Of a stretch of DNA of 64,000 nucleotides, positions 1 to 64,000 are shown in pieces. This stretch comes from Candidatus Rokuibacteriota bacterium (GTDB lineage Bacteria > Methylomirabilota > Methylomirabilia > Rokubacteriales > CSP1-6). Below the pieces are notes generated by a model. The model was given only the letters and a program-made list of their open reading frames with translations, did no database searches and was not told the DNA's origin. The DNA is taken from contig QHSI01000015.1 of NCBI GenBank assembly GCA_003221515.1, positions 1 to 64,000 on the forward strand, given 5' to 3'. The position numbers were made by a program, and so were the translations under genes. The first letter of the stretch is position 1. Each line of letters starts with the position of its first letter.

Positions 1-1830
<1,830 letters not shown>

Positions 1831-1841
1831 CGCGTTTGCTC

Positions 1842-2861
1842 CTATCCCAGGTAGGCGCGCGGGTTGTCGCTCCGCTGCGCCTTGAGCTTCTCGTACAGAT
1901 CCCGCTCTTCCGGCGTCACGTCACTCGGCATGACGATCTTCACCGTCACCAGTTGATCGCCCGCGCCGCCACCCTTGAGGTGCGGCATTCCGTAGCCGCG
2001 GAGCCGAAACGTCCGGCCGCTGGACGTCGCGGGCGGCACCTTCATGGAGACTTTGCCGCGCAGGGTCGGCACCTCGAGCGCCGTCCCGAGGGCGGCCTCG
2101 GGCGCCGTGATGGGCAGGGGCAGATGCACGTCGTCGCCCTTCCGCTCGTAGAACGGATGCGCGGCGACCGTGACCGTGAGATAGAGATCACCGCGGGCTC
2201 CCGCAGCGCCGGCGCCTTCGCCCGACACCCGTACCCGCTGGCCGCTCTTCACGCCGGCCGGAATCCTCACCTCGACCTGTCGTCGCGCTCGCTGCCAGCC
2301 GCCGCCGCCGCACGTCGCGCACGGCTGACCCTTGATGTGACCGGCGCCCTGACAGCTCGCGCACGGCTCGTCGAGGTCCAGCGCGAACGTCTTCCGCGTC
2401 CCGTGAAACGCTTCCTCGAGGGAGATCTCCGCGTCGGCCTGGACGTCCGCGCCGCCGCCGCGCTGGCTCCGCCCGAAGAGGTCTTCGAAGCGGATGCCGC
2501 CGCCTCGCGACCCGTGCGCGCCCATATCACCGAAGATGGTCCGGAAGAAGTCCGAGAAGTCGGCGCCACCGGGCTCACCGCGATAGTCGACTCGAAAGCC
2601 ACCGCCCGGGCCCCCGGGAGGCGCCTGGGTGTAGCGCTGCCAGTCTGGTCCGAGCGAGTCGTAGCGCTGTCGCTTCTCCGGGTCCGAGAGAACCTCGTAC
2701 GCCTCGCTGATTTCCTTGAAGCGCTCGCCCGAGTCCTTGCCCTTCGCGACGTCCGGGTGGTGCTTCCTCGCCAGCCGTCTGTAGGCGGACTTGATCGTCT
2801 TGTCGTCCGCCTTTCGGTCGACGCCCAGAATTCTGTAGTAGTCCTTGAAGTCGATTGCCAT
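1842..2861 (-). CDS. DnaJ/CbpA-type J-domain co-chaperone with a half zinc centre
   Basis: This J-domain protein (339 residues) should stimulate the ATPase of a DnaK and deliver substrates to it. The J domain fills residues 5-70 with HPD at 35-37. A Gly/Phe-poor linker and two C-terminal beta-domains follow. Between them lie only two CxxCxGxG-like repeats (CASCQGAG and CATCGGGG, roughly residues 170-195); full DnaJ has four and CbpA has none. I chose the ATG at 2861; a GTG two codons upstream (2867) is also possible. The stop lies next to the clpB ribosome-binding site, which suggests co-translation. It is a CbpA-like paralogue or an intermediate type rather than canonical dnaJ. Confidence 0.93.
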
Positions 2862-2957
2862 GGCCACGATCTCATTGAGAGTATAGCAGATAGATTTAGT
2901 CCTGCACGCTTAGGTACTGGTGGATCTTACCAGAAATAGCTCATCCAGATACTGAAT

Positions 2958-2987
2958 AGTAAAGGTTTTCTACGTGATCTCGGTCAA
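2958..2987 (-). promoter_or_regulatory. possible promoter for dnaJ-clpB
   Basis: The htrA-dnaJ gap (2862-2991) is AT-richer than its surroundings. On the minus strand TTGACC (2982-2987) is followed after 18 bases by TTTACT (2958-2963). A second -10-like TATACT lies at 2880-2885 without a good -35. No CIRCE element is visible. A short inverted repeat CTGGT/ACCAG also lies in the gap. Assignment is tentative. Confidence 0.25.
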
Positions 2988-2991
2988 GAGG

Positions 2992-4470
2992 TCACCCCCG
3001 GCCAACCCTGAAGGCCACGTAGAGGGACATCTGCCCGCGCTGGAGGAGCACCGTGAGCGGGTCTCCTTCCTTCACGTCACGGGTGAGGCGCTCGAAGTCC
3101 GGCATCGTGCGCACCGTCTGCCCGTTCACCTGCTTGATGACGTCGCCGCGCTGCACGCCGGCCTCGGCCGCCGCGCTGCCGTCCTCGACGCGAACCACCA
3201 CGACGCCGTCAGTGGAGCGCAGGTTGAGCTGGCGCGCGATGTCGGGCGTGACCGGGCGCACCTCGAGCCCGAGCATCGACCGCGCCTTTGCGCCCGGCCG
3301 CTGCTGCTGGGCTTGCCGCTCCTCCGGCGCCTGGCCGACCTTGATCTCGAGGATCTTCTCCCCCTGGTCGCGCCAGACCTTCACCTTCGCGACGTGTTCG
3401 GGGGAGAAGAAGCCGACCGCGCGCTGCAGGTCGCTCGTCGCCTCCATCGGGCGCCCTTCGAACTCGAGCAGGATGTCGCCGGGCTTGAGGCCGGCTTTGG
3501 CGGCGGGGCTGTCGGGCACCACTTCGTTGATGAGCACGCCTTTCGACTCGCGAGCGCCGAACGAGCGCGCCAGCTCCGGGGTGAGCTGCTGAATCGACAC
3601 GCCGAGCCAGCCTCGTGTCACGCGCCCCTTGTCGCGGAGCTCGGTGTAGATCTTGCGGGCCATGTTCGAGGGGATGGCGAAGCCGATGCCCGAGCCGCCC
3701 GCGACGATCGCGGTGTTGATCCCGACCACCTCGCCCTGCATGTTCACCAGCGGCCCGCCCGAGTTGCCCGGGTTGATCGCGGCGTCGGTCTGTAAGAAAT
3801 CGTCGAAGGGCCCCTGGTCGAGCTGCCGCGCCTTGGCGCTGATGATGCCGGCCGTGACCGTCGCCTGGAGGCCGAACGGGGAGCCGACGGCCAGCACCCA
3901 GTCGCCGACCTGCATCCGATCGGAATCGCCGAGGCGCGCATATTTGAAGGTGGCCTTGCCGTCGTCCAGCTTGAGCACGGCGAGGTCGGTCTTCTTGTCG
4001 ACGCCGATGACCTTTGCCTTGTGCTTGCCACCGTCGAGGGTGACGACCTCGATCTCGGTCGCCCGCTCGACCACGTGCGCGTTGGTGAGCGCGATGCCCG
4101 TCGGATCGACGATGACCCCCGAGCCGAGGCTGCGCTGTGGAATGCGCTCGGGCACCTCGCCGAAGAAGCGACGGTAGAACTCCTCCCCGAAAAATTCCTC
4201 GAACGGTGTGCGGCCCTGGAGCCCGCCGCGCGCGAAGGTGTTGATGTTGATCACCGCTGGTTTGATCGCGTCCGCGATCGCGGCGAACGTCCCGCCCTGC
4301 GGCGGCATCTGCACCGGTACGATCGGGAGCGGCGCGACGGGCGCCTGGGCCACCGCCGGCGCCCGCCGGAGCTCGGCGCGGGTCGCCGTGAACGCACCGA
4401 GCGCGCCGCCCGCCACCACGGCGAGGACCAGCGCGACAACGAAAGTTCTTCGCTCGAGCTGCACCATCAT
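2992..4470 (-). CDS. htrA: HtrA/DegP-family periplasmic serine protease
   Basis: This is a 492-residue Do-like protease that degrades or refolds damaged envelope proteins. Residues 8-28 form an uncleaved anchor or signal segment. The trypsin-like domain carries the triad His132 (TNAHVV), Asp162 (TDLAVL) and Ser237 (GNSGGP). Two PDZ domains follow, at about 275-370 and 395-490, the DegP/DegQ layout. The linker before the catalytic domain is Pro/Ala-rich. The ATG at 4470 overlaps the ftsH stop (ATGA), so the two envelope proteases are translationally coupled. DegP and DegQ cannot be separated from sequence alone. Confidence 0.96.
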
Positions 4471-6368
4471 CGGGGTCCCTCCATCACGCTCTCGCCCGCA
4501 AGCGCTCGCCGGAGTCGCTCACCCTCGAGCGTCTCCGTCCGTTTCAATTCCTGGGCCGCGGCGATCAGCACCGCCTTCTTCGTCGTGAGGATCCCCCGGA
4601 CGCGATCGTGCGTGCGGTCGAGGATCGCCCGCACCTCTTCGTCGATGGTCCGGGCGGTCGCCTCGCTGTGGTCGCGCTCGCCGCCCATCCCCGTTCCCTT
4701 GAGGAAGAGCGGAATGCGCTCGCCGAAGGTCGCGAGCCCGACGCGCTCCGACATGCCGTACTTGGTCACCATGAGGCGTGCCAGCTCCGTCGCGCGCTCG
4801 AGGTCGTTGTGGGCGCCCGTCGAGACCTCGCCGTAGACGAGCTCCTCGGCGACCCGCCCACCGAGCAGGACCGCGAGCCGGTCATCGAGCTCGCTTCGAG
4901 TCATCAGGAAGCGCTCCTCGGTGGGCAGCTGATAGGTCATCCCGAGCGCGCCGATGCCGCGCGGGATGATCGTGACCTTGTGCACCGGGTCGGCCTGCGC
5001 GACCGACGTCGCCACCAGCGCGTGCCCCATCTCGTGGTGCGCGACGATGTCCCGCTCTTTCTCCGAAAGAACTCGGCTTTTCTTCTCGAGTCCAGTGACG
5101 ACCCGATCGATCGCCTCCTCGAAGTCGGACATCTCCACCGCGTTCTTTTCCTTGCGCGCGGCCAGCAGCGCCGCCTCGTTGACGATGTTGGCCAGGTCCG
5201 CGCCCGCGAATCCCGGCGTGCGGGCCGCGATGACGCCGAGATCGACGCGCTGCGCCAGGACCACCGCCCGGGCGTGCAGTCGCAGGATGGCCTCGCGACC
5301 CCGGAGATCGGGTTTGTCGACGACCACCTGACGATCGAAGCGGCCGGGCCGCAACAGGGCCTGGTCGAGCACCTCCGGGCGGTTCGTGGCGGCCATGATG
5401 ATCACGCCCTTCGAGGAGTCGAAGCCGTCCATCTCGGCGAGCAACTGGTTGAGCGTCTGCTCGCGCTCGTCGTGGCCGCCCATGAAGCCGGTGGCGCCGG
5501 CGCGCGACTTGCCGATCGCGTCCAGCTCGTCGATGAAGATGATGCACGGCGCCTTGTCCTTGGCCTGTTCGAACAGGTCGCGCACGCGCGCGGCGCCGAC
5601 GCCGACGAACATCTCGACGAACTCCGAGCCCGACAGGGTGAAGAAGGGCACGTCGGCCTCGCCGGCGACGGCCCGCGCGAGCAGGGTCTTGCCGGTTCCC
5701 GGCGGCCCGACGACTAGGACCCCCTTCGGGATGCGCCCGCCGAGCCGCTGGTACTTGCGCGGGTTCTTGAGGAAGTCGACGATCTCGACGAGCTCGGCCT
5801 TCGCCTCGTCGACGCCGGCCACGTCGGCGAACGTCGTCTTGAGCTCCTTGCGGTCGAAGATCTTGTGCTTCGAGCGGCCGAACGAGAGCGCCTGGGTGGG
5901 CCCGCCACCGACGCGGCGCATCAGGACCATCCAGATCGCGACCATGATGCCGAGCGGGATGACCCAGCCGAAGAAGAGGTCGCGCAGGAACGTCGACTCG
6001 ATCCGTCCGGTGAACTCGACCTTGTGCTTCTCGAACTCGGCGATGAGCGGCGCCTCGTCCACGCCCGGGATGCGCGTGACCGTGAAGATGCGCACCTCGC
6101 TGTCGGAGCCGAGCCACTGGCGGAGGCGATCCCCGGTGCCGCTCGGCCCGGTGGGCAGCGCGTCGGGCTTGGCGATCCCGCGGATCTCCTTCTCGGTCAG
6201 CGCGACCTTCTCGATCTTGTCGGCGCGGACGAGGTCGAGGAACTTCGACATGGGGAGCTCGACCGTGCGGGGGGCCTGGAGCCACGACTGGACGAACAGC
6301 AGCACCATGGCCGCGACCAGCACGTACGCGAGGGAGAACTGGATGCGCTGATTGAACCGCGGCTTCAT
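4467..6368 (-). CDS. ftsH: membrane AAA+ zinc metalloprotease FtsH
   Basis: FtsH is a hexameric inner-membrane protease that removes misassembled membrane proteins and selected regulators. With the ATG at 6368 it has 633 residues. It has a first membrane segment at about 10-28, a periplasmic domain, a second segment near 130-150, Walker A GPPGTGKT at 221-228, Walker [10 protein letters not shown], the pore motif [11 protein letters not shown], and the zinc site HEMGH at 445-449. A GTG three codons upstream (6377) is an alternative start, but it lies close to the proposed -10. The gene heads a two-gene operon with htrA. The C terminus is short compared with E. coli FtsH. Confidence 0.97.
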
Positions 6369-6386
6369 CGATGCCACCCATTGGTC

Positions 6387-6415
6387 ATGCTAGCGTCGCG
6401 CCCTCCGAGTGTCAA
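6387..6415 (-). promoter_or_regulatory. sigma-70-like promoter for ftsH-htrA
   Basis: Read on the minus strand, a perfect TTGACA (6410-6415) is followed after 17 bases by TAGCAT (6387-6392). Transcription would start near 6380 and give a leader of only about a dozen bases before the ATG at 6368. The same -10 (TAGCAT) occurs in the candidate promoter at 25894-25922. Confidence 0.4.
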
Positions 6416-6435
6416 ACAATGCAGGCTCTTTTCGC

Positions 6436-6464
6436 TTGACACATCAAGCCCTTTGGCCTAAAAG
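6436..6464 (+). promoter_or_regulatory. sigma-70-like promoter for the bd-like oxidase operon
   Basis: TTGACA (6436-6441) is followed after 17 bases by TAAAAG (6459-6464, four of six matches). The -35 is embedded in a small palindrome, CTTGA-CACA-TCAAG (6435-6448), which could be an operator. It resembles an FNR half-site pair but the spacing is two bases short. Together with the ftsH promoter it makes a divergent control region. Confidence 0.42.
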
Positions 6465-6556
6465 TTGGCCCTGACCGCACCTGTGAAACTGAGAACAAGC
6501 TCGTCGTTCGCGAGGGCCGATCAACGCCTGCTCGCGTCGCCGGTTCGGGGGTCAAG

Positions 6557-8395
6557 TTGAGGGATTGTCGTGCGGTGCGCCGGAGCGCGTGGATGGCTCT
6601 GGCGGTGGTCGCGTTCCTCACGCTGCTGTCGGTGCTTCCCGCCGTCGCCCAGGATGCCGCCAAGGAGCCCGCGTACCGCGCCTTTCCGCTGATCGGCTCG
6701 CGGCTGGCGGTATGGGCCGTCGCGCAGCTCCACCTGAACTTCGCCGCGTTCATCCTGGGCGTCCCGATCTTCGCCGTGATCATCGAGATCATCGGCTGGC
6801 GGACCGGCGACGCGCGGTACGACTGGCTCTCGCACGAGTTCGTCAAGCTCACGTTCGCCGCGTTCTCCACGACCGCCCTGCTGGGTGCGCTGCTCCTGTT
6901 CCTGTTCGTCGGGTACTATCCCAAGTTTTGGACGTACATGACGTCGATCTTCTTCCCGACGTACTGGGTCTACGCGCTGCTGTTCTTCGCGGAAACTTTC
7001 ACGGTCTACGTCTGGTACTACGGATGGGACTGGCTCAGCGGTCCTCGAAAGGGGATCCACGTCGGCTTGGGCGTGCTCAGCAATCTCTTCGGCACCGCGA
7101 TTCTGTTGGTGGCCAACTCGTGGGTCACCTTCATGATCTCGCCCGCCGGGATCGATGAGTCCGGCGCCCTCAAGGGATCGGTGTGGGCGGCGATCAACAA
7201 CTTCACCTGGATGCCGATCAACATCCACCGGCTCATCGCCAACATCGTGTTCGGGGGCACGATCGCCGCGGCCTACGCGGCCTTCCGCTTCCTCGGCGCC
7301 AAGACCGACGAGGAGCGCGCCCGCTACGACTGGATGGGCTACATCGGCAACTTCGTGGCGTTGTCGGCGTTCATCGTGCTGCCGTTCGCCGGCTACTATC
7401 TGGGCCGCGAGATCTATGCGTTCAACCAGACGATGGGCATCACGATGATGGGCGGCTTCATGTCGTGGCTCTGGATCATCCAGGCGATCCTGATCGGCGT
7501 GCTCTTCATGGGCTCGAACTACTACCTCTGGCTCGGCATGGAGCGCATCCCGGGCTCCGAGCGGTACCGCCGCTACGTCCCGATCATGATCGGCATCCTC
7601 GCCTTCGGGTTCATGGTGTGGGCGACCCCCCGCTCGATGGTGATCACCCTCGACGAGGCTCGCGCGATGGGCGGCACGCACCATCCGGTGCTGGGCTTCC
7701 TGGGCGTCATGTCGGCGAAGAACACTGCCGTCAACATGATGATCCTCACCACGTTCCTGTCGTTCGTCCTCTATCGCCGCGCGAACCGGATCTCGACCAA
7801 GTCGTGGGTCGGTGCTGGGATGATCGTCCAGTGGGTCGCGCTGGGGCTCGCCGCCGTGGTCGTCGTCTTCTACGGCGTGTACGGGTACTTCGTCGAGTCG
7901 ATGGTGAGAATAGGGTTCTCGGTCTATCAGGTGCTCGCCGTGCTCGGAGCGATCGGCGTCGTCATGGCCATCGACATCCCAATGTTCAAGGGTGCCCGCT
8001 CGACCGGGACGATCCGGTGGGGGACGATCGCCCCGCGCTCCCAGTACGTGCTGATTCTTCTGGCGGTCACCTTCACCTGGCTCATGGGCCTGATGGGCTT
8101 CGCGCGCTCCGGCATCCGCCAGCACTGGCACGTGTACGGCGTCATGCGCGACAGCTCGGTCGACGCGGTGACGCCCGCGATCGGCTACGCCGCCAACATG
8201 ATCACGATCGTCACGATCGCGTTCTTCGCGCTGGTCATGTTCATCTTCTGGCTCGGCGGCCTCGGCGAGAAGGGGATGGCGGGCGGGTCCGGCCACCACG
8301 CCCCGGCGCCGGTGTTCGCGGGCGGGAGCGACGCGGATCCCACGCCCGCACCGTCGCGGGAGTCGACAGGGGGCCGGAGCCCCCAGCGCTCCTAG
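6557..8395 (+). CDS. cytochrome bd-like quinol/cytochrome oxidase subunit I homologue
   Basis: A polytopic membrane protein (612 residues, about 13-14 hydrophobic segments) related to CydA, the heme-bearing subunit of bd oxidases. An N-terminal signal-like segment (about 13-34, ending AVAQ) precedes a CydA-like first helix containing a His (QLHLNFAAF, near residue 57). Further conserved-looking His residues occur in NIHRLIAN and GTHHPVLG. No CydB follows; three cytochromes c do instead, so electrons may arrive through c-type hemes rather than directly from quinol. bd-like proteins with unusual partners are known from Nitrospira. The TTG at 6557 is assumed; GTG 6575 and ATG 6593 are alternatives. 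The last 13 residues are encoded by a GTCGA-type repeat. Confidence 0.8.
   Translation: MRDCRAVRRSAWMALAVVAFLTLLSVLPAVAQDAAKEPAYRAFPLIGSRLAVWAVAQLHLNFAAFILGVPIFAVIIEIIGWRTGDARYDWLSHEFVKLTFAAFSTTALLGALLLFLFVGYYPKFWTYMTSIFFPTYWVYALLFFAETFTVYVWYYGWDWLSGPRKGIHVGLGVLSNLFGTAILLVANSWVTFMISPAGIDESGALKGSVWAAINNFTWMPINIHRLIANIVFGGTIAAAYAAFRFLGAKTDEERARYDWMGYIGNFVALSAFIVLPFAGYYLGREIYAFNQTMGITMMGGFMSWLWIIQAILIGVLFMGSNYYLWLGMERIPGSERYRRYVPIMIGILAFGFMVWATPRSMVITLDEARAMGGTHHPVLGFLGVMSAKNTAVNMMILTTFLSFVLYRRANRISTKSWVGAGMIVQWVALGLAAVVVVFYGVYGYFVESMVRIGFSVYQVLAVLGAIGVVMAIDIPMFKGARSTGTIRWGTIAPRSQYVLILLAVTFTWLMGLMGFARSGIRQHWHVYGVMRDSSVDAVTPAIGYAANMITIVTIAFFALVMFIFWLGGLGEKGMAGGSGHHAPAPVFAGGSDADPTPAPSRESTGGRSPQRS
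8358..8384 (+). repeat. GTCGA/G-run palindromic repeat inside the 3' end of the bd-like gene
   Basis: GGGAGTCGAC followed by AGGGGG, a two-base spacer and GGAGCCCCC forms a G/C-run hairpin. The same core reappears at 30358-30392. Here it is translated as the C-terminal Ser/Arg/Gly tail of the oxidase subunit. Confidence 0.6.
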
Positions 8396-8396
8396 C

Positions 8397-9197
8397 ATGC
8401 GGGTTCCCGTCGCCGTCAAGGTCGGCGCGTTCGCGCTCTTCGTGATGGGCACCTACACGTACTACGCGAACTCGATCCCCCAGATCCAGTCGAAGCCGCC
8501 GGCCGAGCTCTCGCTCGAGGGCGGCAACGTCACCCCGGCTCAGCTCGTGAAGGCCGGCGAAGAGACCTTCAAGACGAAGGGCACGTGCGAGATCTGTCAC
8601 CGGATCGGCCAGAAGGGGACTCGCGCGCCCGATCTGGCCGGTATCGGCAGTCGCGCCGGCAAGGTCAAGGCGGGGCAGAGCGCCAAGGCGTACATCATCG
8701 AGTCGCTGCTCCAGCCGGGCGCTCATCTCGTCGAGGGCTACCCGAACATCATGCCGCAGGTCGACAAACCGCCGATCGCGCTGAACCGCTCCGAGGTCTG
8801 GGCGCTCACGGCGTTCCTCGAGTCGCTCGGCGGCACCGTCGACGTGAAGCTGGACGACATCCCGAAGACCGTGGGCGCGGGCGCGGCGGGCGGCGGGGCG
8901 ACGGCCGAGCTGAAGCTGCCCGGCGACGCGAAGGCGGGCGAGGCGATCTTCACCGGCAAGGGCGGCTGCATCGCCTGCCACAAGGCCGGAAAGATCGGCG
9001 CGTCGCCGGTCGGTCCCGATCTCTCGCAGATCGCGAAGATCCAGACGCCGGACTACCTGATGCGGAAGATCCTCGATCCGGCCGGCGCCGGCACCGTGGC
9101 CGGATTCCCCAAGGGTGTGATGCCGCCCATGTTCGGTCAGACCCTGACCGCGAAGGACTACATGGACCTGGTCGCGTTCCTGATGACGCTCAAGTGA
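8397..9197 (+). CDS. membrane-anchored diheme cytochrome c
   Basis: This 266-residue protein has one N-terminal membrane segment (about 8-24) and two class I cytochrome c domains. Heme sites are CEICH (Cys64, Cys67, His68) and CIACH (Cys191, Cys194, His195). Candidate distal Met ligands are in NIMPQV and VMPPMFG. An Ala/Gly-rich linker joins the domains. It starts one base after the stop of the bd-like subunit and should pass electrons to or from it on the periplasmic face. The partner assignment rests on gene order. Confidence 0.92.
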   Translation: MRVPVAVKVGAFALFVMGTYTYYANSIPQIQSKPPAELSLEGGNVTPAQLVKAGEETFKTKGTCEICHRIGQKGTRAPDLAGIGSRAGKVKAGQSAKAYIIESLLQPGAHLVEGYPNIMPQVDKPPIALNRSEVWALTAFLESLGGTVDVKLDDIPKTVGAGAAGGGATAELKLPGDAKAGEAIFTGKGGCIACHKAGKIGASPVGPDLSQIAKIQTPDYLMRKILDPAGAGTVAGFPKGVMPPMFGQTLTAKDYMDLVAFLMTLK

Positions 9198-9201
9198 GCG
9201 C

Positions 9202-9954
9202 ATGAACCTGCTCCGCTCACGTTTCGCCCAGGCCGTCCTGATCCTGATCGTCGCCTTCGTCGTCCTCAAGTTCGGCATTCGGCCGGCGGCGCCGTGGAGC
9301 GTCCTGACGCTCTACATGGCCATCGTGCTGCTCGCGGTGCTGGTGTTCGTGTCCTCCGACTCCGACTCGTGGCGCGACTTCGTGTGGCCGATCCGCGCGA
9401 CGCTGGTCGATCCCAACCGGCGCCTGGCGCGGCTCGTGTTCCTGATCGTCCTGCCGCTCCTGTTCGGTTACTACGCGTACACGCAGGCAGCGGCCAAGCC
9501 GCAGGCGCCGCCGGAGCTGCGCGCGGTGCACCCGGCGCCGCCGGCGTCGATCCAGTTCCGCGGCAAGGAGATCCAGATCACCGGGCTCGACAACCCGCTG
9601 CGCAAGGACCAGGCGAGCTACAAGAAGCACGTCGCCGCCGGCGCGGAGATCTACATCCGCAACTGCATGTACTGTCACGGCGACAACCTCGACGGCCGGG
9701 GTCACTTCGCGCACGGGTTCAATCCGCCGCCGGCGAACTTCCAGGATCCCGGCACGATCGCGATGCTGCAGGAGGCGTTCCTGTTCTGGCGCATCGCGAA
9801 GGGCGGGCCGGGGCTGCCGAAGGAGTCGACGCCGTGGAACTCGGTCATGCCCGCGTGGGAAGATCGGCTGACCGAGGAGCAGACCTGGCAGGTCATCATG
9901 TACCTCTACGACGCGACGGGGCAGCATCCGCGCCGGTGGGAAGAGGGGCATTGA
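9202..9954 (+). CDS. membrane-anchored monoheme cytochrome c
   Basis: A 250-residue protein with three hydrophobic segments (about 9-24, 33-51, 76-95) and a C-terminal periplasmic monoheme domain. The heme site is Cys155-Met-Tyr-Cys158-His159, with a likely axial Met in SVMPAWED. The triple anchor is unusual for a cytochrome c and suggests it is an integral subunit of an oxidase complex. It begins five bases after the preceding cytochrome gene and overlaps the following one by four bases (TTGA). Confidence 0.9.
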   Translation: MNLLRSRFAQAVLILIVAFVVLKFGIRPAAPWSVLTLYMAIVLLAVLVFVSSDSDSWRDFVWPIRATLVDPNRRLARLVFLIVLPLLFGYYAYTQAAAKPQAPPELRAVHPAPPASIQFRGKEIQITGLDNPLRKDQASYKKHVAAGAEIYIRNCMYCHGDNLDGRGHFAHGFNPPPANFQDPGTIAMLQEAFLFWRIAKGGPGLPKESTPWNSVMPAWEDRLTEEQTWQVIMYLYDATGQHPRRWEEGH

Positions 9955-11408
9955 TCGCCAGGCCCCTCGCCGTCGTCGCGGCCGTCGCGCTCGCGCTGGG
10001 CGCCGCGCCGTCGCGCGCCGCCGCGCAGGCGGGCGACGCCACCGCCGGCAAGGCGGTCTACGAGCGACGGTGCGCAGGCTGCCACGGCGAGAAGGGGGAC
10101 GGCAAGGGCCCGGCCGCCGACCTGCTCGTCCCGAAGCCCCGCGACTTCACGATGGGCCTCTACAAGATCCGCACCACCGCCAACAAGGTGCCGACCGACC
10201 AGGATCTCTTCCGCATCATCACGGACGGGATGCCCGGGACCTCGATGCCGGCGTGGGCGGTGCTCACCGAGCGCGAGCGCTGGAACGTGCTCGCGTACAT
10301 CAAGACCTTCGCGGGCGAGAAGCTCAAAGAGGCGCCCAAGAAGGTCGAGCTACCGAAAGACGTCCCGTCGTCCGAGGCGTCGATCAAGCGCGGCAAGGAG
10401 ATGTTCGAGGCGATCGAGTGTCACAAGTGCCACGGCACCGACGGACGCGGCGACGGACCCTCCCGCGCCGAGCTCAAGGACGAGTGGGGGAACCCGATCG
10501 CGCCGGCGAACCTCACCAAGCGGTGGACCTTCCGCGGCGGCGCGAGCCGGACCGAGGTCGCCACGCGCCTGGCCAACGGCGTGCTCGGCACGCCGATGCC
10601 CGCCTTCCTCGACAGCGTCGAGAAGCCCGAGGACATCTGGCACCTGACGAACTTCATCCAGTCGCTCGGGCCCGACTCGCCCCACTACGCGACGCTCGTC
10701 ACCGTCACCGCGGTGACCGGCGCGATCCCGGACGATCCGAACGCGGAGTTCTGGAAGAAGCTCACGCCCAACAACATTCCGCTGATGGGGCAGGTGATCG
10801 TCGACCCGCGGAACTTCAACCCGGCGATCGACCTCGTGGCGGTGCGCGCCGCCTATAACGACCAGGCGATCGTCTTCCACCTGACGTGGGACGATCCGAC
10901 GCAGTCGGCCGACGAGCCGGCCAAGAAGCTCTTCGCCGACGCGATCGCGCTCCAGTTCCCGCCGCAGATCACCGCGGGACCGGAGCGCCCGTACTTCCTG
11001 ATGGGCGACGGCTCCGACGCCGTCTACCTGCTGCGCTGGGAGAACGGCAAGGGCGTGAGCGAGGCGAGCGCGAACGGCCCGGGCAAGATCGCGGCGATCG
11101 CCGGCGGCGAAGCGCGCGGCAACGCGGTGTTCACCAACGGCCAGTACCGGCTCGTGATCACGCGCCCGCTCGTATCGAAGGACGCGACGCGCCCGACGTT
11201 CACGCCCGCGGTGTTCGTGCCCGTCGCGTTCCAGGCGTGGGACGGCGGCGCGGGGGAGACCGGGACCAGGATGTCCGTGACCTCGTGGTACTATCTGCGG
11301 CTGGAGGAGCCGCAGTCGAACCGCCGTTTCGTCATTCCTCCCGTCGTGGCAATCCTCACGCTGGCGGCGATGCTGGTCGTGGTGCGAATTGCGAAGGGGC
11401 GGGCATAA
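9951..11408 (+). CDS. diheme cytochrome c fused to an ethylbenzene-dehydrogenase-type heme-binding domain
   Basis: The 485-residue product begins with a signal peptide (about 1-27). It has two c-heme sites, Cys41-x2-Cys44-His45 and Cys157-x2-Cys160-His161. A domain at about 265-455 resembles the b-heme-binding gamma subunit of DMSO-reductase-family enzymes (EB_dh type), and a single membrane helix closes the protein. The TTG at 9951 overlaps the previous stop and follows a GAGGGG box. EB_dh domains usually accompany molybdenum enzymes, but no molybdopterin oxidoreductase is present here. That makes a role as a b/c-heme wire to the bd-like oxidase plausible. Confidence 0.85.
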   Translation: MIARPLAVVAAVALALGAAPSRAAAQAGDATAGKAVYERRCAGCHGEKGDGKGPAADLLVPKPRDFTMGLYKIRTTANKVPTDQDLFRIITDGMPGTSMPAWAVLTERERWNVLAYIKTFAGEKLKEAPKKVELPKDVPSSEASIKRGKEMFEAIECHKCHGTDGRGDGPSRAELKDEWGNPIAPANLTKRWTFRGGASRTEVATRLANGVLGTPMPAFLDSVEKPEDIWHLTNFIQSLGPDSPHYATLVTVTAVTGAIPDDPNAEFWKKLTPNNIPLMGQVIVDPRNFNPAIDLVAVRAAYNDQAIVFHLTWDDPTQSADEPAKKLFADAIALQFPPQITAGPERPYFLMGDGSDAVYLLRWENGKGVSEASANGPGKIAAIAGGEARGNAVFTNGQYRLVITRPLVSKDATRPTFTPAVFVPVAFQAWDGGAGETGTRMSVTSWYYLRLEEPQSNRRFVIPPVVAILTLAAMLVVVRIAKGRA

Positions 11409-11433
11409 TCTTGAACTCAGAAGGAGCGGGACA

Positions 11434-12132
11434 ATGCGCAGGGCATTGACAGCAGTCGTGGCGGTCGCGCTCGTGGCCGGCGTCGTTTTCGTCGCCCACC
11501 GACCGGATCAGGCCGGAGCGCAAGGCGGTGGGACGATCGAAGCGGCGGTGACGTTCGCCGGCGCGCCGGTCATCGAGAAGCTCAAGGTGAACAAGGACAC
11601 CGAAAAGTGCGGAACCGAGACGGCGATCGAGAAGGTCGTCGTCGGCCCCAACAAGGGGCTCGCCTACGCCGTGGTCTCCGTCGCCGGCGCCAAGGGCGCA
11701 GCGACCGCGAAGAAGGCGACGATCGACCAGCACGGCTGCAAGTTCGTGCCGCACGTCCAGGCGATGACGCCGGGCGAGGTCGAGATCAAGAACTCCGACG
11801 ACATCCTGCACAACATCCACACCTACTCGACCGCCAACGCCTCCATCAACAAGGCGCAGCCGAAGTTCAAGAAGGTGATGACCGAGAAGTTCGAGAAGCC
11901 CGAGATCATCAAGGTCACCTGTGACGTCCACAGCTGGATGCTCGGGTGGGTCGCCGTCATGCCCCATCCGTTCTTCGGCGTGACCGACGCCAACGGCGCG
12001 ACCAGGATCGAGAACGTGCCGCCCGGCAAGTACAGCGTCGAGGTGTGGCACGAGACGCTCGGCAAGCAGACGAAGGAGGTCGAGGTCAAGGCCGGGCAGA
12101 CCGCGAAGGTCGCCATCGAGATGAAGAAGTAG
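11434..12132 (+). CDS. exported cupredoxin with C-terminal carboxypeptidase-regulatory-like fold
   Basis: A 232-residue secreted protein: signal segment 1-30, then a plastocyanin/azurin-like domain with a type 1 copper set His126 (ILHNIH), Cys163, His166 and Met169 (CDVHSWM). A beta-sandwich extension follows from about 180. The ATG at 11434 has AAGGAG at 11421-11426; an upstream ATG in frame at 11389 falls inside the previous gene and is not supported. It sits between the bd-like module and coxB and is a candidate soluble electron carrier. A paralogue lies at 19011-19757. Confidence 0.87.
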   Translation: MRRALTAVVAVALVAGVVFVAHRPDQAGAQGGGTIEAAVTFAGAPVIEKLKVNKDTEKCGTETAIEKVVVGPNKGLAYAVVSVAGAKGAATAKKATIDQHGCKFVPHVQAMTPGEVEIKNSDDILHNIHTYSTANASINKAQPKFKKVMTEKFEKPEIIKVTCDVHSWMLGWVAVMPHPFFGVTDANGATRIENVPPGKYSVEVWHETLGKQTKEVEVKAGQTAKVAIEMKK

Positions 12133-12153
12133 AGCCAGGAGGATCGACCGCGC

Positions 12154-12915
12154 ATGCTTGACTGGTGGCTACCAGAGAACGTTTCGACCTACGGCCAGGA
12201 AATCGACTGGCTCTTCCACCTCATCTATTACATCACCGGCGTGACGTTCATCCTGGTCTTCGCCACGATGCTGGCGTTCATCGTGATGTACCGGGACCGT
12301 CCGGGCCGGAAGGCGCGCTACACCCACGGCAACACCACGCTGGAGATCGTCTGGACGGTGGTGCCGGCGCTGATTCTCGTGATCCTGACGCTGCTGAGCG
12401 TCCCGGCGTGGTCGAAGATCAAGATGACCATGCCGGAGACGGACTTCATCGTGCAAGTGACCGCGAAGCAGTTCAACTGGCAAATCACCTATCCCGGCCC
12501 CGACGGGAAGTTCGGCACCGCCGACGACAAGACGCTCCTCGACGAGATGCACGTGCCGGTCAACAAGATCGTCCGGGTCCACCTGAAATCGCAGGACGTC
12601 ATCCATAGCTTCTTCGTCCCGCAGTTCCGGATGAAGCAGGACGCCGTACCGGGCCGCGAGATCAAGCAGTGGTTCGAGGCGACCAAGCCCGGCAAGTACG
12701 AGCTGCCGTGCGCCGAGCTGTGCGGGTTCGGCCACTCCGGCATGCGCGGGTGGATCTACGTCCACACCGCCGACGAATACGCGAAGTGGGCGGCCCAGAA
12801 CCTGACCGCGGAGGCCGCCCCGACGACCGAGGCCAAACCCGACGACAAGGCCGACGCGAAGAAGGAAGCGCCGGGCAAGGCCGAGCCCAAGAAAGAGGGG
12901 AAAGCCAAGAAATGA
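12154..12915 (+). CDS. coxB: cytochrome c oxidase subunit II
   Basis: CoxB carries the binuclear CuA centre that accepts electrons from cytochrome c. It has two membrane helices (about 18-45 and 65-85) and a periplasmic cupredoxin domain with the complete CuA ligand set His151, Cys186, Glu188, Cys190, His194 and Met197. There is no fused cytochrome c domain, so the oxidase is aa3- rather than caa3-type. The C-terminal 45 residues are Lys/Glu/Ala-rich low complexity. A GGAGG lies 12 bases before the ATG. The stop overlaps coxA (ATGA). Confidence 0.97.
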   Translation: MLDWWLPENVSTYGQEIDWLFHLIYYITGVTFILVFATMLAFIVMYRDRPGRKARYTHGNTTLEIVWTVVPALILVILTLLSVPAWSKIKMTMPETDFIVQVTAKQFNWQITYPGPDGKFGTADDKTLLDEMHVPVNKIVRVHLKSQDVIHSFFVPQFRMKQDAVPGREIKQWFEATKPGKYELPCAELCGFGHSGMRGWIYVHTADEYAKWAAQNLTAEAAPTTEAKPDDKADAKKEAPGKAEPKKEGKAKK

Positions 12916-14663
12916 GCGCCCATAGCGCGACCGCTCACGCGCACGTCGACCACGCCCGCCACGAGCTCGGCTTCGTGCGGACGTACATCTTCTCGACGGA
13001 CCACAAGATGATCGCCCGCCAGTTCCTGTTCCTGGGCCTGTTCATGATGATCATCGGCGGCCTGCTCGCGCTGATCGTCCGCTGGCAGCTGGCCTGGCCG
13101 GAGACGGCGGTGCCCGGTCTCGGTGGCATCCTCAAGGAGACCGGCGGCATCCTGGAGCCCAGCACCTACAACATGGCGTTCACCATGCACGCCACGATCA
13201 TGATCTTCTTCGTGATCATGCCGATCCTGGCCGGCGCCTTCGGGAACTTCTGCATTCCGCTGATGATCGGCGCGCGCGACATGGCGTTCCCGTTCCTCAA
13301 CATGCTGTCGTTCTGGGTGACCGGCAGCGCCGGCATCATCATGCTCTCCGGCTTCTTCGTGGAGGGCGGGCACGCCGCGGCCGGCTGGACCTCCTACGCG
13401 CCGCTCTCGGCGGTCGCGTCGTACACCGGCGTGAACTGGGGCCAGAACATCTGGTGCATCAGCCTGTTCATCATGGGTGTCGGTTCCATGATGGGCTCGA
13501 TCAACTACATCACGACGATCATCAACATGCGGGCGCCGGGGATGAAGCTGTTCCGCATGCCGCTGGTGGTCTGGTCGCTGTTCATCACCGCGATCCTGCT
13601 TCTGCTGGCCCTGCCGGTGCTGACCTCGGGCGTGGCCATGCTACTGTTCGACCGCACGCTCGGCACCAACTGGTTCAAGCCGGCTGGCGGCGGCGAGCCG
13701 CTGCTGTGGCAGCACCTCTTCTGGTACTTCGGCCACCCGGAGGTCTACATCCTGATCCTGCCGGCGATGGGCATCGCGTCGGAGATCCTGCCGGTCTTCT
13801 GCCGCAAGCCGATCTTCGGGTACCACGCGATGGCCTTCTCGATGATCGGCATCGCGTTCCTGTCCTGGATCGTCTACGGCCACCACATGTTCGTCAGCGG
13901 TATGAGCCCGGCGCTTGGGATGGCCTTCACGGTCACCACGATGATCATCGCGGTGCCGTCGGCCATCAAGACCTTCAACTGGCTCGGGACGATGTGGGGC
14001 GCGCGTATGCAGTTCACGGTCCCGATGCTGAACGCGCTGGCCTTCGTCTCGATGTTCGTCATCGGCGGGCTTTCGGGCATCTTCATGGCCTCGACGCCGG
14101 TCGACATCTACATTCAGGACACGTACTTCATCGTGGCGCACATCCACTACGTGGTCTTCGGCGGCTCGATCTTCGGCGCGTTCGCCGCGATCTACTACTG
14201 GTTCCCGAAGATGTTCGGCCGGATGACCAATCCCTTCCTCGGCCACCTGCACTTCTGGGGCACGTTCGTCTTCTTCAACCTGACCTTCTTCCCGATGCAC
14301 ATCATCGGCGTCGGCGGCCAGATGCGCCGGATCTACAACCCGACGCAGTACGAGTTCCTCGTGCACCAGCAGGGCTGGAACGTGTTCATCACGTACAGCG
14401 CGCTCCTCCTCGGCGTCTCCCAGATCCCGTTCGTCATCAACTTCTTCTGGTCGCTCTTCGCCGGGAAGCCGGCTCCGCTGAACCCGTGGAACGCCAACAC
14501 CCTCGAGTGGACGGCGCCGTCGCCGCCGCCGCACTTGAACTGGGGCCCGACGCTGCCGACGGTGTACCGCGGACCCTACGAGTACAGCTCGCCGGAGTCC
14601 AAGGAAGACTTCCTCCCGCAGAACGTGCCGCCAGTGGGCGCCGCGGGAGCGCGGCGGCACTGA
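12912..14663 (+). CDS. coxA: cytochrome c oxidase subunit I
   Basis: The catalytic heme-copper subunit (583 residues, about 12 helices) reduces oxygen at a heme a3-CuB site and pumps protons. The low-spin heme ligand pair is His93 with His412. His275 and Tyr279 (GHPEVY) form the cross-linked CuB/Tyr site, His324-His325 (YGHHMF) complete CuB, and His410 binds heme a3. The Tyr in helix VI marks an A-type oxidase. The ATG at 12912 overlaps the coxB stop; the longer in-frame reading upstream is out of register with coxB and is rejected. Confidence 0.98.
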   Translation: MSAHSATAHAHVDHARHELGFVRTYIFSTDHKMIARQFLFLGLFMMIIGGLLALIVRWQLAWPETAVPGLGGILKETGGILEPSTYNMAFTMHATIMIFFVIMPILAGAFGNFCIPLMIGARDMAFPFLNMLSFWVTGSAGIIMLSGFFVEGGHAAAGWTSYAPLSAVASYTGVNWGQNIWCISLFIMGVGSMMGSINYITTIINMRAPGMKLFRMPLVVWSLFITAILLLLALPVLTSGVAMLLFDRTLGTNWFKPAGGGEPLLWQHLFWYFGHPEVYILILPAMGIASEILPVFCRKPIFGYHAMAFSMIGIAFLSWIVYGHHMFVSGMSPALGMAFTVTTMIIAVPSAIKTFNWLGTMWGARMQFTVPMLNALAFVSMFVIGGLSGIFMASTPVDIYIQDTYFIVAHIHYVVFGGSIFGAFAAIYYWFPKMFGRMTNPFLGHLHFWGTFVFFNLTFFPMHIIGVGGQMRRIYNPTQYEFLVHQQGWNVFITYSALLLGVSQIPFVINFFWSLFAGKPAPLNPWNANTLEWTAPSPPPHLNWGPTLPTVYRGPYEYSSPESKEDFLPQNVPPVGAAGARRH

Positions 14664-14680
14664 TCGGGGTGGAGAGCGCG

Positions 14681-15694
14681 GTGGCGCATCGCCTCGCCCT
14701 CGCGACGCTGGCCGCGACGTGCGTGCTCATCCTGTTCGGGGGGCTGGTCACGAACACCGGCGCCGCGCTCGCGGTGCCGGACTGGCCGAGCACGTTCGGC
14801 CACAACATGTTCCTGTTCCCCTGGTCGGGGATGGTGGGCGGGATCTTCTACGAGCACAGCCACCGCCTGATCGGTGCCCTCGTCGGGGTGCTGACGCTCG
14901 GCCTGGCGGCGGCCCTCTGGCCGCTGGGCGGTCGGCTCCGCCGCCTCGGCCTCCTGGCCGTGACCGTCGTGCTCGCCCAGGGGCTGCTGGGCGGGCTCCG
15001 GGTGGTGCTCCTGCACGACACGCTCGCGATTTTCCACGGCAGCCTGGCGCAAGCGTTCTTCGCGCTGCTGGCGGCGATCGCGTGGCTGACGGCTCCGCGC
15101 GGAGCGGTGGCCGGGCCTCCGATCGCGCGCGAGGTCCAGGGGCTCGCGCTGCTGGCGGCCGGGCTCGTGTACGCGCAGATCGTGTTCGGCGCGCTCCTCA
15201 CGCACGCTGGGCGCGTCGACCTGCACCTGGCCGGCGCCGTCGCGGTGTTCGTCGTCCTGCCGATCGTCACCGCGCGGCTGCGGAGAACGGGCGATGTGGT
15301 CGCCGTCCGCGTCTCGCGCCTGCTCCTCGGCCTGCTCGGGATCCAGCTCCTGCTCGGCATCGGCAGCTTTCTCGCGCGTTTCTCGTCGCTGTGGATTCCC
15401 GGTGAACAGCTCACGATGCTGATCCTCCCGGTGGCTCATCGCCTCCTCGGCAGCCTCCTCCTGGCCGCGACGGTCGTCCTCGCCGTGCGGGCCTTGACTC
15501 TGGCCAAGAAAGAGGCCGAGCAAGAGAAGGGAAGCCGCCGAGCGACCGATCGGGCGCTGACGATCCACGACGCGGTAGATCGGGCGCCGCGGAGCCACGC
15601 CGTGTCTACCGGTGATCGGGCGCCGCGGAGCCGCGCCGCATCTTTCTCAGGCCACCCTCGATGCGAGCCGGCCTCGAGGCGCTCGCTCCAATGA
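14681..15694 (+). CDS. ctaA: heme A synthase (CtaA/COX15 family)
   Basis: CtaA oxidises the C8 methyl of heme O to make heme A for the adjacent oxidase. It has about eight helices and paired His sites in EHSHRLIG, LHDTLAIFHG, LHLAGAV and VAHRLLG, as in the family. The GTG at 14681 is preceded by GGAGAG (14671-14676); another GTG at 14669 is possible. The last 60 residues are a charged Arg/Ser/Ala tail with no family counterpart, encoded by a short tandem repeat. The stop overlaps ctaB (ATGA), so the tail is probably translated. Confidence 0.93.
   Translation: MAHRLALATLAATCVLILFGGLVTNTGAALAVPDWPSTFGHNMFLFPWSGMVGGIFYEHSHRLIGALVGVLTLGLAAALWPLGGRLRRLGLLAVTVVLAQGLLGGLRVVLLHDTLAIFHGSLAQAFFALLAAIAWLTAPRGAVAGPPIAREVQGLALLAAGLVYAQIVFGALLTHAGRVDLHLAGAVAVFVVLPIVTARLRRTGDVVAVRVSRLLLGLLGIQLLLGIGSFLARFSSLWIPGEQLTMLILPVAHRLLGSLLLAATVVLAVRALTLAKKEAEQEKGSRRATDRALTIHDAVDRAPRSHAVSTGDRAPRSRAASFSGHPRCEPASRRSLQ
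15578..15643 (+). repeat. 36-bp-period tandem repeat in the ctaA tail
   Basis: The 19-mer GATCGGGCGCCGCGGAGCC occurs at 15578-15596 and again at 15614-15632. The match extends to about 30 bases with three differences. A degenerate third copy begins near 15548. It looks like an expanded intergenic repeat that has become part of the ctaA reading frame. Confidence 0.75.
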
Positions 15695-16617
15695 CTCCGC
15701 CGGCCCTCGACACGGCCCGCGTCTCGACCGAAGTGGTCGTCGGCGCGCTCGCGCGCGATCGCCGGCGTGTCGTCGCCGACCTCGTCGCGCTGGCCAAGCC
15801 CCGCGTCGTCCTGATGGTCATGGTGACGACGGCCGTCGGATACTACGTCGGGTTGACCGGCGCGCCGGACTACGCCCGGCTCGTCCACTTGCTGATCGGC
15901 ACGCTCCTGGCCGCTGGCGGCACGCTCGCGCTGAACCAGTACTGGGAGCGCGACGTCGACGCGCGCATGGAGCGCACGCGCGCGCGGCCGCTGCCCGACG
16001 GACGGCTGGCGCCGCTCGAGGCGCTCCTCTTCGGCGGCGCCGTCACGCTGGTCGGGCTCGCGTACCTGGGCGCACTCGTGAGCACGCTCTCGCTCGTGGT
16101 GACCGCGCTGACGACGGCGCTCTACCTGTTCGCCTACACGCCCCTGAAGCTGCGGACGCCCCTTTGCACGATCGTCGGCGCGGTGCCCGGCGCGCTGCCG
16201 CCGGTGACGGGTTGGGTGGCGTCGCGCGACGATCTCGGCGTCGGCGCCTGGGTGCTCTTCGGGATCATGTTCCTCTGGCAGCTGCCCCACACGCTCGCGA
16301 TCGCGCGCCTCTACCGTGACGACTACGCGCGCGCCGGCGTGCGCCTGCTGCCGGTCGTCGACGCCGAGGGCACCAGCACCGAGCGCCAGATCGTCACCGG
16401 CTGTCTGGCCCTGCTCGCGGTGAGCCTGCTGCCCACGCTGATCGGGCTGGCCGGGCCGATCTACTTCGTCGGCGCGTTCCTCCTGGGCGCGGCCTTCGTC
16501 GTGCTCGGCGCGCGTCAGGCGCTGGCGCCGTCGGCCGGCTCCGCGCGGCGGGTGCTGCTCGCCTCGCTCCTCTATCTCCCGGTGCTTCTCGCCTTGCTGG
16601 CGTTCGACAAGGTATGA
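15691..16617 (+). CDS. ctaB: protoheme IX farnesyltransferase (heme O synthase)
   Basis: This UbiA-type prenyltransferase adds farnesyl to heme B, the step before CtaA. It has about nine helices and the first Asp-rich motif in NQYWERDVDARMERT. The second loop contains YTPLKLRTPLCTIVGA. The ATG at 15691 overlaps the ctaA stop and gives 308 residues; ATG 15661 would add ten residues inside ctaA. It overlaps a tiny downstream gene (ATGA), continuing the coupled operon. Confidence 0.95.
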   Translation: MTPPALDTARVSTEVVVGALARDRRRVVADLVALAKPRVVLMVMVTTAVGYYVGLTGAPDYARLVHLLIGTLLAAGGTLALNQYWERDVDARMERTRARPLPDGRLAPLEALLFGGAVTLVGLAYLGALVSTLSLVVTALTTALYLFAYTPLKLRTPLCTIVGAVPGALPPVTGWVASRDDLGVGAWVLFGIMFLWQLPHTLAIARLYRDDYARAGVRLLPVVDAEGTSTERQIVTGCLALLAVSLLPTLIGLAGPIYFVGAFLLGAAFVVLGARQALAPSAGSARRVLLASLLYLPVLLALLAFDKV

Positions 16618-16712
16618 CGACCGACACCCGCAACCGACAGACCGTTCGCGTGCTCCTCACGATCGTGGCGGTGCTCATGGTGGCGGCGTTCCTCGTCGGG
16701 ATCCGCTGGTGA
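16614..16712 (+). CDS. 32-residue single-pass membrane protein of the oxidase operon
   Basis: A very short open frame starts with an ATG overlapping the ctaB stop and ends overlapping the GTG of the next subunit III gene. The product has a polar N terminus (MTTDTRNRQ) and one hydrophobic helix of about 20 residues ending GIRW. The tight overlaps on both sides make it a believable gene. Small helices of this size serve as accessory subunits or assembly factors in some terminal oxidases. No specific family is recognised. Confidence 0.65.
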   Translation: MTTDTRNRQTVRVLLTIVAVLMVAAFLVGIRW

Positions 16713-17380
16713 CGACGCTCACCGTCGAGCACCCGACCGACCCGCGCCGGACCAACGGGAGCCTCCCGCCGGTGCCGCCCGAAGGGGGCGGCGGCGACGG
16801 ACCCGATCGTGATCCGGCGCCGCGCCGCCCGCCGCTCGACAACGTGCGGCTGGCGATGCTGTTCCTCATCTGCGCCGAGGTCATGTTCTTCGGCGGTCTC
16901 GTTTCCGCGTTCCTCGTGCTGCGCGTCACCGCCGCCGTCTGGCCGCCACCGCTCCAGCCGCGGCTGCCCGTCGGCGTGACCGCCGTGAACACGCTCGTGC
17001 TGTTCGCGTCCAGCGTGGCGATGGCGGCGGCGCGCCAGGCGCTCCGTCGCGACGACGCGCGCGCGCTCGTCCGACGGCTCGGGCTGGCCGCCGGGCTCGG
17101 CGGCGCGTTCTTGCTGGTGCAGGGCTACGAGTGGGTCCGTCTCGTCTCGTTCGGCCTCACGCTCTCGTCGGACGCGTACGGGACCACCTTCTACTCGCTC
17201 ATCGGCGCGCACGCCGCGCACGTCCTCGGCGCGCTCGTCTGGGTGGCGGTGGTGGCGCTGCTCGCCGCTCGCGGCCGGTTCACCGATGGGCGCACCGGCC
17301 CGTTGCGGGCGTGCGCGATCTACTGGCACTTCGTGGTCGCGCTGTGGCCGATCCTGTTCGTGGCGGTGTACCTGATATGA
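16709..17380 (+). CDS. cytochrome c oxidase subunit III (first copy)
   Basis: This 223-residue integral membrane protein belongs to the CoxC family, which binds beside subunit I and supports proton uptake. After a soluble Pro/Gly/Asp-rich N terminus of about 45 residues come five hydrophobic segments. Subunit III-type features are the helix with CAEVMFFGG, QGYEWVRL, and the terminal AIYWHFVVALWPILF. The GTG at 16709 overlaps the preceding small gene. It is more divergent than the copy at 17640. Confidence 0.9.
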   Translation: MTTLTVEHPTDPRRTNGSLPPVPPEGGGGDGPDRDPAPRRPPLDNVRLAMLFLICAEVMFFGGLVSAFLVLRVTAAVWPPPLQPRLPVGVTAVNTLVLFASSVAMAAARQALRRDDARALVRRLGLAAGLGGAFLLVQGYEWVRLVSFGLTLSSDAYGTTFYSLIGAHAAHVLGALVWVAVVALLAARGRFTDGRTGPLRACAIYWHFVVALWPILFVAVYLI

Positions 17381-17643
17381 GAGCGGGAGTCCTCGTCGCG
17401 CTCCTGCTCATGCTGGCGCCGCGGTCGGCCCAGGCGTGCGCGACGTGCATCGCGTCGCCGTTCGGGGACCAGACCTACACGTGGCCGTACCTCGGATTGA
17501 TCTTGCTCCCCTTCGTGCTGCTCTCGGCCGTGCTCGGCATCTTCGCCCACTCCGCCGGCTATCGCCCGCACGTCCTGGCGCGTCGGCTGGCAGCTCGCGT
17601 CTCGGCCAAAGACGACTCTCAGATCATCAAGGAGACGACATGA
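17377..17643 (+). CDS. small exported/membrane protein with a CATC motif
   Basis: An 88-residue protein with a signal peptide (about 1-20) ending just before CATCIAS, then a hydrophobic helix (about 37-56) and a basic tail. Two Cys spaced CxxC directly after the signal cleavage site could bind metal or take part in thiol chemistry on the outer face. It lies between the two subunit III genes with ATGA overlaps at both ends. The family is not recognised; copper delivery or assembly is only a guess from context. Confidence 0.7.
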   Translation: MRAGVLVALLLMLAPRSAQACATCIASPFGDQTYTWPYLGLILLPFVLLSAVLGIFAHSAGYRPHVLARRLAARVSAKDDSQIIKETT

Positions 17644-18257
17644 GTCACGTAGCCTCGGCGCATGGGGCGGTGGAGCCCGCCGAGTCGCCCCTCACGCCCG
17701 AAAGCTGGGGAAAGCTCGGAATGTGGATCTTCCTCGCCGGCGACGCGGTCGGCTTCGGCACGCTCCTGGCCGGTTACGGCGCGATGCGGGCCACCAGCGC
17801 CGACTGGCCTTCGCCGTTCGCGGTTCTCGGGATCAACCTGACGGCCGCCATGACCTTCCTGCTGATCTGCTCGAGCGTGACGATGGTGAAGGCGCTCGAG
17901 TGGCTGGGCAAGGGGGACAAGGAGCGCGCGAAGGCGTTTCTCTTCTTCACCGCGCTCGGCGGCGCGATCTTCGTCAGCCTGCAGGCGTACGAGTGGTCGC
18001 ATCTGATCCACCGCGGCCTGCTCATCAGCGGCAACCCGTGGGGCGCCGCCCTCTTCGGCGCGTCCTTCTTCATCGTGACCGGCTTCCATGGCCTGCACGT
18101 CACCGGCGGCGTCATCTATCTGCTGGCGATATTGCGGGCCGTCGCGAACCGTCCCGAGCCGGCGGCCAGCTACAACGCGGTCGAGATCGCCGGGCTCTAC
18201 TGGCACTTCGTCGACCTCGTCTGGATCATGGTGTTCACCTTCATGTACCTCCTGTAA
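17640..18257 (+). CDS. coxC: cytochrome c oxidase subunit III (second copy)
   Basis: A 205-residue CoxC with five predicted helices. Diagnostic stretches are WGKLGMWIFLAGDAVGFG, QAYEWSHLIHRG, GFHGLHVTGG and the C-terminal GLYWHFVDLVWIMVFTF, which match subunit III closely. The ATG at 17640 follows AAGGAG and overlaps the preceding stop. The longer frame upstream is a shadow of the preceding gene. Confidence 0.95.
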   Translation: MSHVASAHGAVEPAESPLTPESWGKLGMWIFLAGDAVGFGTLLAGYGAMRATSADWPSPFAVLGINLTAAMTFLLICSSVTMVKALEWLGKGDKERAKAFLFFTALGGAIFVSLQAYEWSHLIHRGLLISGNPWGAALFGASFFIVTGFHGLHVTGGVIYLLAILRAVANRPEPAASYNAVEIAGLYWHFVDLVWIMVFTFMYLL

Positions 18258-18269
18258 GAGGACGAGGCC

Positions 18270-18599
18270 ATGGCGACGGCAGAGCACAAGCATCCGAACT
18301 ACATGGCGATCTTCTGGTTCCTCGCGATCCTCACCGTGGTCGAGATCGCGGTGATCTACATGCCGCTGGCGAAGTTCACGATCGGCGTGCTGCTGTGCGC
18401 GCTGGCGCTCGGCAAGGCGACGATGGTCGCGATGTATTTCATGCACCTCCGCTTCGAGGCTCGCACCCTCGGCATGATCGCGGTCGTGCCGTTGCTGATC
18501 GCGACGCTCCTGATCTTCGTCCTGCTGCCCGACGGCTTCGCGGTCATGAAGCGGACGGTCGGCGTCAAGCCGGCCGCGACCGAGCCCGCCAAGCACTGA
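18270..18599 (+). CDS. coxD: cytochrome c oxidase subunit IV (prokaryotic type)
   Basis: A 109-residue protein with three membrane helices (about 11-28, 36-57, 68-88). It contains the pattern LGKATMVAMYFMHLRFE between helices 2 and 3, typical of the bacterial subunit IV family (COX4_pro). It stabilises the subunit I/III interface. It lies 12 bases after coxC and closes the structural genes of the oxidase. Confidence 0.93.
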   Translation: MATAEHKHPNYMAIFWFLAILTVVEIAVIYMPLAKFTIGVLLCALALGKATMVAMYFMHLRFEARTLGMIAVVPLLIATLLIFVLLPDGFAVMKRTVGVKPAATEPAKH

Positions 18600-18630
18600 G
18601 TGGGCCGCTCTGGGGCCGGCGGGGGCAGCG

Positions 18631-18999
18631 GTGGACTCCGGGCGTTTGGTCGACCGGCTCGTCCCGGCCCTGCGACGGGCAGCGCGTCTGCGCTGTCCCC
18701 GCTGCGCGGGCGCGCCGCTCTTCCGTACCTGGACTTCGATGGCCGACGCGTGCGCCCTGTGCGGGCTCCGCTTCGAGCGGGCCCAGGGCTACTTCGTCGG
18801 GGCGATCTACATCAACTACGCGGTGACGGTGCTCGTCGCGATCGTCGGTTTCCTCCTCTTGTGGGGCATCGCGGGCTTCTCGACACGAGGGCAGCTTGCG
18901 GTGCTGGTGCCGCTGGTCGCCATCTTTCCATTGTGGTTCTTCCGTTACAGCCGGAGCTTCTGGCTCGCCGTCGAGTGGTCGATCAACCCCGAGTCCTGA
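18631..18999 (+). CDS. DUF983 family membrane protein
   Basis: A 122-residue protein starting with a zinc-ribbon-like part, CPRC (about residues 23-26) and CALC (about 41-44). Two hydrophobic helices and a C-terminal RYSRSFWLAVEW follow. This is the DUF983 layout, often found beside oxidase or heme genes; its role is unknown. The GTG at 18631 is chosen because it keeps the first Cys pair and follows a G-rich stretch. The frame is distinct from the longer overlapping frame that belongs to the next gene. Confidence 0.85.
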   Translation: MDSGRLVDRLVPALRRAARLRCPRCAGAPLFRTWTSMADACALCGLRFERAQGYFVGAIYINYAVTVLVAIVGFLLLWGIAGFSTRGQLAVLVPLVAIFPLWFFRYSRSFWLAVEWSINPES

Positions 19000-19010
19000 G
19001 GCCGGCCGGC

Positions 19011-19757
19011 GTGGGCGCGATCGTCGCGTTCCTCGGGCTGCTGCTCACCGCCGGCCCGCTCGGCGCCTACGAGGCGGTCACGGTCAAGGACGGCGGCACG
19101 ATTGCGGGCGTCGTTCGCTTCGCCGGCGCGCCGCCCAAGCTCGGCGCGATCCCGGTCAACAAGAACCGCGACGTCTGCGGCGACGAGAAGCCGTCGGAGG
19201 CGCTGGTGGTCGGGGCCGACCGCGGCGTGCGGGACGGCGTGGTGCTGATCGAGGGCGTGGCCCGCGGCAAGAAAGGCGCTGGCGACGTCATCCTCGACAA
19301 CCGGAAGTGCCTGTTCGTGAGCCACGTGACCGTGGTGGCGCCCGGCGATCGCGCGCGCGTGCGCAACTCGGATCCGATCCTCCACAACACGCACGGATTC
19401 CTGGGCCAGCCCACCGTCTTCAACCTGGCGCTGCCGAACAAGGACCAGATGATCGACATCACGAAGCGGCTGCAGAAGCCGGGGGTGGTCCGCGTGGTGT
19501 GCGACGCGCACCCGCACATGTTCGCGTGGATGATCGTGCACGACAGCCCGTACGTGGCGGTGACCGACGACAGGGGCGCGTTCCGCATCGGCGACGTCCC
19601 GCCCGGGACGTACAAGGTCACCATGTGGCACGCCGGATACCGGCCCAAGGGATCGGACAAGGACGGCCGGCCCGTCTACGACGAGCCGAAGACGCTGACG
19701 AAGGAGCTGACGATCGCGCCGAAAGCGACGGTGACGGTCGAGTTCGAACTGAAATAG
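19011..19757 (+). CDS. second exported cupredoxin-like protein
   Basis: A 248-residue homologue of the 11434 protein with the same plan: signal peptide (about 1-19), copper-type domain and a carboxypeptidase-regulatory-like end (IGDVPPGTYKVTMWH). Likely copper ligands are the His in ILHNTHG and the Cys, His and Met in CDAHPHMFAWM. The first GTG in frame after the DUF983 stop is at 19011; longer upstream readings overlap DUF983 out of frame. Having one copy on each side of the oxidase operon suggests exchangeable electron carriers or copper handling. Confidence 0.85.
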   Translation: MGAIVAFLGLLLTAGPLGAYEAVTVKDGGTIAGVVRFAGAPPKLGAIPVNKNRDVCGDEKPSEALVVGADRGVRDGVVLIEGVARGKKGAGDVILDNRKCLFVSHVTVVAPGDRARVRNSDPILHNTHGFLGQPTVFNLALPNKDQMIDITKRLQKPGVVRVVCDAHPHMFAWMIVHDSPYVAVTDDRGAFRIGDVPPGTYKVTMWHAGYRPKGSDKDGRPVYDEPKTLTKELTIAPKATVTVEFELK

Positions 19758-19768
19758 AGGGGGACGTC

Positions 19769-21679
19769 ATGTTCAAGCACATCTGCGTGCCGGTGGACAA
19801 CTCGGAGTATTCGAACCGGGCGATCGACCTGGCGGTCGAGCTGGGTCGGCCGGGCGGGGCGAAGCTGACCGGCGTCCACGTGTACGCCGCGCGGCTGCAC
19901 GATTACCGGTTCAAGCAGATGGAGTACACGCTGCCCGAGGAATACAAGGACGAGAACGAGCTCGAGCGCCAGCGGAAGATCCACGACTCGCTGATCGCCA
20001 TGGGGCTCCAGCTCATCTCCGAGTCGTACCTGGACGTGATGGCGCGCAAGGCCGGCGCGGCCGGGCTCGCCTTCGAGTCCAAGATGATCGACGGCAAGCA
20101 CTACAAGGTGCTCATCGACGACTGCCTCGCCGCCGACTACGACCTGGTGGTCATGGGCGCCCTGGGGATGGGCGCGGTCAAGGACAGCCAGCTCGGCTCG
20201 GTCACCGAGCGGTTCGTCCGCCGCGTGTCGCGCGACACGCTCATCGTCCGCAACACCGACGCGTTGAAGGACCAGCAGGGGCCGATCGTCGTGTGCCTCG
20301 ACGGCTCGCCGCAGTCCTTCAACGGCCTCCAGCTCGGCGTCGGAATGGCGAAGGCGCTCGGCCGGCCGCTGCAGGCGGTGGCGGTCTACGACCCGTACCT
20401 CCACTACGCGATGTTCAACGGCATCGTCGGCGTGCTGAGCGAGAAGGCATCGAAGATCTTCCGCTTCAAGGAGCAGGAGCAGCTGCACGAGGAGATCATC
20501 GACACCGGATTGGCCAAGATCTACCAGTCGCACCTGGAGATCGGCCGCAAGCTCGCCGCCGACTCCGGCGTCGAGCTGGCCATCACGCTCCTCGACGGCA
20601 AGTGCTTCGAGAAGATCCTGACGTTCGTGCGCAAGGAGCATCCCTGGCTCCTCATCCTGGGGCGGGTGGGCGTGCACTCGGACGAGAACGAAGTCGATCT
20701 CGGCTCCAACACCGAGAACCTCCTGCGGCTGGCCCCGTGCAACGTGCTGCTGACCGGCGGCAAGTTCTATCCGCCGCTCGACGTGAAGGCCGAGGAGATC
20801 ATCTCCTGGACCGAAGAGGCCGAGGCCCGGATGGAGCGGGTGCCGCTGCAGGTGAAGGGCGTGGCGCGCACGGCGCTGCTGCGGTACGCGATCGAGCAGG
20901 GGCACACCGTCATCACCAACAAGGTCATCGACGAGGCGATGGCGATCTTCATGCCGACCCGCCTGGCCGAGCGCATGCAGATCCTCGCCGAGGACGTCGC
21001 GGTCGCGAAGCTGCGGGCCGAGTCCCAGCCGGCGACGGCCATCTGCTCCATCTGCGGCTACACGGTCAAAGGCCCGAACCCGGTCGTCACGTGCCCGGTC
21101 TGTCGCGCCGGCGCCGACAAGTTCCAGGTCATCTCGAAGGAGACGGTCGAGGCGATCGCCGCTCAGGAAGGCGGGATCGAGGAAGAAGAGTCGATGCCCG
21201 GTGTCCAGGTGAAATGGTCGGCCGACGCGCGCGACGCCCTGCGCGAGGTGACCGACGCGTACCTTCGCCGGCGGGCCAAGGCCCGGATCGAGAAGTACGC
21301 GCGTTCGCGCCGGATCCCGGTCATCACCTGCCAGCTGGCGCTGCCGATGATCGAAGAGACCGTCGGGCGCGACAAGCTCGGCGCGGGCTGGGATACACTC
21401 CTGGCCAAGACCAAGTTCGAGCCCGCCGAGATGCCGAGCGCCCCCGCGCCGGCCGGCGGCGGCCCGGGCTTCGGCTGGACGGACGAGGCCACGGCGCGCC
21501 TGAACCGCGTGCCCGCTGGGTTCATGCGCGATATGACGCGCGAGGAAGTCGAGCGGGTGGCGGGCGCTAAAGGTGTCACGACCATCGACCTGGCGGTTTG
21601 CGAAGAAGGCATCGGGCATGCCCGCGAGACGATGAACGAGGTCATCGCGGGGTACGTGTCGAACAAAAAACCGCGATAG
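19769..21679 (+). CDS. fusion: two universal-stress domains, PCP_red, rubredoxin-like zinc ribbon, two more PCP_red
   Basis: A 636-residue protein. Residues 1-165 and about 170-330 are two Usp domains; the first keeps the opening FKHICVPVDNSEYS and a glycine-rich nucleotide loop, GALGMGAVKDSQLGS. Residues about 345-392 form a small helical domain like the C terminus of protochlorophyllide reductase subunit B (PCP_red). Next is a CxxC-x12-CxxC ribbon (Cys426, 429, 442, 445), then two further PCP_red-like units (about 482-535 and 568-620). The ATG at 19769 has a purine-rich GAGGGGGA before it. Function is unknown; a nucleotide-sensing scaffold for a redox or tetrapyrrole process is an inference. 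Confidence 0.88.
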   Translation: MFKHICVPVDNSEYSNRAIDLAVELGRPGGAKLTGVHVYAARLHDYRFKQMEYTLPEEYKDENELERQRKIHDSLIAMGLQLISESYLDVMARKAGAAGLAFESKMIDGKHYKVLIDDCLAADYDLVVMGALGMGAVKDSQLGSVTERFVRRVSRDTLIVRNTDALKDQQGPIVVCLDGSPQSFNGLQLGVGMAKALGRPLQAVAVYDPYLHYAMFNGIVGVLSEKASKIFRFKEQEQLHEEIIDTGLAKIYQSHLEIGRKLAADSGVELAITLLDGKCFEKILTFVRKEHPWLLILGRVGVHSDENEVDLGSNTENLLRLAPCNVLLTGGKFYPPLDVKAEEIISWTEEAEARMERVPLQVKGVARTALLRYAIEQGHTVITNKVIDEAMAIFMPTRLAERMQILAEDVAVAKLRAESQPATAICSICGYTVKGPNPVVTCPVCRAGADKFQVISKETVEAIAAQEGGIEEEESMPGVQVKWSADARDALREVTDAYLRRRAKARIEKYARSRRIPVITCQLALPMIEETVGRDKLGAGWDTLLAKTKFEPAEMPSAPAPAGGGPGFGWTDEATARLNRVPAGFMRDMTREEVERVAGAKGVTTIDLAVCEEGIGHARETMNEVIAGYVSNKKPR

Positions 21680-21812
21680 GCGCGGGAGAGGGGGCGGGGG
21701 GCCTCCCGGAATCCGACTGCCGCTCCGCGCAGCGGGCCAATTTACATGCGCTTGATCAGGACGACGCTGACTACACGGATTCCGGGAGGCCCCGCGCCCC
21801 CTCTCCCGCGCC
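21679..21812 (+). repeat. large inverted repeat between the Usp fusion and the radical SAM gene
   Basis: The left arm 21679-21715 and right arm 21776-21812 are 37 bases each and complementary at 36 positions. The 60-base loop (21716-21775) contains its own small hairpin CCGCT/AGCGG. The arms begin at the last base of the preceding stop codon. It could act as a bidirectional terminator or processing site, or be a MITE-like insertion. No target duplication is obvious. Confidence 0.9.
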
Positions 21813-21863
21813 TCCATGGATCCCGACGACTGAGCCCCGCGTGCCTTCACCCACGTCTTACAC

Positions 21864-23366
21864 GTGACTGATCCAGCGTCCGATCACATCGCTGCTCGCA
21901 CCGGCGTCCCGACTTCGGCGGCTGCCGCGCCGCCTTCAGCGTCGGCGAGCGCGCAATCGTCGGCGTCGCCCGGCGCGCAATCATCGGCCGCGCCGGCGGG
22001 CGCCGTGAATCCGTATACGGCGTATAGCGTGTCGTGGAATTTGACTCAGCGCTGCAATCTCGAGTGCGCGCACTGCTACATGTCGGCGTTTGCTGGGGCC
22101 GATACGCGGGGGGAGCTCGGGACCGACGAGTGCCGGCGGGTGATGGACGAGATTGCGCGGGTCAATCCGCACGTGTTCTTGATCCTGACGGGCGGCGAGC
22201 CACTGTTGCGGAAGGACATTTGGGACGTGGCGGCGTACGCTGCCGAGAAGCGGTTCACGACCGTGTTCGGAACGAACGGCCTCCTGCTGCGTGAGAAGGA
22301 AGCCGCCTGTATGCGCGAGCACGGTGTGCTCGGCGCTTCGATCAGTCTGGATTCGACCGACCGTGTGAAGCACGACGCGTTCCGCCATCTGGCCGGCGCC
22401 TGGGACGGAGCGGTGCGGGCGACCCGCGTGCTGACCGACGCCGGCCTCGATTTCTCCCTGCACATGTCGGTGACCGACTGGAACGTCGCCGAGGTCCCCG
22501 CGATGATCGACCTCGCGAAGGAGCTCGGCGCCAAGGTGCTGAACTTCTTCTTCCTGGTGCGGACCGGTCGCGGTCGAGACCTCACCGACATCGACGCCGC
22601 CGCGTACGAACGCATCCTGACGTACCTGGCGCGCACGCAGGGTGTCGGCACGGAACCGCCGTCGTTCGTGAAGCGGATGCTCGGGATGGGCGGCGGCGCG
22701 TCGGAGAAATTCGAGGACCCGTGGTCGCTGCCGGTCGGGCGCGCCGACGGGCTGCTGATCCGCGCCAAGTGCGCGCCGCACTTCCGGCGCGTCCTCTACC
22801 AGATGAACCCGTCCTCTCCGCTCCTCATGAACTACGCCCACGGCTCGTGTCCGGCCGGGAAGTACTATTGTCGAATCACGCCCGAGGGCGACGTCACGCC
22901 GTGCCCGTATATGCCGGTGTCGGCGGGGAACCTGCGCGAACGGTCCTTCGACGATCTGTGGCGCGGCGCGCCGGTGTTCGACGACCTGCGCGACCCCAAG
23001 CTCGGTGGACGCTGCGGCGCCTGCGAGTTCTCGAAGCTCTGCGGCGGCTGCCGCTGCCGCGCCTACGCGACCCACGGCGACTACCTGGCGGAGGATCCCG
23101 CGTGCGGCTATCAGCCGGGCGCGCACGGCGGCCGGCTGATCGACGTGCCGGCGTCGCTCACGTTCGGGCTGCCGCCCGACTATCAGTTGGAGTGGGCCGA
23201 GGACGCGCGCGAGCGGCTGCACGCGATTCCCTCGTTCGCGCGCGGGATGGTGGTGAAGGCCGTCGAGGTGTACGCGCGTGGCCGCGGCGAGACCGTCATC
23301 ACGAAGGAGCTCCTCGCCGACGTCCGCTCCAAGTGGGGCGGCCGCTTCCGGCCGTCGTCGCCATGA
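21864..23366 (+). CDS. radical SAM/SPASM protein with C-terminal PCP_red domain
   Basis: A 500-residue enzyme. The first 48 residues are Ala/Ser/Pro low complexity. The radical SAM cluster site is Cys64-x3-Cys68-x2-Cys71 (CNLECAHCY), with a GGEP-type SAM loop following (TGGEPLL). A SPASM-type Cys-rich region (CPAG, CRITPEGDVTPCPY, CGACEF, CGGCRC) binds extra Fe-S clusters. Residues about 432-485 form a PCP_red unit like those in the preceding gene. It resembles the NirJ/AhbC/AhbD branch of tetrapyrrole-modifying enzymes, but the substrate is unknown. The GTG start at 21864 is uncertain. Confidence 0.88.
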   Translation: MTDPASDHIAARTGVPTSAAAAPPSASASAQSSASPGAQSSAAPAGAVNPYTAYSVSWNLTQRCNLECAHCYMSAFAGADTRGELGTDECRRVMDEIARVNPHVFLILTGGEPLLRKDIWDVAAYAAEKRFTTVFGTNGLLLREKEAACMREHGVLGASISLDSTDRVKHDAFRHLAGAWDGAVRATRVLTDAGLDFSLHMSVTDWNVAEVPAMIDLAKELGAKVLNFFFLVRTGRGRDLTDIDAAAYERILTYLARTQGVGTEPPSFVKRMLGMGGGASEKFEDPWSLPVGRADGLLIRAKCAPHFRRVLYQMNPSSPLLMNYAHGSCPAGKYYCRITPEGDVTPCPYMPVSAGNLRERSFDDLWRGAPVFDDLRDPKLGGRCGACEFSKLCGGCRCRAYATHGDYLAEDPACGYQPGAHGGRLIDVPASLTFGLPPDYQLEWAEDARERLHAIPSFARGMVVKAVEVYARGRGETVITKELLADVRSKWGGRFRPSSP

Positions 23367-23791
23367 TGGACAGATTTCGGCTCGCCGCCCACGCGTACCG
23401 GACCTACGGCGTGATCTACTGGATCGGCGGCTTCTATCTCATCTGGCACGGAGTCGGGGTCCGAGGCGGTCGCACCGCGGACTCGGGCGTCGTCTGGATC
23501 GTGCTGGGGCTCGTCTTCATCGTGGTCATCCCGTATCTCCTCGCCCAGCGCCGCGCGTGGTTCGAGCGCTGGATCGTTTCGCGCCGCGATTTCGCCCGCA
23601 TCCTCGTCGCGTTCATGGCCTGGCGAGCCTGGCATGTCCTGAAGGTCGTGATTCGCCCGGAGACCGCGCGCGTGTCCGCGCCCTGGGGGGGTGAGATCAC
23701 CTTCCGCGTCGGCGCCTGTGTGTTCCTGATCGTGACCGTGGCCGCGTTGCTGGTGATCGCTCGGGCGGCCTGGGCGACGGAAGCCGCATGA
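23363..23791 (+). CDS. small polytopic membrane protein
   Basis: A 142-residue protein with hydrophobic segments at about 15-32, 42-60, 78-95 and 115-137 and basic residues between them. The ATG at 23363 overlaps the radical SAM stop, and the gene's stop overlaps the Mrp-like gene. It is therefore an integral member of the Usp/PCP_red-radical SAM-Mrp unit. I do not recognise the family. Conserved-looking Trp/Arg patches (WRAWHVLKV) could mark an interaction surface. Confidence 0.8.
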   Translation: MMDRFRLAAHAYRTYGVIYWIGGFYLIWHGVGVRGGRTADSGVVWIVLGLVFIVVIPYLLAQRRAWFERWIVSRRDFARILVAFMAWRAWHVLKVVIRPETARVSAPWGGEITFRVGACVFLIVTVAALLVIARAAWATEAA

Positions 23792-24645
23792 AGCGATACC
23801 GGGACATCGCCGGTGACGGTGGCTCCAACATCGTGGGCCAGGTCGAGGCCCAGCTCGGCAAGCTCCGGCAGCGCCTCGCCTCCGTCGGCGCGGTCGTCGC
23901 CGTGGTCTCCGGCAAGGGCGGCGTGGGCAAGTCGACGCTCGCCGCGAACCTCGCCTGCTGCCTGGCGCTCGACGGCTCCCGCGTGGGCGTCCTCGACGCG
24001 GATCTCAACGGCCCGACGCAGGCCAAGGTGCTGGGGGTCCGCGGCCGGCGGCTGGTCGTGACCGACGAGGGCGTCGAGCCGCCGCGCGGCGCGCTCGGAG
24101 TCAAGGTCATGTCGATGGACCTGCTGCTGGCCGCGGACGCCACGCCCCTCACGTGGGACGCGCCCGTCCAGGACGAGGCCCACACCTGGCGCGGGACCGT
24201 CGAAGCGAACGCGATCCGTGAGTTCCTGGCCGACACGAACTGGGGCACGCTGGACGCGCTCGTCCTCGACCTGCCGCCGGGCACCGACCGGCTTCTGACG
24301 ATCGCCTCGCTGGTGCCGACGCTCGGTATCGTCATCGTGACGATCCCGTCCGACGTGTCCCACCTGGTCGTGCGGAAGTCGATCACGGTGGCCGCGCAGA
24401 CGAAGTCCCCGGTTCTCGGACTCGTCGAGAACATGGCCGGACTCTTCCCGGGCCCCGACGCGGCGAAGCTCGCCGCGGACGGCGGGATCCCGTACCTCGG
24501 GAGCGTGCCGTTCGATCGCGAGCTCGCCGTCTCCGCCGATCGGGGAGAGCCGCTGGTCGCCACGGCGCCGGAGCGTGAGTCGGCGCGCGCGCTGCAGCTC
24601 ATCGCGCGCGCGATTCGCGCCGCGCTGGCGCCGCGCGCGGTGTGA
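23788..24645 (+). CDS. Mrp/NBP35-like P-loop ATPase lacking the CxxC cluster motif
   Basis: A 285-residue ATPase of the ParA/MinD superfamily. The deviant Walker A SGKGGVGKST lies at 41-50; VLDADLNGP and LPPGTDRLLTIA complete the Mrp-type nucleotide site. Mrp proteins carry or deliver Fe-S clusters, normally through a C-terminal CPxC. Here the corresponding loop reads ENMAGLFPGPDAAKL with no Cys. It may be a non-cluster-carrying paralogue dedicated to its operon partners. The ATG at 23788 overlaps the previous stop. Confidence 0.9.
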   Translation: MKRYRDIAGDGGSNIVGQVEAQLGKLRQRLASVGAVVAVVSGKGGVGKSTLAANLACCLALDGSRVGVLDADLNGPTQAKVLGVRGRRLVVTDEGVEPPRGALGVKVMSMDLLLAADATPLTWDAPVQDEAHTWRGTVEANAIREFLADTNWGTLDALVLDLPPGTDRLLTIASLVPTLGIVIVTIPSDVSHLVVRKSITVAAQTKSPVLGLVENMAGLFPGPDAAKLAADGGIPYLGSVPFDRELAVSADRGEPLVATAPERESARALQLIARAIRAALAPRAV

Positions 24646-24850
24646 GCTACACTCCGCGGTTCTGCCGGTGGTGCGGCCGACGGCTGGCGAGCGTGCGTGT
24701 CGAAGGCCACCGCCGGGAGCGCGAGGGTCCGTCCCCGCGACGACGTGCCCGACGCGCGATGGTTCGATCGGCGTGCGTCCCGCTACGGGAGGTCGCGTTC
24801 CCCTCGATGCGGCGGCTGCTGCGCGACTATCTCGAGAGGCGAACGGGTCG
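24642..24850 (+). pseudogene. NUDIX hydrolase remnant with its catalytic centre deleted
   Basis: The GTG overlapping the Mrp stop opens with the zinc-ribbon N terminus of an ADP-ribose/NADH-type NUDIX protein (RFCRWCGRRLASVRVEGHRRE). After about 27 codons the frame loses similarity. A second frame then supplies a typical NUDIX C-terminal phrase (DDVPDARWFDRRA), and one base later a third stretch gives PLREVAFPSMRRLLRDYL. The whole Nudix box (around 95 codons) is missing and a one-base slip follows. The right limit is approximate. Confidence 0.7.
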
Positions 24851-24861
24851 AGTCGCCCTGC

Positions 24862-25569
24862 TCAGCGGCAAGCGACTCGCGGATCCGGCGTGTACCCGGC
24901 GACCTTGTAGGTCAGCACGAAGTCGTCGGCCCAGGCCTTGGGCTTCATGGCGCCGAGCTTGGCATCACCGTCCCAGGCCAGGACGTGGGCGCCGCCCGCC
25001 AGTTGTCCGATGTTGGCACGGCCGCGCAGGTAATCGACGGCCAGCGCCTTCGGAACGAACGTGGCGGCCGTCTCGAAGACCGGCGGCTGCCCGGCCGGCG
25101 GCTCGATCTTCAGCCAGCTCACGATCACCGTGAACCCGTCGACCGTCGGCTCGTTCATCAGGTCGTCCGTCGCCATCGACCGAAGCAGGTGCGGCACGTA
25201 GCGGGAGAACATCGAGGACACCCGGTCCTGCACCGCCAGCCGCGAGAACTCAGGGCTCGGATGCTGGTCGACCACCACGTTGAGCGAGAGGTAGCGAGTA
25301 TCGCCGTCCAGGTGCTTGGGCTTGTAGAAGCCGATACCCTCTGTCTTCACGTCGATCCAGGGCATGCAGTGATAGACCTTCGCGTTGAGGCTCTTGAGGG
25401 TCCCTTGATACCGCTGGCCGAGCATCTTTCCCCGGTCGGAGGTATATCGGTCGATCTCGAGGACCCGATCGGCCGGCGGCTCGGCGGCCGCCGCGCCGCC
25501 GGCGCCGAGCATGAGCACCGCCGCGACCACGAGACCCGGGAACGCTCGCCCGCGAGTGTTAGTTTTCAT
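24862..25569 (-). CDS. exported protein of unknown function
   Basis: A 235-residue protein with a signal peptide (basic MKTNTRGR, hydrophobic core, AAAA before EPP). The mature part is mixed alpha/beta with no motif I recognise. Single Cys residues occur in VYHCMPWIDV and at the very end (RVACR). The ATG at 25569 gives the signal peptide directly; an ATG at 25605 would add 12 residues. Nothing in the neighbourhood points to a function. Codon and amino-acid usage look like a genuine gene. Confidence 0.72.
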   Translation of the reverse strand: MKTNTRGRAFPGLVVAAVLMLGAGGAAAAEPPADRVLEIDRYTSDRGKMLGQRYQGTLKSLNAKVYHCMPWIDVKTEGIGFYKPKHLDGDTRYLSLNVVVDQHPSPEFSRLAVQDRVSSMFSRYVPHLLRSMATDDLMNEPTVDGFTVIVSWLKIEPPAGQPPVFETAATFVPKALAVDYLRGRANIGQLAGGAHVLAWDGDAKLGAMKPKAWADDFVLTYKVAGYTPDPRVACR

Positions 25570-25718
25570 GCCGGATTGACTCAGCATGCGCCGTGCCAAC
25601 GACATCCCCTATAGATCACCGAGACTCAGCCTGCCTGCAGGCCGCCCGACAGGGTCAAACTGACGTGGCGTGACATCCGGATCGACACTCCACGGCACCT
25701 CGATTCGACGAGAGTCGA

Positions 25719-25838
25719 CTACCGCTCGAGGATCTGCTCCTGGCTCACTGTGACCGGCCGCCCGAACCAGTTCTGCTGGCGCGCCAGCGCGATGTCTTCG
25801 CGCGTCACCGTCGCGGCCTTGCCCTCGCGGTTCTTCAT
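25719..25838 (-). CDS. possible 39-residue protein
   Basis: Downstream of a good minus-strand promoter, one frame encodes a short well-balanced peptide (starting MKNREGKAATVTRED and ending EQILER). No strong ribosome-binding site precedes its ATG. A GGGAGG at the right distance instead serves an ATG at 25863 in another frame whose product looks like random high-GC translation. A non-ATG start upstream in the same frame is possible. The surrounding gap (25606-25974) holds no other gene that I can see. Confidence 0.35.
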   Translation of the reverse strand: MKNREGKAATVTREDIALARQQNWFGRPVTVSQEQILER

Positions 25839-25893
25839 GTAAACGCCAGTGTTTCCGCTGCATGACAGGCCTCCCGGAAAATCGCGATGGCCC

Positions 25894-25922
25894 ATGCTAC
25901 AGTCGGGCAGGAGGTTGGTCAA
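25894..25922 (-). promoter_or_regulatory. sigma-70-like promoter on the minus strand
   Basis: TTGACC (25917-25922) and TAGCAT (25894-25899) are separated by 17 bases. The start would fall near 25887, reading toward the small frame at 25838 and perhaps the exported protein beyond it. The -10 is identical to that proposed for ftsH. Confidence 0.45.
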
Positions 25923-25974
25923 CGGCCGTTCGTGCTAGACTCGCTCATATAGCGTCGAGGAGACTGACCGCCGA

Positions 25975-26862
25975 ATGGACGTCCTGACAATCCAATCACG
26001 TCCCGAGGGTCTTCGCCGACCGATCTTGATCATGGCATTCGGTGGCTGGAACGACGCCGCCGAGTCGGCGACGACGGCCGCGCGATACCTCGCGACGTCG
26101 TTCCGCGCCGACAAGTTCGCCGAGATCGATCCCGAGGAGTTCTACCACTTCGGGCTCTCGCGCCCCAACGTCCGCTTCAAACCGGGGTCCGAGACTGAGC
26201 GCGAGATCATCTGGCCGGTGACCGAATTCTCGGTCACGCAGTCGTCGGACCTCGCGCGCGACCTCATCGTCGGCGTCGCCATCGAGCCTCACCTTCGTTG
26301 GAAGACGTACTGCCAGGCAGTCGTCGACTTGGCTCGTCGCTGCGAGGTGGCGCTGGTCCTCACGCTGGGCGCCCTCCTCGCGGAGGTGCCGCACACCCGA
26401 CCGGTTCGCCTCGCCGGCAGCGCCTCAGATCCGGAGCTCGCGGTCCGTCTCGGCGTCCGCCCCTCACGGTACGAGGGTCCGACCGGAATCGTCGGCGTCC
26501 TCAACACGATCTGCCGCGAGCAGGGGTTCGCCACGGCGAGCCTGTGGGCCAACGTCCCGCACTACATCTCGGGCATCGAGAACCCCAAGGCGACGCTGGC
26601 GCTCGTCCGACGGGTGCTTCCGCTCTTCGGCGCCACCCTCGACGTCAGCGACCTCGAGGAGGCCGGCAAGCAGTTCGACTCCAATTTGAAAGAGATCGTC
26701 GCCCAGAACGCGAAGATCGCCAACTACATCAAGAAGCTGGAGTCGCGCGACGTCGAAGAGCCCGCGCCCGCCGGGCCAGTCGGCCAGAGCGACCTACCAC
26801 CGGCTTCGGAGCTCGTCGCCGAGATCGAACAGTTCCTCCGCCAGCAGCGCCCGGCGGAGTGA
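25975..26862 (+). CDS. PAC2 family (proteasome-assembly-chaperone-like) protein
   Basis: A 295-residue cytoplasmic protein of the PAC2/DUF75 family. Family features include the N-terminal PILIMAFGGWNDAAESAT, the middle TLGALLAEVPHTRPV and the late GIVGVLNTICREQGF with SLWANVPHYI. In actinobacteria and archaea relatives are linked to proteasomes; here no proteasome genes are visible. The end is charged and helical (SELVAEIEQFLRQQ). Its stop overlaps the next gene (GTGA). Confidence 0.9.
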   Translation: MDVLTIQSRPEGLRRPILIMAFGGWNDAAESATTAARYLATSFRADKFAEIDPEEFYHFGLSRPNVRFKPGSETEREIIWPVTEFSVTQSSDLARDLIVGVAIEPHLRWKTYCQAVVDLARRCEVALVLTLGALLAEVPHTRPVRLAGSASDPELAVRLGVRPSRYEGPTGIVGVLNTICREQGFATASLWANVPHYISGIENPKATLALVRRVLPLFGATLDVSDLEEAGKQFDSNLKEIVAQNAKIANYIKKLESRDVEEPAPAGPVGQSDLPPASELVAEIEQFLRQQRPAE

Positions 26863-27731
26863 GCGAAGGCCGGGCCGGCGCCGTCGCTCTCGCCCTCGTT
26901 CTTCTCACAAGTTCCCCGACCTTCGCCGATCCGGCCAGCGTCACCTGGCATCCGGCCAAGCCCCGGACCGGCGACGTGGCCTGGGTTCACGTCAAGAACG
27001 TCACCGAGGCGGCGACCGTGGAGGGCTCCGTGGACGGCCGCCCCCTCACGTTCTTCCCCTACGGCGGTGGGCACGCGGCGCTGTTCGGTATCGACCTCGA
27101 CGCGAAGCCCGGCCGCTACGCGTGGCGAGTCGGGGTGGTCGAGAAGGGGCAAGAGCCCCAGACCGCGCAGGGGGCTCTGAGGGTCCAGCGGCGGGAGTTT
27201 TCCGTCGAGCGCCTGAGCTTGCCGAAGGGCATGGTGGACCTCGACCCCGAGACCGAGCGGCGCGCCAACGACGAGAGCAAGCGCCTGGCGACGGTCTATC
27301 GGCTGATCACCCCGGAGCGGCTCTGGCGAGGAAAGTTCACGAAGCCGGTGGGAATGGCGGGAGAGGGCACCGGCTTCGGCGCTCGCCGGGTCATCAACGG
27401 CCAGCCGCGCTCACCTCACGGCGGCTCTGACTACTCGGCGCCGCGCGGAACGCCCGTTGTGGCCGCCAACGGCGGTCGAGTCGCCCTCGTAGCCGACTTC
27501 TTCTTCCCGGGCCGGCTGGTCATCGTCGACCACGGCCTGGGTCTCTACACCCTCTACTTCCACCTGGACACGATCGTGGTCGCCGAGGCGCAGCGCGTAG
27601 AGCGCGGCCAACCGCTCGGGACAGTAGGGGCGACGGGCCGAGCCACCGGCCCCCACCTTCACTTCGGAGCCCAGATGCGGGCGGCGCGGGTGGACCCGGC
27701 GACCCTCCTGGGCCTGGGGTTGCTCGACTAG
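26859..27731 (+). CDS. M23-family peptidase (LytM-type) with N-terminal beta domain
   Basis: A 290-residue exported cell-wall endopeptidase. A signal peptide (about 5-24) is followed by a beta-sandwich domain and the M23 zinc domain. Zinc ligands are His187 and Asp191 (PHGGSDYSAP) and the second His of GPHLHFG near 268; HLDT supplies the catalytic His. All active-site residues are present, so it should be active rather than a LytM adaptor. The GTG at 26859 overlaps the PAC2 stop; upstream readings in the same frame are shadows. Confidence 0.93.
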   Translation: MSEGRAGAVALALVLLTSSPTFADPASVTWHPAKPRTGDVAWVHVKNVTEAATVEGSVDGRPLTFFPYGGGHAALFGIDLDAKPGRYAWRVGVVEKGQEPQTAQGALRVQRREFSVERLSLPKGMVDLDPETERRANDESKRLATVYRLITPERLWRGKFTKPVGMAGEGTGFGARRVINGQPRSPHGGSDYSAPRGTPVVAANGGRVALVADFFFPGRLVIVDHGLGLYTLYFHLDTIVVAEAQRVERGQPLGTVGATGRATGPHLHFGAQMRAARVDPATLLGLGLLD

Positions 27732-27964
27732 CGGCGGCGTCGCGCCTTCGCTTTCTTCTTCTTGCCCGGCGCCTTGCCCTTGGCCTTGGCCTTGGCTTTG
27801 GCCTTCGGTTTGGCCTTCTTCCGAGCCTTCGGCTTGGGCTTCGATGCCTTCGGCGCAGGCTTGGCCGCGGGCTTCGGAGGTGCAGCCGGCGCCGCCGGGA
27901 TCGGCGGTGCCATGGGAGCGGGGGTCGGCGTCCAGGGCTCGGGCTCACCGAACATACGTTCCAT
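27728..27964 (-). CDS. lysine/alanine/proline-rich histone-H1-like protein
   Basis: A 78-residue protein with a short acidic/aromatic start (MERMFGEPEPW), a Pro/Ala linker, and a C-terminal half made almost wholly of Lys, Ala, Pro and Arg (AKAKAKAKGK, ending RRRR). This resembles the tails of bacterial H1-like or AlgP-type DNA-binding proteins. The ATG at 27964 has GGAGG upstream; an ATG at 27976 is in frame. It ends tail-to-tail with the M23 gene, overlapping by three bases. Confidence 0.65.
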   Translation of the reverse strand: MERMFGEPEPWTPTPAPMAPPIPAAPAAPPKPAAKPAPKASKPKPKARKKAKPKAKAKAKAKGKAPGKKKKAKARRRR

Positions 27965-28108
27965 CGTCTCCTCCATTTTCCATAGTCGCGCCTCGGCCGG
28001 CAGGGACCCAGCCCCGCGACGGCCTGTTGCGCGCACCACGTGCGGGCGGTCGGTCGGCTCGTGCTTGAATTACCCTGCGGTCGAACGCCTCACCAGCGCA
28101 AGAAGAAA

Positions 28109-29128
28109 TTAGACGGCGATCCGCGCGCGCACGCGCGCGGCCTGGGCGGTGAGCGCGCGGTTGGAGAACGCCGTGAGTGCCGACTGCGCCAGCAGGGCGC
28201 GCACGGCCCCGCGCGAGATCTTGATGGGCGCGCCGGCGCCGAGCGGATTCGGATGCGCGGCGAGCTCGGCGAGCGTGGCGAGCCCGATCAGCAGCGGCCA
28301 CGCGCACGCCAGGCGCATGCGCCACTCGAGCTTGGGGATCGCGAGCGTGTAGCTCCATGCGACGTCGTAGTGTTCGAGCGCCAGCCCGAGCAGGCGGCGA
28401 TAGAGCGGCCGAGCGCGGCCGGCGCCCGTCGGCGCCAGCAGGTCGCGGGGGCCGAGACCCAGCGCCGCGAGCTCGCGGGCCGGGAGATAGCAGCGGCCGT
28501 GCGCGAGGTCGCCGGGGACGTCGCGCAAGACGTTAGTGAGCTGCAGCGCCTTGCCGAAGCTCACGCCCTGCTCGCTCATCTCGCGCAGCGCCCAGTCGCC
28601 GAGGCGGGGCCGATGCGCGACGTGGAGCACCGTCCAGAACGGGCCAACGCATCCGGCCACGAGATAGATGTAGTGGTCGAGCTCCTCGAGCGTCTCGATG
28701 GCCGCCAGTTCCGCGGCGTCCTCACCCGGGAAGCGCGTGAGGTCGAAGATCATCCCCGACATCAGCGTCGCCAGGACCGCTCGCACCTCGTGCTGGTCGG
28801 ACGGCGGGAGCGCCGCGACGCGCACGAGCGCTTCCGGTACGCGCTCGAGCAGGCGGCGCTCGGGGGCGGACGGTTGCTGCGGCGCGCAGGCGCGGGCCAG
28901 CGCGCCGACGTCGGCCGGCTCGCCGGCGCACGACTGCCGCAACGTCTCGAGGTGGCCGAGCCGCTCGGCGCGAACGACGAGCCGCGTGTCGGCGATCGTG
29001 TCGGCCGCGCGCGCCAGCAGGTACGCGAGCCCGATCGGCTCGCGCAGCCCGCTCGGGAGGACCGCGAGCGAGAGATAGAAGCTTCGGCTGACCTGCCGCA
29101 GGAGGTCGCCCAGCAGGTCCGAGGGCAT
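28109..29128 (-). CDS. squalene/phytoene synthase family protein, squalene-synthase-like
   Basis: A 339-residue head-to-head prenyl condensing enzyme, probably joining two farnesyl diphosphates to squalene. The substrate-binding phrase SRSFYLSL is at 14-21. The first Asp-rich motif is DTIAD at 43-47; the second is within NVLRDVPGD near residue 200, followed by GRCYLP. The size and motifs are closer to the single-enzyme squalene synthase than to HpnC/HpnD. The neighbourhood has no hopanoid cyclase. The ATG at 29128 follows the upstream gene by one base. Confidence 0.9.
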   Translation of the reverse strand: MPSDLLGDLLRQVSRSFYLSLAVLPSGLREPIGLAYLLARAADTIADTRLVVRAERLGHLETLRQSCAGEPADVGALARACAPQQPSAPERRLLERVPEALVRVAALPPSDQHEVRAVLATLMSGMIFDLTRFPGEDAAELAAIETLEELDHYIYLVAGCVGPFWTVLHVAHRPRLGDWALREMSEQGVSFGKALQLTNVLRDVPGDLAHGRCYLPARELAALGLGPRDLLAPTGAGRARPLYRRLLGLALEHYDVAWSYTLAIPKLEWRMRLACAWPLLIGLATLAELAAHPNPLGAGAPIKISRGAVRALLAQSALTAFSNRALTAQAARVRARIAV

Positions 29129-29129
29129 G

Positions 29130-29426
29130 TTACTCGTAGTCGAACGGTCGCTTCGGCGGGTCGGGCGAGTCCTTGGCCTTCTTCAGACCTTCCTGGAATT
29201 TGCGGTCGCGCAGCTTGCCCTTGTCGCCTTCGGCGCGGAGCTGCTCCTTGAAGCGCTCCTCGCGCTCGGCCGACCTCGACCGGAGCTTGTCGAAGGCCGC
29301 ACCCAGGTCGTCGACGGAGCGGGTCGGCGGCGGCGCTTCGTGCGCGATCACCGCGCGCAGCTCCGGGTCCAGCGTCAGCTTCGCCTTGCAGCAGGGGCAC
29401 TCGACCGTGAACGACGGCTCGGCCAT
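29130..29426 (-). CDS. small zinc-ribbon-like, charged protein
   Basis: A 98-residue cytoplasmic protein with a CPCC motif at about 10-13 (TVECPCCKAKL) and no second Cys pair. A long charged helical stretch and a Pro/Asp tail follow. Such short proteins occur beside many genes in high-GC phyla and their role is unknown. It is immediately upstream of the squalene synthase gene and probably co-transcribed with it. Confidence 0.7.
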   Translation of the reverse strand: MAEPSFTVECPCCKAKLTLDPELRAVIAHEAPPPTRSVDDLGAAFDKLRSRSAEREERFKEQLRAEGDKGKLRDRKFQEGLKKAKDSPDPPKRPFDYE

Positions 29427-29458
29427 GCCGTCAAGCTAGCAGCGCACCCCGGAGAGCG

Positions 29459-30307
29459 TCAAGGTACTTCTATCATTACTATGGCGCGTGGGGCGGCTGG
29501 GACGCGGCGGCGCCCGAAGACATCCGGCGCCTCTACGTCCTCAAGCAGCTCGCGTCACGTCAGCAGTGGGCGGGACGGGTCGTGCACGACGCGATCGAGA
29601 TGGCCTTCCACGTCTTCGTGGGCGGCCGCGACCTTCCGGTCGAGCCGTTCATCGCCGACGTCATCGAGCGGATGCGGGGTGACTGGCGCTCGTCCAAGGC
29701 CGGGCGCTACCGGGAGAGCCCCAAGACGGCGGCGCTGTTCGAGCACGAGTACGCCGTCGACCTGAAGCCCGAGGTGTGGCAGGCGATCTCGCGCAACGTC
29801 GCGACCTGCCTGCGCAACTTCTTCCGTCTCCCGCTGTTGACGGCGATCCGCAAGACGTCGGCGGATCACTGGTCGATCGAGCACTGGTCCAAGGTCTTCG
29901 AGTTCGAGGGCACGGCGGTGTGGGTCGCCCCCGACTTTGGATTTTGGACCGAGGAGGGACGGCTGGCGCTGGTGGACTGGAAGACCGGCGGCGCCAACCC
30001 GGACGGCGCCGCCTTCCAGCTGGGCTGCTACGCGCTCTACGCCGCCGAGGTGCTGGGGGTCGCGCCGTCGAAGGTCGATCTCTACGAGGCGAACCTGCGC
30101 GAGCCCGAGGTGACGCAGGTCCAGTGGAACGACGAGCGCCTCGATGCCATCAAGGAGCAGGTGCGGCTGTCGATCCGCTCCATGAAGGCGTACCTCGTCG
30201 ACCCGGCGGCCAACGCCGCGACGATCGCCGACTTCGAGAAGACCGAGGAGCTTCGCATCTGCCGCTGGTGCAATTTCCGGGTGGTGTGCCGCCCGGAGCT
30301 TACGTGA
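29459..30307 (+). pseudogene. PD-(D/E)XK nuclease family gene lacking its start
   Basis: The frame is open from about 29411, and the conserved block begins near 29459 (YFYHYYGAWGGWD, then APEDIRRLYVLKQL). The nuclease core follows (VVHDAIE; ALVDWKTGG with the catalytic Asp and Lys; a C-terminal CRWCNFRVVC pair). No ATG, GTG or TTG occurs in frame before GTG 29582, which would discard the conserved block. The first 15-20 residues and the promoter appear to be lost. If translated from 29582 a 241-residue fragment would result. Confidence 0.7.
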
Positions 30308-30309
30308 TC

Positions 30310-30392
30310 GGGGGGGAGTCGAGAGGGGGGGGGAGCCAACGCGTTCCGCGTGTTCGCGGGGGAGTCGAGAGGGGGGCGGAGCCCCCTTCTCC
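30310..30392 (+). repeat. two tandem GTCGA/G-run repeats
   Basis: Copy one (30310-30337) and copy two (30358-30392) both contain GGGGGAGTCGAGAGGGGGG. Copy two continues into CGGAGCCCCCTT, forming a strong G/C hairpin with a GGA loop. A related unit is at 8358-8384. The second copy ends just before the ribosome-binding site of the aldolase gene, so it would sit in that leader. Confidence 0.8.
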
Positions 30393-30406
30393 AAAAGGAG
30401 AGCGAC

Positions 30407-31198
30407 GTGAGAGAGAACACGCTGAGGGCGATCTGGGCGCGGGGCGAGGCGGTCGTGAACGGCTGGCTGTCGATCCCGAGCTCGTTTTCCGCCGAGATCA
30501 TGGCGCACCAGGGATTCGATTCGCTCACCGTGGACATGCAGCACGGCGTGATCGACTACCAGACCGCGGTGACGATGCTGCAGGCCATCTCGACGACGCC
30601 GGTCATCCCGCTGGCCCGCGTGCCGTGGAACGATCCGGCGCAGCTGATGAAGATCCTCGACGCCGGCGTCTACGGCGTCATCTGCCCGATGATCAACACG
30701 CGGGCTCAGGCCGAGACGCTCGTCGCCGCGTGCAAATACGCGCCGCGCGGGTATCGCAGCTGGGGCCCGGTGCGCGCGTCGATCTACGCCGGTACCGACT
30801 ACGGCGACCACGCCAACGACGACCTGATCGTGATGCCGATGATCGAGACCGCGGAGGCCGTGAAGAACATCGACGACATCCTCAAGGTGCCGGGGATCGA
30901 CGGCGTGTACGTCGGCCCGTCGGACCTCAGCCTGACGCTCGGCTGCAAGCCGCGCCTTGACCAGACCGACCCGCCGGTGGTGGAGGCGCAGCTGAAGATC
31001 GTCGAGGCGTGCAAGCGCCACGGCGTCGCGGCCGGCATCCACAACGGGACCGCGGCTTACGCGCTGAAGATGATCGAGGCGGGCTACCAGTTCGTCACGC
31101 TCGCGAGCGAGAGCCGGTTCATGGCGGCCAAGGCGGCCGAGGAGGTCGCGGCGGTGCGCAAGACCGGCGTGAAGGCCGGCAAGCTGCCCGCGTACTAG
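30407..31198 (+). CDS. HpcH/HpaI-family class II aldolase
   Basis: A 263-residue TIM-barrel aldolase that cleaves or forms 2-keto-3-deoxy acids with a divalent metal. Family landmarks are GWLSIPSSFSAEI, DMQHGVIDY (catalytic His region), the metal-site Glu in MPMIETAEAV, and the metal-site Asp in YVGPSDLSLTLG. The GTG at 30407 follows AGGAG by six bases, whereas the upstream in-frame ATG at 30350 would translate the repeat. The specific substrate cannot be told. Confidence 0.9.
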   Translation: MRENTLRAIWARGEAVVNGWLSIPSSFSAEIMAHQGFDSLTVDMQHGVIDYQTAVTMLQAISTTPVIPLARVPWNDPAQLMKILDAGVYGVICPMINTRAQAETLVAACKYAPRGYRSWGPVRASIYAGTDYGDHANDDLIVMPMIETAEAVKNIDDILKVPGIDGVYVGPSDLSLTLGCKPRLDQTDPPVVEAQLKIVEACKRHGVAAGIHNGTAAYALKMIEAGYQFVTLASESRFMAAKAAEEVAAVRKTGVKAGKLPAY

Positions 31199-31612
31199 AT
31201 GGGCCTCGACGAGGCCCGCGTCCAGAGCTTTCTCGCCACGAGGGACGTCGTCGTGCTGGCGACCGTGCAGGCCACCGGCGCGCCGCTGGCGATGCCGATG
31301 TGGTTCCTGCACGAGCCGGCGGCCCTGACCATGATCAGCGTCGGCGACACGCAGAAGGTCCGCAACATCCGCCGCGACCGGCGCGTGTGCGTGGTGGCCG
31401 AGGCCGTCGGCGCCGGCGGCGAGATCCGCGGCGTGACCGTCCAGGGGCGGGCCGAGCTCCTGGCCGACGGCCCGGAGCGGCGCGCGCTCATCGGGCGCTT
31501 CCACGAGAAGTATCGCGGCCTCGAGCGGCTTTGGGCCGGGAAGGCCATGCCGGCCAACCGGGTGATGTTCCGAATCGTCCCCTCGCGCGTACGCAGCTGG
31601 GGGCTCGGATGA
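31199..31612 (+). CDS. pyridoxamine-5'-phosphate-oxidase-fold flavin/F420-binding protein
   Basis: A 137-residue split-barrel protein. The start (VVVLATVQATGAPLAMPMWF) and the central KVRNIRRDRRVCVV are typical of PPOX-family proteins that bind FMN or F420. The latter stretch fits the phosphate-binding Arg/Lys cluster. The ATG follows the aldolase stop with no gap, so the two are co-translated. Which cofactor it uses is undecided. Confidence 0.87.
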   Translation: MGLDEARVQSFLATRDVVVLATVQATGAPLAMPMWFLHEPAALTMISVGDTQKVRNIRRDRRVCVVAEAVGAGGEIRGVTVQGRAELLADGPERRALIGRFHEKYRGLERLWAGKAMPANRVMFRIVPSRVRSWGLG

Positions 31613-31626
31613 GCGTCCGCTAGCGC

Positions 31627-32259
31627 GTGGCCGCCCACGACGGGACGTTCGGCGAGGGGCTCAAGGCGCGAGTGAAGGCGAACCTCGCCGGGTTCACCCG
31701 GCAAGCGATCGCCCCCGACGGTCGCCGTCCGGCGGCCGTGGCGGCGGTGCTGCTCCCCGACGATGACGGGCGCGCGTGCTTCCTGCTCACCCGGCGCACC
31801 GCGACCCTGCGTGCCCACGCCCGCCAGTGGGCGCTGCCCGGCGGCCGAATCGATGCCGGCGAAAGCTCCGAAGAGGCGGCGCTCCGCGAGCTGCGAGAGG
31901 AGGTCGGCCTGGCGGTGGACGCGTCGGCGGTGCTGGGGCTCCTGGACGACTACGGCACGCGCTCGGGGTTCATCATCACGCCGGTCGTCGTCTGGGCTGG
32001 TGAGCGGATCGAGCTGGCGCCCAATCCGGCCGAAGTCGCGCACGTCTACCGGGTGCCGCTGGCCGACCTCGACAAGCCCGACGTCCCGCGTCTGATCTCG
32101 ATCCCCGAGAGTGATCGCCCGGTGATCCAGGTGCCGCTGCTCTCGTCGCTGATCCACGCGCCGACCGCCGCCGTGCTTTACCAGATGCGCGAGGTCGTCG
32201 TCCACGGCCGGTCCACGCGGGTCGCCCACTTCGAGCAGCCTACCTGGGCCTGGAAGTAA
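31627..32259 (+). CDS. NUDIX hydrolase, CoA-pyrophosphatase-like
   Basis: A 210-residue NUDIX enzyme with a complete box GGRIDAGESSEEAALRELREE-type signature at about residues 76-98. The preceding LLTRRTATLRAHARQWALPG matches the LLTxRs/pattern of CoA pyrophosphatases. It should hydrolyse a nucleoside diphosphate derivative to two phosphates. The GTG at 31627 lies 14 bases after the PPOX stop. Unlike the remnant at 24642 this NUDIX gene is intact. Confidence 0.9.
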   Translation: MAAHDGTFGEGLKARVKANLAGFTRQAIAPDGRRPAAVAAVLLPDDDGRACFLLTRRTATLRAHARQWALPGGRIDAGESSEEAALRELREEVGLAVDASAVLGLLDDYGTRSGFIITPVVVWAGERIELAPNPAEVAHVYRVPLADLDKPDVPRLISIPESDRPVIQVPLLSSLIHAPTAAVLYQMREVVVHGRSTRVAHFEQPTWAWK

Positions 32260-32364
32260 CCGGCCGTTCAGGATAATCTCGCCAGACGCGGGGCCGGACC
32301 GTGCGACCGGTAGGACACGGTGAGTCGAGCCCCGAGGGAGGTTCGGGCATGCGAAGCCGGCTAG

Positions 32365-32370
32365 TACAAT
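32365..32370 (+). promoter_or_regulatory. -10 element for a probably leaderless transcript
   Basis: TACAAT lies four bases before the ATG at 32375, too close for a leader with a ribosome-binding site, and none is visible. A weak -35 (TTCGGG, 32342-32347) is 17 bases upstream. The same hexamer precedes the GTG at 58724 by six bases. Confidence 0.3.
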
Positions 32371-32374
32371 AACC

Positions 32375-33274
32375 ATGTTCACGATCATCGACAACGGACG
32401 CGCCAGCCCGGTGGACGAGCGCGCCGGGACGGACCTCGCGAAGCGAGCCGAGGCCGCCGGGCGCCCGGTGGCCATCGATCCGGTCGAGCGCGTCGCGTAC
32501 CTCGGCGTCACCGCGTCCGACCGGGCCAGGGCGCTCTCCTCGCTCGAGGCCCCCGACTTCACGCTGCCCGACCTCGACGGTCGCCTGCACTCGCTCTCCC
32601 AGCACCGGGGACGCAAGGTGCTCCTCGTCGCGTACGCATCGTGGTGAGGGTGCCGTCTCGACCTGCCGGTCTGGCAGGGGGTCTACGAGGAGCTGCGAAG
32701 CCACGGCTTCACCGTGATCACCGTGGCGCTCGACCGATCGGACGACGACGCGCGTCCGTGGATCGAGACGGCGAAGCCCACTCATCCCTCGCTGATCGAC
32801 ACCCGACACGTCCTGGCCGACCTCTACAACATCGTGAACGTGCCGACGATCCTCTGGATCGACGAGGTGGGGCGGATGGTCCGCCCGAACGACGTCGCCT
32901 TCGGCACCGACACCTTCAAGCACATCACCGGGCTCGAGGCCGCGCGGCACCTCGCGGCGCTCCGCGCCTGGGTTCGAGGCGAGGCGCCAGCGCTGCCGGA
33001 GGCACGGGTTCGCACGCTCCAGTCGCTGCCGACCGAGGCGGACCAGCAGGCGCGCGCGGAGTTCGGGCTCGGCGAGTGGCTGTCCGCCAACGGCCGCCGG
33101 GAGGCGGCCGTGCGCCACTTCACGCGAGCCGGCGAGCTGGCGCCGCACGACTTCACGATCCGGCGCGGTACGATGCCGATGCGCGGGGTCGACCCGATGG
33201 GTCCGGAGTTCCGCGCGATGCTGGGAGAGTGGGTCAAGGCAGGTAACCCGTACTATCGACCTTTACCGGAGTGA
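32375..33274 (+). CDS. thioredoxin-like selenoprotein (in-frame UGA read as selenocysteine)
   Basis: Reading through TGA at 32645-32647 joins two halves of one 299-residue redoxin/TlpA-like protein. Before it comes APDFTLPDLDGRLHSL, then LLVAYASW. After it comes GCRLDLPVWQ, then VITVALDRS and VPTILWIDEVG, all standard AhpC/TlpA-fold elements in one unbroken frame. The UGA (codon 91) falls where Cys homologues have the catalytic Cys (ASW-C-GCR), giving a U-x-C site. The C terminus has a TPR-like helical pair. A hairpin with a GGTCT loop lies just downstream. No selA/B/C/D genes are in the window, so selenocysteine use remains to be shown. Confidence 0.82.
32645..32683 (+). promoter_or_regulatory. 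UGA codon with bacterial SECIS-like hairpin
   Basis: After TGA (32645-32647), GACCTGCC (32660-32667) and GGCAG plus GTC (32673-32677, 32681-32683) pair around a five-base loop GGTCT (32668-32672). A small G bulge sits in the 3' arm. The loop begins 20 bases after the UGA. The apical GGUCU matches the loop of the E. coli fdhF SECIS bound by SelB. Confidence 0.75.
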
Positions 33275-33276
33275 CC

Positions 33277-34269
33277 ATGGGAATGCTCAGTGGAAAGAAC
33301 GCGCTGGTGACGGGGGCGGGGCGAGGCATCGGCCGCGGGATCGCGATCGCGCTGGCCGCGGCAGGGGCGAAGGTCGTGGTCAACGACCTCGGCGCCTCGT
33401 TGAGCGGTGAGGGCGTCGAGAACAAGCCCGCCCAGATGGTGGTCGACGAGATCGTCAGGGCCGGGGGCGCCGCGAAGCCCAACTACGGATCGGTGGCGGA
33501 TTTCACGCAGGCGGCCGCGATGGTCCAGCAGGTCATCGACGCGTGGGGCCGGATCGACATCGTCGTGCACGTCGCCGGCATCCTGCGCGACCGGATGATC
33601 TTCAACATGACCGAGGACGAGTGGGACGCGGTGATGAACGTCCACCTCAAGGGCATGTTCAACGTGGTGCGGGCTGCGTCGGTCTCGATGCGCGAGCAGA
33701 AGGGCGGCCGCATCATCAGCATGTCGTCGGTGTCCGCGCTCGGCGCGCCCGGCCAGCCGAACTACGCCGCGGCGAAGGCCGGCATCATCGGGCTCACCTG
33801 GTCCACCGCCAACGCGATGGCCAAGTACGGCGTGACCGTGAACGCGATCATGCCGAGCGGCGCCACCCGCATGATCGACTCGACGCCGCGCGGCCGGCAG
33901 GTCTTCGAGTCGACCGGCAAGTGGCCGAGCGAGCTGGCGGTCGGGACGGACCGTGACCCCGACAACGTCGCGCCCATCGTCGTCTATCTGTCGAGCGACG
34001 CCGCCGCCAACGTGAACGGCCAGGTGTTCCACGCGCGGGGCTACGGCTACACCCTGCTGGAGCAGCCCCACGCCGTGCGGCACATCAAGGCCGGCCGCCG
34101 CTGGGATCCCGAGGAGCTGGTGAAACTCTTCCCCGAGACGCTCGGCGGAAATCTCAAGGTGCCGCCCAGCATCGAGTTCGCGCAGAAGCTCGATGAGCGT
34201 CCCGCCGACGAGTGGCGCGACCTGGGCGGCGGCCGGCGGTTCTGGAAGTCCCGGTACGAGGAGCCTTGA
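33277..34269 (+). CDS. short-chain dehydrogenase/reductase (HSD17B4-like)
   Basis: A 330-residue NAD(P) oxidoreductase. The nucleotide motif TGAGRGIGRG lies near the N terminus, followed by VVVNDLGASLSGEG as in 3-hydroxyacyl-CoA dehydrogenases of the peroxisomal multifunctional type. Catalytic residues are Ser in MSSVSALG and Tyr/Lys in YAAAKAG. It is longer than the usual 250 residues, with a 70-residue C-terminal extension. The ATG at 33277 is preceded by GGAG; GTG 33271 is also in frame. The stop overlaps the phosphatase gene (TTGA). Confidence 0.92.
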   Translation: MGMLSGKNALVTGAGRGIGRGIAIALAAAGAKVVVNDLGASLSGEGVENKPAQMVVDEIVRAGGAAKPNYGSVADFTQAAAMVQQVIDAWGRIDIVVHVAGILRDRMIFNMTEDEWDAVMNVHLKGMFNVVRAASVSMREQKGGRIISMSSVSALGAPGQPNYAAAKAGIIGLTWSTANAMAKYGVTVNAIMPSGATRMIDSTPRGRQVFESTGKWPSELAVGTDRDPDNVAPIVVYLSSDAAANVNGQVFHARGYGYTLLEQPHAVRHIKAGRRWDPEELVKLFPETLGGNLKVPPSIEFAQKLDERPADEWRDLGGGRRFWKSRYEEP

Positions 34270-34748
34270 AACACGTCCTCATGGTCTGCCACGCCAACAC
34301 CGCCCGGAGCGTGATGGCCCAGCTGATGCTGGAGCGTATGCTGGTGGAGCGTGGCGCCAACGGCGCGATACGAGTGAGCTCGGGCGGGATCGCCAACTAT
34401 GCGCGCGACGGCATGATCGCCTCGCTCGACGCGCGCCTGGCGCTTCGCGACGAGGGCATCCACCTCGGCGAAGCGGATTTCGCCTCGACGGACCTCAGAC
34501 GGCACCGCCACCTCCTCGCCCAGGCGGACCTGATCCTGACGATGACGGCGCTCCAGAAGCAGATGCTCGGCGCCTACGCCGAGACGAGCGACCGGCTGGT
34601 CTTCACGCTACGGGAGTTCAGCGGCGAGGACGGCGACATCGAGGATCCGGCCACGCAGGGCGAGGATGTGTTCCGCGCGTGCCGCGACGAGATCAAGCGC
34701 TGCCTCGAGAAATCCATGGAACGCCTGCTGGCCATCCTGTCCGGATGA
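34266..34748 (+). CDS. low-molecular-weight protein phosphatase, Thr-type (arginine-phosphatase-like)
   Basis: A 160-residue LMW-PTP-fold enzyme. The phosphate loop is Cys8-His-Ala-Asn-Thr-Ala-Arg14-Ser, a complete CX5R site. The general acid Asp is in IEDPATQG. Tyrosine phosphatases usually have Ile where this protein has Thr; Thr at that place is the feature of phosphoarginine phosphatases such as YwlE. Arg-phosphatase activity is therefore possible, but no McsB kinase is seen. The TTG at 34266 overlaps the SDR stop; the longer upstream reading is a shadow. Confidence 0.88.
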   Translation: MKHVLMVCHANTARSVMAQLMLERMLVERGANGAIRVSSGGIANYARDGMIASLDARLALRDEGIHLGEADFASTDLRRHRHLLAQADLILTMTALQKQMLGAYAETSDRLVFTLREFSGEDGDIEDPATQGEDVFRACRDEIKRCLEKSMERLLAILSG

Positions 34749-34772
34749 CGCGGTGGACGCCGTGACGCTCGC

Positions 34773-37672
<2,900 letters not shown>

Positions 37673-37688
<16 letters not shown>

Positions 37689-38056
37689 TCCTGATCGTCG
37701 AGGACAACGACAAGAACCTCAAGCTGGTGCGCGACGTGCTCCAGCACCAGGGCTACCAGACGATCGAGGCGGGCACGGGTGAGGACGGCGTGCGGCTCGC
37801 GCGGGAGCGCCACCCAGCCCTGGTGCTGATGGACATCCAGCTGCCGGGCATCGACGGTATCGAGGCCTTGGGCCAGCTCCGCGCCGATCCGGCGACGCGC
37901 GCGATCCCGGTGATGGCCGTCACCGCGTCGGTGATGGCCCACGACCGGAAGAAGGTCATGGGCGCCGGATTCGACGGCTACCAGACGAAGCCCATCCGGG
38001 TGAGGGACTTCATCGAGGCGGTACGCGAGACGCTCGACCGCCGGGCCGGAGCCTAG
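37673..38056 (+). CDS. single-domain response regulator (DivK/CheY-like)
   Basis: A 127-residue receiver with the acidic pocket Glu10-Asp11, phospho-acceptor Asp54 (LVLMDIQLPG), the Thr switch residue in AVTASV, and Lys in YQTKPI. With no output domain it probably relays phosphate or binds a partner protein. It overlaps the kinase gene, so the kinase is its likely phosphodonor. Confidence 0.95.
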
Positions 38057-38064
38057 CCGCGACT

Positions 38065-39156
38065 ATGGCCGAGAAGATCCTGGTGGTCGACGACACGCCC
38101 GTCAACGTGAAGCTGCTCGCCGACTTGCTGACGGTAAAGGGCTACGCCGTGGTCACCGCGGCGAGCGGGGCGGAGGCCCTGGCGGCGGTGGAGAAGGATC
38201 AGCCCGACCTCGTGCTGCTCGACGTCATGATGCCCGGCATGTCCGGCTACGACGTATGCCGGAAGATCCGCGCGAACGTCGCCACCGCGATGCTCCCGGT
38301 CGTCATGGTGACGGCGCTCGATCCCGTCCAGGAGCGCGTGAAGGGCATCGACGCGGGCGCCGACGACTTCCTGAGCAAGCCCATCAACCAGCCCGAGCTG
38401 CTGGCGCGCGTGAAGTCGCTGCTGCGGATCAAGCTGCTGCACGACGAGCTGGCCGAGTGGAGCCGCACGCTCGAGCAGCGGGTCGAGCAGCAGCTGGCCC
38501 AGCTCGACCGCCTCGAGCGGCTCAAGCGCTTCTTCTCGCCCCAGCTGGCCGAGCTGATCGTGAGCGGCGACGCCGAGGATCCGCTCAAGAGCCACCGGCG
38601 CGAGATCGTGGTGGTCTTCCTCGACCTGCGAGGCTTCACCGCTTTCGCCGAGACCTCCGAGCCCGAGGAAGTCATGGGCGTGCTGCGCGAGTACCACGTC
38701 GCGATGGGACGGGCCATCGTGGAGCACGAGGGGACGCTCGAGCGGTTCACCGGCGACGGGATGATGATCTTCTTCAACGATCCGGTGCCGGTGCCCGACG
38801 CCGCCGAGCGCGCGGTGCGCATGGCGCTGGCGATGCGCGCGCGCGTCGACGAGCTGCTCGTGCGGTGGCGCAAGCGCGGCTACGACCTCGACTTCGGCGT
38901 GGGCATCGCCCAGGGCTACGCGACGATCGGCGCGATCGGCTTCGAGGGCCGCATGGACTACGGCGCGATCGGCACCGTGACCAACATGGCGGCGCGCCTC
39001 TGCGGCGAGGCCCAGCCCCGCCAGATCCTCGTCTCGCAGCGCGTGCTCGGCGCGGTGGAGGCGCTGGTCGAGGCGGAAGAGCTGGGCGGCCTCACGCTCA
39101 AGGGGTTCTCCAAGCCTGTCCCCGCGTTCAACCTGCTCCGACTCCGAGCGGACTGA
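38065..39156 (+). CDS. response regulator fused to a class III nucleotidyl cyclase
   Basis: A 363-residue protein: receiver with Asp9-Asp10 and phospho-acceptor Asp53 (LLDVMMPG), a coiled-coil linker (about 122-160), then a class III cyclase domain (about 180-345). Both metal Asp residues are present, Asp187 (FLDLRGF) and Asp231 (FTGDGMM). The transition-state region TNMAARL is recognisable. Phosphorylation by the upstream kinase would control cAMP (or cGMP) production; the base specificity is not clear. Confidence 0.94.
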   Translation: MAEKILVVDDTPVNVKLLADLLTVKGYAVVTAASGAEALAAVEKDQPDLVLLDVMMPGMSGYDVCRKIRANVATAMLPVVMVTALDPVQERVKGIDAGADDFLSKPINQPELLARVKSLLRIKLLHDELAEWSRTLEQRVEQQLAQLDRLERLKRFFSPQLAELIVSGDAEDPLKSHRREIVVVFLDLRGFTAFAETSEPEEVMGVLREYHVAMGRAIVEHEGTLERFTGDGMMIFFNDPVPVPDAAERAVRMALAMRARVDELLVRWRKRGYDLDFGVGIAQGYATIGAIGFEGRMDYGAIGTVTNMAARLCGEAQPRQILVSQRVLGAVEALVEAEELGGLTLKGFSKPVPAFNLLRLRAD

Positions 39157-39159
39157 ACC

Positions 39160-40689
39160 TCAGATCGTGCGGTCGCGACCCGCCCAGTAGGGGTCGCGCA
39201 GCATGCGCTTGATGAGCTTGCCGGCGGTGTCGCGCGGGAAGTCGTCGGGGAAGGAGACCTCGCGGGGCGCCTTGTAGTCGGCGAGGTGCTCGCGGGCGAA
39301 GGCGCGCACCTCGTCGGCGGTGAGCGTGTGCCCCGGACGGATCTGGATCGCCGCGTGGACGCGCTCGCCCCAGTCCTCGTCCGGGACGCCGAACACCGCC
39401 ACGTCCTCGACGGCGGGGTGCCGGTGGAGCGCGTCCTCGATCTCGGCTGGGTAGATGTTGACGCCGGCCGAGATGATCATGTCCCGCTTGCGGTCGCAGA
39501 TGTAGTAGTAGCCCTCCGCGTCCACCCGCGCGACGTCGCCGACGGAGTACCACTCACCGCGTCGGGTCTGGCTCGTCGCCTCGGCGTTCTTGTAGTAGCC
39601 GTCGAACATGCCTTCGAATCGCCGGATGTAGACCTCACCGGGCTCGCCCACCGCCACCGGCCGGCCGTCGTCGTCCAGCAGCGCGAGCTCGACGTTGGGG
39701 GCCGCGCGGCCGCACGAGCCGGGCTTTCGCAGGACGTCGGCGGGCGTCAGGATCGTGTTCACGCCGAGCTCGGTGGAGCCGTAGAACTCGTAGAAGCAGG
39801 GGCCGAAGTAGCGGAGCGCCTCCTCCTTGACGCGCATGGGACAGGGCGCGGCCGCCACGACGAGGCTCTTCATCGAGGCGACGTCGTAGCGCGCGCGCAC
39901 CGCCTCCGGAAGGTCGAGGATACGCTTGACCAGCGTGGGCGCCATGAACGTGCTGGTGACCCGGTGCGTGTGGATCAGATGGAGGGCCTGCTCCGGTTCG
40001 AACTTGCGCATGACCACCACGGTGCCCCCCAGCACCGTCGTGAACAGCGCGAACGAGCCGGGCGCCGAGTGATAGAGCGGGCCAGCCACCAGGTGAACCT
40101 GGCCCTCGTGCATCATGCCGAGCGCCTGCATGAGATCCAGCGTGAGCCGCGGATTCACGCCGGAGCGGAGGGCGCCCTTGGGCTTTCCGGTGGTGCCGCC
40201 GGTGTAGATCATGGAGCCGCCGAGGCCCTGCGTCGGATCCACCGCGGGCGCCTCCGGGCTCCCGCGCTGCACGAGGTCGTCCAGGCTCGACGCCCACGGT
40301 CTGCGCTCGGCGCCGGTGAGGATCCAGGTGCGGACGTTAGGGGCCCGGCTCCGGATCTGCTCGGCGATCGGTACGAACGGATCGCCGACGAACACGACCG
40401 CGGCGTCGGAATGATCGAGGATGTAGAGCACCTCGTCGGCGACCAGGCGGTGGTTCATCGGCACCGGCAGCGCGTTGACGGCGCGGACCGCGCCGGACGC
40501 CAGCAGGTACTCGAGCGAGTTGGGGGCGTAGACGATCGCGGTCTCGCCGCGCGCGAGGCCGAGCTTGGTCAGCGAGCTGGCGAGCCGGTTCCGCCGATCG
40601 AGGAGCTCGCGCCAGGTCCAGCGACGCGCGTCTTCGACGTACGCCACGGCGTCGGGCTTCGCCTGCGCGTGAACCGCGACGACGTCCAA
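39160..40689 (-). CDS. AMP-forming acyl-CoA synthetase
   Basis: A 509-residue ANL-superfamily ligase that activates a carboxylic acid through an acyl-adenylate and loads CoA. The phosphate loop YTGGTTGKPKG is near residue 165, FYGSTELGVN is the adenine motif, YSVGDVARVD and DRKRDMIISAG mark the hinge, and the catalytic Lys is in TAGKLIKR at the end. The TTG at 40689 has AGAAGG upstream. It ends three bases from the convergent cyclase gene. Substrate unknown; medium or long-chain acids are likely. Confidence 0.93.
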   Translation of the reverse strand: MDVVAVHAQAKPDAVAYVEDARRWTWRELLDRRNRLASSLTKLGLARGETAIVYAPNSLEYLLASGAVRAVNALPVPMNHRLVADEVLYILDHSDAAVVFVGDPFVPIAEQIRSRAPNVRTWILTGAERRPWASSLDDLVQRGSPEAPAVDPTQGLGGSMIYTGGTTGKPKGALRSGVNPRLTLDLMQALGMMHEGQVHLVAGPLYHSAPGSFALFTTVLGGTVVVMRKFEPEQALHLIHTHRVTSTFMAPTLVKRILDLPEAVRARYDVASMKSLVVAAAPCPMRVKEEALRYFGPCFYEFYGSTELGVNTILTPADVLRKPGSCGRAAPNVELALLDDDGRPVAVGEPGEVYIRRFEGMFDGYYKNAEATSQTRRGEWYSVGDVARVDAEGYYYICDRKRDMIISAGVNIYPAEIEDALHRHPAVEDVAVFGVPDEDWGERVHAAIQIRPGHTLTADEVRAFAREHLADYKAPREVSFPDDFPRDTAGKLIKRMLRDPYWAGRDRTI

Positions 40690-40698
40690 CCGAACCTT

Positions 40699-41581
40699 CT
40701 ACTGCGGGTAGAGGTGGCAGGCGACCAGACGACCGGACTCGGGCAGGAGCTTCGGCTCCTCGGTGGAGCACCGGGGGAGGGCGTGCGGGCAGCGCGGGTG
40801 GAAGCGGCAACCCGACGGCGGGTTCATCGGGCTTGGCACCTCGCCGGTCAGGATGATCTCGTCACGTCGCTCGTCCGGATGCGAGGGCAGCGCCGCCGAG
40901 AAGAGCGCCTGCGTGTAGGGATGCTTGGGCGCCTTCGCGAGGGTCTCGCCGTCGCCGACCTCGACGATCTTGCCGAGGTACATCACCGCGATCGTGTGGC
41001 TCATGTGGGCGACCGCGGCCAGGTCGTGGGCGATGAAGAGGTACGACACGCCGAGCTGCGCCTGGAGGTCCCGCAAGAGATTCAGGATCTGGGCGCGGAT
41101 GGACACGTCGAGCGCCGAGACCGGCTCGTCGAGGACGACGACCTTGGGCGAGAGCGAGAGCGCCCGCGCGATGGCGATCCGCTGGCGCTGGCCGCCCGAG
41201 AACTCGTGGGGGAACAGATCGGCCGCGCGCTCCGGCAGCCCGACCAGCTCCAGGAGCCGCAGCAGGCGCTTGCGCACCTCCACCGACGGCAATGGCTCGT
41301 TGGTGATGAGTGGCTCCATGATGATGGAGCCGACGCGCATTCTTGGATTCAGCGACGCGTAGGGGTCCTGGAACACGGCCTGCACCGAGCGCCGGTAGAC
41401 CTTCAGGCTTGGTCTTACCGCAGCCCGGCTCGCCGACGAGCCCGAACGTCTTGCCGGGGTCGATCGTGAACGAGATGTCGTCGACGGCGCGGACCGCGCC
41501 GACCTGGCGCGAGAAGAAGACTCCCTGCTTCACCGGGAAGTGCTTGGTGAGGTTCTTGGCTTCGAGGACAGGTCCCGCCAT
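40699..41581 (-). pseudogene. oppF/dppF-type ABC ATPase with internal deletion and frameshift
   Basis: The first frame from ATG 41581 gives a normal OppF start ([15 protein letters not shown]) up to the Walker A GEPGCGKT. The similarity then jumps into another frame near 41401-41415, resuming at [19 protein letters not shown] and running normally to 40699, with the signature [14 protein letters not shown], Walker [13 protein letters not shown] and the OppF-type Cys cluster ([14 protein letters not shown]). Roughly 33-36 codons after the P-loop are missing and the reading frame changes. As sequenced no functional ATPase could be made. Confidence 0.85.
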
Positions 41582-41593
41582 CGCCCTACACGC

Positions 41594-42577
41594 TCACCTG
41601 GACCCCGGCGCCGAGAGCCAGCAGCGGCTCGTTTGCAAGTCGGCCACCCGAAACTCGGGCGGCGCCTCCGTTCGGCAGCGATCCATGACCTTGGGGCAGC
41701 GCGGGTGGAACGCGCAGCCCGCGGGCGGCGCCGACGGATCCGGCGGCTGGCCGTCGATCGCGGTGAGCCGCTTGCGACTGTCGCCGAGCCGGGGGATGGA
41801 CTCGAGGAGCGCCTGCGTGTAGGGGTGCGCGGGCGAATTGTAGATCTGCTTCACCGGGCCCCACTCGACCATCCGCCCCGCGTACATGACCGCCACCTGG
41901 TCGCACATCTTGGCGACGATGCCGAGGTTGTGGGTGATGAAGATCAGCGCCAGATTGTGGGAGCGCTGGAGGTCGCGCAGGAGGTTCAGGTATTGCGCCT
42001 GGATGGTGAGGTCGAGGCTCGTCGTCGGCTCGTCCGCGATGAGCACCCGCGGCTCGCACGAGATCGCGATCGCCCCCACGATGCGCTGCCGCATACCCCC
42101 GGAGAGCTGGTGGGGATACTCGCGCACTCGCGACTCCGGCGCGGCGATGCGGACGGCTTTGAGCAGATCAAGCGCCCGGCCCCACGCGCTGCCGCGGGAC
42201 GCATGCTCGTGGACGCGGATCGGCTCCGCCACCTGATCCCCGATCGTGAAGAGCGGGTTCAGCGACGCCATCGGGTCCTGGAGGATCATCGCGATCCGCT
42301 TGCCGCGGATCCGGCGCATCTCGCGGTCGGACTTCTTGAGCAGGTCTTCGCCCTCGAAGAGGATCTCGCCCGAGACGAACCGGGCCGCCGGAGGGAGCAA
42401 CCGCAGCAGCGAGAGCGCCAGGGTGGTCTTGCCGGAGCCCGACTCGCCCACGATCCCGAGCGTCCCGCCCTGGTCGAGGACCAGCGAGACGTCGTCCACC
42501 GCACGCGTGACGCGCGTGCCGCGCGCGCTCACGTAGTGCGTGGAGAGATGCCGAAGCTCGAGGAGCGGGCCGGTCAC
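41594..42577 (-). CDS. peptide/nickel-type ABC transporter ATPase (OppD/DppD)
   Basis: A 327-residue ATPase powering uptake of peptides or similar solutes. It has Walker A GESGSGKTT, signature LSGGMRQRI, Walker B VLIADEPTTSLD, and the C-terminal OppD-type Cys motif (CAFHPRCPKVMDRC) that may hold a cluster. The GTG at 42577 overlaps the stop of the permease gene. An apparently longer frame running into the permease region is a shadow. Its usual heterodimer partner OppF, next in the operon, is broken. Confidence 0.95.
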   Translation of the reverse strand: MTGPLLELRHLSTHYVSARGTRVTRAVDDVSLVLDQGGTLGIVGESGSGKTTLALSLLRLLPPAARFVSGEILFEGEDLLKKSDREMRRIRGKRIAMILQDPMASLNPLFTIGDQVAEPIRVHEHASRGSAWGRALDLLKAVRIAAPESRVREYPHQLSGGMRQRIVGAIAISCEPRVLIADEPTTSLDLTIQAQYLNLLRDLQRSHNLALIFITHNLGIVAKMCDQVAVMYAGRMVEWGPVKQIYNSPAHPYTQALLESIPRLGDSRKRLTAIDGQPPDPSAPPAGCAFHPRCPKVMDRCRTEAPPEFRVADLQTSRCWLSAPGSR

Positions 42578-43476
42578 AGCTGACGGAGCTGTGGGTCGAG
42601 CTTTACCCGGAGCCAGTCGCCCAGAAGGTTCGCGGACAGGACCATCAGCATGATGCAGGAGCCCGGTAGCACCGTAAGCCACCAGTACCCGGCCATCATG
42701 CCCTTCTTGCCGTCGGCCAGCATCAGCCCCCACGCCGGCTGGGGCGGCGGCACCCCGACGCCGAGGAACGACAGCGTGGCCTCGGCGATGATCACCACGC
42801 CGAGCTGCAGCGTGCCCAGCACGATGGCGGTGTTGACCACGTTCGGCAGGATGTGCCGGCGCATGATCGTCCACTTCGAGCAGCCGGCGACGACCGCCAG
42901 ACGCACGAAGTCCCGCTCCCGGATGGAAAGGACTTCGCCGCGGATGATCCGCGCATAGCGCGTCCAGAAGACGGCCGCGAGGATGATGATGATGTTCGAC
43001 ACGCTCGGCCCCACGATGGCGGCCAGGAAGATCGCGAAGACGAGGACGGGCAAGGCCAGCCACGCGTCGGTGATCCGCATGATCACCTGATCCACCCAAC
43101 GGCCGAGATAGCCGGAGATGATGCCGAGGGTCGTGCCGAGGAGCCCCGCGAAGATCACCGCGGTGAAGCCCACGATGATCGAGACGCGGGCGCCGAAGAT
43201 GAGCCGCGAGAGGACGTCGCGCCCGAGATGGTCGGTTCCCAGGAGGTGGTCCAGGGTCCCGCCAACCTGCCACGCCGGCGGTCGGAACCGGTCGCCCAGC
43301 ACGCCGACCTCGGGATTGTGAGGCGCGATGACATTGGCGAAGATCGCGACCAGCACCACCGTGAGGATGATCAGGACCGGGATGTGCGGGAATCCTTCGG
43401 TGCGAAAGGCGGCGAGCCGCCCGGCGAAGCTCAGGGTCGCCGCCACGGGCCGGCTGTGCGCAGCGCTACCGTTCAT
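42574..43476 (-). CDS. peptide-type ABC permease (OppC/DppC)
   Basis: A 300-residue inner-membrane permease with six helices. The N-terminal extension and the phrase LLGTDHLGRDVLSRLIFGAR are typical of OppC/DppC. The ATPase-coupling EAA loop reads RLAVVAGCSKWTIMRRHILPN. It follows the oppB gene by 24 bases and overlaps oppD. Confidence 0.96.
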   Translation of the reverse strand: MNGSAAHSRPVAATLSFAGRLAAFRTEGFPHIPVLIILTVVLVAIFANVIAPHNPEVGVLGDRFRPPAWQVGGTLDHLLGTDHLGRDVLSRLIFGARVSIIVGFTAVIFAGLLGTTLGIISGYLGRWVDQVIMRITDAWLALPVLVFAIFLAAIVGPSVSNIIIILAAVFWTRYARIIRGEVLSIRERDFVRLAVVAGCSKWTIMRRHILPNVVNTAIVLGTLQLGVVIIAEATLSFLGVGVPPPQPAWGLMLADGKKGMMAGYWWLTVLPGSCIMLMVLSANLLGDWLRVKLDPQLRQL

Positions 43477-43500
43477 AGGATCTCCTCGGACAGATTCGCG

Positions 43501-44421
43501 CTAGCGTTCAAATCTGATCCTCGGGTCGATGAAAGCATAGAGGATGTCGACCAGGAGATTGGTGACCACGATCATGGTGCCGGCCATCAGAATGTTCGCC
43601 TGGACGACCGGGAAGTCGCGGAAGGAGATGCCCTCGAAGAGCAGCCGGCCGACCCCGGGCCAGGCGAAGACCGTCTCCACGACGATCGCCGTGTTGACCA
43701 TGATGACGAGATTGATTCCGGCCAGCGTGATCACCGGAATCAGCGCGTTCTTGAACGCGTGCTTGCCGATGACGAGCGCCTCGGGCAGCCCCTTGAGCCT
43801 CGCGAGCTTCACGTATTCCGATCCCAGTACCTCGAGCATCGACGAGCGCGTGAGCCGCATGTTGTAGGCGGCAAATACCCAGCCGAGCGCGATCGACGGC
43901 ATCACCAGGTGGAGAATCGTTCCGGAGCCCGACGACGGGAGCCAGCCGAGGTAGACCGAGAAGAAGAGGATCATGATCAGCCCGACCCAGAACGAGGGCA
44001 TCGAGAGCCCGAGCAGTGCGAACATCTTCCCGGCGCTGTCCCACCATTTGTTCACGCGCACCGCGGCGATGATCCCCGTCGGGATGCCGAGGAGCAGCGA
44101 GAACGCCATCGCCGCGGCGGCCAGTAGGAGCGACGCCGGCAGCCGCGACATATAGAGCTCGAAGACGTCCGTGCGGTAGTAGAACGACTGGCCGAAATCG
44201 CCCCGGAGGGCGTGCGTAATGAAGCTCCAGTACTGGACCCAGAGCGGCCGATCGAGACCGAACTGCGTACGGATCGCGTCGAGGTCCGCCTTGCTCGCAC
44301 CCGGCTCTGCCAGCAGCACGGCGGGGTCGCCGGTGATGCGGATGAGAAAGAAGATCGTCAGCGAAAGAAGAAAGAGCGAGAGCAGGGCGAGCCCGATCCG
44401 CTTGAGCACGAATCGCTTCAT
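43501..44421 (-). CDS. peptide-type ABC permease (OppB/DppB)
   Basis: A 306-residue permease with six helices. It has the OppB N terminus (RIGLALLSLFLLSL), the motif GDFGQSFYY, and the EAA coupling loop ARLKGLPEALVIGKHAFKNALIP. It is the first gene of the operon and sits behind a strong promoter. No substrate-binding protein gene accompanies this set in the window. Confidence 0.96.
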   Translation of the reverse strand: MKRFVLKRIGLALLSLFLLSLTIFFLIRITGDPAVLLAEPGASKADLDAIRTQFGLDRPLWVQYWSFITHALRGDFGQSFYYRTDVFELYMSRLPASLLLAAAAMAFSLLLGIPTGIIAAVRVNKWWDSAGKMFALLGLSMPSFWVGLIMILFFSVYLGWLPSSGSGTILHLVMPSIALGWVFAAYNMRLTRSSMLEVLGSEYVKLARLKGLPEALVIGKHAFKNALIPVITLAGINLVIMVNTAIVVETVFAWPGVGRLLFEGISFRDFPVVQANILMAGTMIVVTNLLVDILYAFIDPRIRFER

Positions 44422-44477
44422 TGCGTCTTGTCCCTCATGTCTACTCGGGGAGGTGTGACCGCCCGAAAAGTTAAAGG

Positions 44478-44505
44478 ATTATGACTGATTTTCCTTCACT
44501 GTCAA
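44478..44505 (-). promoter_or_regulatory. strong sigma-70-like promoter of the opp operon
   Basis: On the minus strand TTGACA (44500-44505) and CATAAT (44478-44483, five of six) are 16 bases apart. This is the best consensus match in the window. It gives a leader of about 50 bases before the oppB ATG, which has GAGGGA upstream. Confidence 0.6.
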
Positions 44506-44569
44506 TGGCCAGACGCGTCATCCCAGGCGCTTGGAGACCGCTGCCCGCCCGAGGGAATATCGGAACTGG

Positions 44570-45940
44570 ATGGCGATCGGCTACGGCCTGGTCCGAACGC
44601 TCGCGCGGTGGGTGCTGGAGGTGTTCTACCGGCGCATCGAGATCGTCGGAATCGAGCACCTTCCGGAAGGCGGCCCCCTGATCGTCGCGGCCAATCATCA
44701 GAACGCCCTGGTGGACCCCATGCTGCTCCTGGGCCTGGTGCCGCGGCCGATGGTTCCGGTCGCCAAAGCGCCCCTGTTCCGCCACCCGGTCATCGGCCCG
44801 TTCCTCCGGATGGTCGGTGCGCTGCCGGTTCTGCGTCGTCAGGAGGGCAATGTCGACCCCGCCCGCAACCGGGAGACGTTCGCGGCCGTGTCCGCCCACC
44901 TCGCCGCCGGTGGCGCGGTGCTCATCTTCCCCGAGGGCACGAGTCAGCCCGAGCCGACGTTGATGCCGCTCCGCTCTGGCGCGGCCCGGATGCTGCTCGA
45001 AGCCGAAGCGGCGACCGACGGCGCGCTCGGCGTCGCTCTCGTACCCATCGGGCTCGTCTACCACGAGCCGGGAACATTTCGCGCGGGGCGTGCGTTACTC
45101 ACGGTCGGTGAGCCCGTCCCCACCGGAGACTGTCTCGCGCTCTACCGAAACGAGCCTGACGGCGCGGCGCATCGCCTGACCGATCGTCTCTCGACGGCGC
45201 TCCGGCGGCAGATCGTCGAGGCTGACGACCGCGAGACCCTTCGCCTTCTCCGCGCGCTCGAGTCGATCGCCCACGCCGGCGGGCCTCCGGACGCCCGGGC
45301 CGCTACCGCCCGCACCGCGTGGATGCAGGGCGCCATGCGGGCTTATCGGCATTTTCGCGAGCACGAGCCGGCGAGAGTCGCGAGCTTCCGCGCCGCGGTC
45401 GAGCGGTATCTCTCCGACCTCGAGCGCGCCGGGCTCTCGGACCGGGGCCTGGCCCAGCCGTACTCGGCCGGCGACGTCGTGCGCTACGCCCTGCGCGCGG
45501 CCACGTCGCTCCTGCTGGCGCTGCCGGCGGCCGCTTGGGGGATGGCCAGTCACCTGCTTCCGTATACGCTGACGGCGCTGACCCTGCGTCGCATCAAGCC
45601 GGAGCCCGACGAGGAAGCGACGTACAAGATCATCGGCTCGGCCGTGATCTACCCGCTCTGCTGGCTCGTCGAGGGATGGCTGGCCTGGAAGCTCGGTCGG
45701 GGACCGCTGCTGGCGCTCTTCGCCGTGCTGCTGGTGCCGACGGGATTCTTCACCATCGCGTGGCGCGACCGACTCGAGCGAGTCGGTCGCGACGCGCGCG
45801 GCTTCTTCCGGCTGCTCGTGGAGCGTGACCTCCGGCGGCGGCTCGGCGCGCGCCGCCAAGCGCTGCTCGACGAGCTCGACGCGCTCGCCCGCCTCGTGCC
45901 CGACGCGGTACGCGCGGCGCCGCCGGACGGGCGCGCCTGA
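44570..45940 (+). CDS. PlsC-type acyltransferase with C-terminal membrane domain
   Basis: A 456-residue 1-acylglycerol-3-phosphate-acyltransferase-family protein. The HX4D catalytic motif is NHQNALVD (about residues 40-47) and the acceptor-binding motif is FPEGTS (about 120-125). After the acyltransferase domain come a helical region and two or three membrane segments at about 305-395, which is longer than classical PlsC. The ATG at 44570 is preferred over a TTG at 44531. It probably acts in phospholipid synthesis or on an unknown lipid. Confidence 0.9.
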   Translation: MAIGYGLVRTLARWVLEVFYRRIEIVGIEHLPEGGPLIVAANHQNALVDPMLLLGLVPRPMVPVAKAPLFRHPVIGPFLRMVGALPVLRRQEGNVDPARNRETFAAVSAHLAAGGAVLIFPEGTSQPEPTLMPLRSGAARMLLEAEAATDGALGVALVPIGLVYHEPGTFRAGRALLTVGEPVPTGDCLALYRNEPDGAAHRLTDRLSTALRRQIVEADDRETLRLLRALESIAHAGGPPDARAATARTAWMQGAMRAYRHFREHEPARVASFRAAVERYLSDLERAGLSDRGLAQPYSAGDVVRYALRAATSLLLALPAAAWGMASHLLPYTLTALTLRRIKPEPDEEATYKIIGSAVIYPLCWLVEGWLAWKLGRGPLLALFAVLLVPTGFFTIAWRDRLERVGRDARGFFRLLVERDLRRRLGARRQALLDELDALARLVPDAVRAAPPDGRA

Positions 45941-45954
45941 GCCGGGGCGACGCT

Positions 45955-46938
45955 CTAGCTCACCAGGCTCTGCAGCTCGGGGATAACCCAGAGCGGCTTC
46001 CGGCCGGCGGCGACGCGCTGGATGTTGTCGAACGCGTTCCGGAACGCCTTGGACCAGTTCTCCCAGGTCGGCCCCGCCGAGTGCGGCGTGATCGTGATGT
46101 TCTCGAGCGCGAACAGCGGATGGTTCGCCGCCGGCGGCTCCTCCACCATGACGTCGAGGCCCGCCGCAGCGATCTGGCCGGAGGCGAGCGCGATCTGCAG
46201 CGCCCGCTCGTCCACGACCGGACCGCGGCAGGTGTTGATCAGGATCGCGCTGCGCTTCATCGTCTCGAACTCGCGAGTGCTCATCATGTTGCGGGTCGCG
46301 TCGCTGAGGGGCACGTGCAGCGTGACAACGTCGGAGGTGCGCAGGAGCTCCGGGAACAGCGCGAAGCGGACCCCGAGGGCGTCTTCGGCGTCCTCGGTGA
46401 GCCGGACAACGTCGTAGTACTGCACGTGCATGTCGAAGGCCTGAGCGCGTCGCGCCACCTTCTTGCCGATGGTGCCGAGGCCGACGATGCCGAGCGTCTT
46501 CCCGGCCAGCTCGTAGACCCGCGTCTGGGCGAAGTCGCCGACCCGCCACTTGCCGGCGACGACGTTGTTGTGGTGCCACGCGAGCTTCTTGTAGACGGCC
46601 AGGATCAGCATCAGCGTGTGTTCGGCCACTGCGACCGAGTTCGAGCCGCCGTTGTTGGCGACTGGCACGCGCGCCTGGCGCGCCGCCTCGATGTCGAGCC
46701 GGTCGTAGCCGGCGCTGATCAGCTGGATCAGCTTGAGCTTCGGCGCCCCACGGTAGAAGTCCGGCCCCATGCTCGAGCGGGTGAACCCGGTGAGGTACTC
46801 CGCGTCCTTGATGGCCGCGTCGAACTCGGGCGTGCCCTGATCGACGACCTGGAGGTCGAAATCTGCCGGCAGGAGCGAGCGGGCGATCTCGACGAGCGGC
46901 GCCGGAAGCTTCGGGGAGAGCACGACCTTGATCGCCAT
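45955..46938 (-). CDS. D-2-hydroxyacid dehydrogenase (phosphoglycerate-dehydrogenase-like)
   Basis: A 327-residue NAD-dependent dehydrogenase. The Rossmann motif GIVGLGTIGKKV is near residue 150. Catalytic residues are Arg in INTCRGPVVDE, Glu in VMVEEPPAA and His in ITPHSAGPTWEN. There is no ACT domain, so it is unlikely to be feedback-regulated serine-pathway PGDH. Substrate unknown; glyoxylate/hydroxypyruvate-type acids are possible. A small lipoprotein gene is just upstream. Confidence 0.92.
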   Translation of the reverse strand: MAIKVVLSPKLPAPLVEIARSLLPADFDLQVVDQGTPEFDAAIKDAEYLTGFTRSSMGPDFYRGAPKLKLIQLISAGYDRLDIEAARQARVPVANNGGSNSVAVAEHTLMLILAVYKKLAWHHNNVVAGKWRVGDFAQTRVYELAGKTLGIVGLGTIGKKVARRAQAFDMHVQYYDVVRLTEDAEDALGVRFALFPELLRTSDVVTLHVPLSDATRNMMSTREFETMKRSAILINTCRGPVVDERALQIALASGQIAAAGLDVMVEEPPAANHPLFALENITITPHSAGPTWENWSKAFRNAFDNIQRVAAGRKPLWVIPELQSLVS

Positions 46939-46951
46939 ACGTTGGTCTCCT

Positions 46952-47281
46952 TTACTTGAGCTTCTTCATGTCTTCGGGGAAGTTCGACGTGAACGAGTAC
47001 GACTTCACCGTGCCGTTGGTGTTGAAGCGCACGGTGAAGTCCTTGGAGATCGTGGTGGAGGCGCCGGACTGCGCGTAGAACCATCGCCACGTCAGGTCGC
47101 CGTTGTCGATTCCGGCCTGGTAGGGATCGCCGAACATCTGAGCCAACGCGGCCTTGTCGGTGATGTTGGCCTTGATCTGCGCCGCGTCGGGCGAGGGGAA
47201 CTCCTTGCCGACCTTGAGGCCGCCGCAGGCGGAGGCGACGAGCACGAGGATCACCAGTCCGAGCAGCCACGCGCGGCTCAC
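46952..47281 (-). CDS. small lipoprotein, BamE/SmpA-like
   Basis: A 109-residue exported lipoprotein. The signal peptide ends in a lipobox (VASAC, Cys19). The mature part has the BamE/SmpA/OmlA pattern: an early helix (AQMFGDPYQAG) and a beta hairpin with TWRWFYAQS and TVRFNTNGTVKSYSF. BamE-fold proteins assist outer-membrane protein insertion, so the cell probably has an outer membrane. The family assignment is by pattern only. Confidence 0.75.
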   Translation of the reverse strand: MSRAWLLGLVILVLVASACGGLKVGKEFPSPDAAQIKANITDKAALAQMFGDPYQAGIDNGDLTWRWFYAQSGASTTISKDFTVRFNTNGTVKSYSFTSNFPEDMKKLK

Positions 47282-47294
47282 ATGCCCTCCGCTG

Positions 47295-47660
47295 TCACGC
47301 CAGCGCGACGACGCCCGCTTCCGCGAGGCGCTCGATCTCGGTCGCCGGGAGCCCGAGCTCGCCGAGGATTTCGGCGGTGTGCTGGCCGAGCAGCGGCGCT
47401 GCGCGTCGGATCGTCGCCGGCGTCGCCGAGGCTCTGACGCGAATGCTCGGCTTGCCGCGCTTGTTCCGGTTGATCGCCGCGAACGTGGCGCTCATCCCGC
47501 TGCCACGCCACGCGCGCAGGTCGTCGCCGCGGCCGGGCCGCTCGACCTTCACGACGTCGGCGCCGAGGTCGGCCATCAGCGTGGCGCAGTACGGGCCCGC
47601 GATCACACGGGAGAGGTCGAGCACGCGGATGCCGTCGAGCATCGTCGGCGGCTCAGCCAC
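47295..47660 (-). pseudogene. CaiB/BaiF-type CoA-transferase with the centre deleted in frame
   Basis: The 121-codon frame begins as a family III CoA-transferase ([36 protein letters not shown]). At about residue 68 it jumps to the normal C-terminal end of the same family ([18 protein letters not shown] and EILGELG). Members are usually about 400 residues, so about 280 codons including the catalytic Asp region are absent. The junction lies near 47455-47465. The frame is intact, so a short stable peptide could still be made, but not an active enzyme. Confidence 0.8.
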
Positions 47661-48381
47661 GATCGAGGAAGCCCTCCGTCATCGCGTTGACCTCCGGGAT
47701 GCCGGTGCGCGCGATCGCGTTGACCCGCGCCTTGACCTCGGCCAGCGCCTTGAATGGCTTGACGGCGAGGACGTCGGCGTAGGCGCGGACCTCCTTGGCG
47801 AGCGACGCGCTGGGGACCACGCGGTGCACCAGGCCCCACGTCTGGGCGTCGGCCGCCGAGTACCGGCGGCATTCCATGATGATCTCCTTGGCGCGCGCCG
47901 GACCCACGAGCCGCACGAAGCGCGTCGTGGACGCGATCCCGAGCGGCACGCCGAGATCTACTTCCGGAATCCAGAGCTGCGCCTCGGCCGCGGCCCAGCG
48001 GAAGTCGCACGCGAGCGTGAGGCCCCAGCCGCCGCCGACTGCGTGCCCGTTGATCATCGCGATCGTCGCCTGCTCGAGATTCTCCAGCAGGGTGTTGGCC
48101 CGCTCGAAGAGCCGCCGAAACTGGCTCTTGCGCTGGCCGAAGGCCGCGCGCCGCTCCGCCTCGGACATCGACGACTTGAGCCCCGCGTCGGCGCCGGACG
48201 AGAATACCGGCGGCGCCCCGGTCACGATGACGACGCGCGTGGCGGCGTCGTCGCGCAGCTCGACGAACGCGGCCGCGAGCTCGGAGAGCATCGGATCGCT
48301 GAGGGAATTGCGCCGGTCGGGACGGTTCAGCGTGACGGTCGCAATCGAACCGTCACGCGCCAGCGTGACGTTTTCACCCAT
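47653..48381 (-). CDS. enoyl-CoA hydratase/isomerase family protein
   Basis: A 242-residue crotonase-fold enzyme. The oxyanion-hole segments are [12 protein letters not shown] and [18 protein letters not shown]. The catalytic-region phrase [10 protein letters not shown] keeps one Glu-type residue. Its stop overlaps the GTG of the CoA-transferase remnant, implying a former operon for CoA-ester metabolism. ATG 48381 is chosen; ATG 48399 adds six residues. Confidence 0.92.
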
Positions 48382-48453
48382 GGGCGCGGACGGTATCACA
48401 GGCCGCGCGCCGCGCGCAATTGGACGAGGCCGCGCGTCAGGCGCGGGCGACGG

Positions 48454-49683
48454 CTACGTGAACAGCCCGAGCGACGGCTGCGTGGAGGTGAAGCCTGGGA
48501 AGAGCGCCGCGGTCGGGGCGCCGAGGTGGCGCGCGGCGACCTCGGTGAACAGCGTGCGGAAATCCGTCGTCACGGCCAGGTCGCGGCCTTCGAACAGCTG
48601 GTGGCGTCCGAGCCCTGGCCAGCGCCCGTAGACGCGTCCGCCGCGGACGGCGCCGCCCAGGACCAGCATCGCCGTGCCGTGGCCGTGGTCGGTGCCGCGG
48701 TTGCCGTTCTCGGCGACGGTGCGACCGAACTCCGACATCGTGAGCACGCAGACGTCAGCCATTCGATCGCCGAGGTCTCGCGAGAAGGCGGCCAGCGCCT
48801 GACCGAAGTCTCGCAGGCGGAAGGCGAGCTGCCCCCGCTCGGCGCCCTGGCCGACGTGGGTGTCCCAGCCCTGCATGTCGGCGAAGGCCACCTCGAGGCC
48901 GACGTTGGCCTTGATGAGCTGGGCGATCTGGCGCATCGCATCGCCGAACGGGCCACGCGGATAATCGGCGCCGTTGGCGGGCGCGAGGCGCGAGGCATTC
49001 GCGCTCCTCAACATCTTCACCGCCTCGAAGGTCTCCCGGCCCGTCCCGTGGAGCAGGTCGTGCACGCCCTGGTCGTAGAGCGACTCGAACCCGCGACCGG
49101 CGCTCGCGTCGCCGCCGCGCACGTCGAAGCGGTCGATCGACTGCATCGAGATCGCTCCGACGTCGCCTTGCAGCGTGCGCGGCAACACCGCACCCAGCGC
49201 GACCGCCCGGAACGGCGCCGACTTCGCGGGGAGCGTCCGAGCCACGCGCGCGAGCCACCCGTCGGGCGTGCTCTTCACCCCCGGCGTGCCCGACTCCATG
49301 TAGTCCTGGGCGTCGAAATGCGAGCGCGTGGTGTCCGGCGAGCCGCACGCGTGCACGACGGCGAGCGAATGGTTCTCCCAGAGCGGTAGCAGCGGGGCCA
49401 GTGAGGGGTGGAACGCGAAGAAGCCGTCGAGGTCGACGGCGCGGTCGCTCTCGCCCGGGCGCGGCGACCGCAGCGCGATCGACGGGCGAGCGCCGGCGTA
49501 GCCCGCGTCGCCGTGCGGCATCACCATGCTGAGCCCGTCGACCGCGCCGCGCTGGAAGACCGCGACCAGCACCTTGCCACGGGCCTCCGCCGCGCGGGCC
49601 GTGCGCGTGAGGAAGCGCGGCGCGGCCGCGTAGGCTACCAGCGCGCATCCTCCGGCCTTCAGGAGCGTCCGTCGCGTGGGCAT
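48454..49683 (-). CDS. DUF1501 family exported protein
   Basis: A 409-residue protein with a Tat-type signal (RRTLLKAGG) and the DUF1501 pattern: VFQRGAVDGLSMVMPHGD, HACGSPDTTRSHFDAQDYM, GWDTHVGQG and EFGRTVAENGNRGTDHGHG. The fold is sulfatase/alkaline-phosphatase-like, with His and Asp residues that could bind metal. These proteins almost always pair with DUF1800 genes, as here, and appear to be exported. Their activity is unknown. Confidence 0.93.
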   Translation of the reverse strand: MPTRRTLLKAGGCALVAYAAAPRFLTRTARAAEARGKVLVAVFQRGAVDGLSMVMPHGDAGYAGARPSIALRSPRPGESDRAVDLDGFFAFHPSLAPLLPLWENHSLAVVHACGSPDTTRSHFDAQDYMESGTPGVKSTPDGWLARVARTLPAKSAPFRAVALGAVLPRTLQGDVGAISMQSIDRFDVRGGDASAGRGFESLYDQGVHDLLHGTGRETFEAVKMLRSANASRLAPANGADYPRGPFGDAMRQIAQLIKANVGLEVAFADMQGWDTHVGQGAERGQLAFRLRDFGQALAAFSRDLGDRMADVCVLTMSEFGRTVAENGNRGTDHGHGTAMLVLGGAVRGGRVYGRWPGLGRHQLFEGRDLAVTTDFRTLFTEVAARHLGAPTAALFPGFTSTQPSLGLFT

Positions 49684-49720
49684 CGCCGCGTTTCCTCTCT
49701 CTCCGCCGTCACCGGGCGCG

Positions 49721-51412
49721 TCAGCGCCGCTGGAACTCCGGCGAGCCGATCACCAGCGCGGCGAGCTTGGCCACGTCGGTGTTCGCCGGCCCGCGATCGT
49801 CCGCCGTCTGCCGCGTGATTTGGGGATCCGCGAGGTGCTTCGCCAGTACCGAGCGTGTTTCCGGGCTCGCCTGATTGGCGAGGATCGCCGCCAGGAGGCG
49901 ATCGAGCACCACCGCCGGGACGCTCGTGTCGGCGCCAGCGACGAGCGCCGGCAGGTCGACGGTCACGCGCTGATACCGGCCCGAGACGAGTCCGAGCGCG
50001 AAGTTCATGCGGGCGAGCAGAGCGCCGGAGTTGACCCAGACCTCGGCTCGATCGCCGTACCCGGTGGGCGGCTGGGCTTCGTAGAGCGGCTCGCCGATCT
50101 CCGCGCTGGCGCGCGCGAGGGCCATGCCGCCCTGCGCGTCCGGGCGGCCGCCGAGCGCGCGGGTCGCGCTGGCGACGAACTCGAACGGCTTCTTGATCTT
50201 GGCCCGGTAGATGTCTTCGCCGAGGAACTCGCGCGACTCGAAGATCGTCCGGAGCATCGTGGGGATGTCGCCGCCCGTGCGTGAATAGGTCGCGGCGACG
50301 CGATCGACGAGCGCGGGTGGGGGCACGTCCGACACGAAGCGCCGCACGAGCTTGGTCGCGATGAACCGCGCCGTCGACGGGTGACGGGTCAGGATCTCGA
50401 TGACCCGCTCGCCGTCCTCGCGGCCGCCGCCCGCCGGGATGCGCCGGCCGAGGACCGTCTTCTCGCCGGTGTCGTGCATCGAGGCCCTGAACACGAAGCG
50501 CCCCTCGGCCTGCGGCCGCTCGATCGTCCAGCCCGTGAAGGCGCGGGCGACCTCGGTCACGTCCTTCTGCGAGTAACCGCCGTCGACGCCGAGCGTGTGC
50601 AGCTCCATCAGCTCGCGGGCGTAGTTCTCGTTCAACCCGGCCTTCCGGCCGCGATTGGGACCGGCGGGAATGGTGAAATCGGGCCGCGCGCTCAGCCAGT
50701 TGTCGAGATAGAAGAGCATGGCCGGATGGTGGGCGGTCGCCCGCACGAGCTCGGGAAACTTGCCCAGCGCGTAGGGGCGGATCGCCTCCCGCTCGTACGC
50801 CGAGACGTACCAGCGGACGTCGCCTTTGTTGGCGAAGACGTTGAAGTGGTTGAACCAGAAGTCGACCATGACTTCCTGGAGCTGGCGCTCGCTCGTCACG
50901 GCGCGGACCATCTTGGCCGCCTGCAGCTCGGCCGTGATCCGGGCGGGTCGCTTCTCCATCGGATAGCGCTCTTGCATCTCCTGGCGCGACATCTCCCCGC
51001 TCGCGAGCTTCGCCCGCAGCTGAGGGTCGGGGCGCGGATAGGCGTGCAGGAGCTCGGTCGTCGTCATGCGGAGCGTGGCGAGCTCGGCGAGCGCGGCCTC
51101 GGTCGCCGAGTCGTCGATCTTCTCGGGGTGCAGCTGGCGCTCGAGCCAGACGTCGAGACCGAGGGCGCGCACGCGCTCGACCTCGCCGGGGCGTGGGCCG
51201 TAGGTGAGCCGGCTCAGCGCGTGGAGCACCTCGCGGTCACCGGCGGCGCGCAGCTCCGACCGAGCCGTCGTGGCTTGCGAAGCCGAGGTGGGCGCCGCGG
51301 CCCCCGGTACCGGCGCCGGCGCGGGCGCGTTGCCGCGGTCGGCGACACGCGAGGCGGGCGCGCTGCACCCGACGAGGAAAACCGCGGCCAGGACCGACGC
51401 CGTCCATCTCAT
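49721..51412 (-). CDS. DUF1800 family lipoprotein
   Basis: A 563-residue exported protein. The signal peptide ends in LVGC (lipobox). DUF1800 landmarks are LSRLTYGPRPGEVERV, LVDFWFNHFNVF-type (here EVMVDFWFNHFNVFANKG), NENYARELMELHTLG and FTGWTI. The ATG at 51412 overlaps the stop of the repeat-protein gene; the very long frame extending to 52033 is a shadow. It is paired with DUF1501 and belongs to the sigma-factor operon. Confidence 0.93.
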   Translation of the reverse strand: MRWTASVLAAVFLVGCSAPASRVADRGNAPAPAPVPGAAAPTSASQATTARSELRAAGDREVLHALSRLTYGPRPGEVERVRALGLDVWLERQLHPEKIDDSATEAALAELATLRMTTTELLHAYPRPDPQLRAKLASGEMSRQEMQERYPMEKRPARITAELQAAKMVRAVTSERQLQEVMVDFWFNHFNVFANKGDVRWYVSAYEREAIRPYALGKFPELVRATAHHPAMLFYLDNWLSARPDFTIPAGPNRGRKAGLNENYARELMELHTLGVDGGYSQKDVTEVARAFTGWTIERPQAEGRFVFRASMHDTGEKTVLGRRIPAGGGREDGERVIEILTRHPSTARFIATKLVRRFVSDVPPPALVDRVAATYSRTGGDIPTMLRTIFESREFLGEDIYRAKIKKPFEFVASATRALGGRPDAQGGMALARASAEIGEPLYEAQPPTGYGDRAEVWVNSGALLARMNFALGLVSGRYQRVTVDLPALVAGADTSVPAVVLDRLLAAILANQASPETRSVLAKHLADPQITRQTADDRGPANTDVAKLAALVIGSPEFQRR

Positions 51413-52038
51413 CTGAGCGCTCCTGGCGGCGTGGTGCCGGCCGGCGGGGGCTGGACGCTGCGGTGCTGCCGTTGCTCGCGCAATCGCTCCCGCTCGTCGG
51501 GAGGCATCTGGCGCCAGCGCTCGCGGATCCGCTCTCGCTCCTCGGGGCTCATCTGACGCCAGCGTTCCTGATTGCGCTGCACGCGGTCGCGCTCCTCGGG
51601 CGACAGCGACTCCCATTGCTGATAGCGCTGGATGATCCGATCGCGCCGTTCGGGCGTCAGCTGCTGGAAACGCTCGTACTCCTTCTGGAGGCTCTGCCGC
51701 CGTTCTTCCGGCAGCTCGTTCCAGCGCTGGAAATCCTGGAGGACTCGGGCCCGCCCCTCCGGCGAGAGCTTGTGGAGGCGCTGATAGTTCTCGCGCGCCG
51801 CCTCCCGCTCCTCCGGCGTCATCGACTTCCAGCGGCGGTAGTTCTCGAGCGCGCGCGCCCGCTGCTCCGGCGTGAGCTTCTGCCAGCGCTCCAGGTTTCG
51901 CTCGGCGAGAGCCCGCTCCTCCGGGGTGAGCTTGTCCAGTCCCGGAACCGGCGCCGTCTGTCCCCATGCGCCCGCGAGCACGCCGAGCACGAGCAGCGGG
52001 CTCAGCAAGAGCGATCGCCGCGCGACGCGCCAACTCAT
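51409..52038 (-). CDS. DUF3106-like exported protein built of about nine 18-residue helical repeats
   Basis: A 209-residue protein: signal peptide (about 1-26), then regular units beginning LTPEER, LTPEQR, MTPEER, LSPEGR, LPEERR, LTPERR, LSPEER, MSPEER and MPPDER, each followed by an Arg/Glu helix with a conserved Trp or Phe (for example NLERWQK). The tail is Pro-rich. Each unit looks like a capped helix, so the protein may form a solenoid or bind a partner or metal. It lies between the anti-sigma genes and DUF1800. Confidence 0.85.
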   Translation of the reverse strand: MSWRVARRSLLLSPLLVLGVLAGAWGQTAPVPGLDKLTPEERALAERNLERWQKLTPEQRARALENYRRWKSMTPEEREAARENYQRLHKLSPEGRARVLQDFQRWNELPEERRQSLQKEYERFQQLTPERRDRIIQRYQQWESLSPEERDRVQRNQERWRQMSPEERERIRERWRQMPPDERERLREQRQHRSVQPPPAGTTPPGALR

Positions 52039-52316
52039 CGCTCCTTCGCCTCCTTGGGCACGGCGGGCGTCCGCGGCTCCATCGTGGACAGACGCTCGAG
52101 CAAGCGCATCCGCTCGAGAATTCGCAGGCGCGCCAGCAGGCCGGAGTCGCGGGCGAGATCGACGTCCTTGAGGAGGTCCAGGTCGAGCAACATCTGCGCG
52201 TCGGGTTGGGCCGCGTCGTCGCCGGCGGCGCCCGGACGCGCGGCGACGAGCCCCGCTCCCAACAGGCCGAGCACCAGCCACACGGGTGCGAGGCGACGAG
52301 GCGTGCGGAGCGTCAT
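52035..52316 (-). CDS. small exported leucine-rich helical protein
   Basis: A 93-residue protein with a signal or anchor segment (about 10-28). A Leu/Asp/Arg helical stretch follows (DLDLLKDVDLARDSGLLARLRILERMRLLERLS), and then a Pro/Lys tail. The LLERL-type heptads resemble the C terminus of the anti-sigma factor upstream. It starts one base into the anti-sigma stop (TGATG). Function unknown; a coiled-coil partner of the anti-sigma factor is an inference. Confidence 0.75.
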   Translation of the reverse strand: MTLRTPRRLAPVWLVLGLLGAGLVAARPGAAGDDAAQPDAQMLLDLDLLKDVDLARDSGLLARLRILERMRLLERLSTMEPRTPAVPKEAKER

Positions 52317-52804
52317 CAGCCCGGACGCCCCGCGGCGAGGCCGTCGAGGTCGCTCATGAAGTCGAGATCTTCCTCGAGGAGATCGAGGCGCTCGACCACC
52401 TGGTACTGCTCCAGGAGCCCGAGGTTGCGGCCGATGGCCGCTTCCTCGAAGGCTACGGGGTCGCCGGCCGTCGGGACCTGACGTCCCACGCCCCACACCG
52501 CGACGAAGAGCAGGACGCCGGCGAGGCTCGTCGCCAGGGCCAGCGGCACGGGTTGCCACCACCACGCGCGCCGCCCACGGCGCGCCTCGAGCTTCTCCCG
52601 CAGCTCGGCGCGATAGCGCGCCCAATTCACCGCCGGCGGTTCGGCGATGGAGCGCGAGAGCTCGCCGAGCAGCTCACGGAGCTGATCGGTGTCCTGCCGG
52701 CAATCCGGGCACTCGTCGAGGTGGCGCGCGACGCGCTCGCGCTCGGCGGGTGGAAGCTCGCCGCGTAGATACGGAACGAGATCGGTCTCGGGATGCTTCG
52801 CCAC
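52316..52804 (-). CDS. membrane anti-sigma factor with HxxxCxxC zinc finger
   Basis: A 162-residue single-pass protein. The cytoplasmic N domain has the zinc-binding anti-sigma motif His28-x3-Cys32-x2-Cys35 (HLDECPDC), which clamps an ECF sigma factor. A membrane helix follows at about 87-106, then an outward-facing helical domain (VVERLDLLEEDLDFM). The GTG at 52804 is one base beyond the sigma stop. It should hold the adjacent sigma factor inactive until an envelope signal arrives. Confidence 0.92.
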   Translation of the reverse strand: MAKHPETDLVPYLRGELPPAERERVARHLDECPDCRQDTDQLRELLGELSRSIAEPPAVNWARYRAELREKLEARRGRRAWWWQPVPLALATSLAGVLLFVAVWGVGRQVPTAGDPVAFEEAAIGRNLGLLEQYQVVERLDLLEEDLDFMSDLDGLAAGRPG

Positions 52805-52805
52805 G

Positions 52806-53378
52806 TCAGCGCTTCTCCATGTTCTTCATCGTCTTCTTGAGCGCGTTCATCGCGCGGTGCAGGTGCACGCGCACGGTCGCCTCCGAGCACTTGAGCACCT
52901 CGGCGATCTCGTACGTCGCCAGCTCCTCCTGGACCTGGAGCACGACCGCCGCCCTCTGCCGGGGCGCCAGCCGGTCGACCGCCGCCCACAGGTCCTTCAT
53001 CGTCTGCTCCCGGCCGAGCTCGTCGACCGGATCGGTGACGGGCGCCGGCTGCCGTTCGAGGAACGACTCACCCTGGTCGTCGGCGGCGTCGCCTGCCCAC
53101 GGCTTCCACCACCGTCGCTTCCGCTTGTGATCCAGGCACAGGTTGACCACGATCCGGTAGAACCAGGTCGAGAATTTCGATCGGCCGCCGAAGCTGCCGG
53201 CGCTCTCATGGAGACGGATGAAGGCCTCCTGCGAGAGGTCACGCGCATCCTCCGGGTCGCGCACGATGGACCAGGCGAGACGATAGGCCCGCCCCTGGTA
53301 GCGCTCGACGAGCAGCTCGAACGCCGCCACGTCTCGCTTGGCCACTCGCTGGCAGAGCGCCTCGTCGGATGGCTCCAC
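52806..53378 (-). CDS. ECF (RpoE-like) RNA polymerase sigma factor
   Basis: A 190-residue sigma factor. Region 2 (about 20-90) contains DPEDARDLSQEAFIRLH and FSTWFYRIVVNLCLDHKRK for -10 recognition. Region 4 (about 130-185) contains RLAPRQRAAVVLQVQEEL and a helix-turn-helix EIAEVLKCSEATVRVHLHRA. It heads the operon with its anti-sigma factor. A GGAACC-type -35 candidate (TGGAACCTT on the minus strand, 53430-53438) lies 52 bases upstream and could mean autoregulation. Confidence 0.95.
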   Translation of the reverse strand: MEPSDEALCQRVAKRDVAAFELLVERYQGRAYRLAWSIVRDPEDARDLSQEAFIRLHESAGSFGGRSKFSTWFYRIVVNLCLDHKRKRRWWKPWAGDAADDQGESFLERQPAPVTDPVDELGREQTMKDLWAAVDRLAPRQRAAVVLQVQEELATYEIAEVLKCSEATVRVHLHRAMNALKKTMKNMEKR

Positions 53379-53463
53379 TCGCCTGGGTCCCCTCGTCCAT
53401 CACCTTGTCACTCCTCACTCCTGGCCCGCAAGGTTCCAGGGCGGTCCGGCCTCTGGATCCTAC

Positions 53464-53479
53464 GGGGTTCGACGCCCCC
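53464..53479 (-). repeat. short GTCGA-loop hairpin
   Basis: On the minus strand GGGGGCGTCGAACCCC folds as a G/C-run stem around a GTCGA-containing loop, like the pair near 62 kb. It lies in the 189-base gap between the sigma factor and the SDR gene. That gap also has an imperfect GGGGA/TCCCC hairpin at 53522-53547 and otherwise nothing recognisable. Confidence 0.45.
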
Positions 53480-53567
53480 GAGGAGAGGGACGTTTACAGC
53501 CAGGAGAGGGGAAAGGCCTTCGGGGAACGGCATTTGCGGAAGGTCCCCGCGCCGGCACCGCCGGTCG

Positions 53568-54275
53568 TCAGATCGCGAGCAGGGTGCCGGTGATGTAGCG
53601 GGACTCGGGGCGCGCCAGCGTGGCGATCGCGTCGGCGACGGCCGCGACCGGCACCCAGCCCTTGCGGTCGCTGTCCGGCATCGCCGCGCGGTTCGCCGGG
53701 GTGTCCAGGGTGCTCGGGAGCACGGCGTTCACCGTCACGCCATGCTCCCCGGCCTCCTGGGCGAGCGCCTGCGTGAACGCGATCGCGCCGGCCTTGGCGA
53801 CGGTATAGGCGATGAACCCGGCGGCGGGTGGCACCACCGCCCGCGACGCGATGACAACGATGCGCCCGTACCGCGCCCGGACCATGTGCGGCAACACCGC
53901 CTTCGCCGCGCTAAACGCGCTGTTCAGATTCAGGTCGAGCATGCGGTTCCAGGTCTCGCGGTCGGTCTCGAGCAGCGAGCCCCCGGCGAAGCCACCCACG
54001 CCCGCCACGAGGACGTCGATCGTGCCGCGGGCGCCGCTCAGGCTTCGGGCGAAGGCGGTCATCGAATCGAGGTCGGTCACGTCGACCGGCTCCAGGAGGA
54101 GGCGCGATCGGTCGGTGGCGGCGACCCGCTCGTGGAGGCGGGCGCGCTCGGCCTCGACGGCGTACGGCACCGCGACGACGGCGCCGTCGGCCAGGAGACG
54201 CAGCGTCACGGCCTGGCCGAGCGCGCCGGTGCCGCCGGTGACGACCGCCACCCGCCCGTCGAGGGGCCGGGTCAC
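53568..54275 (-). CDS. short-chain dehydrogenase/reductase
   Basis: A 235-residue classical SDR with TGGTGALGQ as the nucleotide loop. AGVGGFAGG takes the place of NNAG, Ser occurs in VIASRAVV, and Tyr/Lys in YTVAKAG. The substrate is unknown. The GTG at 54275 overlaps the stop of the ParB-like gene; the much longer frame upstream is a shadow. It is the last gene of a five-gene minus-strand operon. Confidence 0.92.
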   Translation of the reverse strand: MTRPLDGRVAVVTGGTGALGQAVTLRLLADGAVVAVPYAVEAERARLHERVAATDRSRLLLEPVDVTDLDSMTAFARSLSGARGTIDVLVAGVGGFAGGSLLETDRETWNRMLDLNLNSAFSAAKAVLPHMVRARYGRIVVIASRAVVPPAAGFIAYTVAKAGAIAFTQALAQEAGEHGVTVNAVLPSTLDTPANRAAMPDSDRKGWVPVAAVADAIATLARPESRYITGTLLAI

Positions 54276-55159
54276 TCTGGGGACCCGTGCATGATCGACG
54301 ACCGCTGGATTTCGTCGTAGCGGACCTTGGCCACGTCGAACTCCTCGAGGCTCTCCCGCAGCTTCTTGAAGGTCTGCTCGAACGACGGGAGCGTCTTGCG
54401 CGCGCGGGTGAGCGGCGTGGTGCGCGCTAGCACGTAGTTCTTCACGTACGGATGACTGATCCCGCGCTTCTTGATCTTCGCCACGACGACGCCGAGCGCC
54501 GCGTCGGCCGCGCGAACCAGGTCGGCGCGCTCGACCCGCGCCGGCAGGCCCTTGGCGAGCGACTGCTTGAGGAACTTGTCGACCCGCCGGAGGATCGGGG
54601 CGAACGCGCCGCCGGCGAATCGCTTGTTCTCCTCGTAGAGGAGCCCCAGCGTGATGAAGTGCGCGGACTCGAACTGGAACGTCCACTTCTCCTCGGTGGT
54701 CTCCCCCTCTTCCTCGGCGAGGGCGCGGTACATGCGGATGACCTCGAGCGCCTTCTCCTTGAGGTTGTGCGCCTTCTCGACGTTGAGCGGGAGGACCTCG
54801 AAAACCATCTCGGGCTCCACGACGACAATGGCCGGAACGAAGTCCGCTTTCAGCTTGTCGAGGACGGCGCGCCGGTGGTTGCCGTTGGGCGTCCAGTAGA
54901 CTCCGGGGCGCGGCGAGATGATCACGATCGGATCGACGAACCGATCGAGGCGCTTGATCGACTCGGTGAGGCGCTTGACGTGGGTCGGCGAGAGGTCGCG
55001 CTGGTACGGGCTGGCCTCGCACTTGGCCCGGGGCAGGAGGCAGAAGATCTGCCAGTGCTCGCCGACGGGCTCCTGGTAGAGCGCCAGGATCCGACCGCCG
55101 TCTCGCTCGATCTGCGCCGCAAGCTCTCGCGCCGCGCGGGAAGGTTCGTTGTCAGCCAT
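54272..55159 (-). CDS. ParB/Srx-fold protein, not chromosome-segregation ParB
   Basis: A 295-residue cytoplasmic protein. The ParB-like N-terminal domain spans about 45-125: SPYQRDLSPTHVKRLTESI, DPIVIIS and NGNHRRAVLDKL, the last corresponding to the nucleotide-binding GERRxRA box. No helix-turn-helix or segregation domain follows; the rest is helical and charged. ParB-fold proteins can bind or hydrolyse CTP/ATP. Its role with metabolic neighbours is unclear. Its start overlaps the methyltransferase 3' end. Confidence 0.82.
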   Translation of the reverse strand: MADNEPSRAARELAAQIERDGGRILALYQEPVGEHWQIFCLLPRAKCEASPYQRDLSPTHVKRLTESIKRLDRFVDPIVIISPRPGVYWTPNGNHRRAVLDKLKADFVPAIVVVEPEMVFEVLPLNVEKAHNLKEKALEVIRMYRALAEEEGETTEEKWTFQFESAHFITLGLLYEENKRFAGGAFAPILRRVDKFLKQSLAKGLPARVERADLVRAADAALGVVVAKIKKRGISHPYVKNYVLARTTPLTRARKTLPSFEQTFKKLRESLEEFDVAKVRYDEIQRSSIMHGSPE

Positions 55160-55745
55160 TGGTTTTCCTCAAGAGAACCATCCATTCCTGACCTTGCCGC
55201 GGTCGCACCGACCGCGGCTGAAACGCGCGCTCGACGCGGAAGCGCGCCGCGAAAAGCCGGCGCACCTCGCGTTCGGAGACCGGGAAGGGCGGACCGGCGG
55301 CGCGACGCCGCATCGGAAAGAAGCACGCGAGGAGCCATCCCCCCGGCCTGAGGATCGCCGCCATCGTCCGCACGTATTCGGCGCGGCGGCGCGGCTCGAT
55401 GGCGCAGAAGCACGTGTACTCCCAGACGCCGTCGAACGCGTGGCCGAAGTCGCGATCGAGCGTGAAGATGTCCTGCTGGACGAATTCGGCCGGGACGCGC
55501 TCGTTCTTCGCGAGCGACCGCGCCTGAGCGACCGCCGTGGGCGAGAAGTCGAAGCCGACCGCGGCGTAGCCGTGCGCTTCGAGGTACCGGACGTCGTGGC
55601 CGCGGCCGCAACCCGGGACCGCGACCCGGCCCCGCGGCGGCGGCGTGTGCTCGACGAAGTCGACGAGCGGCGGCGCGGGCTGGCGCAGCTCCCACCCGTC
55701 GCCGCCGCGCGTGTAGAGGTCGGTCCAGAACTCGGCGGCGCTCAC
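55152..55745 (-). CDS. SAM-dependent methyltransferase, thiopurine-methyltransferase-like
   Basis: A 197-residue class I methyltransferase. The N terminus FWTDLYTRGGDGWELRQPAP and motif I VPGCGRGHDVRYL match the TPMT family. The SAM acidic residue is in AVGFDFS, and DGVWEYTCFCAIEP follows. Bacterial relatives methylate selenium, tellurium or small thiols, which is worth noting given the UGA-containing gene at 32.4 kb. The GTG at 55745 overlaps the HAD stop. Confidence 0.9.
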   Translation of the reverse strand: MSAAEFWTDLYTRGGDGWELRQPAPPLVDFVEHTPPPRGRVAVPGCGRGHDVRYLEAHGYAAVGFDFSPTAVAQARSLAKNERVPAEFVQQDIFTLDRDFGHAFDGVWEYTCFCAIEPRRRAEYVRTMAAILRPGGWLLACFFPMRRRAAGPPFPVSEREVRRLFAARFRVERAFQPRSVRPRQGQEWMVLLRKTNG

Positions 55746-56386
55746 GCTGGCCACGTGACCCCTTCGAAATCCGCCACCACGCGCTCGACGCCGGCCGCGC
55801 GGAGCTCGGTCTCGCTGTGGGCGGTGGTCACGCCGATGACCCGCATGCCGGCCCGCCGGGCCGCCTGCACGCCCACGATCGCGTCTTCGAACACCAGGCA
55901 GTCCGACGGCTCGATGCGGATGGCGCGCGCCGCCAGCAGGTACACCTCGGGATCCGGCTTGCCCCGGCGCACGTCCTCGGCGGTGGCCACCGCCGCGAAT
56001 CGCTCGAGCAGCCCGAGCCGATTCAGCAGCAGATCGGTGTCGACGCGCGTGGCCGAGGTGGCGACGGCACACGGCACGCTCTGAGCCGCGAGCTCGTCGA
56101 GGAACGCGGAGACGCCGCGAACCGCTGGCAGCCCGTGGCGCGAGAGCCGGCGATAGTGCTCGAGCTTGCGATCGGCGAGGCGGTGCGCCTCGGCGATGTC
56201 CACGACGCGGCCGAGGAGCAGCGGGACCGCCTCGGTGCTCGGCCGGCCGATGGTCAACCGCCAGTACTCCGGCTGCGCGGGCGTCACACCGAGCTCGTCC
56301 AGCAGCGCGCGCCACGCGCCGCGGTGATGGGCGTTGGAGTCCACGAGCACGCCGTCCATGTCGAAGATGACGGCGCGCGTCCCCAA
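55742..56386 (-). CDS. HAD-superfamily phosphatase/phosphomutase (beta-PGM-like)
   Basis: A 214-residue HAD subfamily IA protein. Motif I is FDMDGVLVDS (two Asp), motif II is ATSATR, motif III Lys is in RRGKPDPEVY, and motif IV is VFEDAIVG. The helical cap at 15-80 is of the beta-phosphoglucomutase/sugar-phosphatase type. The TTG at 56386 is the only start that keeps motif I and follows the DUF1054 stop by one base. Confidence 0.93.
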   Translation of the reverse strand: MGTRAVIFDMDGVLVDSNAHHRGAWRALLDELGVTPAQPEYWRLTIGRPSTEAVPLLLGRVVDIAEAHRLADRKLEHYRRLSRHGLPAVRGVSAFLDELAAQSVPCAVATSATRVDTDLLLNRLGLLERFAAVATAEDVRRGKPDPEVYLLAARAIRIEPSDCLVFEDAIVGVQAARRAGMRVIGVTTAHSETELRAAGVERVVADFEGVTWPA

Positions 56387-56387
56387 G

Positions 56388-57017
56388 CTAGCGGAGACGA
56401 TAGAGGGGCGCCAGCGCGCGGAAGGTCTCGAGCGCGGCGGAGCGGTACTGCGCCTCCGTCCAGCGCGCGGCCTCCTCGGCCTGCACGGCGCGTCCCACGA
56501 TCAGCTGTCCGTCGCGCGTCCGCGTCAGCTCGTCGGCGAGCCCGGCCAGCGTCTCGGGCGTGAGCTCGGCGAGGGGCGCCGCCGGCTCCTCGTCGTGCTC
56601 GTTCTTGAACCACGCGAGGTGCTTGACGCGGCGGAGCACGGGCCCGATCTTCGGCGCGTTCTTCCGCCATGCCGCCGCCCAGCGCCGCTTGTCCGAGTGC
56701 TCGGGGCCGACCTCGAACAGGAAGCGCACGTAGCCACGCGACACGGACACCTTGAAGTGGCAATGCTGCTTGTAGCCCCGCGCGTCGGGGCCGAAGGCGA
56801 CCCAGGTGTCGTCGGGCGCGTTCACGGTTCGGCGCGCGTGCTTCGCGACGTGCGCGAAGACGTCGCCGCCGACCGAGCGGCTGATCGAGGGCGCCAGGCT
56901 TCCGCCGAAGGCGTCGAGCTTCGGCCGGACGCGAGCGCGGATCTCGTCCATGCGCGGCTTGAACCCCTTCACGTCGAACACTTTGAAGTCACCTGCGACG
57001 AACGCTGCAGACGGCAT
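56388..57017 (-). CDS. DUF1054 (YktB/UPF0637-like) protein
   Basis: A 209-residue cytoplasmic protein. The conserved phrases VFDVKGFKPRMDEIRA, HVAKHARRTVNAPDDTWVAF and GYKQHCHFKVSV identify the family, best known from Firmicutes, where its role is unknown. Its presence in a high-GC genome could reflect transfer, but composition matches the neighbours. It is the first gene of the minus-strand operon ending with the SDR. Confidence 0.87.
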   Translation of the reverse strand: MPSAAFVAGDFKVFDVKGFKPRMDEIRARVRPKLDAFGGSLAPSISRSVGGDVFAHVAKHARRTVNAPDDTWVAFGPDARGYKQHCHFKVSVSRGYVRFLFEVGPEHSDKRRWAAAWRKNAPKIGPVLRRVKHLAWFKNEHDEEPAAPLAELTPETLAGLADELTRTRDGQLIVGRAVQAEEAARWTEAQYRSAALETFRALAPLYRLR

Positions 57018-57295
57018 CAGTACTCCCCCCCGGGCTCAGTGGTCGGCGGATCGGGCGAGCATGGAGTCGCTGGGGTTCATCGCGAAGCCGAGTGGGATGA
57101 TCGACCGTCGGCGCGCGAACGTCAACATGTTTTGCGAAGACGGTGAGCTCACACAGCCCGTGTTCGTGCGACGCCTCCTTGACGCGCTCTACCGACCGCG
57201 GGCGGAACGGCCGGGAGTTACTATAAGAGCTCGAATGGCCACTGTAAACCGAGACGCGCGGCGTCGATGACGGCGACGATACTCCGGGCCGCGGG
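57018..57295. other. intergenic region without a convincing gene
   Basis: The 278 bases between the divergent DUF1054 and glycosyltransferase genes contain a plus-strand frame from ATG 57061 to 57270 (VNMFCEDGELTQPVF, RRLLDALYRPRAE) that is somewhat protein-like but has no ribosome-binding site or recognised family. TATAAG at 57221-57226 is a possible -10 without a clear -35. Confidence 0.4.
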
Positions 57296-58450
57296 TTGAT
57301 CCGCGTCCTCCAGCTTCTCACCGCGACCGCGCTCGGCGGCGGGCCACGGCAGGTCTATCACCTCGTTCGCCGTCTTCCTCGCGACGAGTTCAGCGTGTGC
57401 GTCGGCGGCCCCGGGGATCGTCGCTATCGTGAAAACCTTGGCGTGCTCGGTGTCGCGCTCGCTCCGATCGACTTCGACACGCTCGGCGGCTCTCCGCTGA
57501 CGCTCCGGCGCACGCTGCGGCTGATTCGCGAGTTCCGCGCTGACGTGGTTCACACGCACGGCAAGGGCGCGGGCTTCTACGGGCGGTTGGCCGCTCGTGT
57601 GGCGGGCGTACCGGCCGTCCATACGTTCCACGGCATCCACTACGAGGGTTACTCGCGCGTCGGCCGCCGCGCCTATCTCGCGCTCGAACGATCATTGGCG
57701 CGTCTTACGCACACGGTGATCAACGTCTCGGCCAGCCAGCAGTCCGAGGCGTTCGCTCTCGGCGTGAGCCGGCCAGGGCGGAGCGCAGTCGTCGTGAACG
57801 GAATTGACGTCGATGAGCTGGACCAACGGACCGCGTGGGGTCGCGGGGCTCTCGGCTTTTTGCCAAACTCTTTGGTGCTTGGCTGTGTGGCCCGGTTCGA
57901 TCCGGTAAAGCGCCACGAAGTCCTGCTCGGCGCGCTCAGGCGCCTGGCGCCGAGCCGTCCGCGCGTACGGCTCTTGCTGGTCGGCGACGGGCCTGAGCGT
58001 GACCGCCTCGAGAGAATGGCGTTGGAGCTCCCGATGCCAGAAAGCAGGATCACCTCTTTGGCCGACAGCCGGATCACGTCCTTCGGCGTGGCCGAATGGG
58101 ACATCAGCCCTTACGGAGCGATGGACATCTATGTGACTGCGTCGGCCAAGGAAGGACTGCCGCTGGCGCCGCTGGAGGCGATGGCGTCCAGGCTGCCGGT
58201 CATCGCGAGTGACATCCCGGGCCACCGTGACGTTGTCGCTCACGGTGAGACCGGACTGCTCGTGCCTGCGGAGGACGACAAGGCACTGGCGGAGGCGATC
58301 GAATCCTTGCTGGACGACGGCCAGCGCCGCGCGCGGATGGGACGCGCCGGACGCGAGCGGGTGCTACGCGACTTCGCGATCGGGCCGATGGTCGAGAAGA
58401 CGGCCGCGATCTATCGCGCGGCGATCATCACGCCGGGGCGTCGGCGCTGA
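57296..58450 (+). CDS. family 4 glycosyltransferase
   Basis: A 384-residue GT-B enzyme. The glycine loop ATALGGGPRQVYHL opens the acceptor domain, VHTHGKGAGFYGR and TFHGIHYEGY follow, and the donor domain has GCVARFDPVKRHEVLL, VGDGPERDRL and the nucleotide-sugar site SAKEGLPLAPLEAM. It may build a polysaccharide or glycolipid together with the epimerase downstream. The TTG at 57296 keeps the N-terminal strand. A short internal duplication (SRITSLADSRITSFG) is present. The 3' end overlaps a minus-strand remnant. Confidence 0.93.
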   Translation: MIRVLQLLTATALGGGPRQVYHLVRRLPRDEFSVCVGGPGDRRYRENLGVLGVALAPIDFDTLGGSPLTLRRTLRLIREFRADVVHTHGKGAGFYGRLAARVAGVPAVHTFHGIHYEGYSRVGRRAYLALERSLARLTHTVINVSASQQSEAFALGVSRPGRSAVVVNGIDVDELDQRTAWGRGALGFLPNSLVLGCVARFDPVKRHEVLLGALRRLAPSRPRVRLLLVGDGPERDRLERMALELPMPESRITSLADSRITSFGVAEWDISPYGAMDIYVTASAKEGLPLAPLEAMASRLPVIASDIPGHRDVVAHGETGLLVPAEDDKALAEAIESLLDDGQRRARMGRAGRERVLRDFAIGPMVEKTAAIYRAAIITPGRRR

Positions 58451-58594
58451 AGCGGCGGAGGCAGTAGAGCAGGTCGCCCAGACAACGGTACAGAGCTTGC
58501 CAGTGCGTTCCTTGGTCGTCAGCGGCCACCGGCCGTCCCGACACGCCTCGCGCAACTCGCCGACGGTCAGGTTGGTGCAATAGCAGAGAAGCAT
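58428..58594 (-). pseudogene. BFD-like [2Fe-2S] protein with a one-base frameshift
   Basis: From ATG 58594 the frame encodes MLLCYCTNLTVGELREACRD and, after a linker, TGKLCT. The expected next Cys and the end of the domain (CLGDLLYCLRRFSADAPA) are present but one frame away, finishing at TGA 58428-58430. Restoring one C in the CC run near 58487-58491 would give a 56-residue protein with the CxC and CxxC of bacterioferritin-associated-ferredoxin-type proteins. It is either a sequencing error or a recent frameshift. Confidence 0.65.
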
Positions 58595-58711
58595 CGAATC
58601 CACGGGCTCCGGGAGTGGCGCGCTCACCTCGCCTCGATGCGCCACCCTACCGCGCGAATTTCCGGGGTGTCAAGCGCCGGCGGGACAGCCGGCCGGCCCG
58701 AGCTACGGTGA

Positions 58712-58717
58712 TACAAT
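58712..58717 (+). promoter_or_regulatory. -10 element for a probably leaderless transcript
   Basis: TACAAT ends six bases before the GTG at 58724, which has no ribosome-binding site. No convincing -35 is visible. This mirrors the arrangement at 32365-32370. Confidence 0.33.
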
Positions 58718-58723
58718 CGGCGG

Positions 58724-59677
58724 GTGAACGACGTAGTTCTGGTCACCGGCGGCGCCGGCTTCATCGGCTCACACCTCGTGCAACGGCTCCTCACCGACGG
58801 CGCCCGCGTTCGCGTCCTCGACAATTTCTCGACTGGCACGCGTGGGAATCTCGCCTTCGCCAAGCCCCTCCAGCGCCGGCTCACGGTCGTCCGAGGGGAC
58901 ATTCGCAGTCTGGCGACGGTGATCCGCGCCGCCCGCGGTACGCGGGTGATCTTCCACCAGGCCGCGATGCGCTCGGTGCCCCGCTCGGTGAAGGATCCGC
59001 TGGGCGCGAACGCGAACAACGTGAACGGGACGCTCAACGTGCTCGAAGCGGCGCGGCGCTGCCGCGTTCCACGGGTGGTCTACGCGTCGTCGTCCTCGGT
59101 CTACGGCGCGCGACCGGAGCTTCCCAAGCGCGAGGATCAATCCCCGGCACCGGTCTCGCCGTACGCCGTGTCCAAGGCGGCCGGTGAGCAGTACGCCGCC
59201 ATCTGGACCCACCTCTACGGCGTGGAGACGGTCGGGCTGCGCTACTTCAACGTCTTCGGGCCGCGGCAGGATCCGAAATCCGAGTACGCGGCGGTGATCC
59301 CACGGTTCATCCTCTGGGGGCTGCGTGGCCGTCCGCTCGAGGTCCACGGCGACGGCAACCAGTCCCGTGACTTCACGTACATCGACAACGTCGTCGAGGC
59401 CAATCTCCTGGCGGCCAGGGCGCGCGACGCGGGGGGCGAAGCGTTCAACGTCGGGTGCGGCAGCCGCGTGAGCCTGCTCGAGATCGTCGCGCGGCTCGAG
59501 GCGATCCTCGGTCGGAGCCTCCAGCGGAAACACACCCCGGCGCGCTCCGGCGACGTGCCCCACACGCTGGCCGACGTCTCGAAGGCCAAGCGGCTTCTGG
59601 GCTACGAGCCGCTGGTGGATTTCGACGAAGGGTTCCGGCGCACCGTCGACTACTTCACGTCGTCGTTCAAGAGCTAG
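58724..59677 (+). CDS. NAD-dependent sugar epimerase/dehydratase
   Basis: A 317-residue extended SDR, UDP-glucose/UDP-N-acetylglucosamine 4-epimerase-like. The NAD loop is GGAGFIG (about 9-15). The catalytic Ser/Thr region is SSSSVYG and the pair is Tyr147 and Lys151 (SPYAVSK). The substrate-side RYFNVFGPRQDP and SRDFTYIDNVV are standard. It probably provides a sugar nucleotide for the upstream glycosyltransferase. Confidence 0.94.
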   Translation: MNDVVLVTGGAGFIGSHLVQRLLTDGARVRVLDNFSTGTRGNLAFAKPLQRRLTVVRGDIRSLATVIRAARGTRVIFHQAAMRSVPRSVKDPLGANANNVNGTLNVLEAARRCRVPRVVYASSSSVYGARPELPKREDQSPAPVSPYAVSKAAGEQYAAIWTHLYGVETVGLRYFNVFGPRQDPKSEYAAVIPRFILWGLRGRPLEVHGDGNQSRDFTYIDNVVEANLLAARARDAGGEAFNVGCGSRVSLLEIVARLEAILGRSLQRKHTPARSGDVPHTLADVSKAKRLLGYEPLVDFDEGFRRTVDYFTSSFKS

Positions 59678-59689
59678 GAGGGCCTCGAG

Positions 59690-61064
59690 ATGCGCCGCCT
59701 CGTCGGGTTGCTGCTCGCCGTGCTCGCTGCGGGCACGCTCGCATTTCCCGCCGCGGCGCCGGCGCAGAACCTCGTGGTGCAGGTGGCCACCGAGCCGCCG
59801 GGTCTGGACCTGACGGCGACGCCGGCGTCGGCGACCGCGGCGGTGGTCTTCTACAACGTGCAGGAGGCCCTGGTGAAGGTGGACCGCCACGGCAAGATCG
59901 TGCCGTGGCTGGCCGAGCGCTGGCACACCGCCGACAACAAGAACTACACGTTCTTCCTCAAGCACGGCGTGCGCTTCCACAACGGCCGCGAGCTGAAGGC
60001 CGCCGACGTGAAGTTCGCCATCGACCGGGCGATGAATCCCGAGACCAAGCACCCCTATCCCGGGTACTACGAGGCGATCGGCGACATCATCGTCAAGGAC
60101 GACTACACGATCACCGTCACCCTCAAGGGCACCAACGCCAATTTCCTGCTCAACATGGCGCGCCAGGGTTCGGTCATGTACCCGCGCGAGGCTGTCGACA
60201 CGCTGAAGAGCGAGCCGATCGGCACCGGGCCCTACAAGGTCGCCGAGTGGGTGCGGGGCGACCGCATCGTGCTCGTGAAGAACCCGGACTATCACGTGAA
60301 GGGGCTGCCCAAGCTCGACCGGGTGACATACCGCTTCATCCCCGATCCGAACGCTGCGCTGGCCGCGCTCAAGTCCGGCGACATCGACGCCGCGATGTTC
60401 GGCATCGGCCCCGAGCACGTGCCGGATCTGCAGAAGGACGGGCGGTTCCAGGTGATCATCGGCGAGACGACCAACGACGTGATCATGTCGATGAACAACT
60501 CGCGCAAGCCGTACACCGACGTGCGGGTGCGGCGGGCCATCACCTACGGGGTCAACAAGCCCGAGGTGGTGAAGGGCGCGATGTTCGGTCTCGGCCGCGT
60601 GCTCGGCACCAACGTCGATCCGCTCAACCCGTACTTCGTCGACATGTCCGGCGCCATGCCCCACGACGCCGCCAGGGCCAAGAAGCTGCTGGCCGAGGCC
60701 GGCTACCCGAACGGGTTCGAGACCGTGCTGAAGGTCGCGCCGCAGTACTACTACACGGTGCGCACCGGCGAGGTGCTGGCCGACCAGCTCCAGAAGGTCG
60801 GCGTGAAGGTCAAGATCGAGCAGATCGAGTGGGGCCAGTGGCTCTCGGTTCCAGAAGCTCTTCAAGGACTCGGAAGTGACGGTCGACGACAAGGCGCGCC
60901 GCGAGCTGTACGTGAAGATGCAGAAGAAGCTCGTGGAGGACGCGCCGGTGGTGTGGCTCTACATCCACCCGCGGCTGGCCGTCACCAAGAAGGGTCTGCA
61001 GGGGCTCTGGAAGGATCTGCCGCTGCCGGCGTTCGATCTCTCCGAAGTCTCGTGGGCGAAATAG
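59690..61064 (+). pseudogene. peptide ABC substrate-binding protein with internal deletion and frameshift
   Basis: The first frame from ATG 59690 gives a typical SBP_bac_5 protein: signal peptide (about 1-25, ending PAQ), AVVFYNVQEALVKV, IGTGPYKVAEW and a long ligand domain as far as EQIEWGQWLS. At about 60845-60850 the similarity shifts to another frame (RFQKLFKDSEVTVDDKARR) and continues to a normal end (DLSEVSWAK) at 61064. About 40-45 codons are missing. The first frame alone runs on with Arg-rich nonsense to 61081. The product as read would lack part of its hinge and C-terminal lobe. Confidence 0.82.
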
Positions 61065-61085
61065 CCGGGATCCTCTCCTAAAGAC

Positions 61086-62030
61086 GTGCGGGGGTACATC
61101 GCGAGGCGGGCCGCGGCCTTCGTGGTGACTCTTCTCGTCGTCTCACTGCTGGTGTTCGTGGTCGTGCGCGTGCTTCCGGGCGATCCCGCGCTGATCATCA
61201 TCGGCCCGGACGGCAGCCCCGAGGCGGCGGCGCGCCTGCGCGAGGCGATGGGGTTGAACCGTCCGATCGCCGTCCAGTACGCGGAGTGGCTCACCGGCGC
61301 GCTGCGCGGCGATCTCGGGAAGTCGCTGCAGTACGACGTGCCGGTCGGGCGACTCATCGTGAGCCGCCTGCCGGTGACACTCCCGCTCGCGTTCATGGCG
61401 GCGACCCTCATGGTGGTCACGGCGCTTCCGCTCGGTCTCTTCGCCGCCCGCCATCACCGTCGTGTCGGCGACTACCTCGCCATGGTCGTGTCGCAGATCG
61501 GCATCGCCGTCCCGGGATTCTGGGCCGGTCTGCTCCTCATCTTGTTGTTCTCCGTCCACCTGGGCTGGGTGCAGTCCGGCGGGTTCGCCGGCTGGTCGAC
61601 TGGCCTCTGGCCGGGCATCCGATCGCTCCTGCTCCCGGCGGTGGCGCTCGGGCTCTTTCAGGCCGCGGTGCTCGTGCGCGCGACCCGGTCGTCGGTGCTG
61701 GACGTCCTGAGAGAGGACTACGTGCGCACCGCGCGTGCCAAGGGCGTCAGCGAGCTCTCGGCGCTCGCCAAGCACACGCTTCGCAACGCGCTGATCCCGA
61801 TCGTGACCGTGGCCGGCCTGCAGCTCGGCCAACTCGTGGCCGGCGCCATCATCCTCGAATCGGTGTTCGCGCTGCCGGGCCTGGGACGTCTGGCGCTCGG
61901 CGCCATCACCGCGCGTGACCTGCCGGTGGTCCAGGGCGTGACGCTCTTCGTCGCGTCGTCCATCGTGTTCATCAACTTCGCGGTCGATCTGCTGTACGTC
62001 GTGCTCGATCCTCGAATCCGCTATGACTAG
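61086..62030 (+). CDS. peptide-type ABC permease (OppB/DppB), second set
   Basis: A 314-residue permease. It has the OppB N terminus (FVVTLLVVSLLVFVVVRVLPGDPA), GDLGKSLQY and the EAA coupling loop ARAKGVSELSALAKHTLRNALIP. Six helices are predicted. The GTG at 61086 follows the substrate-binding-protein gene by 21 bases. No ATPase genes accompany this set before the window ends. Confidence 0.95.
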   Translation: MRGYIARRAAAFVVTLLVVSLLVFVVVRVLPGDPALIIIGPDGSPEAAARLREAMGLNRPIAVQYAEWLTGALRGDLGKSLQYDVPVGRLIVSRLPVTLPLAFMAATLMVVTALPLGLFAARHHRRVGDYLAMVVSQIGIAVPGFWAGLLLILLFSVHLGWVQSGGFAGWSTGLWPGIRSLLLPAVALGLFQAAVLVRATRSSVLDVLREDYVRTARAKGVSELSALAKHTLRNALIPIVTVAGLQLGQLVAGAIILESVFALPGLGRLALGAITARDLPVVQGVTLFVASSIVFINFAVDLLYVVLDPRIRYD

Positions 62031-62036
62031 ATTTTT

Positions 62037-62148
62037 TCGGGGGCCCGTCGAGGCCCCGAAGACGTTAAGCGTGGTCGAGGGGCGCCACGGCTCCGCCGGG
62101 GCGCGCCCGAGCGTTGGGGAGTTTGGGGGGCCCGTCGAGGCCCCCCAA
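62037..62148 (+). repeat. pair of CGTCGA-loop hairpins between two permease genes
   Basis: Hairpin one (62037-62059) and hairpin two (62123-62148) share GGGGCCCGTCGAGGCCCC. In the second, ten-base arms TTGGGGGGCC/GGCCCCCCAA close a CGTCGA loop perfectly; the first has one bulged G. The 63 bases between them hold a third G/C-rich stem-loop. The unit lies in the only large gap of this operon and could set the ratio of the two permeases or be a REP-type element. Confidence 0.85.
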
Positions 62149-62156
62149 TCAAGATA

Positions 62157-62975
62157 TTGAGACCGCGGCCGCTGAGGCACGTGACGTTTGCGATGGGGGC
62201 GGCGATCACGGCCCTGCTGCTCGCGACCGCCGCGCTCAGCCTCGTCTATACGCCGCGCGACCCGCTGAAGATGTCGATCACCGGGCGCCTGCAGGGACCG
62301 TCCGGCCCGCATCCGTTCGGCACCGACCAATACGGGCGCGACGTGCTCTCGCGCGTGATGCGGGGCACCGTGACCTCCATCGCCGTCGGCGTGATCGCGG
62401 TCGGGATCGGCGCGGCGCTGGGCATGTTGATCGGCATCCTCAGCGGCTACGCCGGCGGAGCGCTCGACGAAGGGTTCATGCGACTGGTCGACGCGATTCA
62501 GGGATTTCCCGCGATCCTCTCGGCGCTGCTGTTCGCCGCGGTGTTCACGCCCGGCATCGCGCTCAGCATGGTCGCGATCGGCATCGCCTTCGTGCCGGCC
62601 TTCGCGCGGCTGACGCGTGCCGGCTTCCTCGAGCTCCGCGAGCGCGAGTTCGTCGTCGCGGCCCGCGCGCTCGGCGCCCCCGACCGCCGTCTCATCGCGC
62701 GGCACATCCTGCCGAACACGCTGCCGCCGCTGATCGTCCAGGCGACGACGAGCTTCCCCGTCGCCATCCTCGCCGAAGCGGGCCTCGCGTACCTCGGCCT
62801 CGGCACGCAGCCGCCGAATCCGTCCTGGGGGCTCATGCTCCGGGAGGCGCAGAACTTCTTGTCCATGAACCCATGGTTTGCGGTGTTTCCGGGAGGCGCG
62901 ATCGCGCTGACGGTGCTGGGACTGAATCTCCTCGGCGACGGACTGCGCGACTTGCTCGACCCGAAGGCGGCGTGA
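62157..62975 (+). CDS. peptide-type ABC permease (OppC/DppC), second set
   Basis: A 272-residue permease with HPFGTDQYGRDVLSRVMRGT, typical of OppC, and the coupling loop AARALGAPDRRLIARHILPN. About six helices are predicted. The TTG at 62157 is assumed; ATG 62190 is an alternative. It pairs with the preceding OppB. A possible promoter for the next gene lies 72 bases after its stop. Confidence 0.94.
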   Translation: MRPRPLRHVTFAMGAAITALLLATAALSLVYTPRDPLKMSITGRLQGPSGPHPFGTDQYGRDVLSRVMRGTVTSIAVGVIAVGIGAALGMLIGILSGYAGGALDEGFMRLVDAIQGFPAILSALLFAAVFTPGIALSMVAIGIAFVPAFARLTRAGFLELREREFVVAARALGAPDRRLIARHILPNTLPPLIVQATTSFPVAILAEAGLAYLGLGTQPPNPSWGLMLREAQNFLSMNPWFAVFPGGAIALTVLGLNLLGDGLRDLLDPKAA

Positions 62976-63046
62976 GCACGAGCGCGAACGCAAATGCACG
63001 AGCGCGGTCGCAGAATCGCCCGATGTTGAGCCGTCCGAGCTATAGA

Positions 63047-63076
63047 TTGACTAATCCGGAATTATATCGGTATCGT
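63047..63076 (+). promoter_or_regulatory. possible promoter for yjbQ
   Basis: TTGACT (63047-63052) and TATCGT (63071-63076) are 18 bases apart in a distinctly AT-rich patch (63040-63095). The leader to the ATG at 63152 would be about 70 bases and contains GGAGAG near the start codon. The gap also has a direct repeat GCACGAGCGCG at 62976 and 62996. Confidence 0.35.
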
Positions 63077-63151
63077 AACGGTTGATTTGGGCAGGCCCGC
63101 TGGCCGCGGCCAGCGAATTCAGCGTGATAGACCAGTGGAGAGAGCACGACC

Positions 63152-63580
63152 ATGAAGGTTTACAGTACCTGCTTCACGCTGTCGACCGAGGACCGCACCG
63201 AGATCTCGGACATCACCAAGCTGGTCCGGGACGCCGTCCAGCAGTTCGCGGTCACGACCGGTGTCGCGCTGGTGAACACGTTGCACACGACCTGCGCGCT
63301 GTTCGTCAATGAGTTTCAGAGTGCGCTCATCGACGACCTCAAGGCGCTCATCGATCGACTCGTGCCGGAGCGCGACGGCTACCGTCACGACGATCCACGG
63401 GTGTCGGATTGCGAGCGCGGCAACGCGCACTCGCACCTCCGGGCGGCGCTGCTCGGCCGCAACATCGCGGTGGGCGTGAACAACGGTGAGCTGACCCTCG
63501 GTCGGTTCCAGTCCGTCATCTTCGCGGAGCTCGACGGCCCGCGGAAGCGCGAGATCAGCATCCAGGTGATCGGGGAGTAG
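63152..63580 (+). CDS. YjbQ/UPF0047 family protein
   Basis: A 142-residue protein of the YjbQ family, sometimes annotated as secondary thiamine-phosphate synthase. Family residues include VNTLHTTCALFVNEFQ, a metal-site-like HDD in YRHDDP, NAHSHLRAALLG and LGRFQSVIFAELDGPRKR. The length is typical. After the stop a small CCCGC/GCGGG hairpin (63582-63600) might end transcription but has no T run. Confidence 0.93.
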   Translation: MKVYSTCFTLSTEDRTEISDITKLVRDAVQQFAVTTGVALVNTLHTTCALFVNEFQSALIDDLKALIDRLVPERDGYRHDDPRVSDCERGNAHSHLRAALLGRNIAVGVNNGELTLGRFQSVIFAELDGPRKREISIQVIGE

Positions 63581-63714
63581 ACCCGCGGTCAGGAAGCGGG
63601 TGCGCACCAGACGCACAGATCGGCCCGCGCCCTGCGTTGCCGCCGCCACCACGCCGATGGACGAGGTCGTCATGGGCAACGCGGTGGGCGCCCTCGCCGT
63701 CAGGATCGTCGGCG

Positions 63715-63959
63715 CCGTAGGCACCGGTCGTGCGTAGCGGGGACCGCAGACGCTAAAGAGTCGTAGGGAAGCGGCAGGGATCCCATAGAGAGCGGCCAGT
63801 AACACGGCCTGCTCGCCCGTCCATTTCGCGAACGAGTACGGGGCGCCCCACCCAGGCCCGTCGCGTCGCTTCGAGGACCGCCACCGTCCCCCGACGTTTA
63901 ACGAGTTCCCTTGACCCTGGGCCAGGCTCCATGTTCACATGTTGAACAACGCGGCCCAT
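63715..63959 (-). pseudogene. NAD-dependent epimerase/dehydratase remnant
   Basis: In one minus-strand frame residues resembling the middle of an extended SDR appear (RGTVAVLEATRRAWVGRPVLV, about 63831-63893). At about 63838 a second frame continues with the Lys-containing catalytic helix region of such enzymes (YSFAKWTGEQAVLLAALYG, then RLFSVCGPRYARP) to about 63715. The N terminus, the segment holding the usual Ser/Tyr residues, and the C terminus are missing. The rest of 63581-63957 shows no intact gene. Limits are approximate. Confidence 0.6.
63932..63948. promoter_or_regulatory. operator-like palindrome
   Basis: TGTTCA-CATGT-TGAACA is a perfect six-base inverted repeat with a five-base spacer, ending nine bases before the ATG at 63958. 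It could be a repressor site for the gene entering the window end, but no -10/-35 pair is convincing (TTGACC at 63911-63916 only). Confidence 0.35.
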
Positions 63960-64000
63960 GGAAAGATCGACCGAGCGCGAGCTGGAGATCCTGACGGCGA
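63958..64000 (+). CDS. possible start of a gene cut by the window end
   Basis: ATG 63958 opens MERSTERELEILTA and runs off the window. Charged helical beginnings like this are common in small regulators, but 14 codons are too few to judge. The palindrome just upstream is the only support. Confidence 0.25.
   Translation, partial: MERSTERELEILTA

Follow-up and report, generated by a model that had tools for sequence, protein, structure and literature searches.

Genes with PCP_red domains accompany a divergent cytochrome bd-like oxidase subunit across bacterial phyla and may form its maturation module

Gene content of the locus

The window analysed here is a stretch of 64,000 nucleotides from a Candidatus Rokuibacteriota bacterium (contig QHSI01000015.1). 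A sequence-only reading had placed four genes at positions 19769-24645, and all four were confirmed there. These genes, their domains and the oxidase genes upstream are as follows.

6557-8395, forward strand: divergent, OR-N-like CydA subunit of a cytochrome bd-like oxidase; co-occurrence marks it as the module's partner (PF01654, 50 bits)
8397-9197, forward strand: c-type cytochrome adjoining CydA (from sequence; the homologue L101:6850-7335 is a Cytochrom_C protein)
9294-11408, forward strand: multi-c-heme/EB_dh-type protein or proteins adjoining CydA, exact starts uncertain (from sequence; the homologue matches Cytochrom_C and EB_dh)
12154-18599, forward strand: caa3-type oxidase genes between CydA and the module (CoxB, CoxA, CtaA/B, CoxC-like, CoxD-like; families by recognition from sequence)
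19769-21679, forward strand: USP-USP-PCP_red-rubredoxin-PCP_red-PCP_red fusion protein, 636 aa (Pfam, motif and Cys conservation)
20807-20938, forward strand: PCP_red copy 1 of the fusion (44.9 bits)
21044-21127, forward strand: rubredoxin-like zinc/iron knuckle of the fusion (C426, C429, C442, C445; RUBY_RBDX, 35.3 bits)
21215-21334, forward strand: PCP_red copy 2 of the fusion, weak (30.6 bits)
21476-21607, forward strand: PCP_red copy 3 of the fusion (45.8 bits)
21864-23366, forward strand: radical SAM/SPASM enzyme with C-terminal PCP_red, closest to NirJ2/AhbD (Pfam/NCBIfam profiles, conserved Cys, tree)
23193-23324, forward strand: PCP_red of the radical SAM enzyme (50 bits)
23363-23791, forward strand: four-helix membrane protein (AF2 model, pLDDT 86.6)
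23788-24645, forward strand: Mrp/NUBPL-type P-loop ATPase that has lost its CxxC (PF10609, 216.5 bits)

The fusion protein matched Usp in two stretches (126.8 bits) and PCP_red (PF08369) in three (93.7 bits in total), together with the rubredoxin-like knuckle, whose four cysteines were invariant in 80/80 family members. The first USP domain carried the ATP-binding motif G-2x-G-9x-G(S/T) in 83 of 84 family members and the second a relaxed form of it in all 84, the spacer in the window's second domain being longer by one residue. Usp fold and ATP-binding motif, which together mark an ATP-binding type universal stress protein, are both present in the fusion.

Four PCP_red copies had been proposed for the fusion and the neighbouring radical SAM gene. 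Three of them scored above the Pfam cut-off of 32.5 bits, but the middle copy of the fusion fell below it (E 2.2e-6 in a whole-genome search). The description of the two genes as a PCP_red pair holds in that both carry the domain, but the set is larger. A Zn-ribbon-PCP_red gene lies elsewhere in the same genome (G000:C19:18418; PCP_red 63.6 bits) and adjoins other module genes in relatives; it belongs to the module as a fifth gene. A Cys-Pro-Phe (CPF) motif was found in 20/21 Zn-ribbon-PCP_red proteins. A further weak PCP_red match (24 bits) was seen at G000:C66, at a site with no clear gene call.

The overlap ascribed to the genes applies to the last three, those for the radical SAM enzyme, membrane protein and Mrp-type ATPase, which share 4 bases at each junction (23363 and 23788). 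Homologues of the four-helix membrane protein occurred only in Rokubacteria/NC10-type loci; Pfam and NCBIfam searches gave no match to it and the PDB no fold match with E < 1. The Mrp-type ATPase retains its P-loop and, as the sequence-only reading had stated, is devoid of the C-terminal cluster-binding CxxC, which places it outside the Mrp/ApbC Fe-S carriers. The missing CxxC is a late loss within the Rokubacteria clade. Because the motif is retained in NC10, Acidobacteriota and other deeper lineages, we rejected the Cys-less ATPase as a key feature of the module.

The radical SAM enzyme

The start of the radical SAM gene is uncertain, with GTG codons at 21864 and 22005; homology makes the latter the likely true start. 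The protein matched Radical_SAM (71.5 bits), SPASM (42.6 bits) and PCP_red (45.9-50 bits), and carries both the CX3CX2C motif and the SPASM cysteines, the cluster cysteines being conserved. Among NCBIfam profiles, it scored 302.8 bits with NirJ2 (TIGR04055), 297.2 bits with AhbD (TIGR04545) and 112 bits with PqqE, remaining under the 500-bit equivalog cut-offs of both NirJ2 and AhbD. In the tree, the radical SAM-PCP_red proteins formed one clade (support 99/97) separate from the AhbD rows, and this clade lies near the heme-modifying NirJ/AhbD enzymes. Their cysteines occupy the same positions as in AhbD proteins, and an AhbD-like enzyme of Nitrospirota (488 bits) likewise has a PCP_red domain (39.7 bits).

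Co-occurrence of the module with a bd-like CydA

The upstream CydA (6557-8395) is not a canonical cytochrome bd subunit: canonical CydA proteins reach 313-506 bits with PF01654, and in the alignment the GRQPW segment (with the Glu ligand) and the quinol-binding loop were absent. The CydA profile found mostly four to five CydA-like genes per Nitrospira-type genome, as described for OR-N oxidases, a comparison made with the published description. The OR-N family was reportedly given its name by Murali in 2021.

In Acidobacteriota, the USP-PCP_red fusion and bd-like CydA were found in the identical 18 of 198 genomes (Fisher p 6e-26). Nitrospirota gave 67 genomes with both genes, 2 with the fusion only, 4 with CydA only and 85 with neither (p 6e-37), and three of the four CydA-only genomes have radical SAM-PCP_red beside a tandem USP without PCP_red. 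In the window's own class, both were present in 27 genomes, CydA alone in none, the module alone in 1 and neither in 10. CydA was matched in all of 27 module genomes drawn from many phyla, two Chloroflexi being the only ones with a weak match. Radical SAM-PCP_red gave a strong match in 24 of 28 genomes.

The module is conserved across bacterial phyla. Neither outcome that the sequence-only reading had named as refuting it came about: three of the four PCP_red copies pass the profile threshold, and the genes co-occur strongly. Its view that they are a single unit with a link to the oxidase operon upstream is strongly supported, but the partner is the divergent CydA rather than the immediately adjoining caa3 oxidase, since the 18 Acidobacteriota genomes with the module are exactly those with bd-like CydA. 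A COX1 control rejected the neighbouring caa3 oxidase as partner: heme-copper oxidase, present in 162/198 Acidobacteriota, has no co-occurrence link with the module. By itself, the co-occurrence fits maturation as well as co-regulation.

A proposed role in oxidase maturation

On balance, we favour the reading that the PCP_red genes serve the OR-N-type, cytochrome c-linked bd-like oxidase that lies upstream in the same block of genes: they would be an accessory set devoted to its maturation and would probably act on a tetrapyrrole. The domain make-up, the conserved linkage and the near-perfect co-occurrence, even where the genes are unlinked, are observed. We infer that the substrate is a tetrapyrrole, and we infer the reaction and the hand-over as follows. 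The radical SAM-PCP_red enzyme would most likely alter a tetrapyrrole, which its C-terminal PCP_red may hold, as is thought for protochlorophyllide reductase. The product could be held, sensed or passed on to the apo-oxidase by two proteins, the one with the Zn ribbon and PCP_red and the ATP-binding USP-PCP_red fusion, and the Mrp-type ATPase may serve in Fe-S cluster supply or ATP-driven release. A tetrapyrrole role had been suggested before and is plausible given the likeness to NirJ2/AhbD and the PCP_red of an AhbD-like enzyme elsewhere; the accompanying suggestion of Fe-S modification found no support of its own except the Mrp-type ATPase. Among the observations that count against maturation, radical SAM-PCP_red was not found in two Chloroflexi and one Nitrospiria genome, and four genomes (G312, G326, G335, G345) have a USP without PCP_red.

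Alternatively, the radical SAM/SPASM enzyme may cross-link or otherwise modify an oxidase subunit or a small peptide, with PCP_red as a protein-binding domain joining the module proteins. Peptides are the substrates of most SPASM enzymes with solved structures, and the best PDB fold matches of the AF2 model were the peptide modifiers PqqE, SkfB and SuiB, with no AhbD or NirJ structure among the matches. This model, built from 8 sequences, is moderate (pLDDT 71.9, pTM 0.68) and too weak to place the packing of PCP_red. The several PCP_red copies in partner proteins are also what a protein-interaction module might show. However, the sequence is nearer to NirJ2/AhbD than to PqqE, PCP_red is common to BchB and an AhbD-like enzyme, and no conserved gene for a short peptide turned up in a survey that covered small ORFs unsystematically. 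We consider peptide modification unlikely.

Nor do we expect a purely regulatory or stress module without any part in biosynthesis, in which USP-PCP_red proteins, as sensors of ATP, redox state or heme, would govern the expression or turnover of the oxidase. ATP-binding motifs are kept in both USP domains, and universal stress proteins as a class, individual proteins not being stated, increase at low O2 in the proteome of Nitrospira marina (PMC8115632). Yet a radical SAM enzyme with conserved cluster cysteines and an Mrp-type ATPase point to chemistry, and in Nitrospirota the radical SAM enzyme is more constant than the PCP_red portion of the USP.

It is very improbable that the genes accompany the oxidase only through one laterally moved cluster. 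Module and oxidase genes do share a cluster in Rokubacteria, NC10 and Acidobacteriota, but such hitch-hiking does not explain the co-occurrence, because the USP fusion and CydA lie at least 200 kb apart in complete single-chromosome Nitrospirota (G062, G342, G372, G376, G378, G380, G410), and several further genomes have the radical SAM gene on a different contig. This reading is largely refuted. Finally, we rejected radical SAM-PCP_red as the lineage's heme b synthase (AhbD), despite its AhbD score and matching cysteines, since it falls under the AhbD cut-off and outside the AhbD rows, the window genome and 31 relatives have a ferrochelatase, and AhbD-like proteins (445-467 bits) co-exist with it in G034 and G312.

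Returning to maturation, a more specific version is possible, which we put forward tentatively: the module could make and insert a new modified heme, for example of chlorin type or with trimmed side chains, that OR-N bd-like oxidases need. The radical SAM enzymes would then be a new subfamily and the PCP_red domains tetrapyrrole carriers. In nitrite-oxidising Nitrospira, OR-N is thought to be a main terminal oxidase, and it is present in Nitrospinota too. The genes that accompany it through the phyla point to the likely assembly factors and provide a handle on the needs of a poorly understood oxidase type. The oxidase may bear a non-standard heme, and expression of the oxidase gene alone might fail. 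The orphan PCP_red domain, in turn, gains a testable role outside chlorophyll synthesis.

Comparison with known systems

As in the window, the OR-N bd-like oxidase (CydAA') of Nitrospirota and Nitrospinota has a divergent CydA beside c-type cytochromes. In Acidobacteriota, ActA/ActB-like genes lie upstream of bd-like CydA, an arrangement also reported for OR-N5 (PMC12342949). The OR-N family has been called uncharacterised (PMC10839748), and neither of these two comparative papers mentions 'universal stress' or 'radical SAM'. Our literature search found no paper that ties bd-like oxidases to PCP_red, USP or radical SAM; PF08369 came up in one unrelated paper, and 'PCP reductase' solely with a different meaning.

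The closest families by profile are AhbD, NirJ, NirJ2 and AhbC, which share with radical SAM-PCP_red the cysteines of CX3CX2C, xCAPH, CGxC and CxGCR and the final Cys. Unlike them, the module enzyme scores ~300 bits against 500-bit cut-offs, forms a separate clade with a C-terminal PCP_red, and is tied to an oxidase in the presence of classical ferrochelatase.

PCP_red itself is shared with the C-terminal domain of the dark-operative protochlorophyllide reductase subunit BchB/ChlB (PDB 2kru, 8vqi, 9buo). In contrast to BchB/ChlB, the module has no nitrogenase-like core, no BchL/BchN partner was seen, and PCP_red is used one to five times in other proteins. The BchB profile (TIGR01278) matched the best stretch in its last 52 positions only (64.6 bits vs 490), the nitrogenase-like catalytic domain being absent. 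We know of no experiment demonstrating tetrapyrrole binding by PCP_red outside protochlorophyllide reductase.

Oxidase-assembly genes such as CydDC, CtaA/CtaB and CcoGHIS are each dedicated to one oxidase type, like the module proposed here. We noticed no sequence relation to them; the module differs in having a radical SAM enzyme and PCP_red proteins.

The gene block containing the PCP_red module

The window is part of contig 26 in a genome of 5.1 Mb, for which the closest named relatives are metagenome-derived genomes of Rokubacteria/Methylomirabilota. Positions 6557-24645 on the + strand read as a single long respiratory gene block.

Genes of the block (window positions)
6557-8395, +, divergent CydA
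8397-11408, +, c-type cytochromes and an EB_dh-type heme protein
11389-12132, +, small copper-protein-like gene with a carboxypeptidase-regulatory domain
after the first copper-protein-like gene, +, caa3 oxidase genes with CtaA and CtaB (read from the sequence)
18631-18999, +, DUF983 (Pfam)
19067-19757, +, second small copper-protein-like gene with a carboxypeptidase-regulatory domain
after the second copper-protein-like gene, to the end of the block at 24645, +, four module genes

The two copper-protein-like genes (11389-12132 and 19067-19757) resemble each other and lie one on either side of the caa3 genes.

Pfam bore out the fusion proposed by the sequence-only reading: the first module gene combines tandem Usp domains, PCP_red and a rubredoxin-like knuckle. 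All three PCP_red copies claimed for it were located, the middle one at 30.6 bits and thus slightly under the cut-off of 32.5 bits. The second gene, which probably starts at GTG 22005, encodes the expected radical SAM, SPASM and PCP_red domains. Across the family, USP fusions carry one to five PCP_red copies. At one locus (L206:864-1844, genome G414), four PCP_red repeats form one protein, whose neighbours are radical SAM-PCP_red and a five-copy USP. At four others (L192, L194, L198 and L205), radical SAM-PCP_red adjoins a tandem USP without PCP_red, an arrangement that may be an earlier or a reduced version of the module; in L192, the tandem USP lies immediately beside CydA.

Conservation of the module

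One scan of species genomes yielded at least 539 confirmed relatives of the USP-PCP_red protein, the best 80 of which came from Rokubacteria/NC10, Acidobacteriota, Chloroflexi, Nitrospirota, a Planctomycetota bin and others. The genes had been read as one unit, and a genome-neighbourhood survey agreed, in that they recur together across phyla among these 80 loci. Radical SAM-PCP_red was near USP-PCP_red in ~55, the Mrp-type ATPase in ~40 and a short Zn-ribbon-PCP_red gene in ~18 of the best 80 loci, many of which end at contig ends; the membrane protein gene (~27/80) occurred there only in Rokubacteria/NC10-type loci. In Nitrospira (L122:13431-13958), the gene after radical SAM-PCP_red instead encodes a CopD-like membrane protein, a family assignment that rests on a weak Pfam match.

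The Zn-ribbon-PCP_red gene lies on a different contig in the window genome (G000:C19:18418), and in other genomes it overlaps or follows the Mrp gene. Four Cys of its product are invariant, and a Cys-Pro-Phe motif occurs in 20 of the 21 sequences. In some regulators, heme is bound through Cys-Pro motifs, which gives a lead for the role of this protein.

Co-occurrence with the bd-like oxidase

Profiles of divergent CydA (A2) and USP-PCP_red (A3) were run on identical genome sets. Each matched 18 of 198 Acidobacteriota, and both sets consisted of the same genomes; the gene order there is multiheme cytochrome c, ActB-like, CydA-like, cytochrome c genes, then the module. Among 158 Nitrospirota, USP-PCP_red was found in 69 (in five, G345, G383, G389, G407 and G409, confined to the USP half), CydA in 71 and both in 67. 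The two USP-only genomes had partial matches. Three of the four CydA-only genomes (G312, G326 and G335) have radical SAM-PCP_red next to tandem USP without PCP_red, which leaves G394. In the window's own class, all PCP_red-negative genomes lacked divergent CydA and all PCP_red-positive genomes had it except G036. Fisher tests gave 6e-26 (Acidobacteriota), 6e-37 (Nitrospirota) and 2e-8 (window's class), values made too small by genome kinship; the co-occurrence was, however, seen again in three separate phyla.

G036 has only canonical CydA. On its contig C163, a protein with three PCP_red domains (L044:8314-9610) has a TIGR04053 radical SAM and an Mrp-like fragment as neighbours but no USP, possibly a second use of PCP_red.

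Linkage does not explain the co-occurrence, because USP and CydA are at least 200 kb apart in single-chromosome Nitrospirota. Nor do heme-copper oxidases explain the module's distribution, since COX1 occurs in 162 of 198 Acidobacteriota, including all 18 module genomes. The proposed link to the upstream oxidase operon thus holds for divergent CydA and not for the heme-copper oxidase. We are highly confident that the module is associated with the bd-like oxidase.

A radical SAM-PCP_red profile matched strongly in 24 of 28 genomes, frequently on a different contig; there was no match in G046, G048 or G052, and the G041 copy was broken by frame shifts.

Radical SAM-PCP_red and its possible substrate

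Against NirJ2 and AhbD, each with a cut-off of 500 bits, the enzyme scored ~300; its scores were 251 against TIGR04053 and 112 against PqqE. Its 24 rows formed one clade (support 99/97) in a tree that also included AhbD, TIGR04053 and NirJ/AhbC-type proteins. Its conserved Cys are those of the AhbD proteins L126 and L127, whereas two of them are replaced by Glu and Ser in TIGR04053 proteins. A near-AhbD radical SAM (488 bits) in a Nitrospirota genome (L196:491-1879, G054:C11) has, independently, a PCP_red at its C-terminus (39.7 bits). Since the window genome encodes ferrochelatase, it can probably make ordinary heme b without radical SAM-PCP_red.

To our knowledge, PCP_red has been studied in one setting only, protochlorophyllide reductase. 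Together with the nearest enzyme families and the CPF motif, this setting makes a tetrapyrrole a somewhat favoured substrate. Our best reading is a maturation module for an OR-N oxidase, the bd-like type of Nitrospirota/Nitrospinota, that would act on a tetrapyrrole; some of its proteins would carry, sense or deliver the product, and assigning these roles is guesswork. As rivals, the module could modify a peptide of the oxidase or act purely in regulation. A literature search, with most subscription journals outside its scope, found no paper that relates bd-like oxidases to genes for PCP_red, USP or radical SAM proteins. The parts come from known families; what appears new is the way they are combined, the subfamily formed by the radical SAM enzyme, and the tie to the OR-N oxidase.

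Relation of divergent CydA to OR-N oxidases

Divergent CydA scored 50 bits to PF01654, versus 313-506 for canonical CydA, and barely matched solved bd oxidases; aligned with canonical CydA, it lacked the GRQPW segment and the quinol loop. In a Nitrospirota genome (G389, L195:3713-19553), an OR-N-like CydA (14437-16182) lies within an apparent nitrous oxide reductase cluster, whose genes we take by recognition to be nos, with radical SAM-PCP_red upstream at 1531-2727; from this context, OR-N-type oxidases may have further roles. OR-N CydAA' has been described, is thought to receive electrons from cytochrome c and is termed uncharacterised (PMC12342949, PMC10839748). Compared by these descriptions, it is like divergent CydA in gene number per Nitrospira-type genome, most of which have four or five divergent CydA-like genes each.
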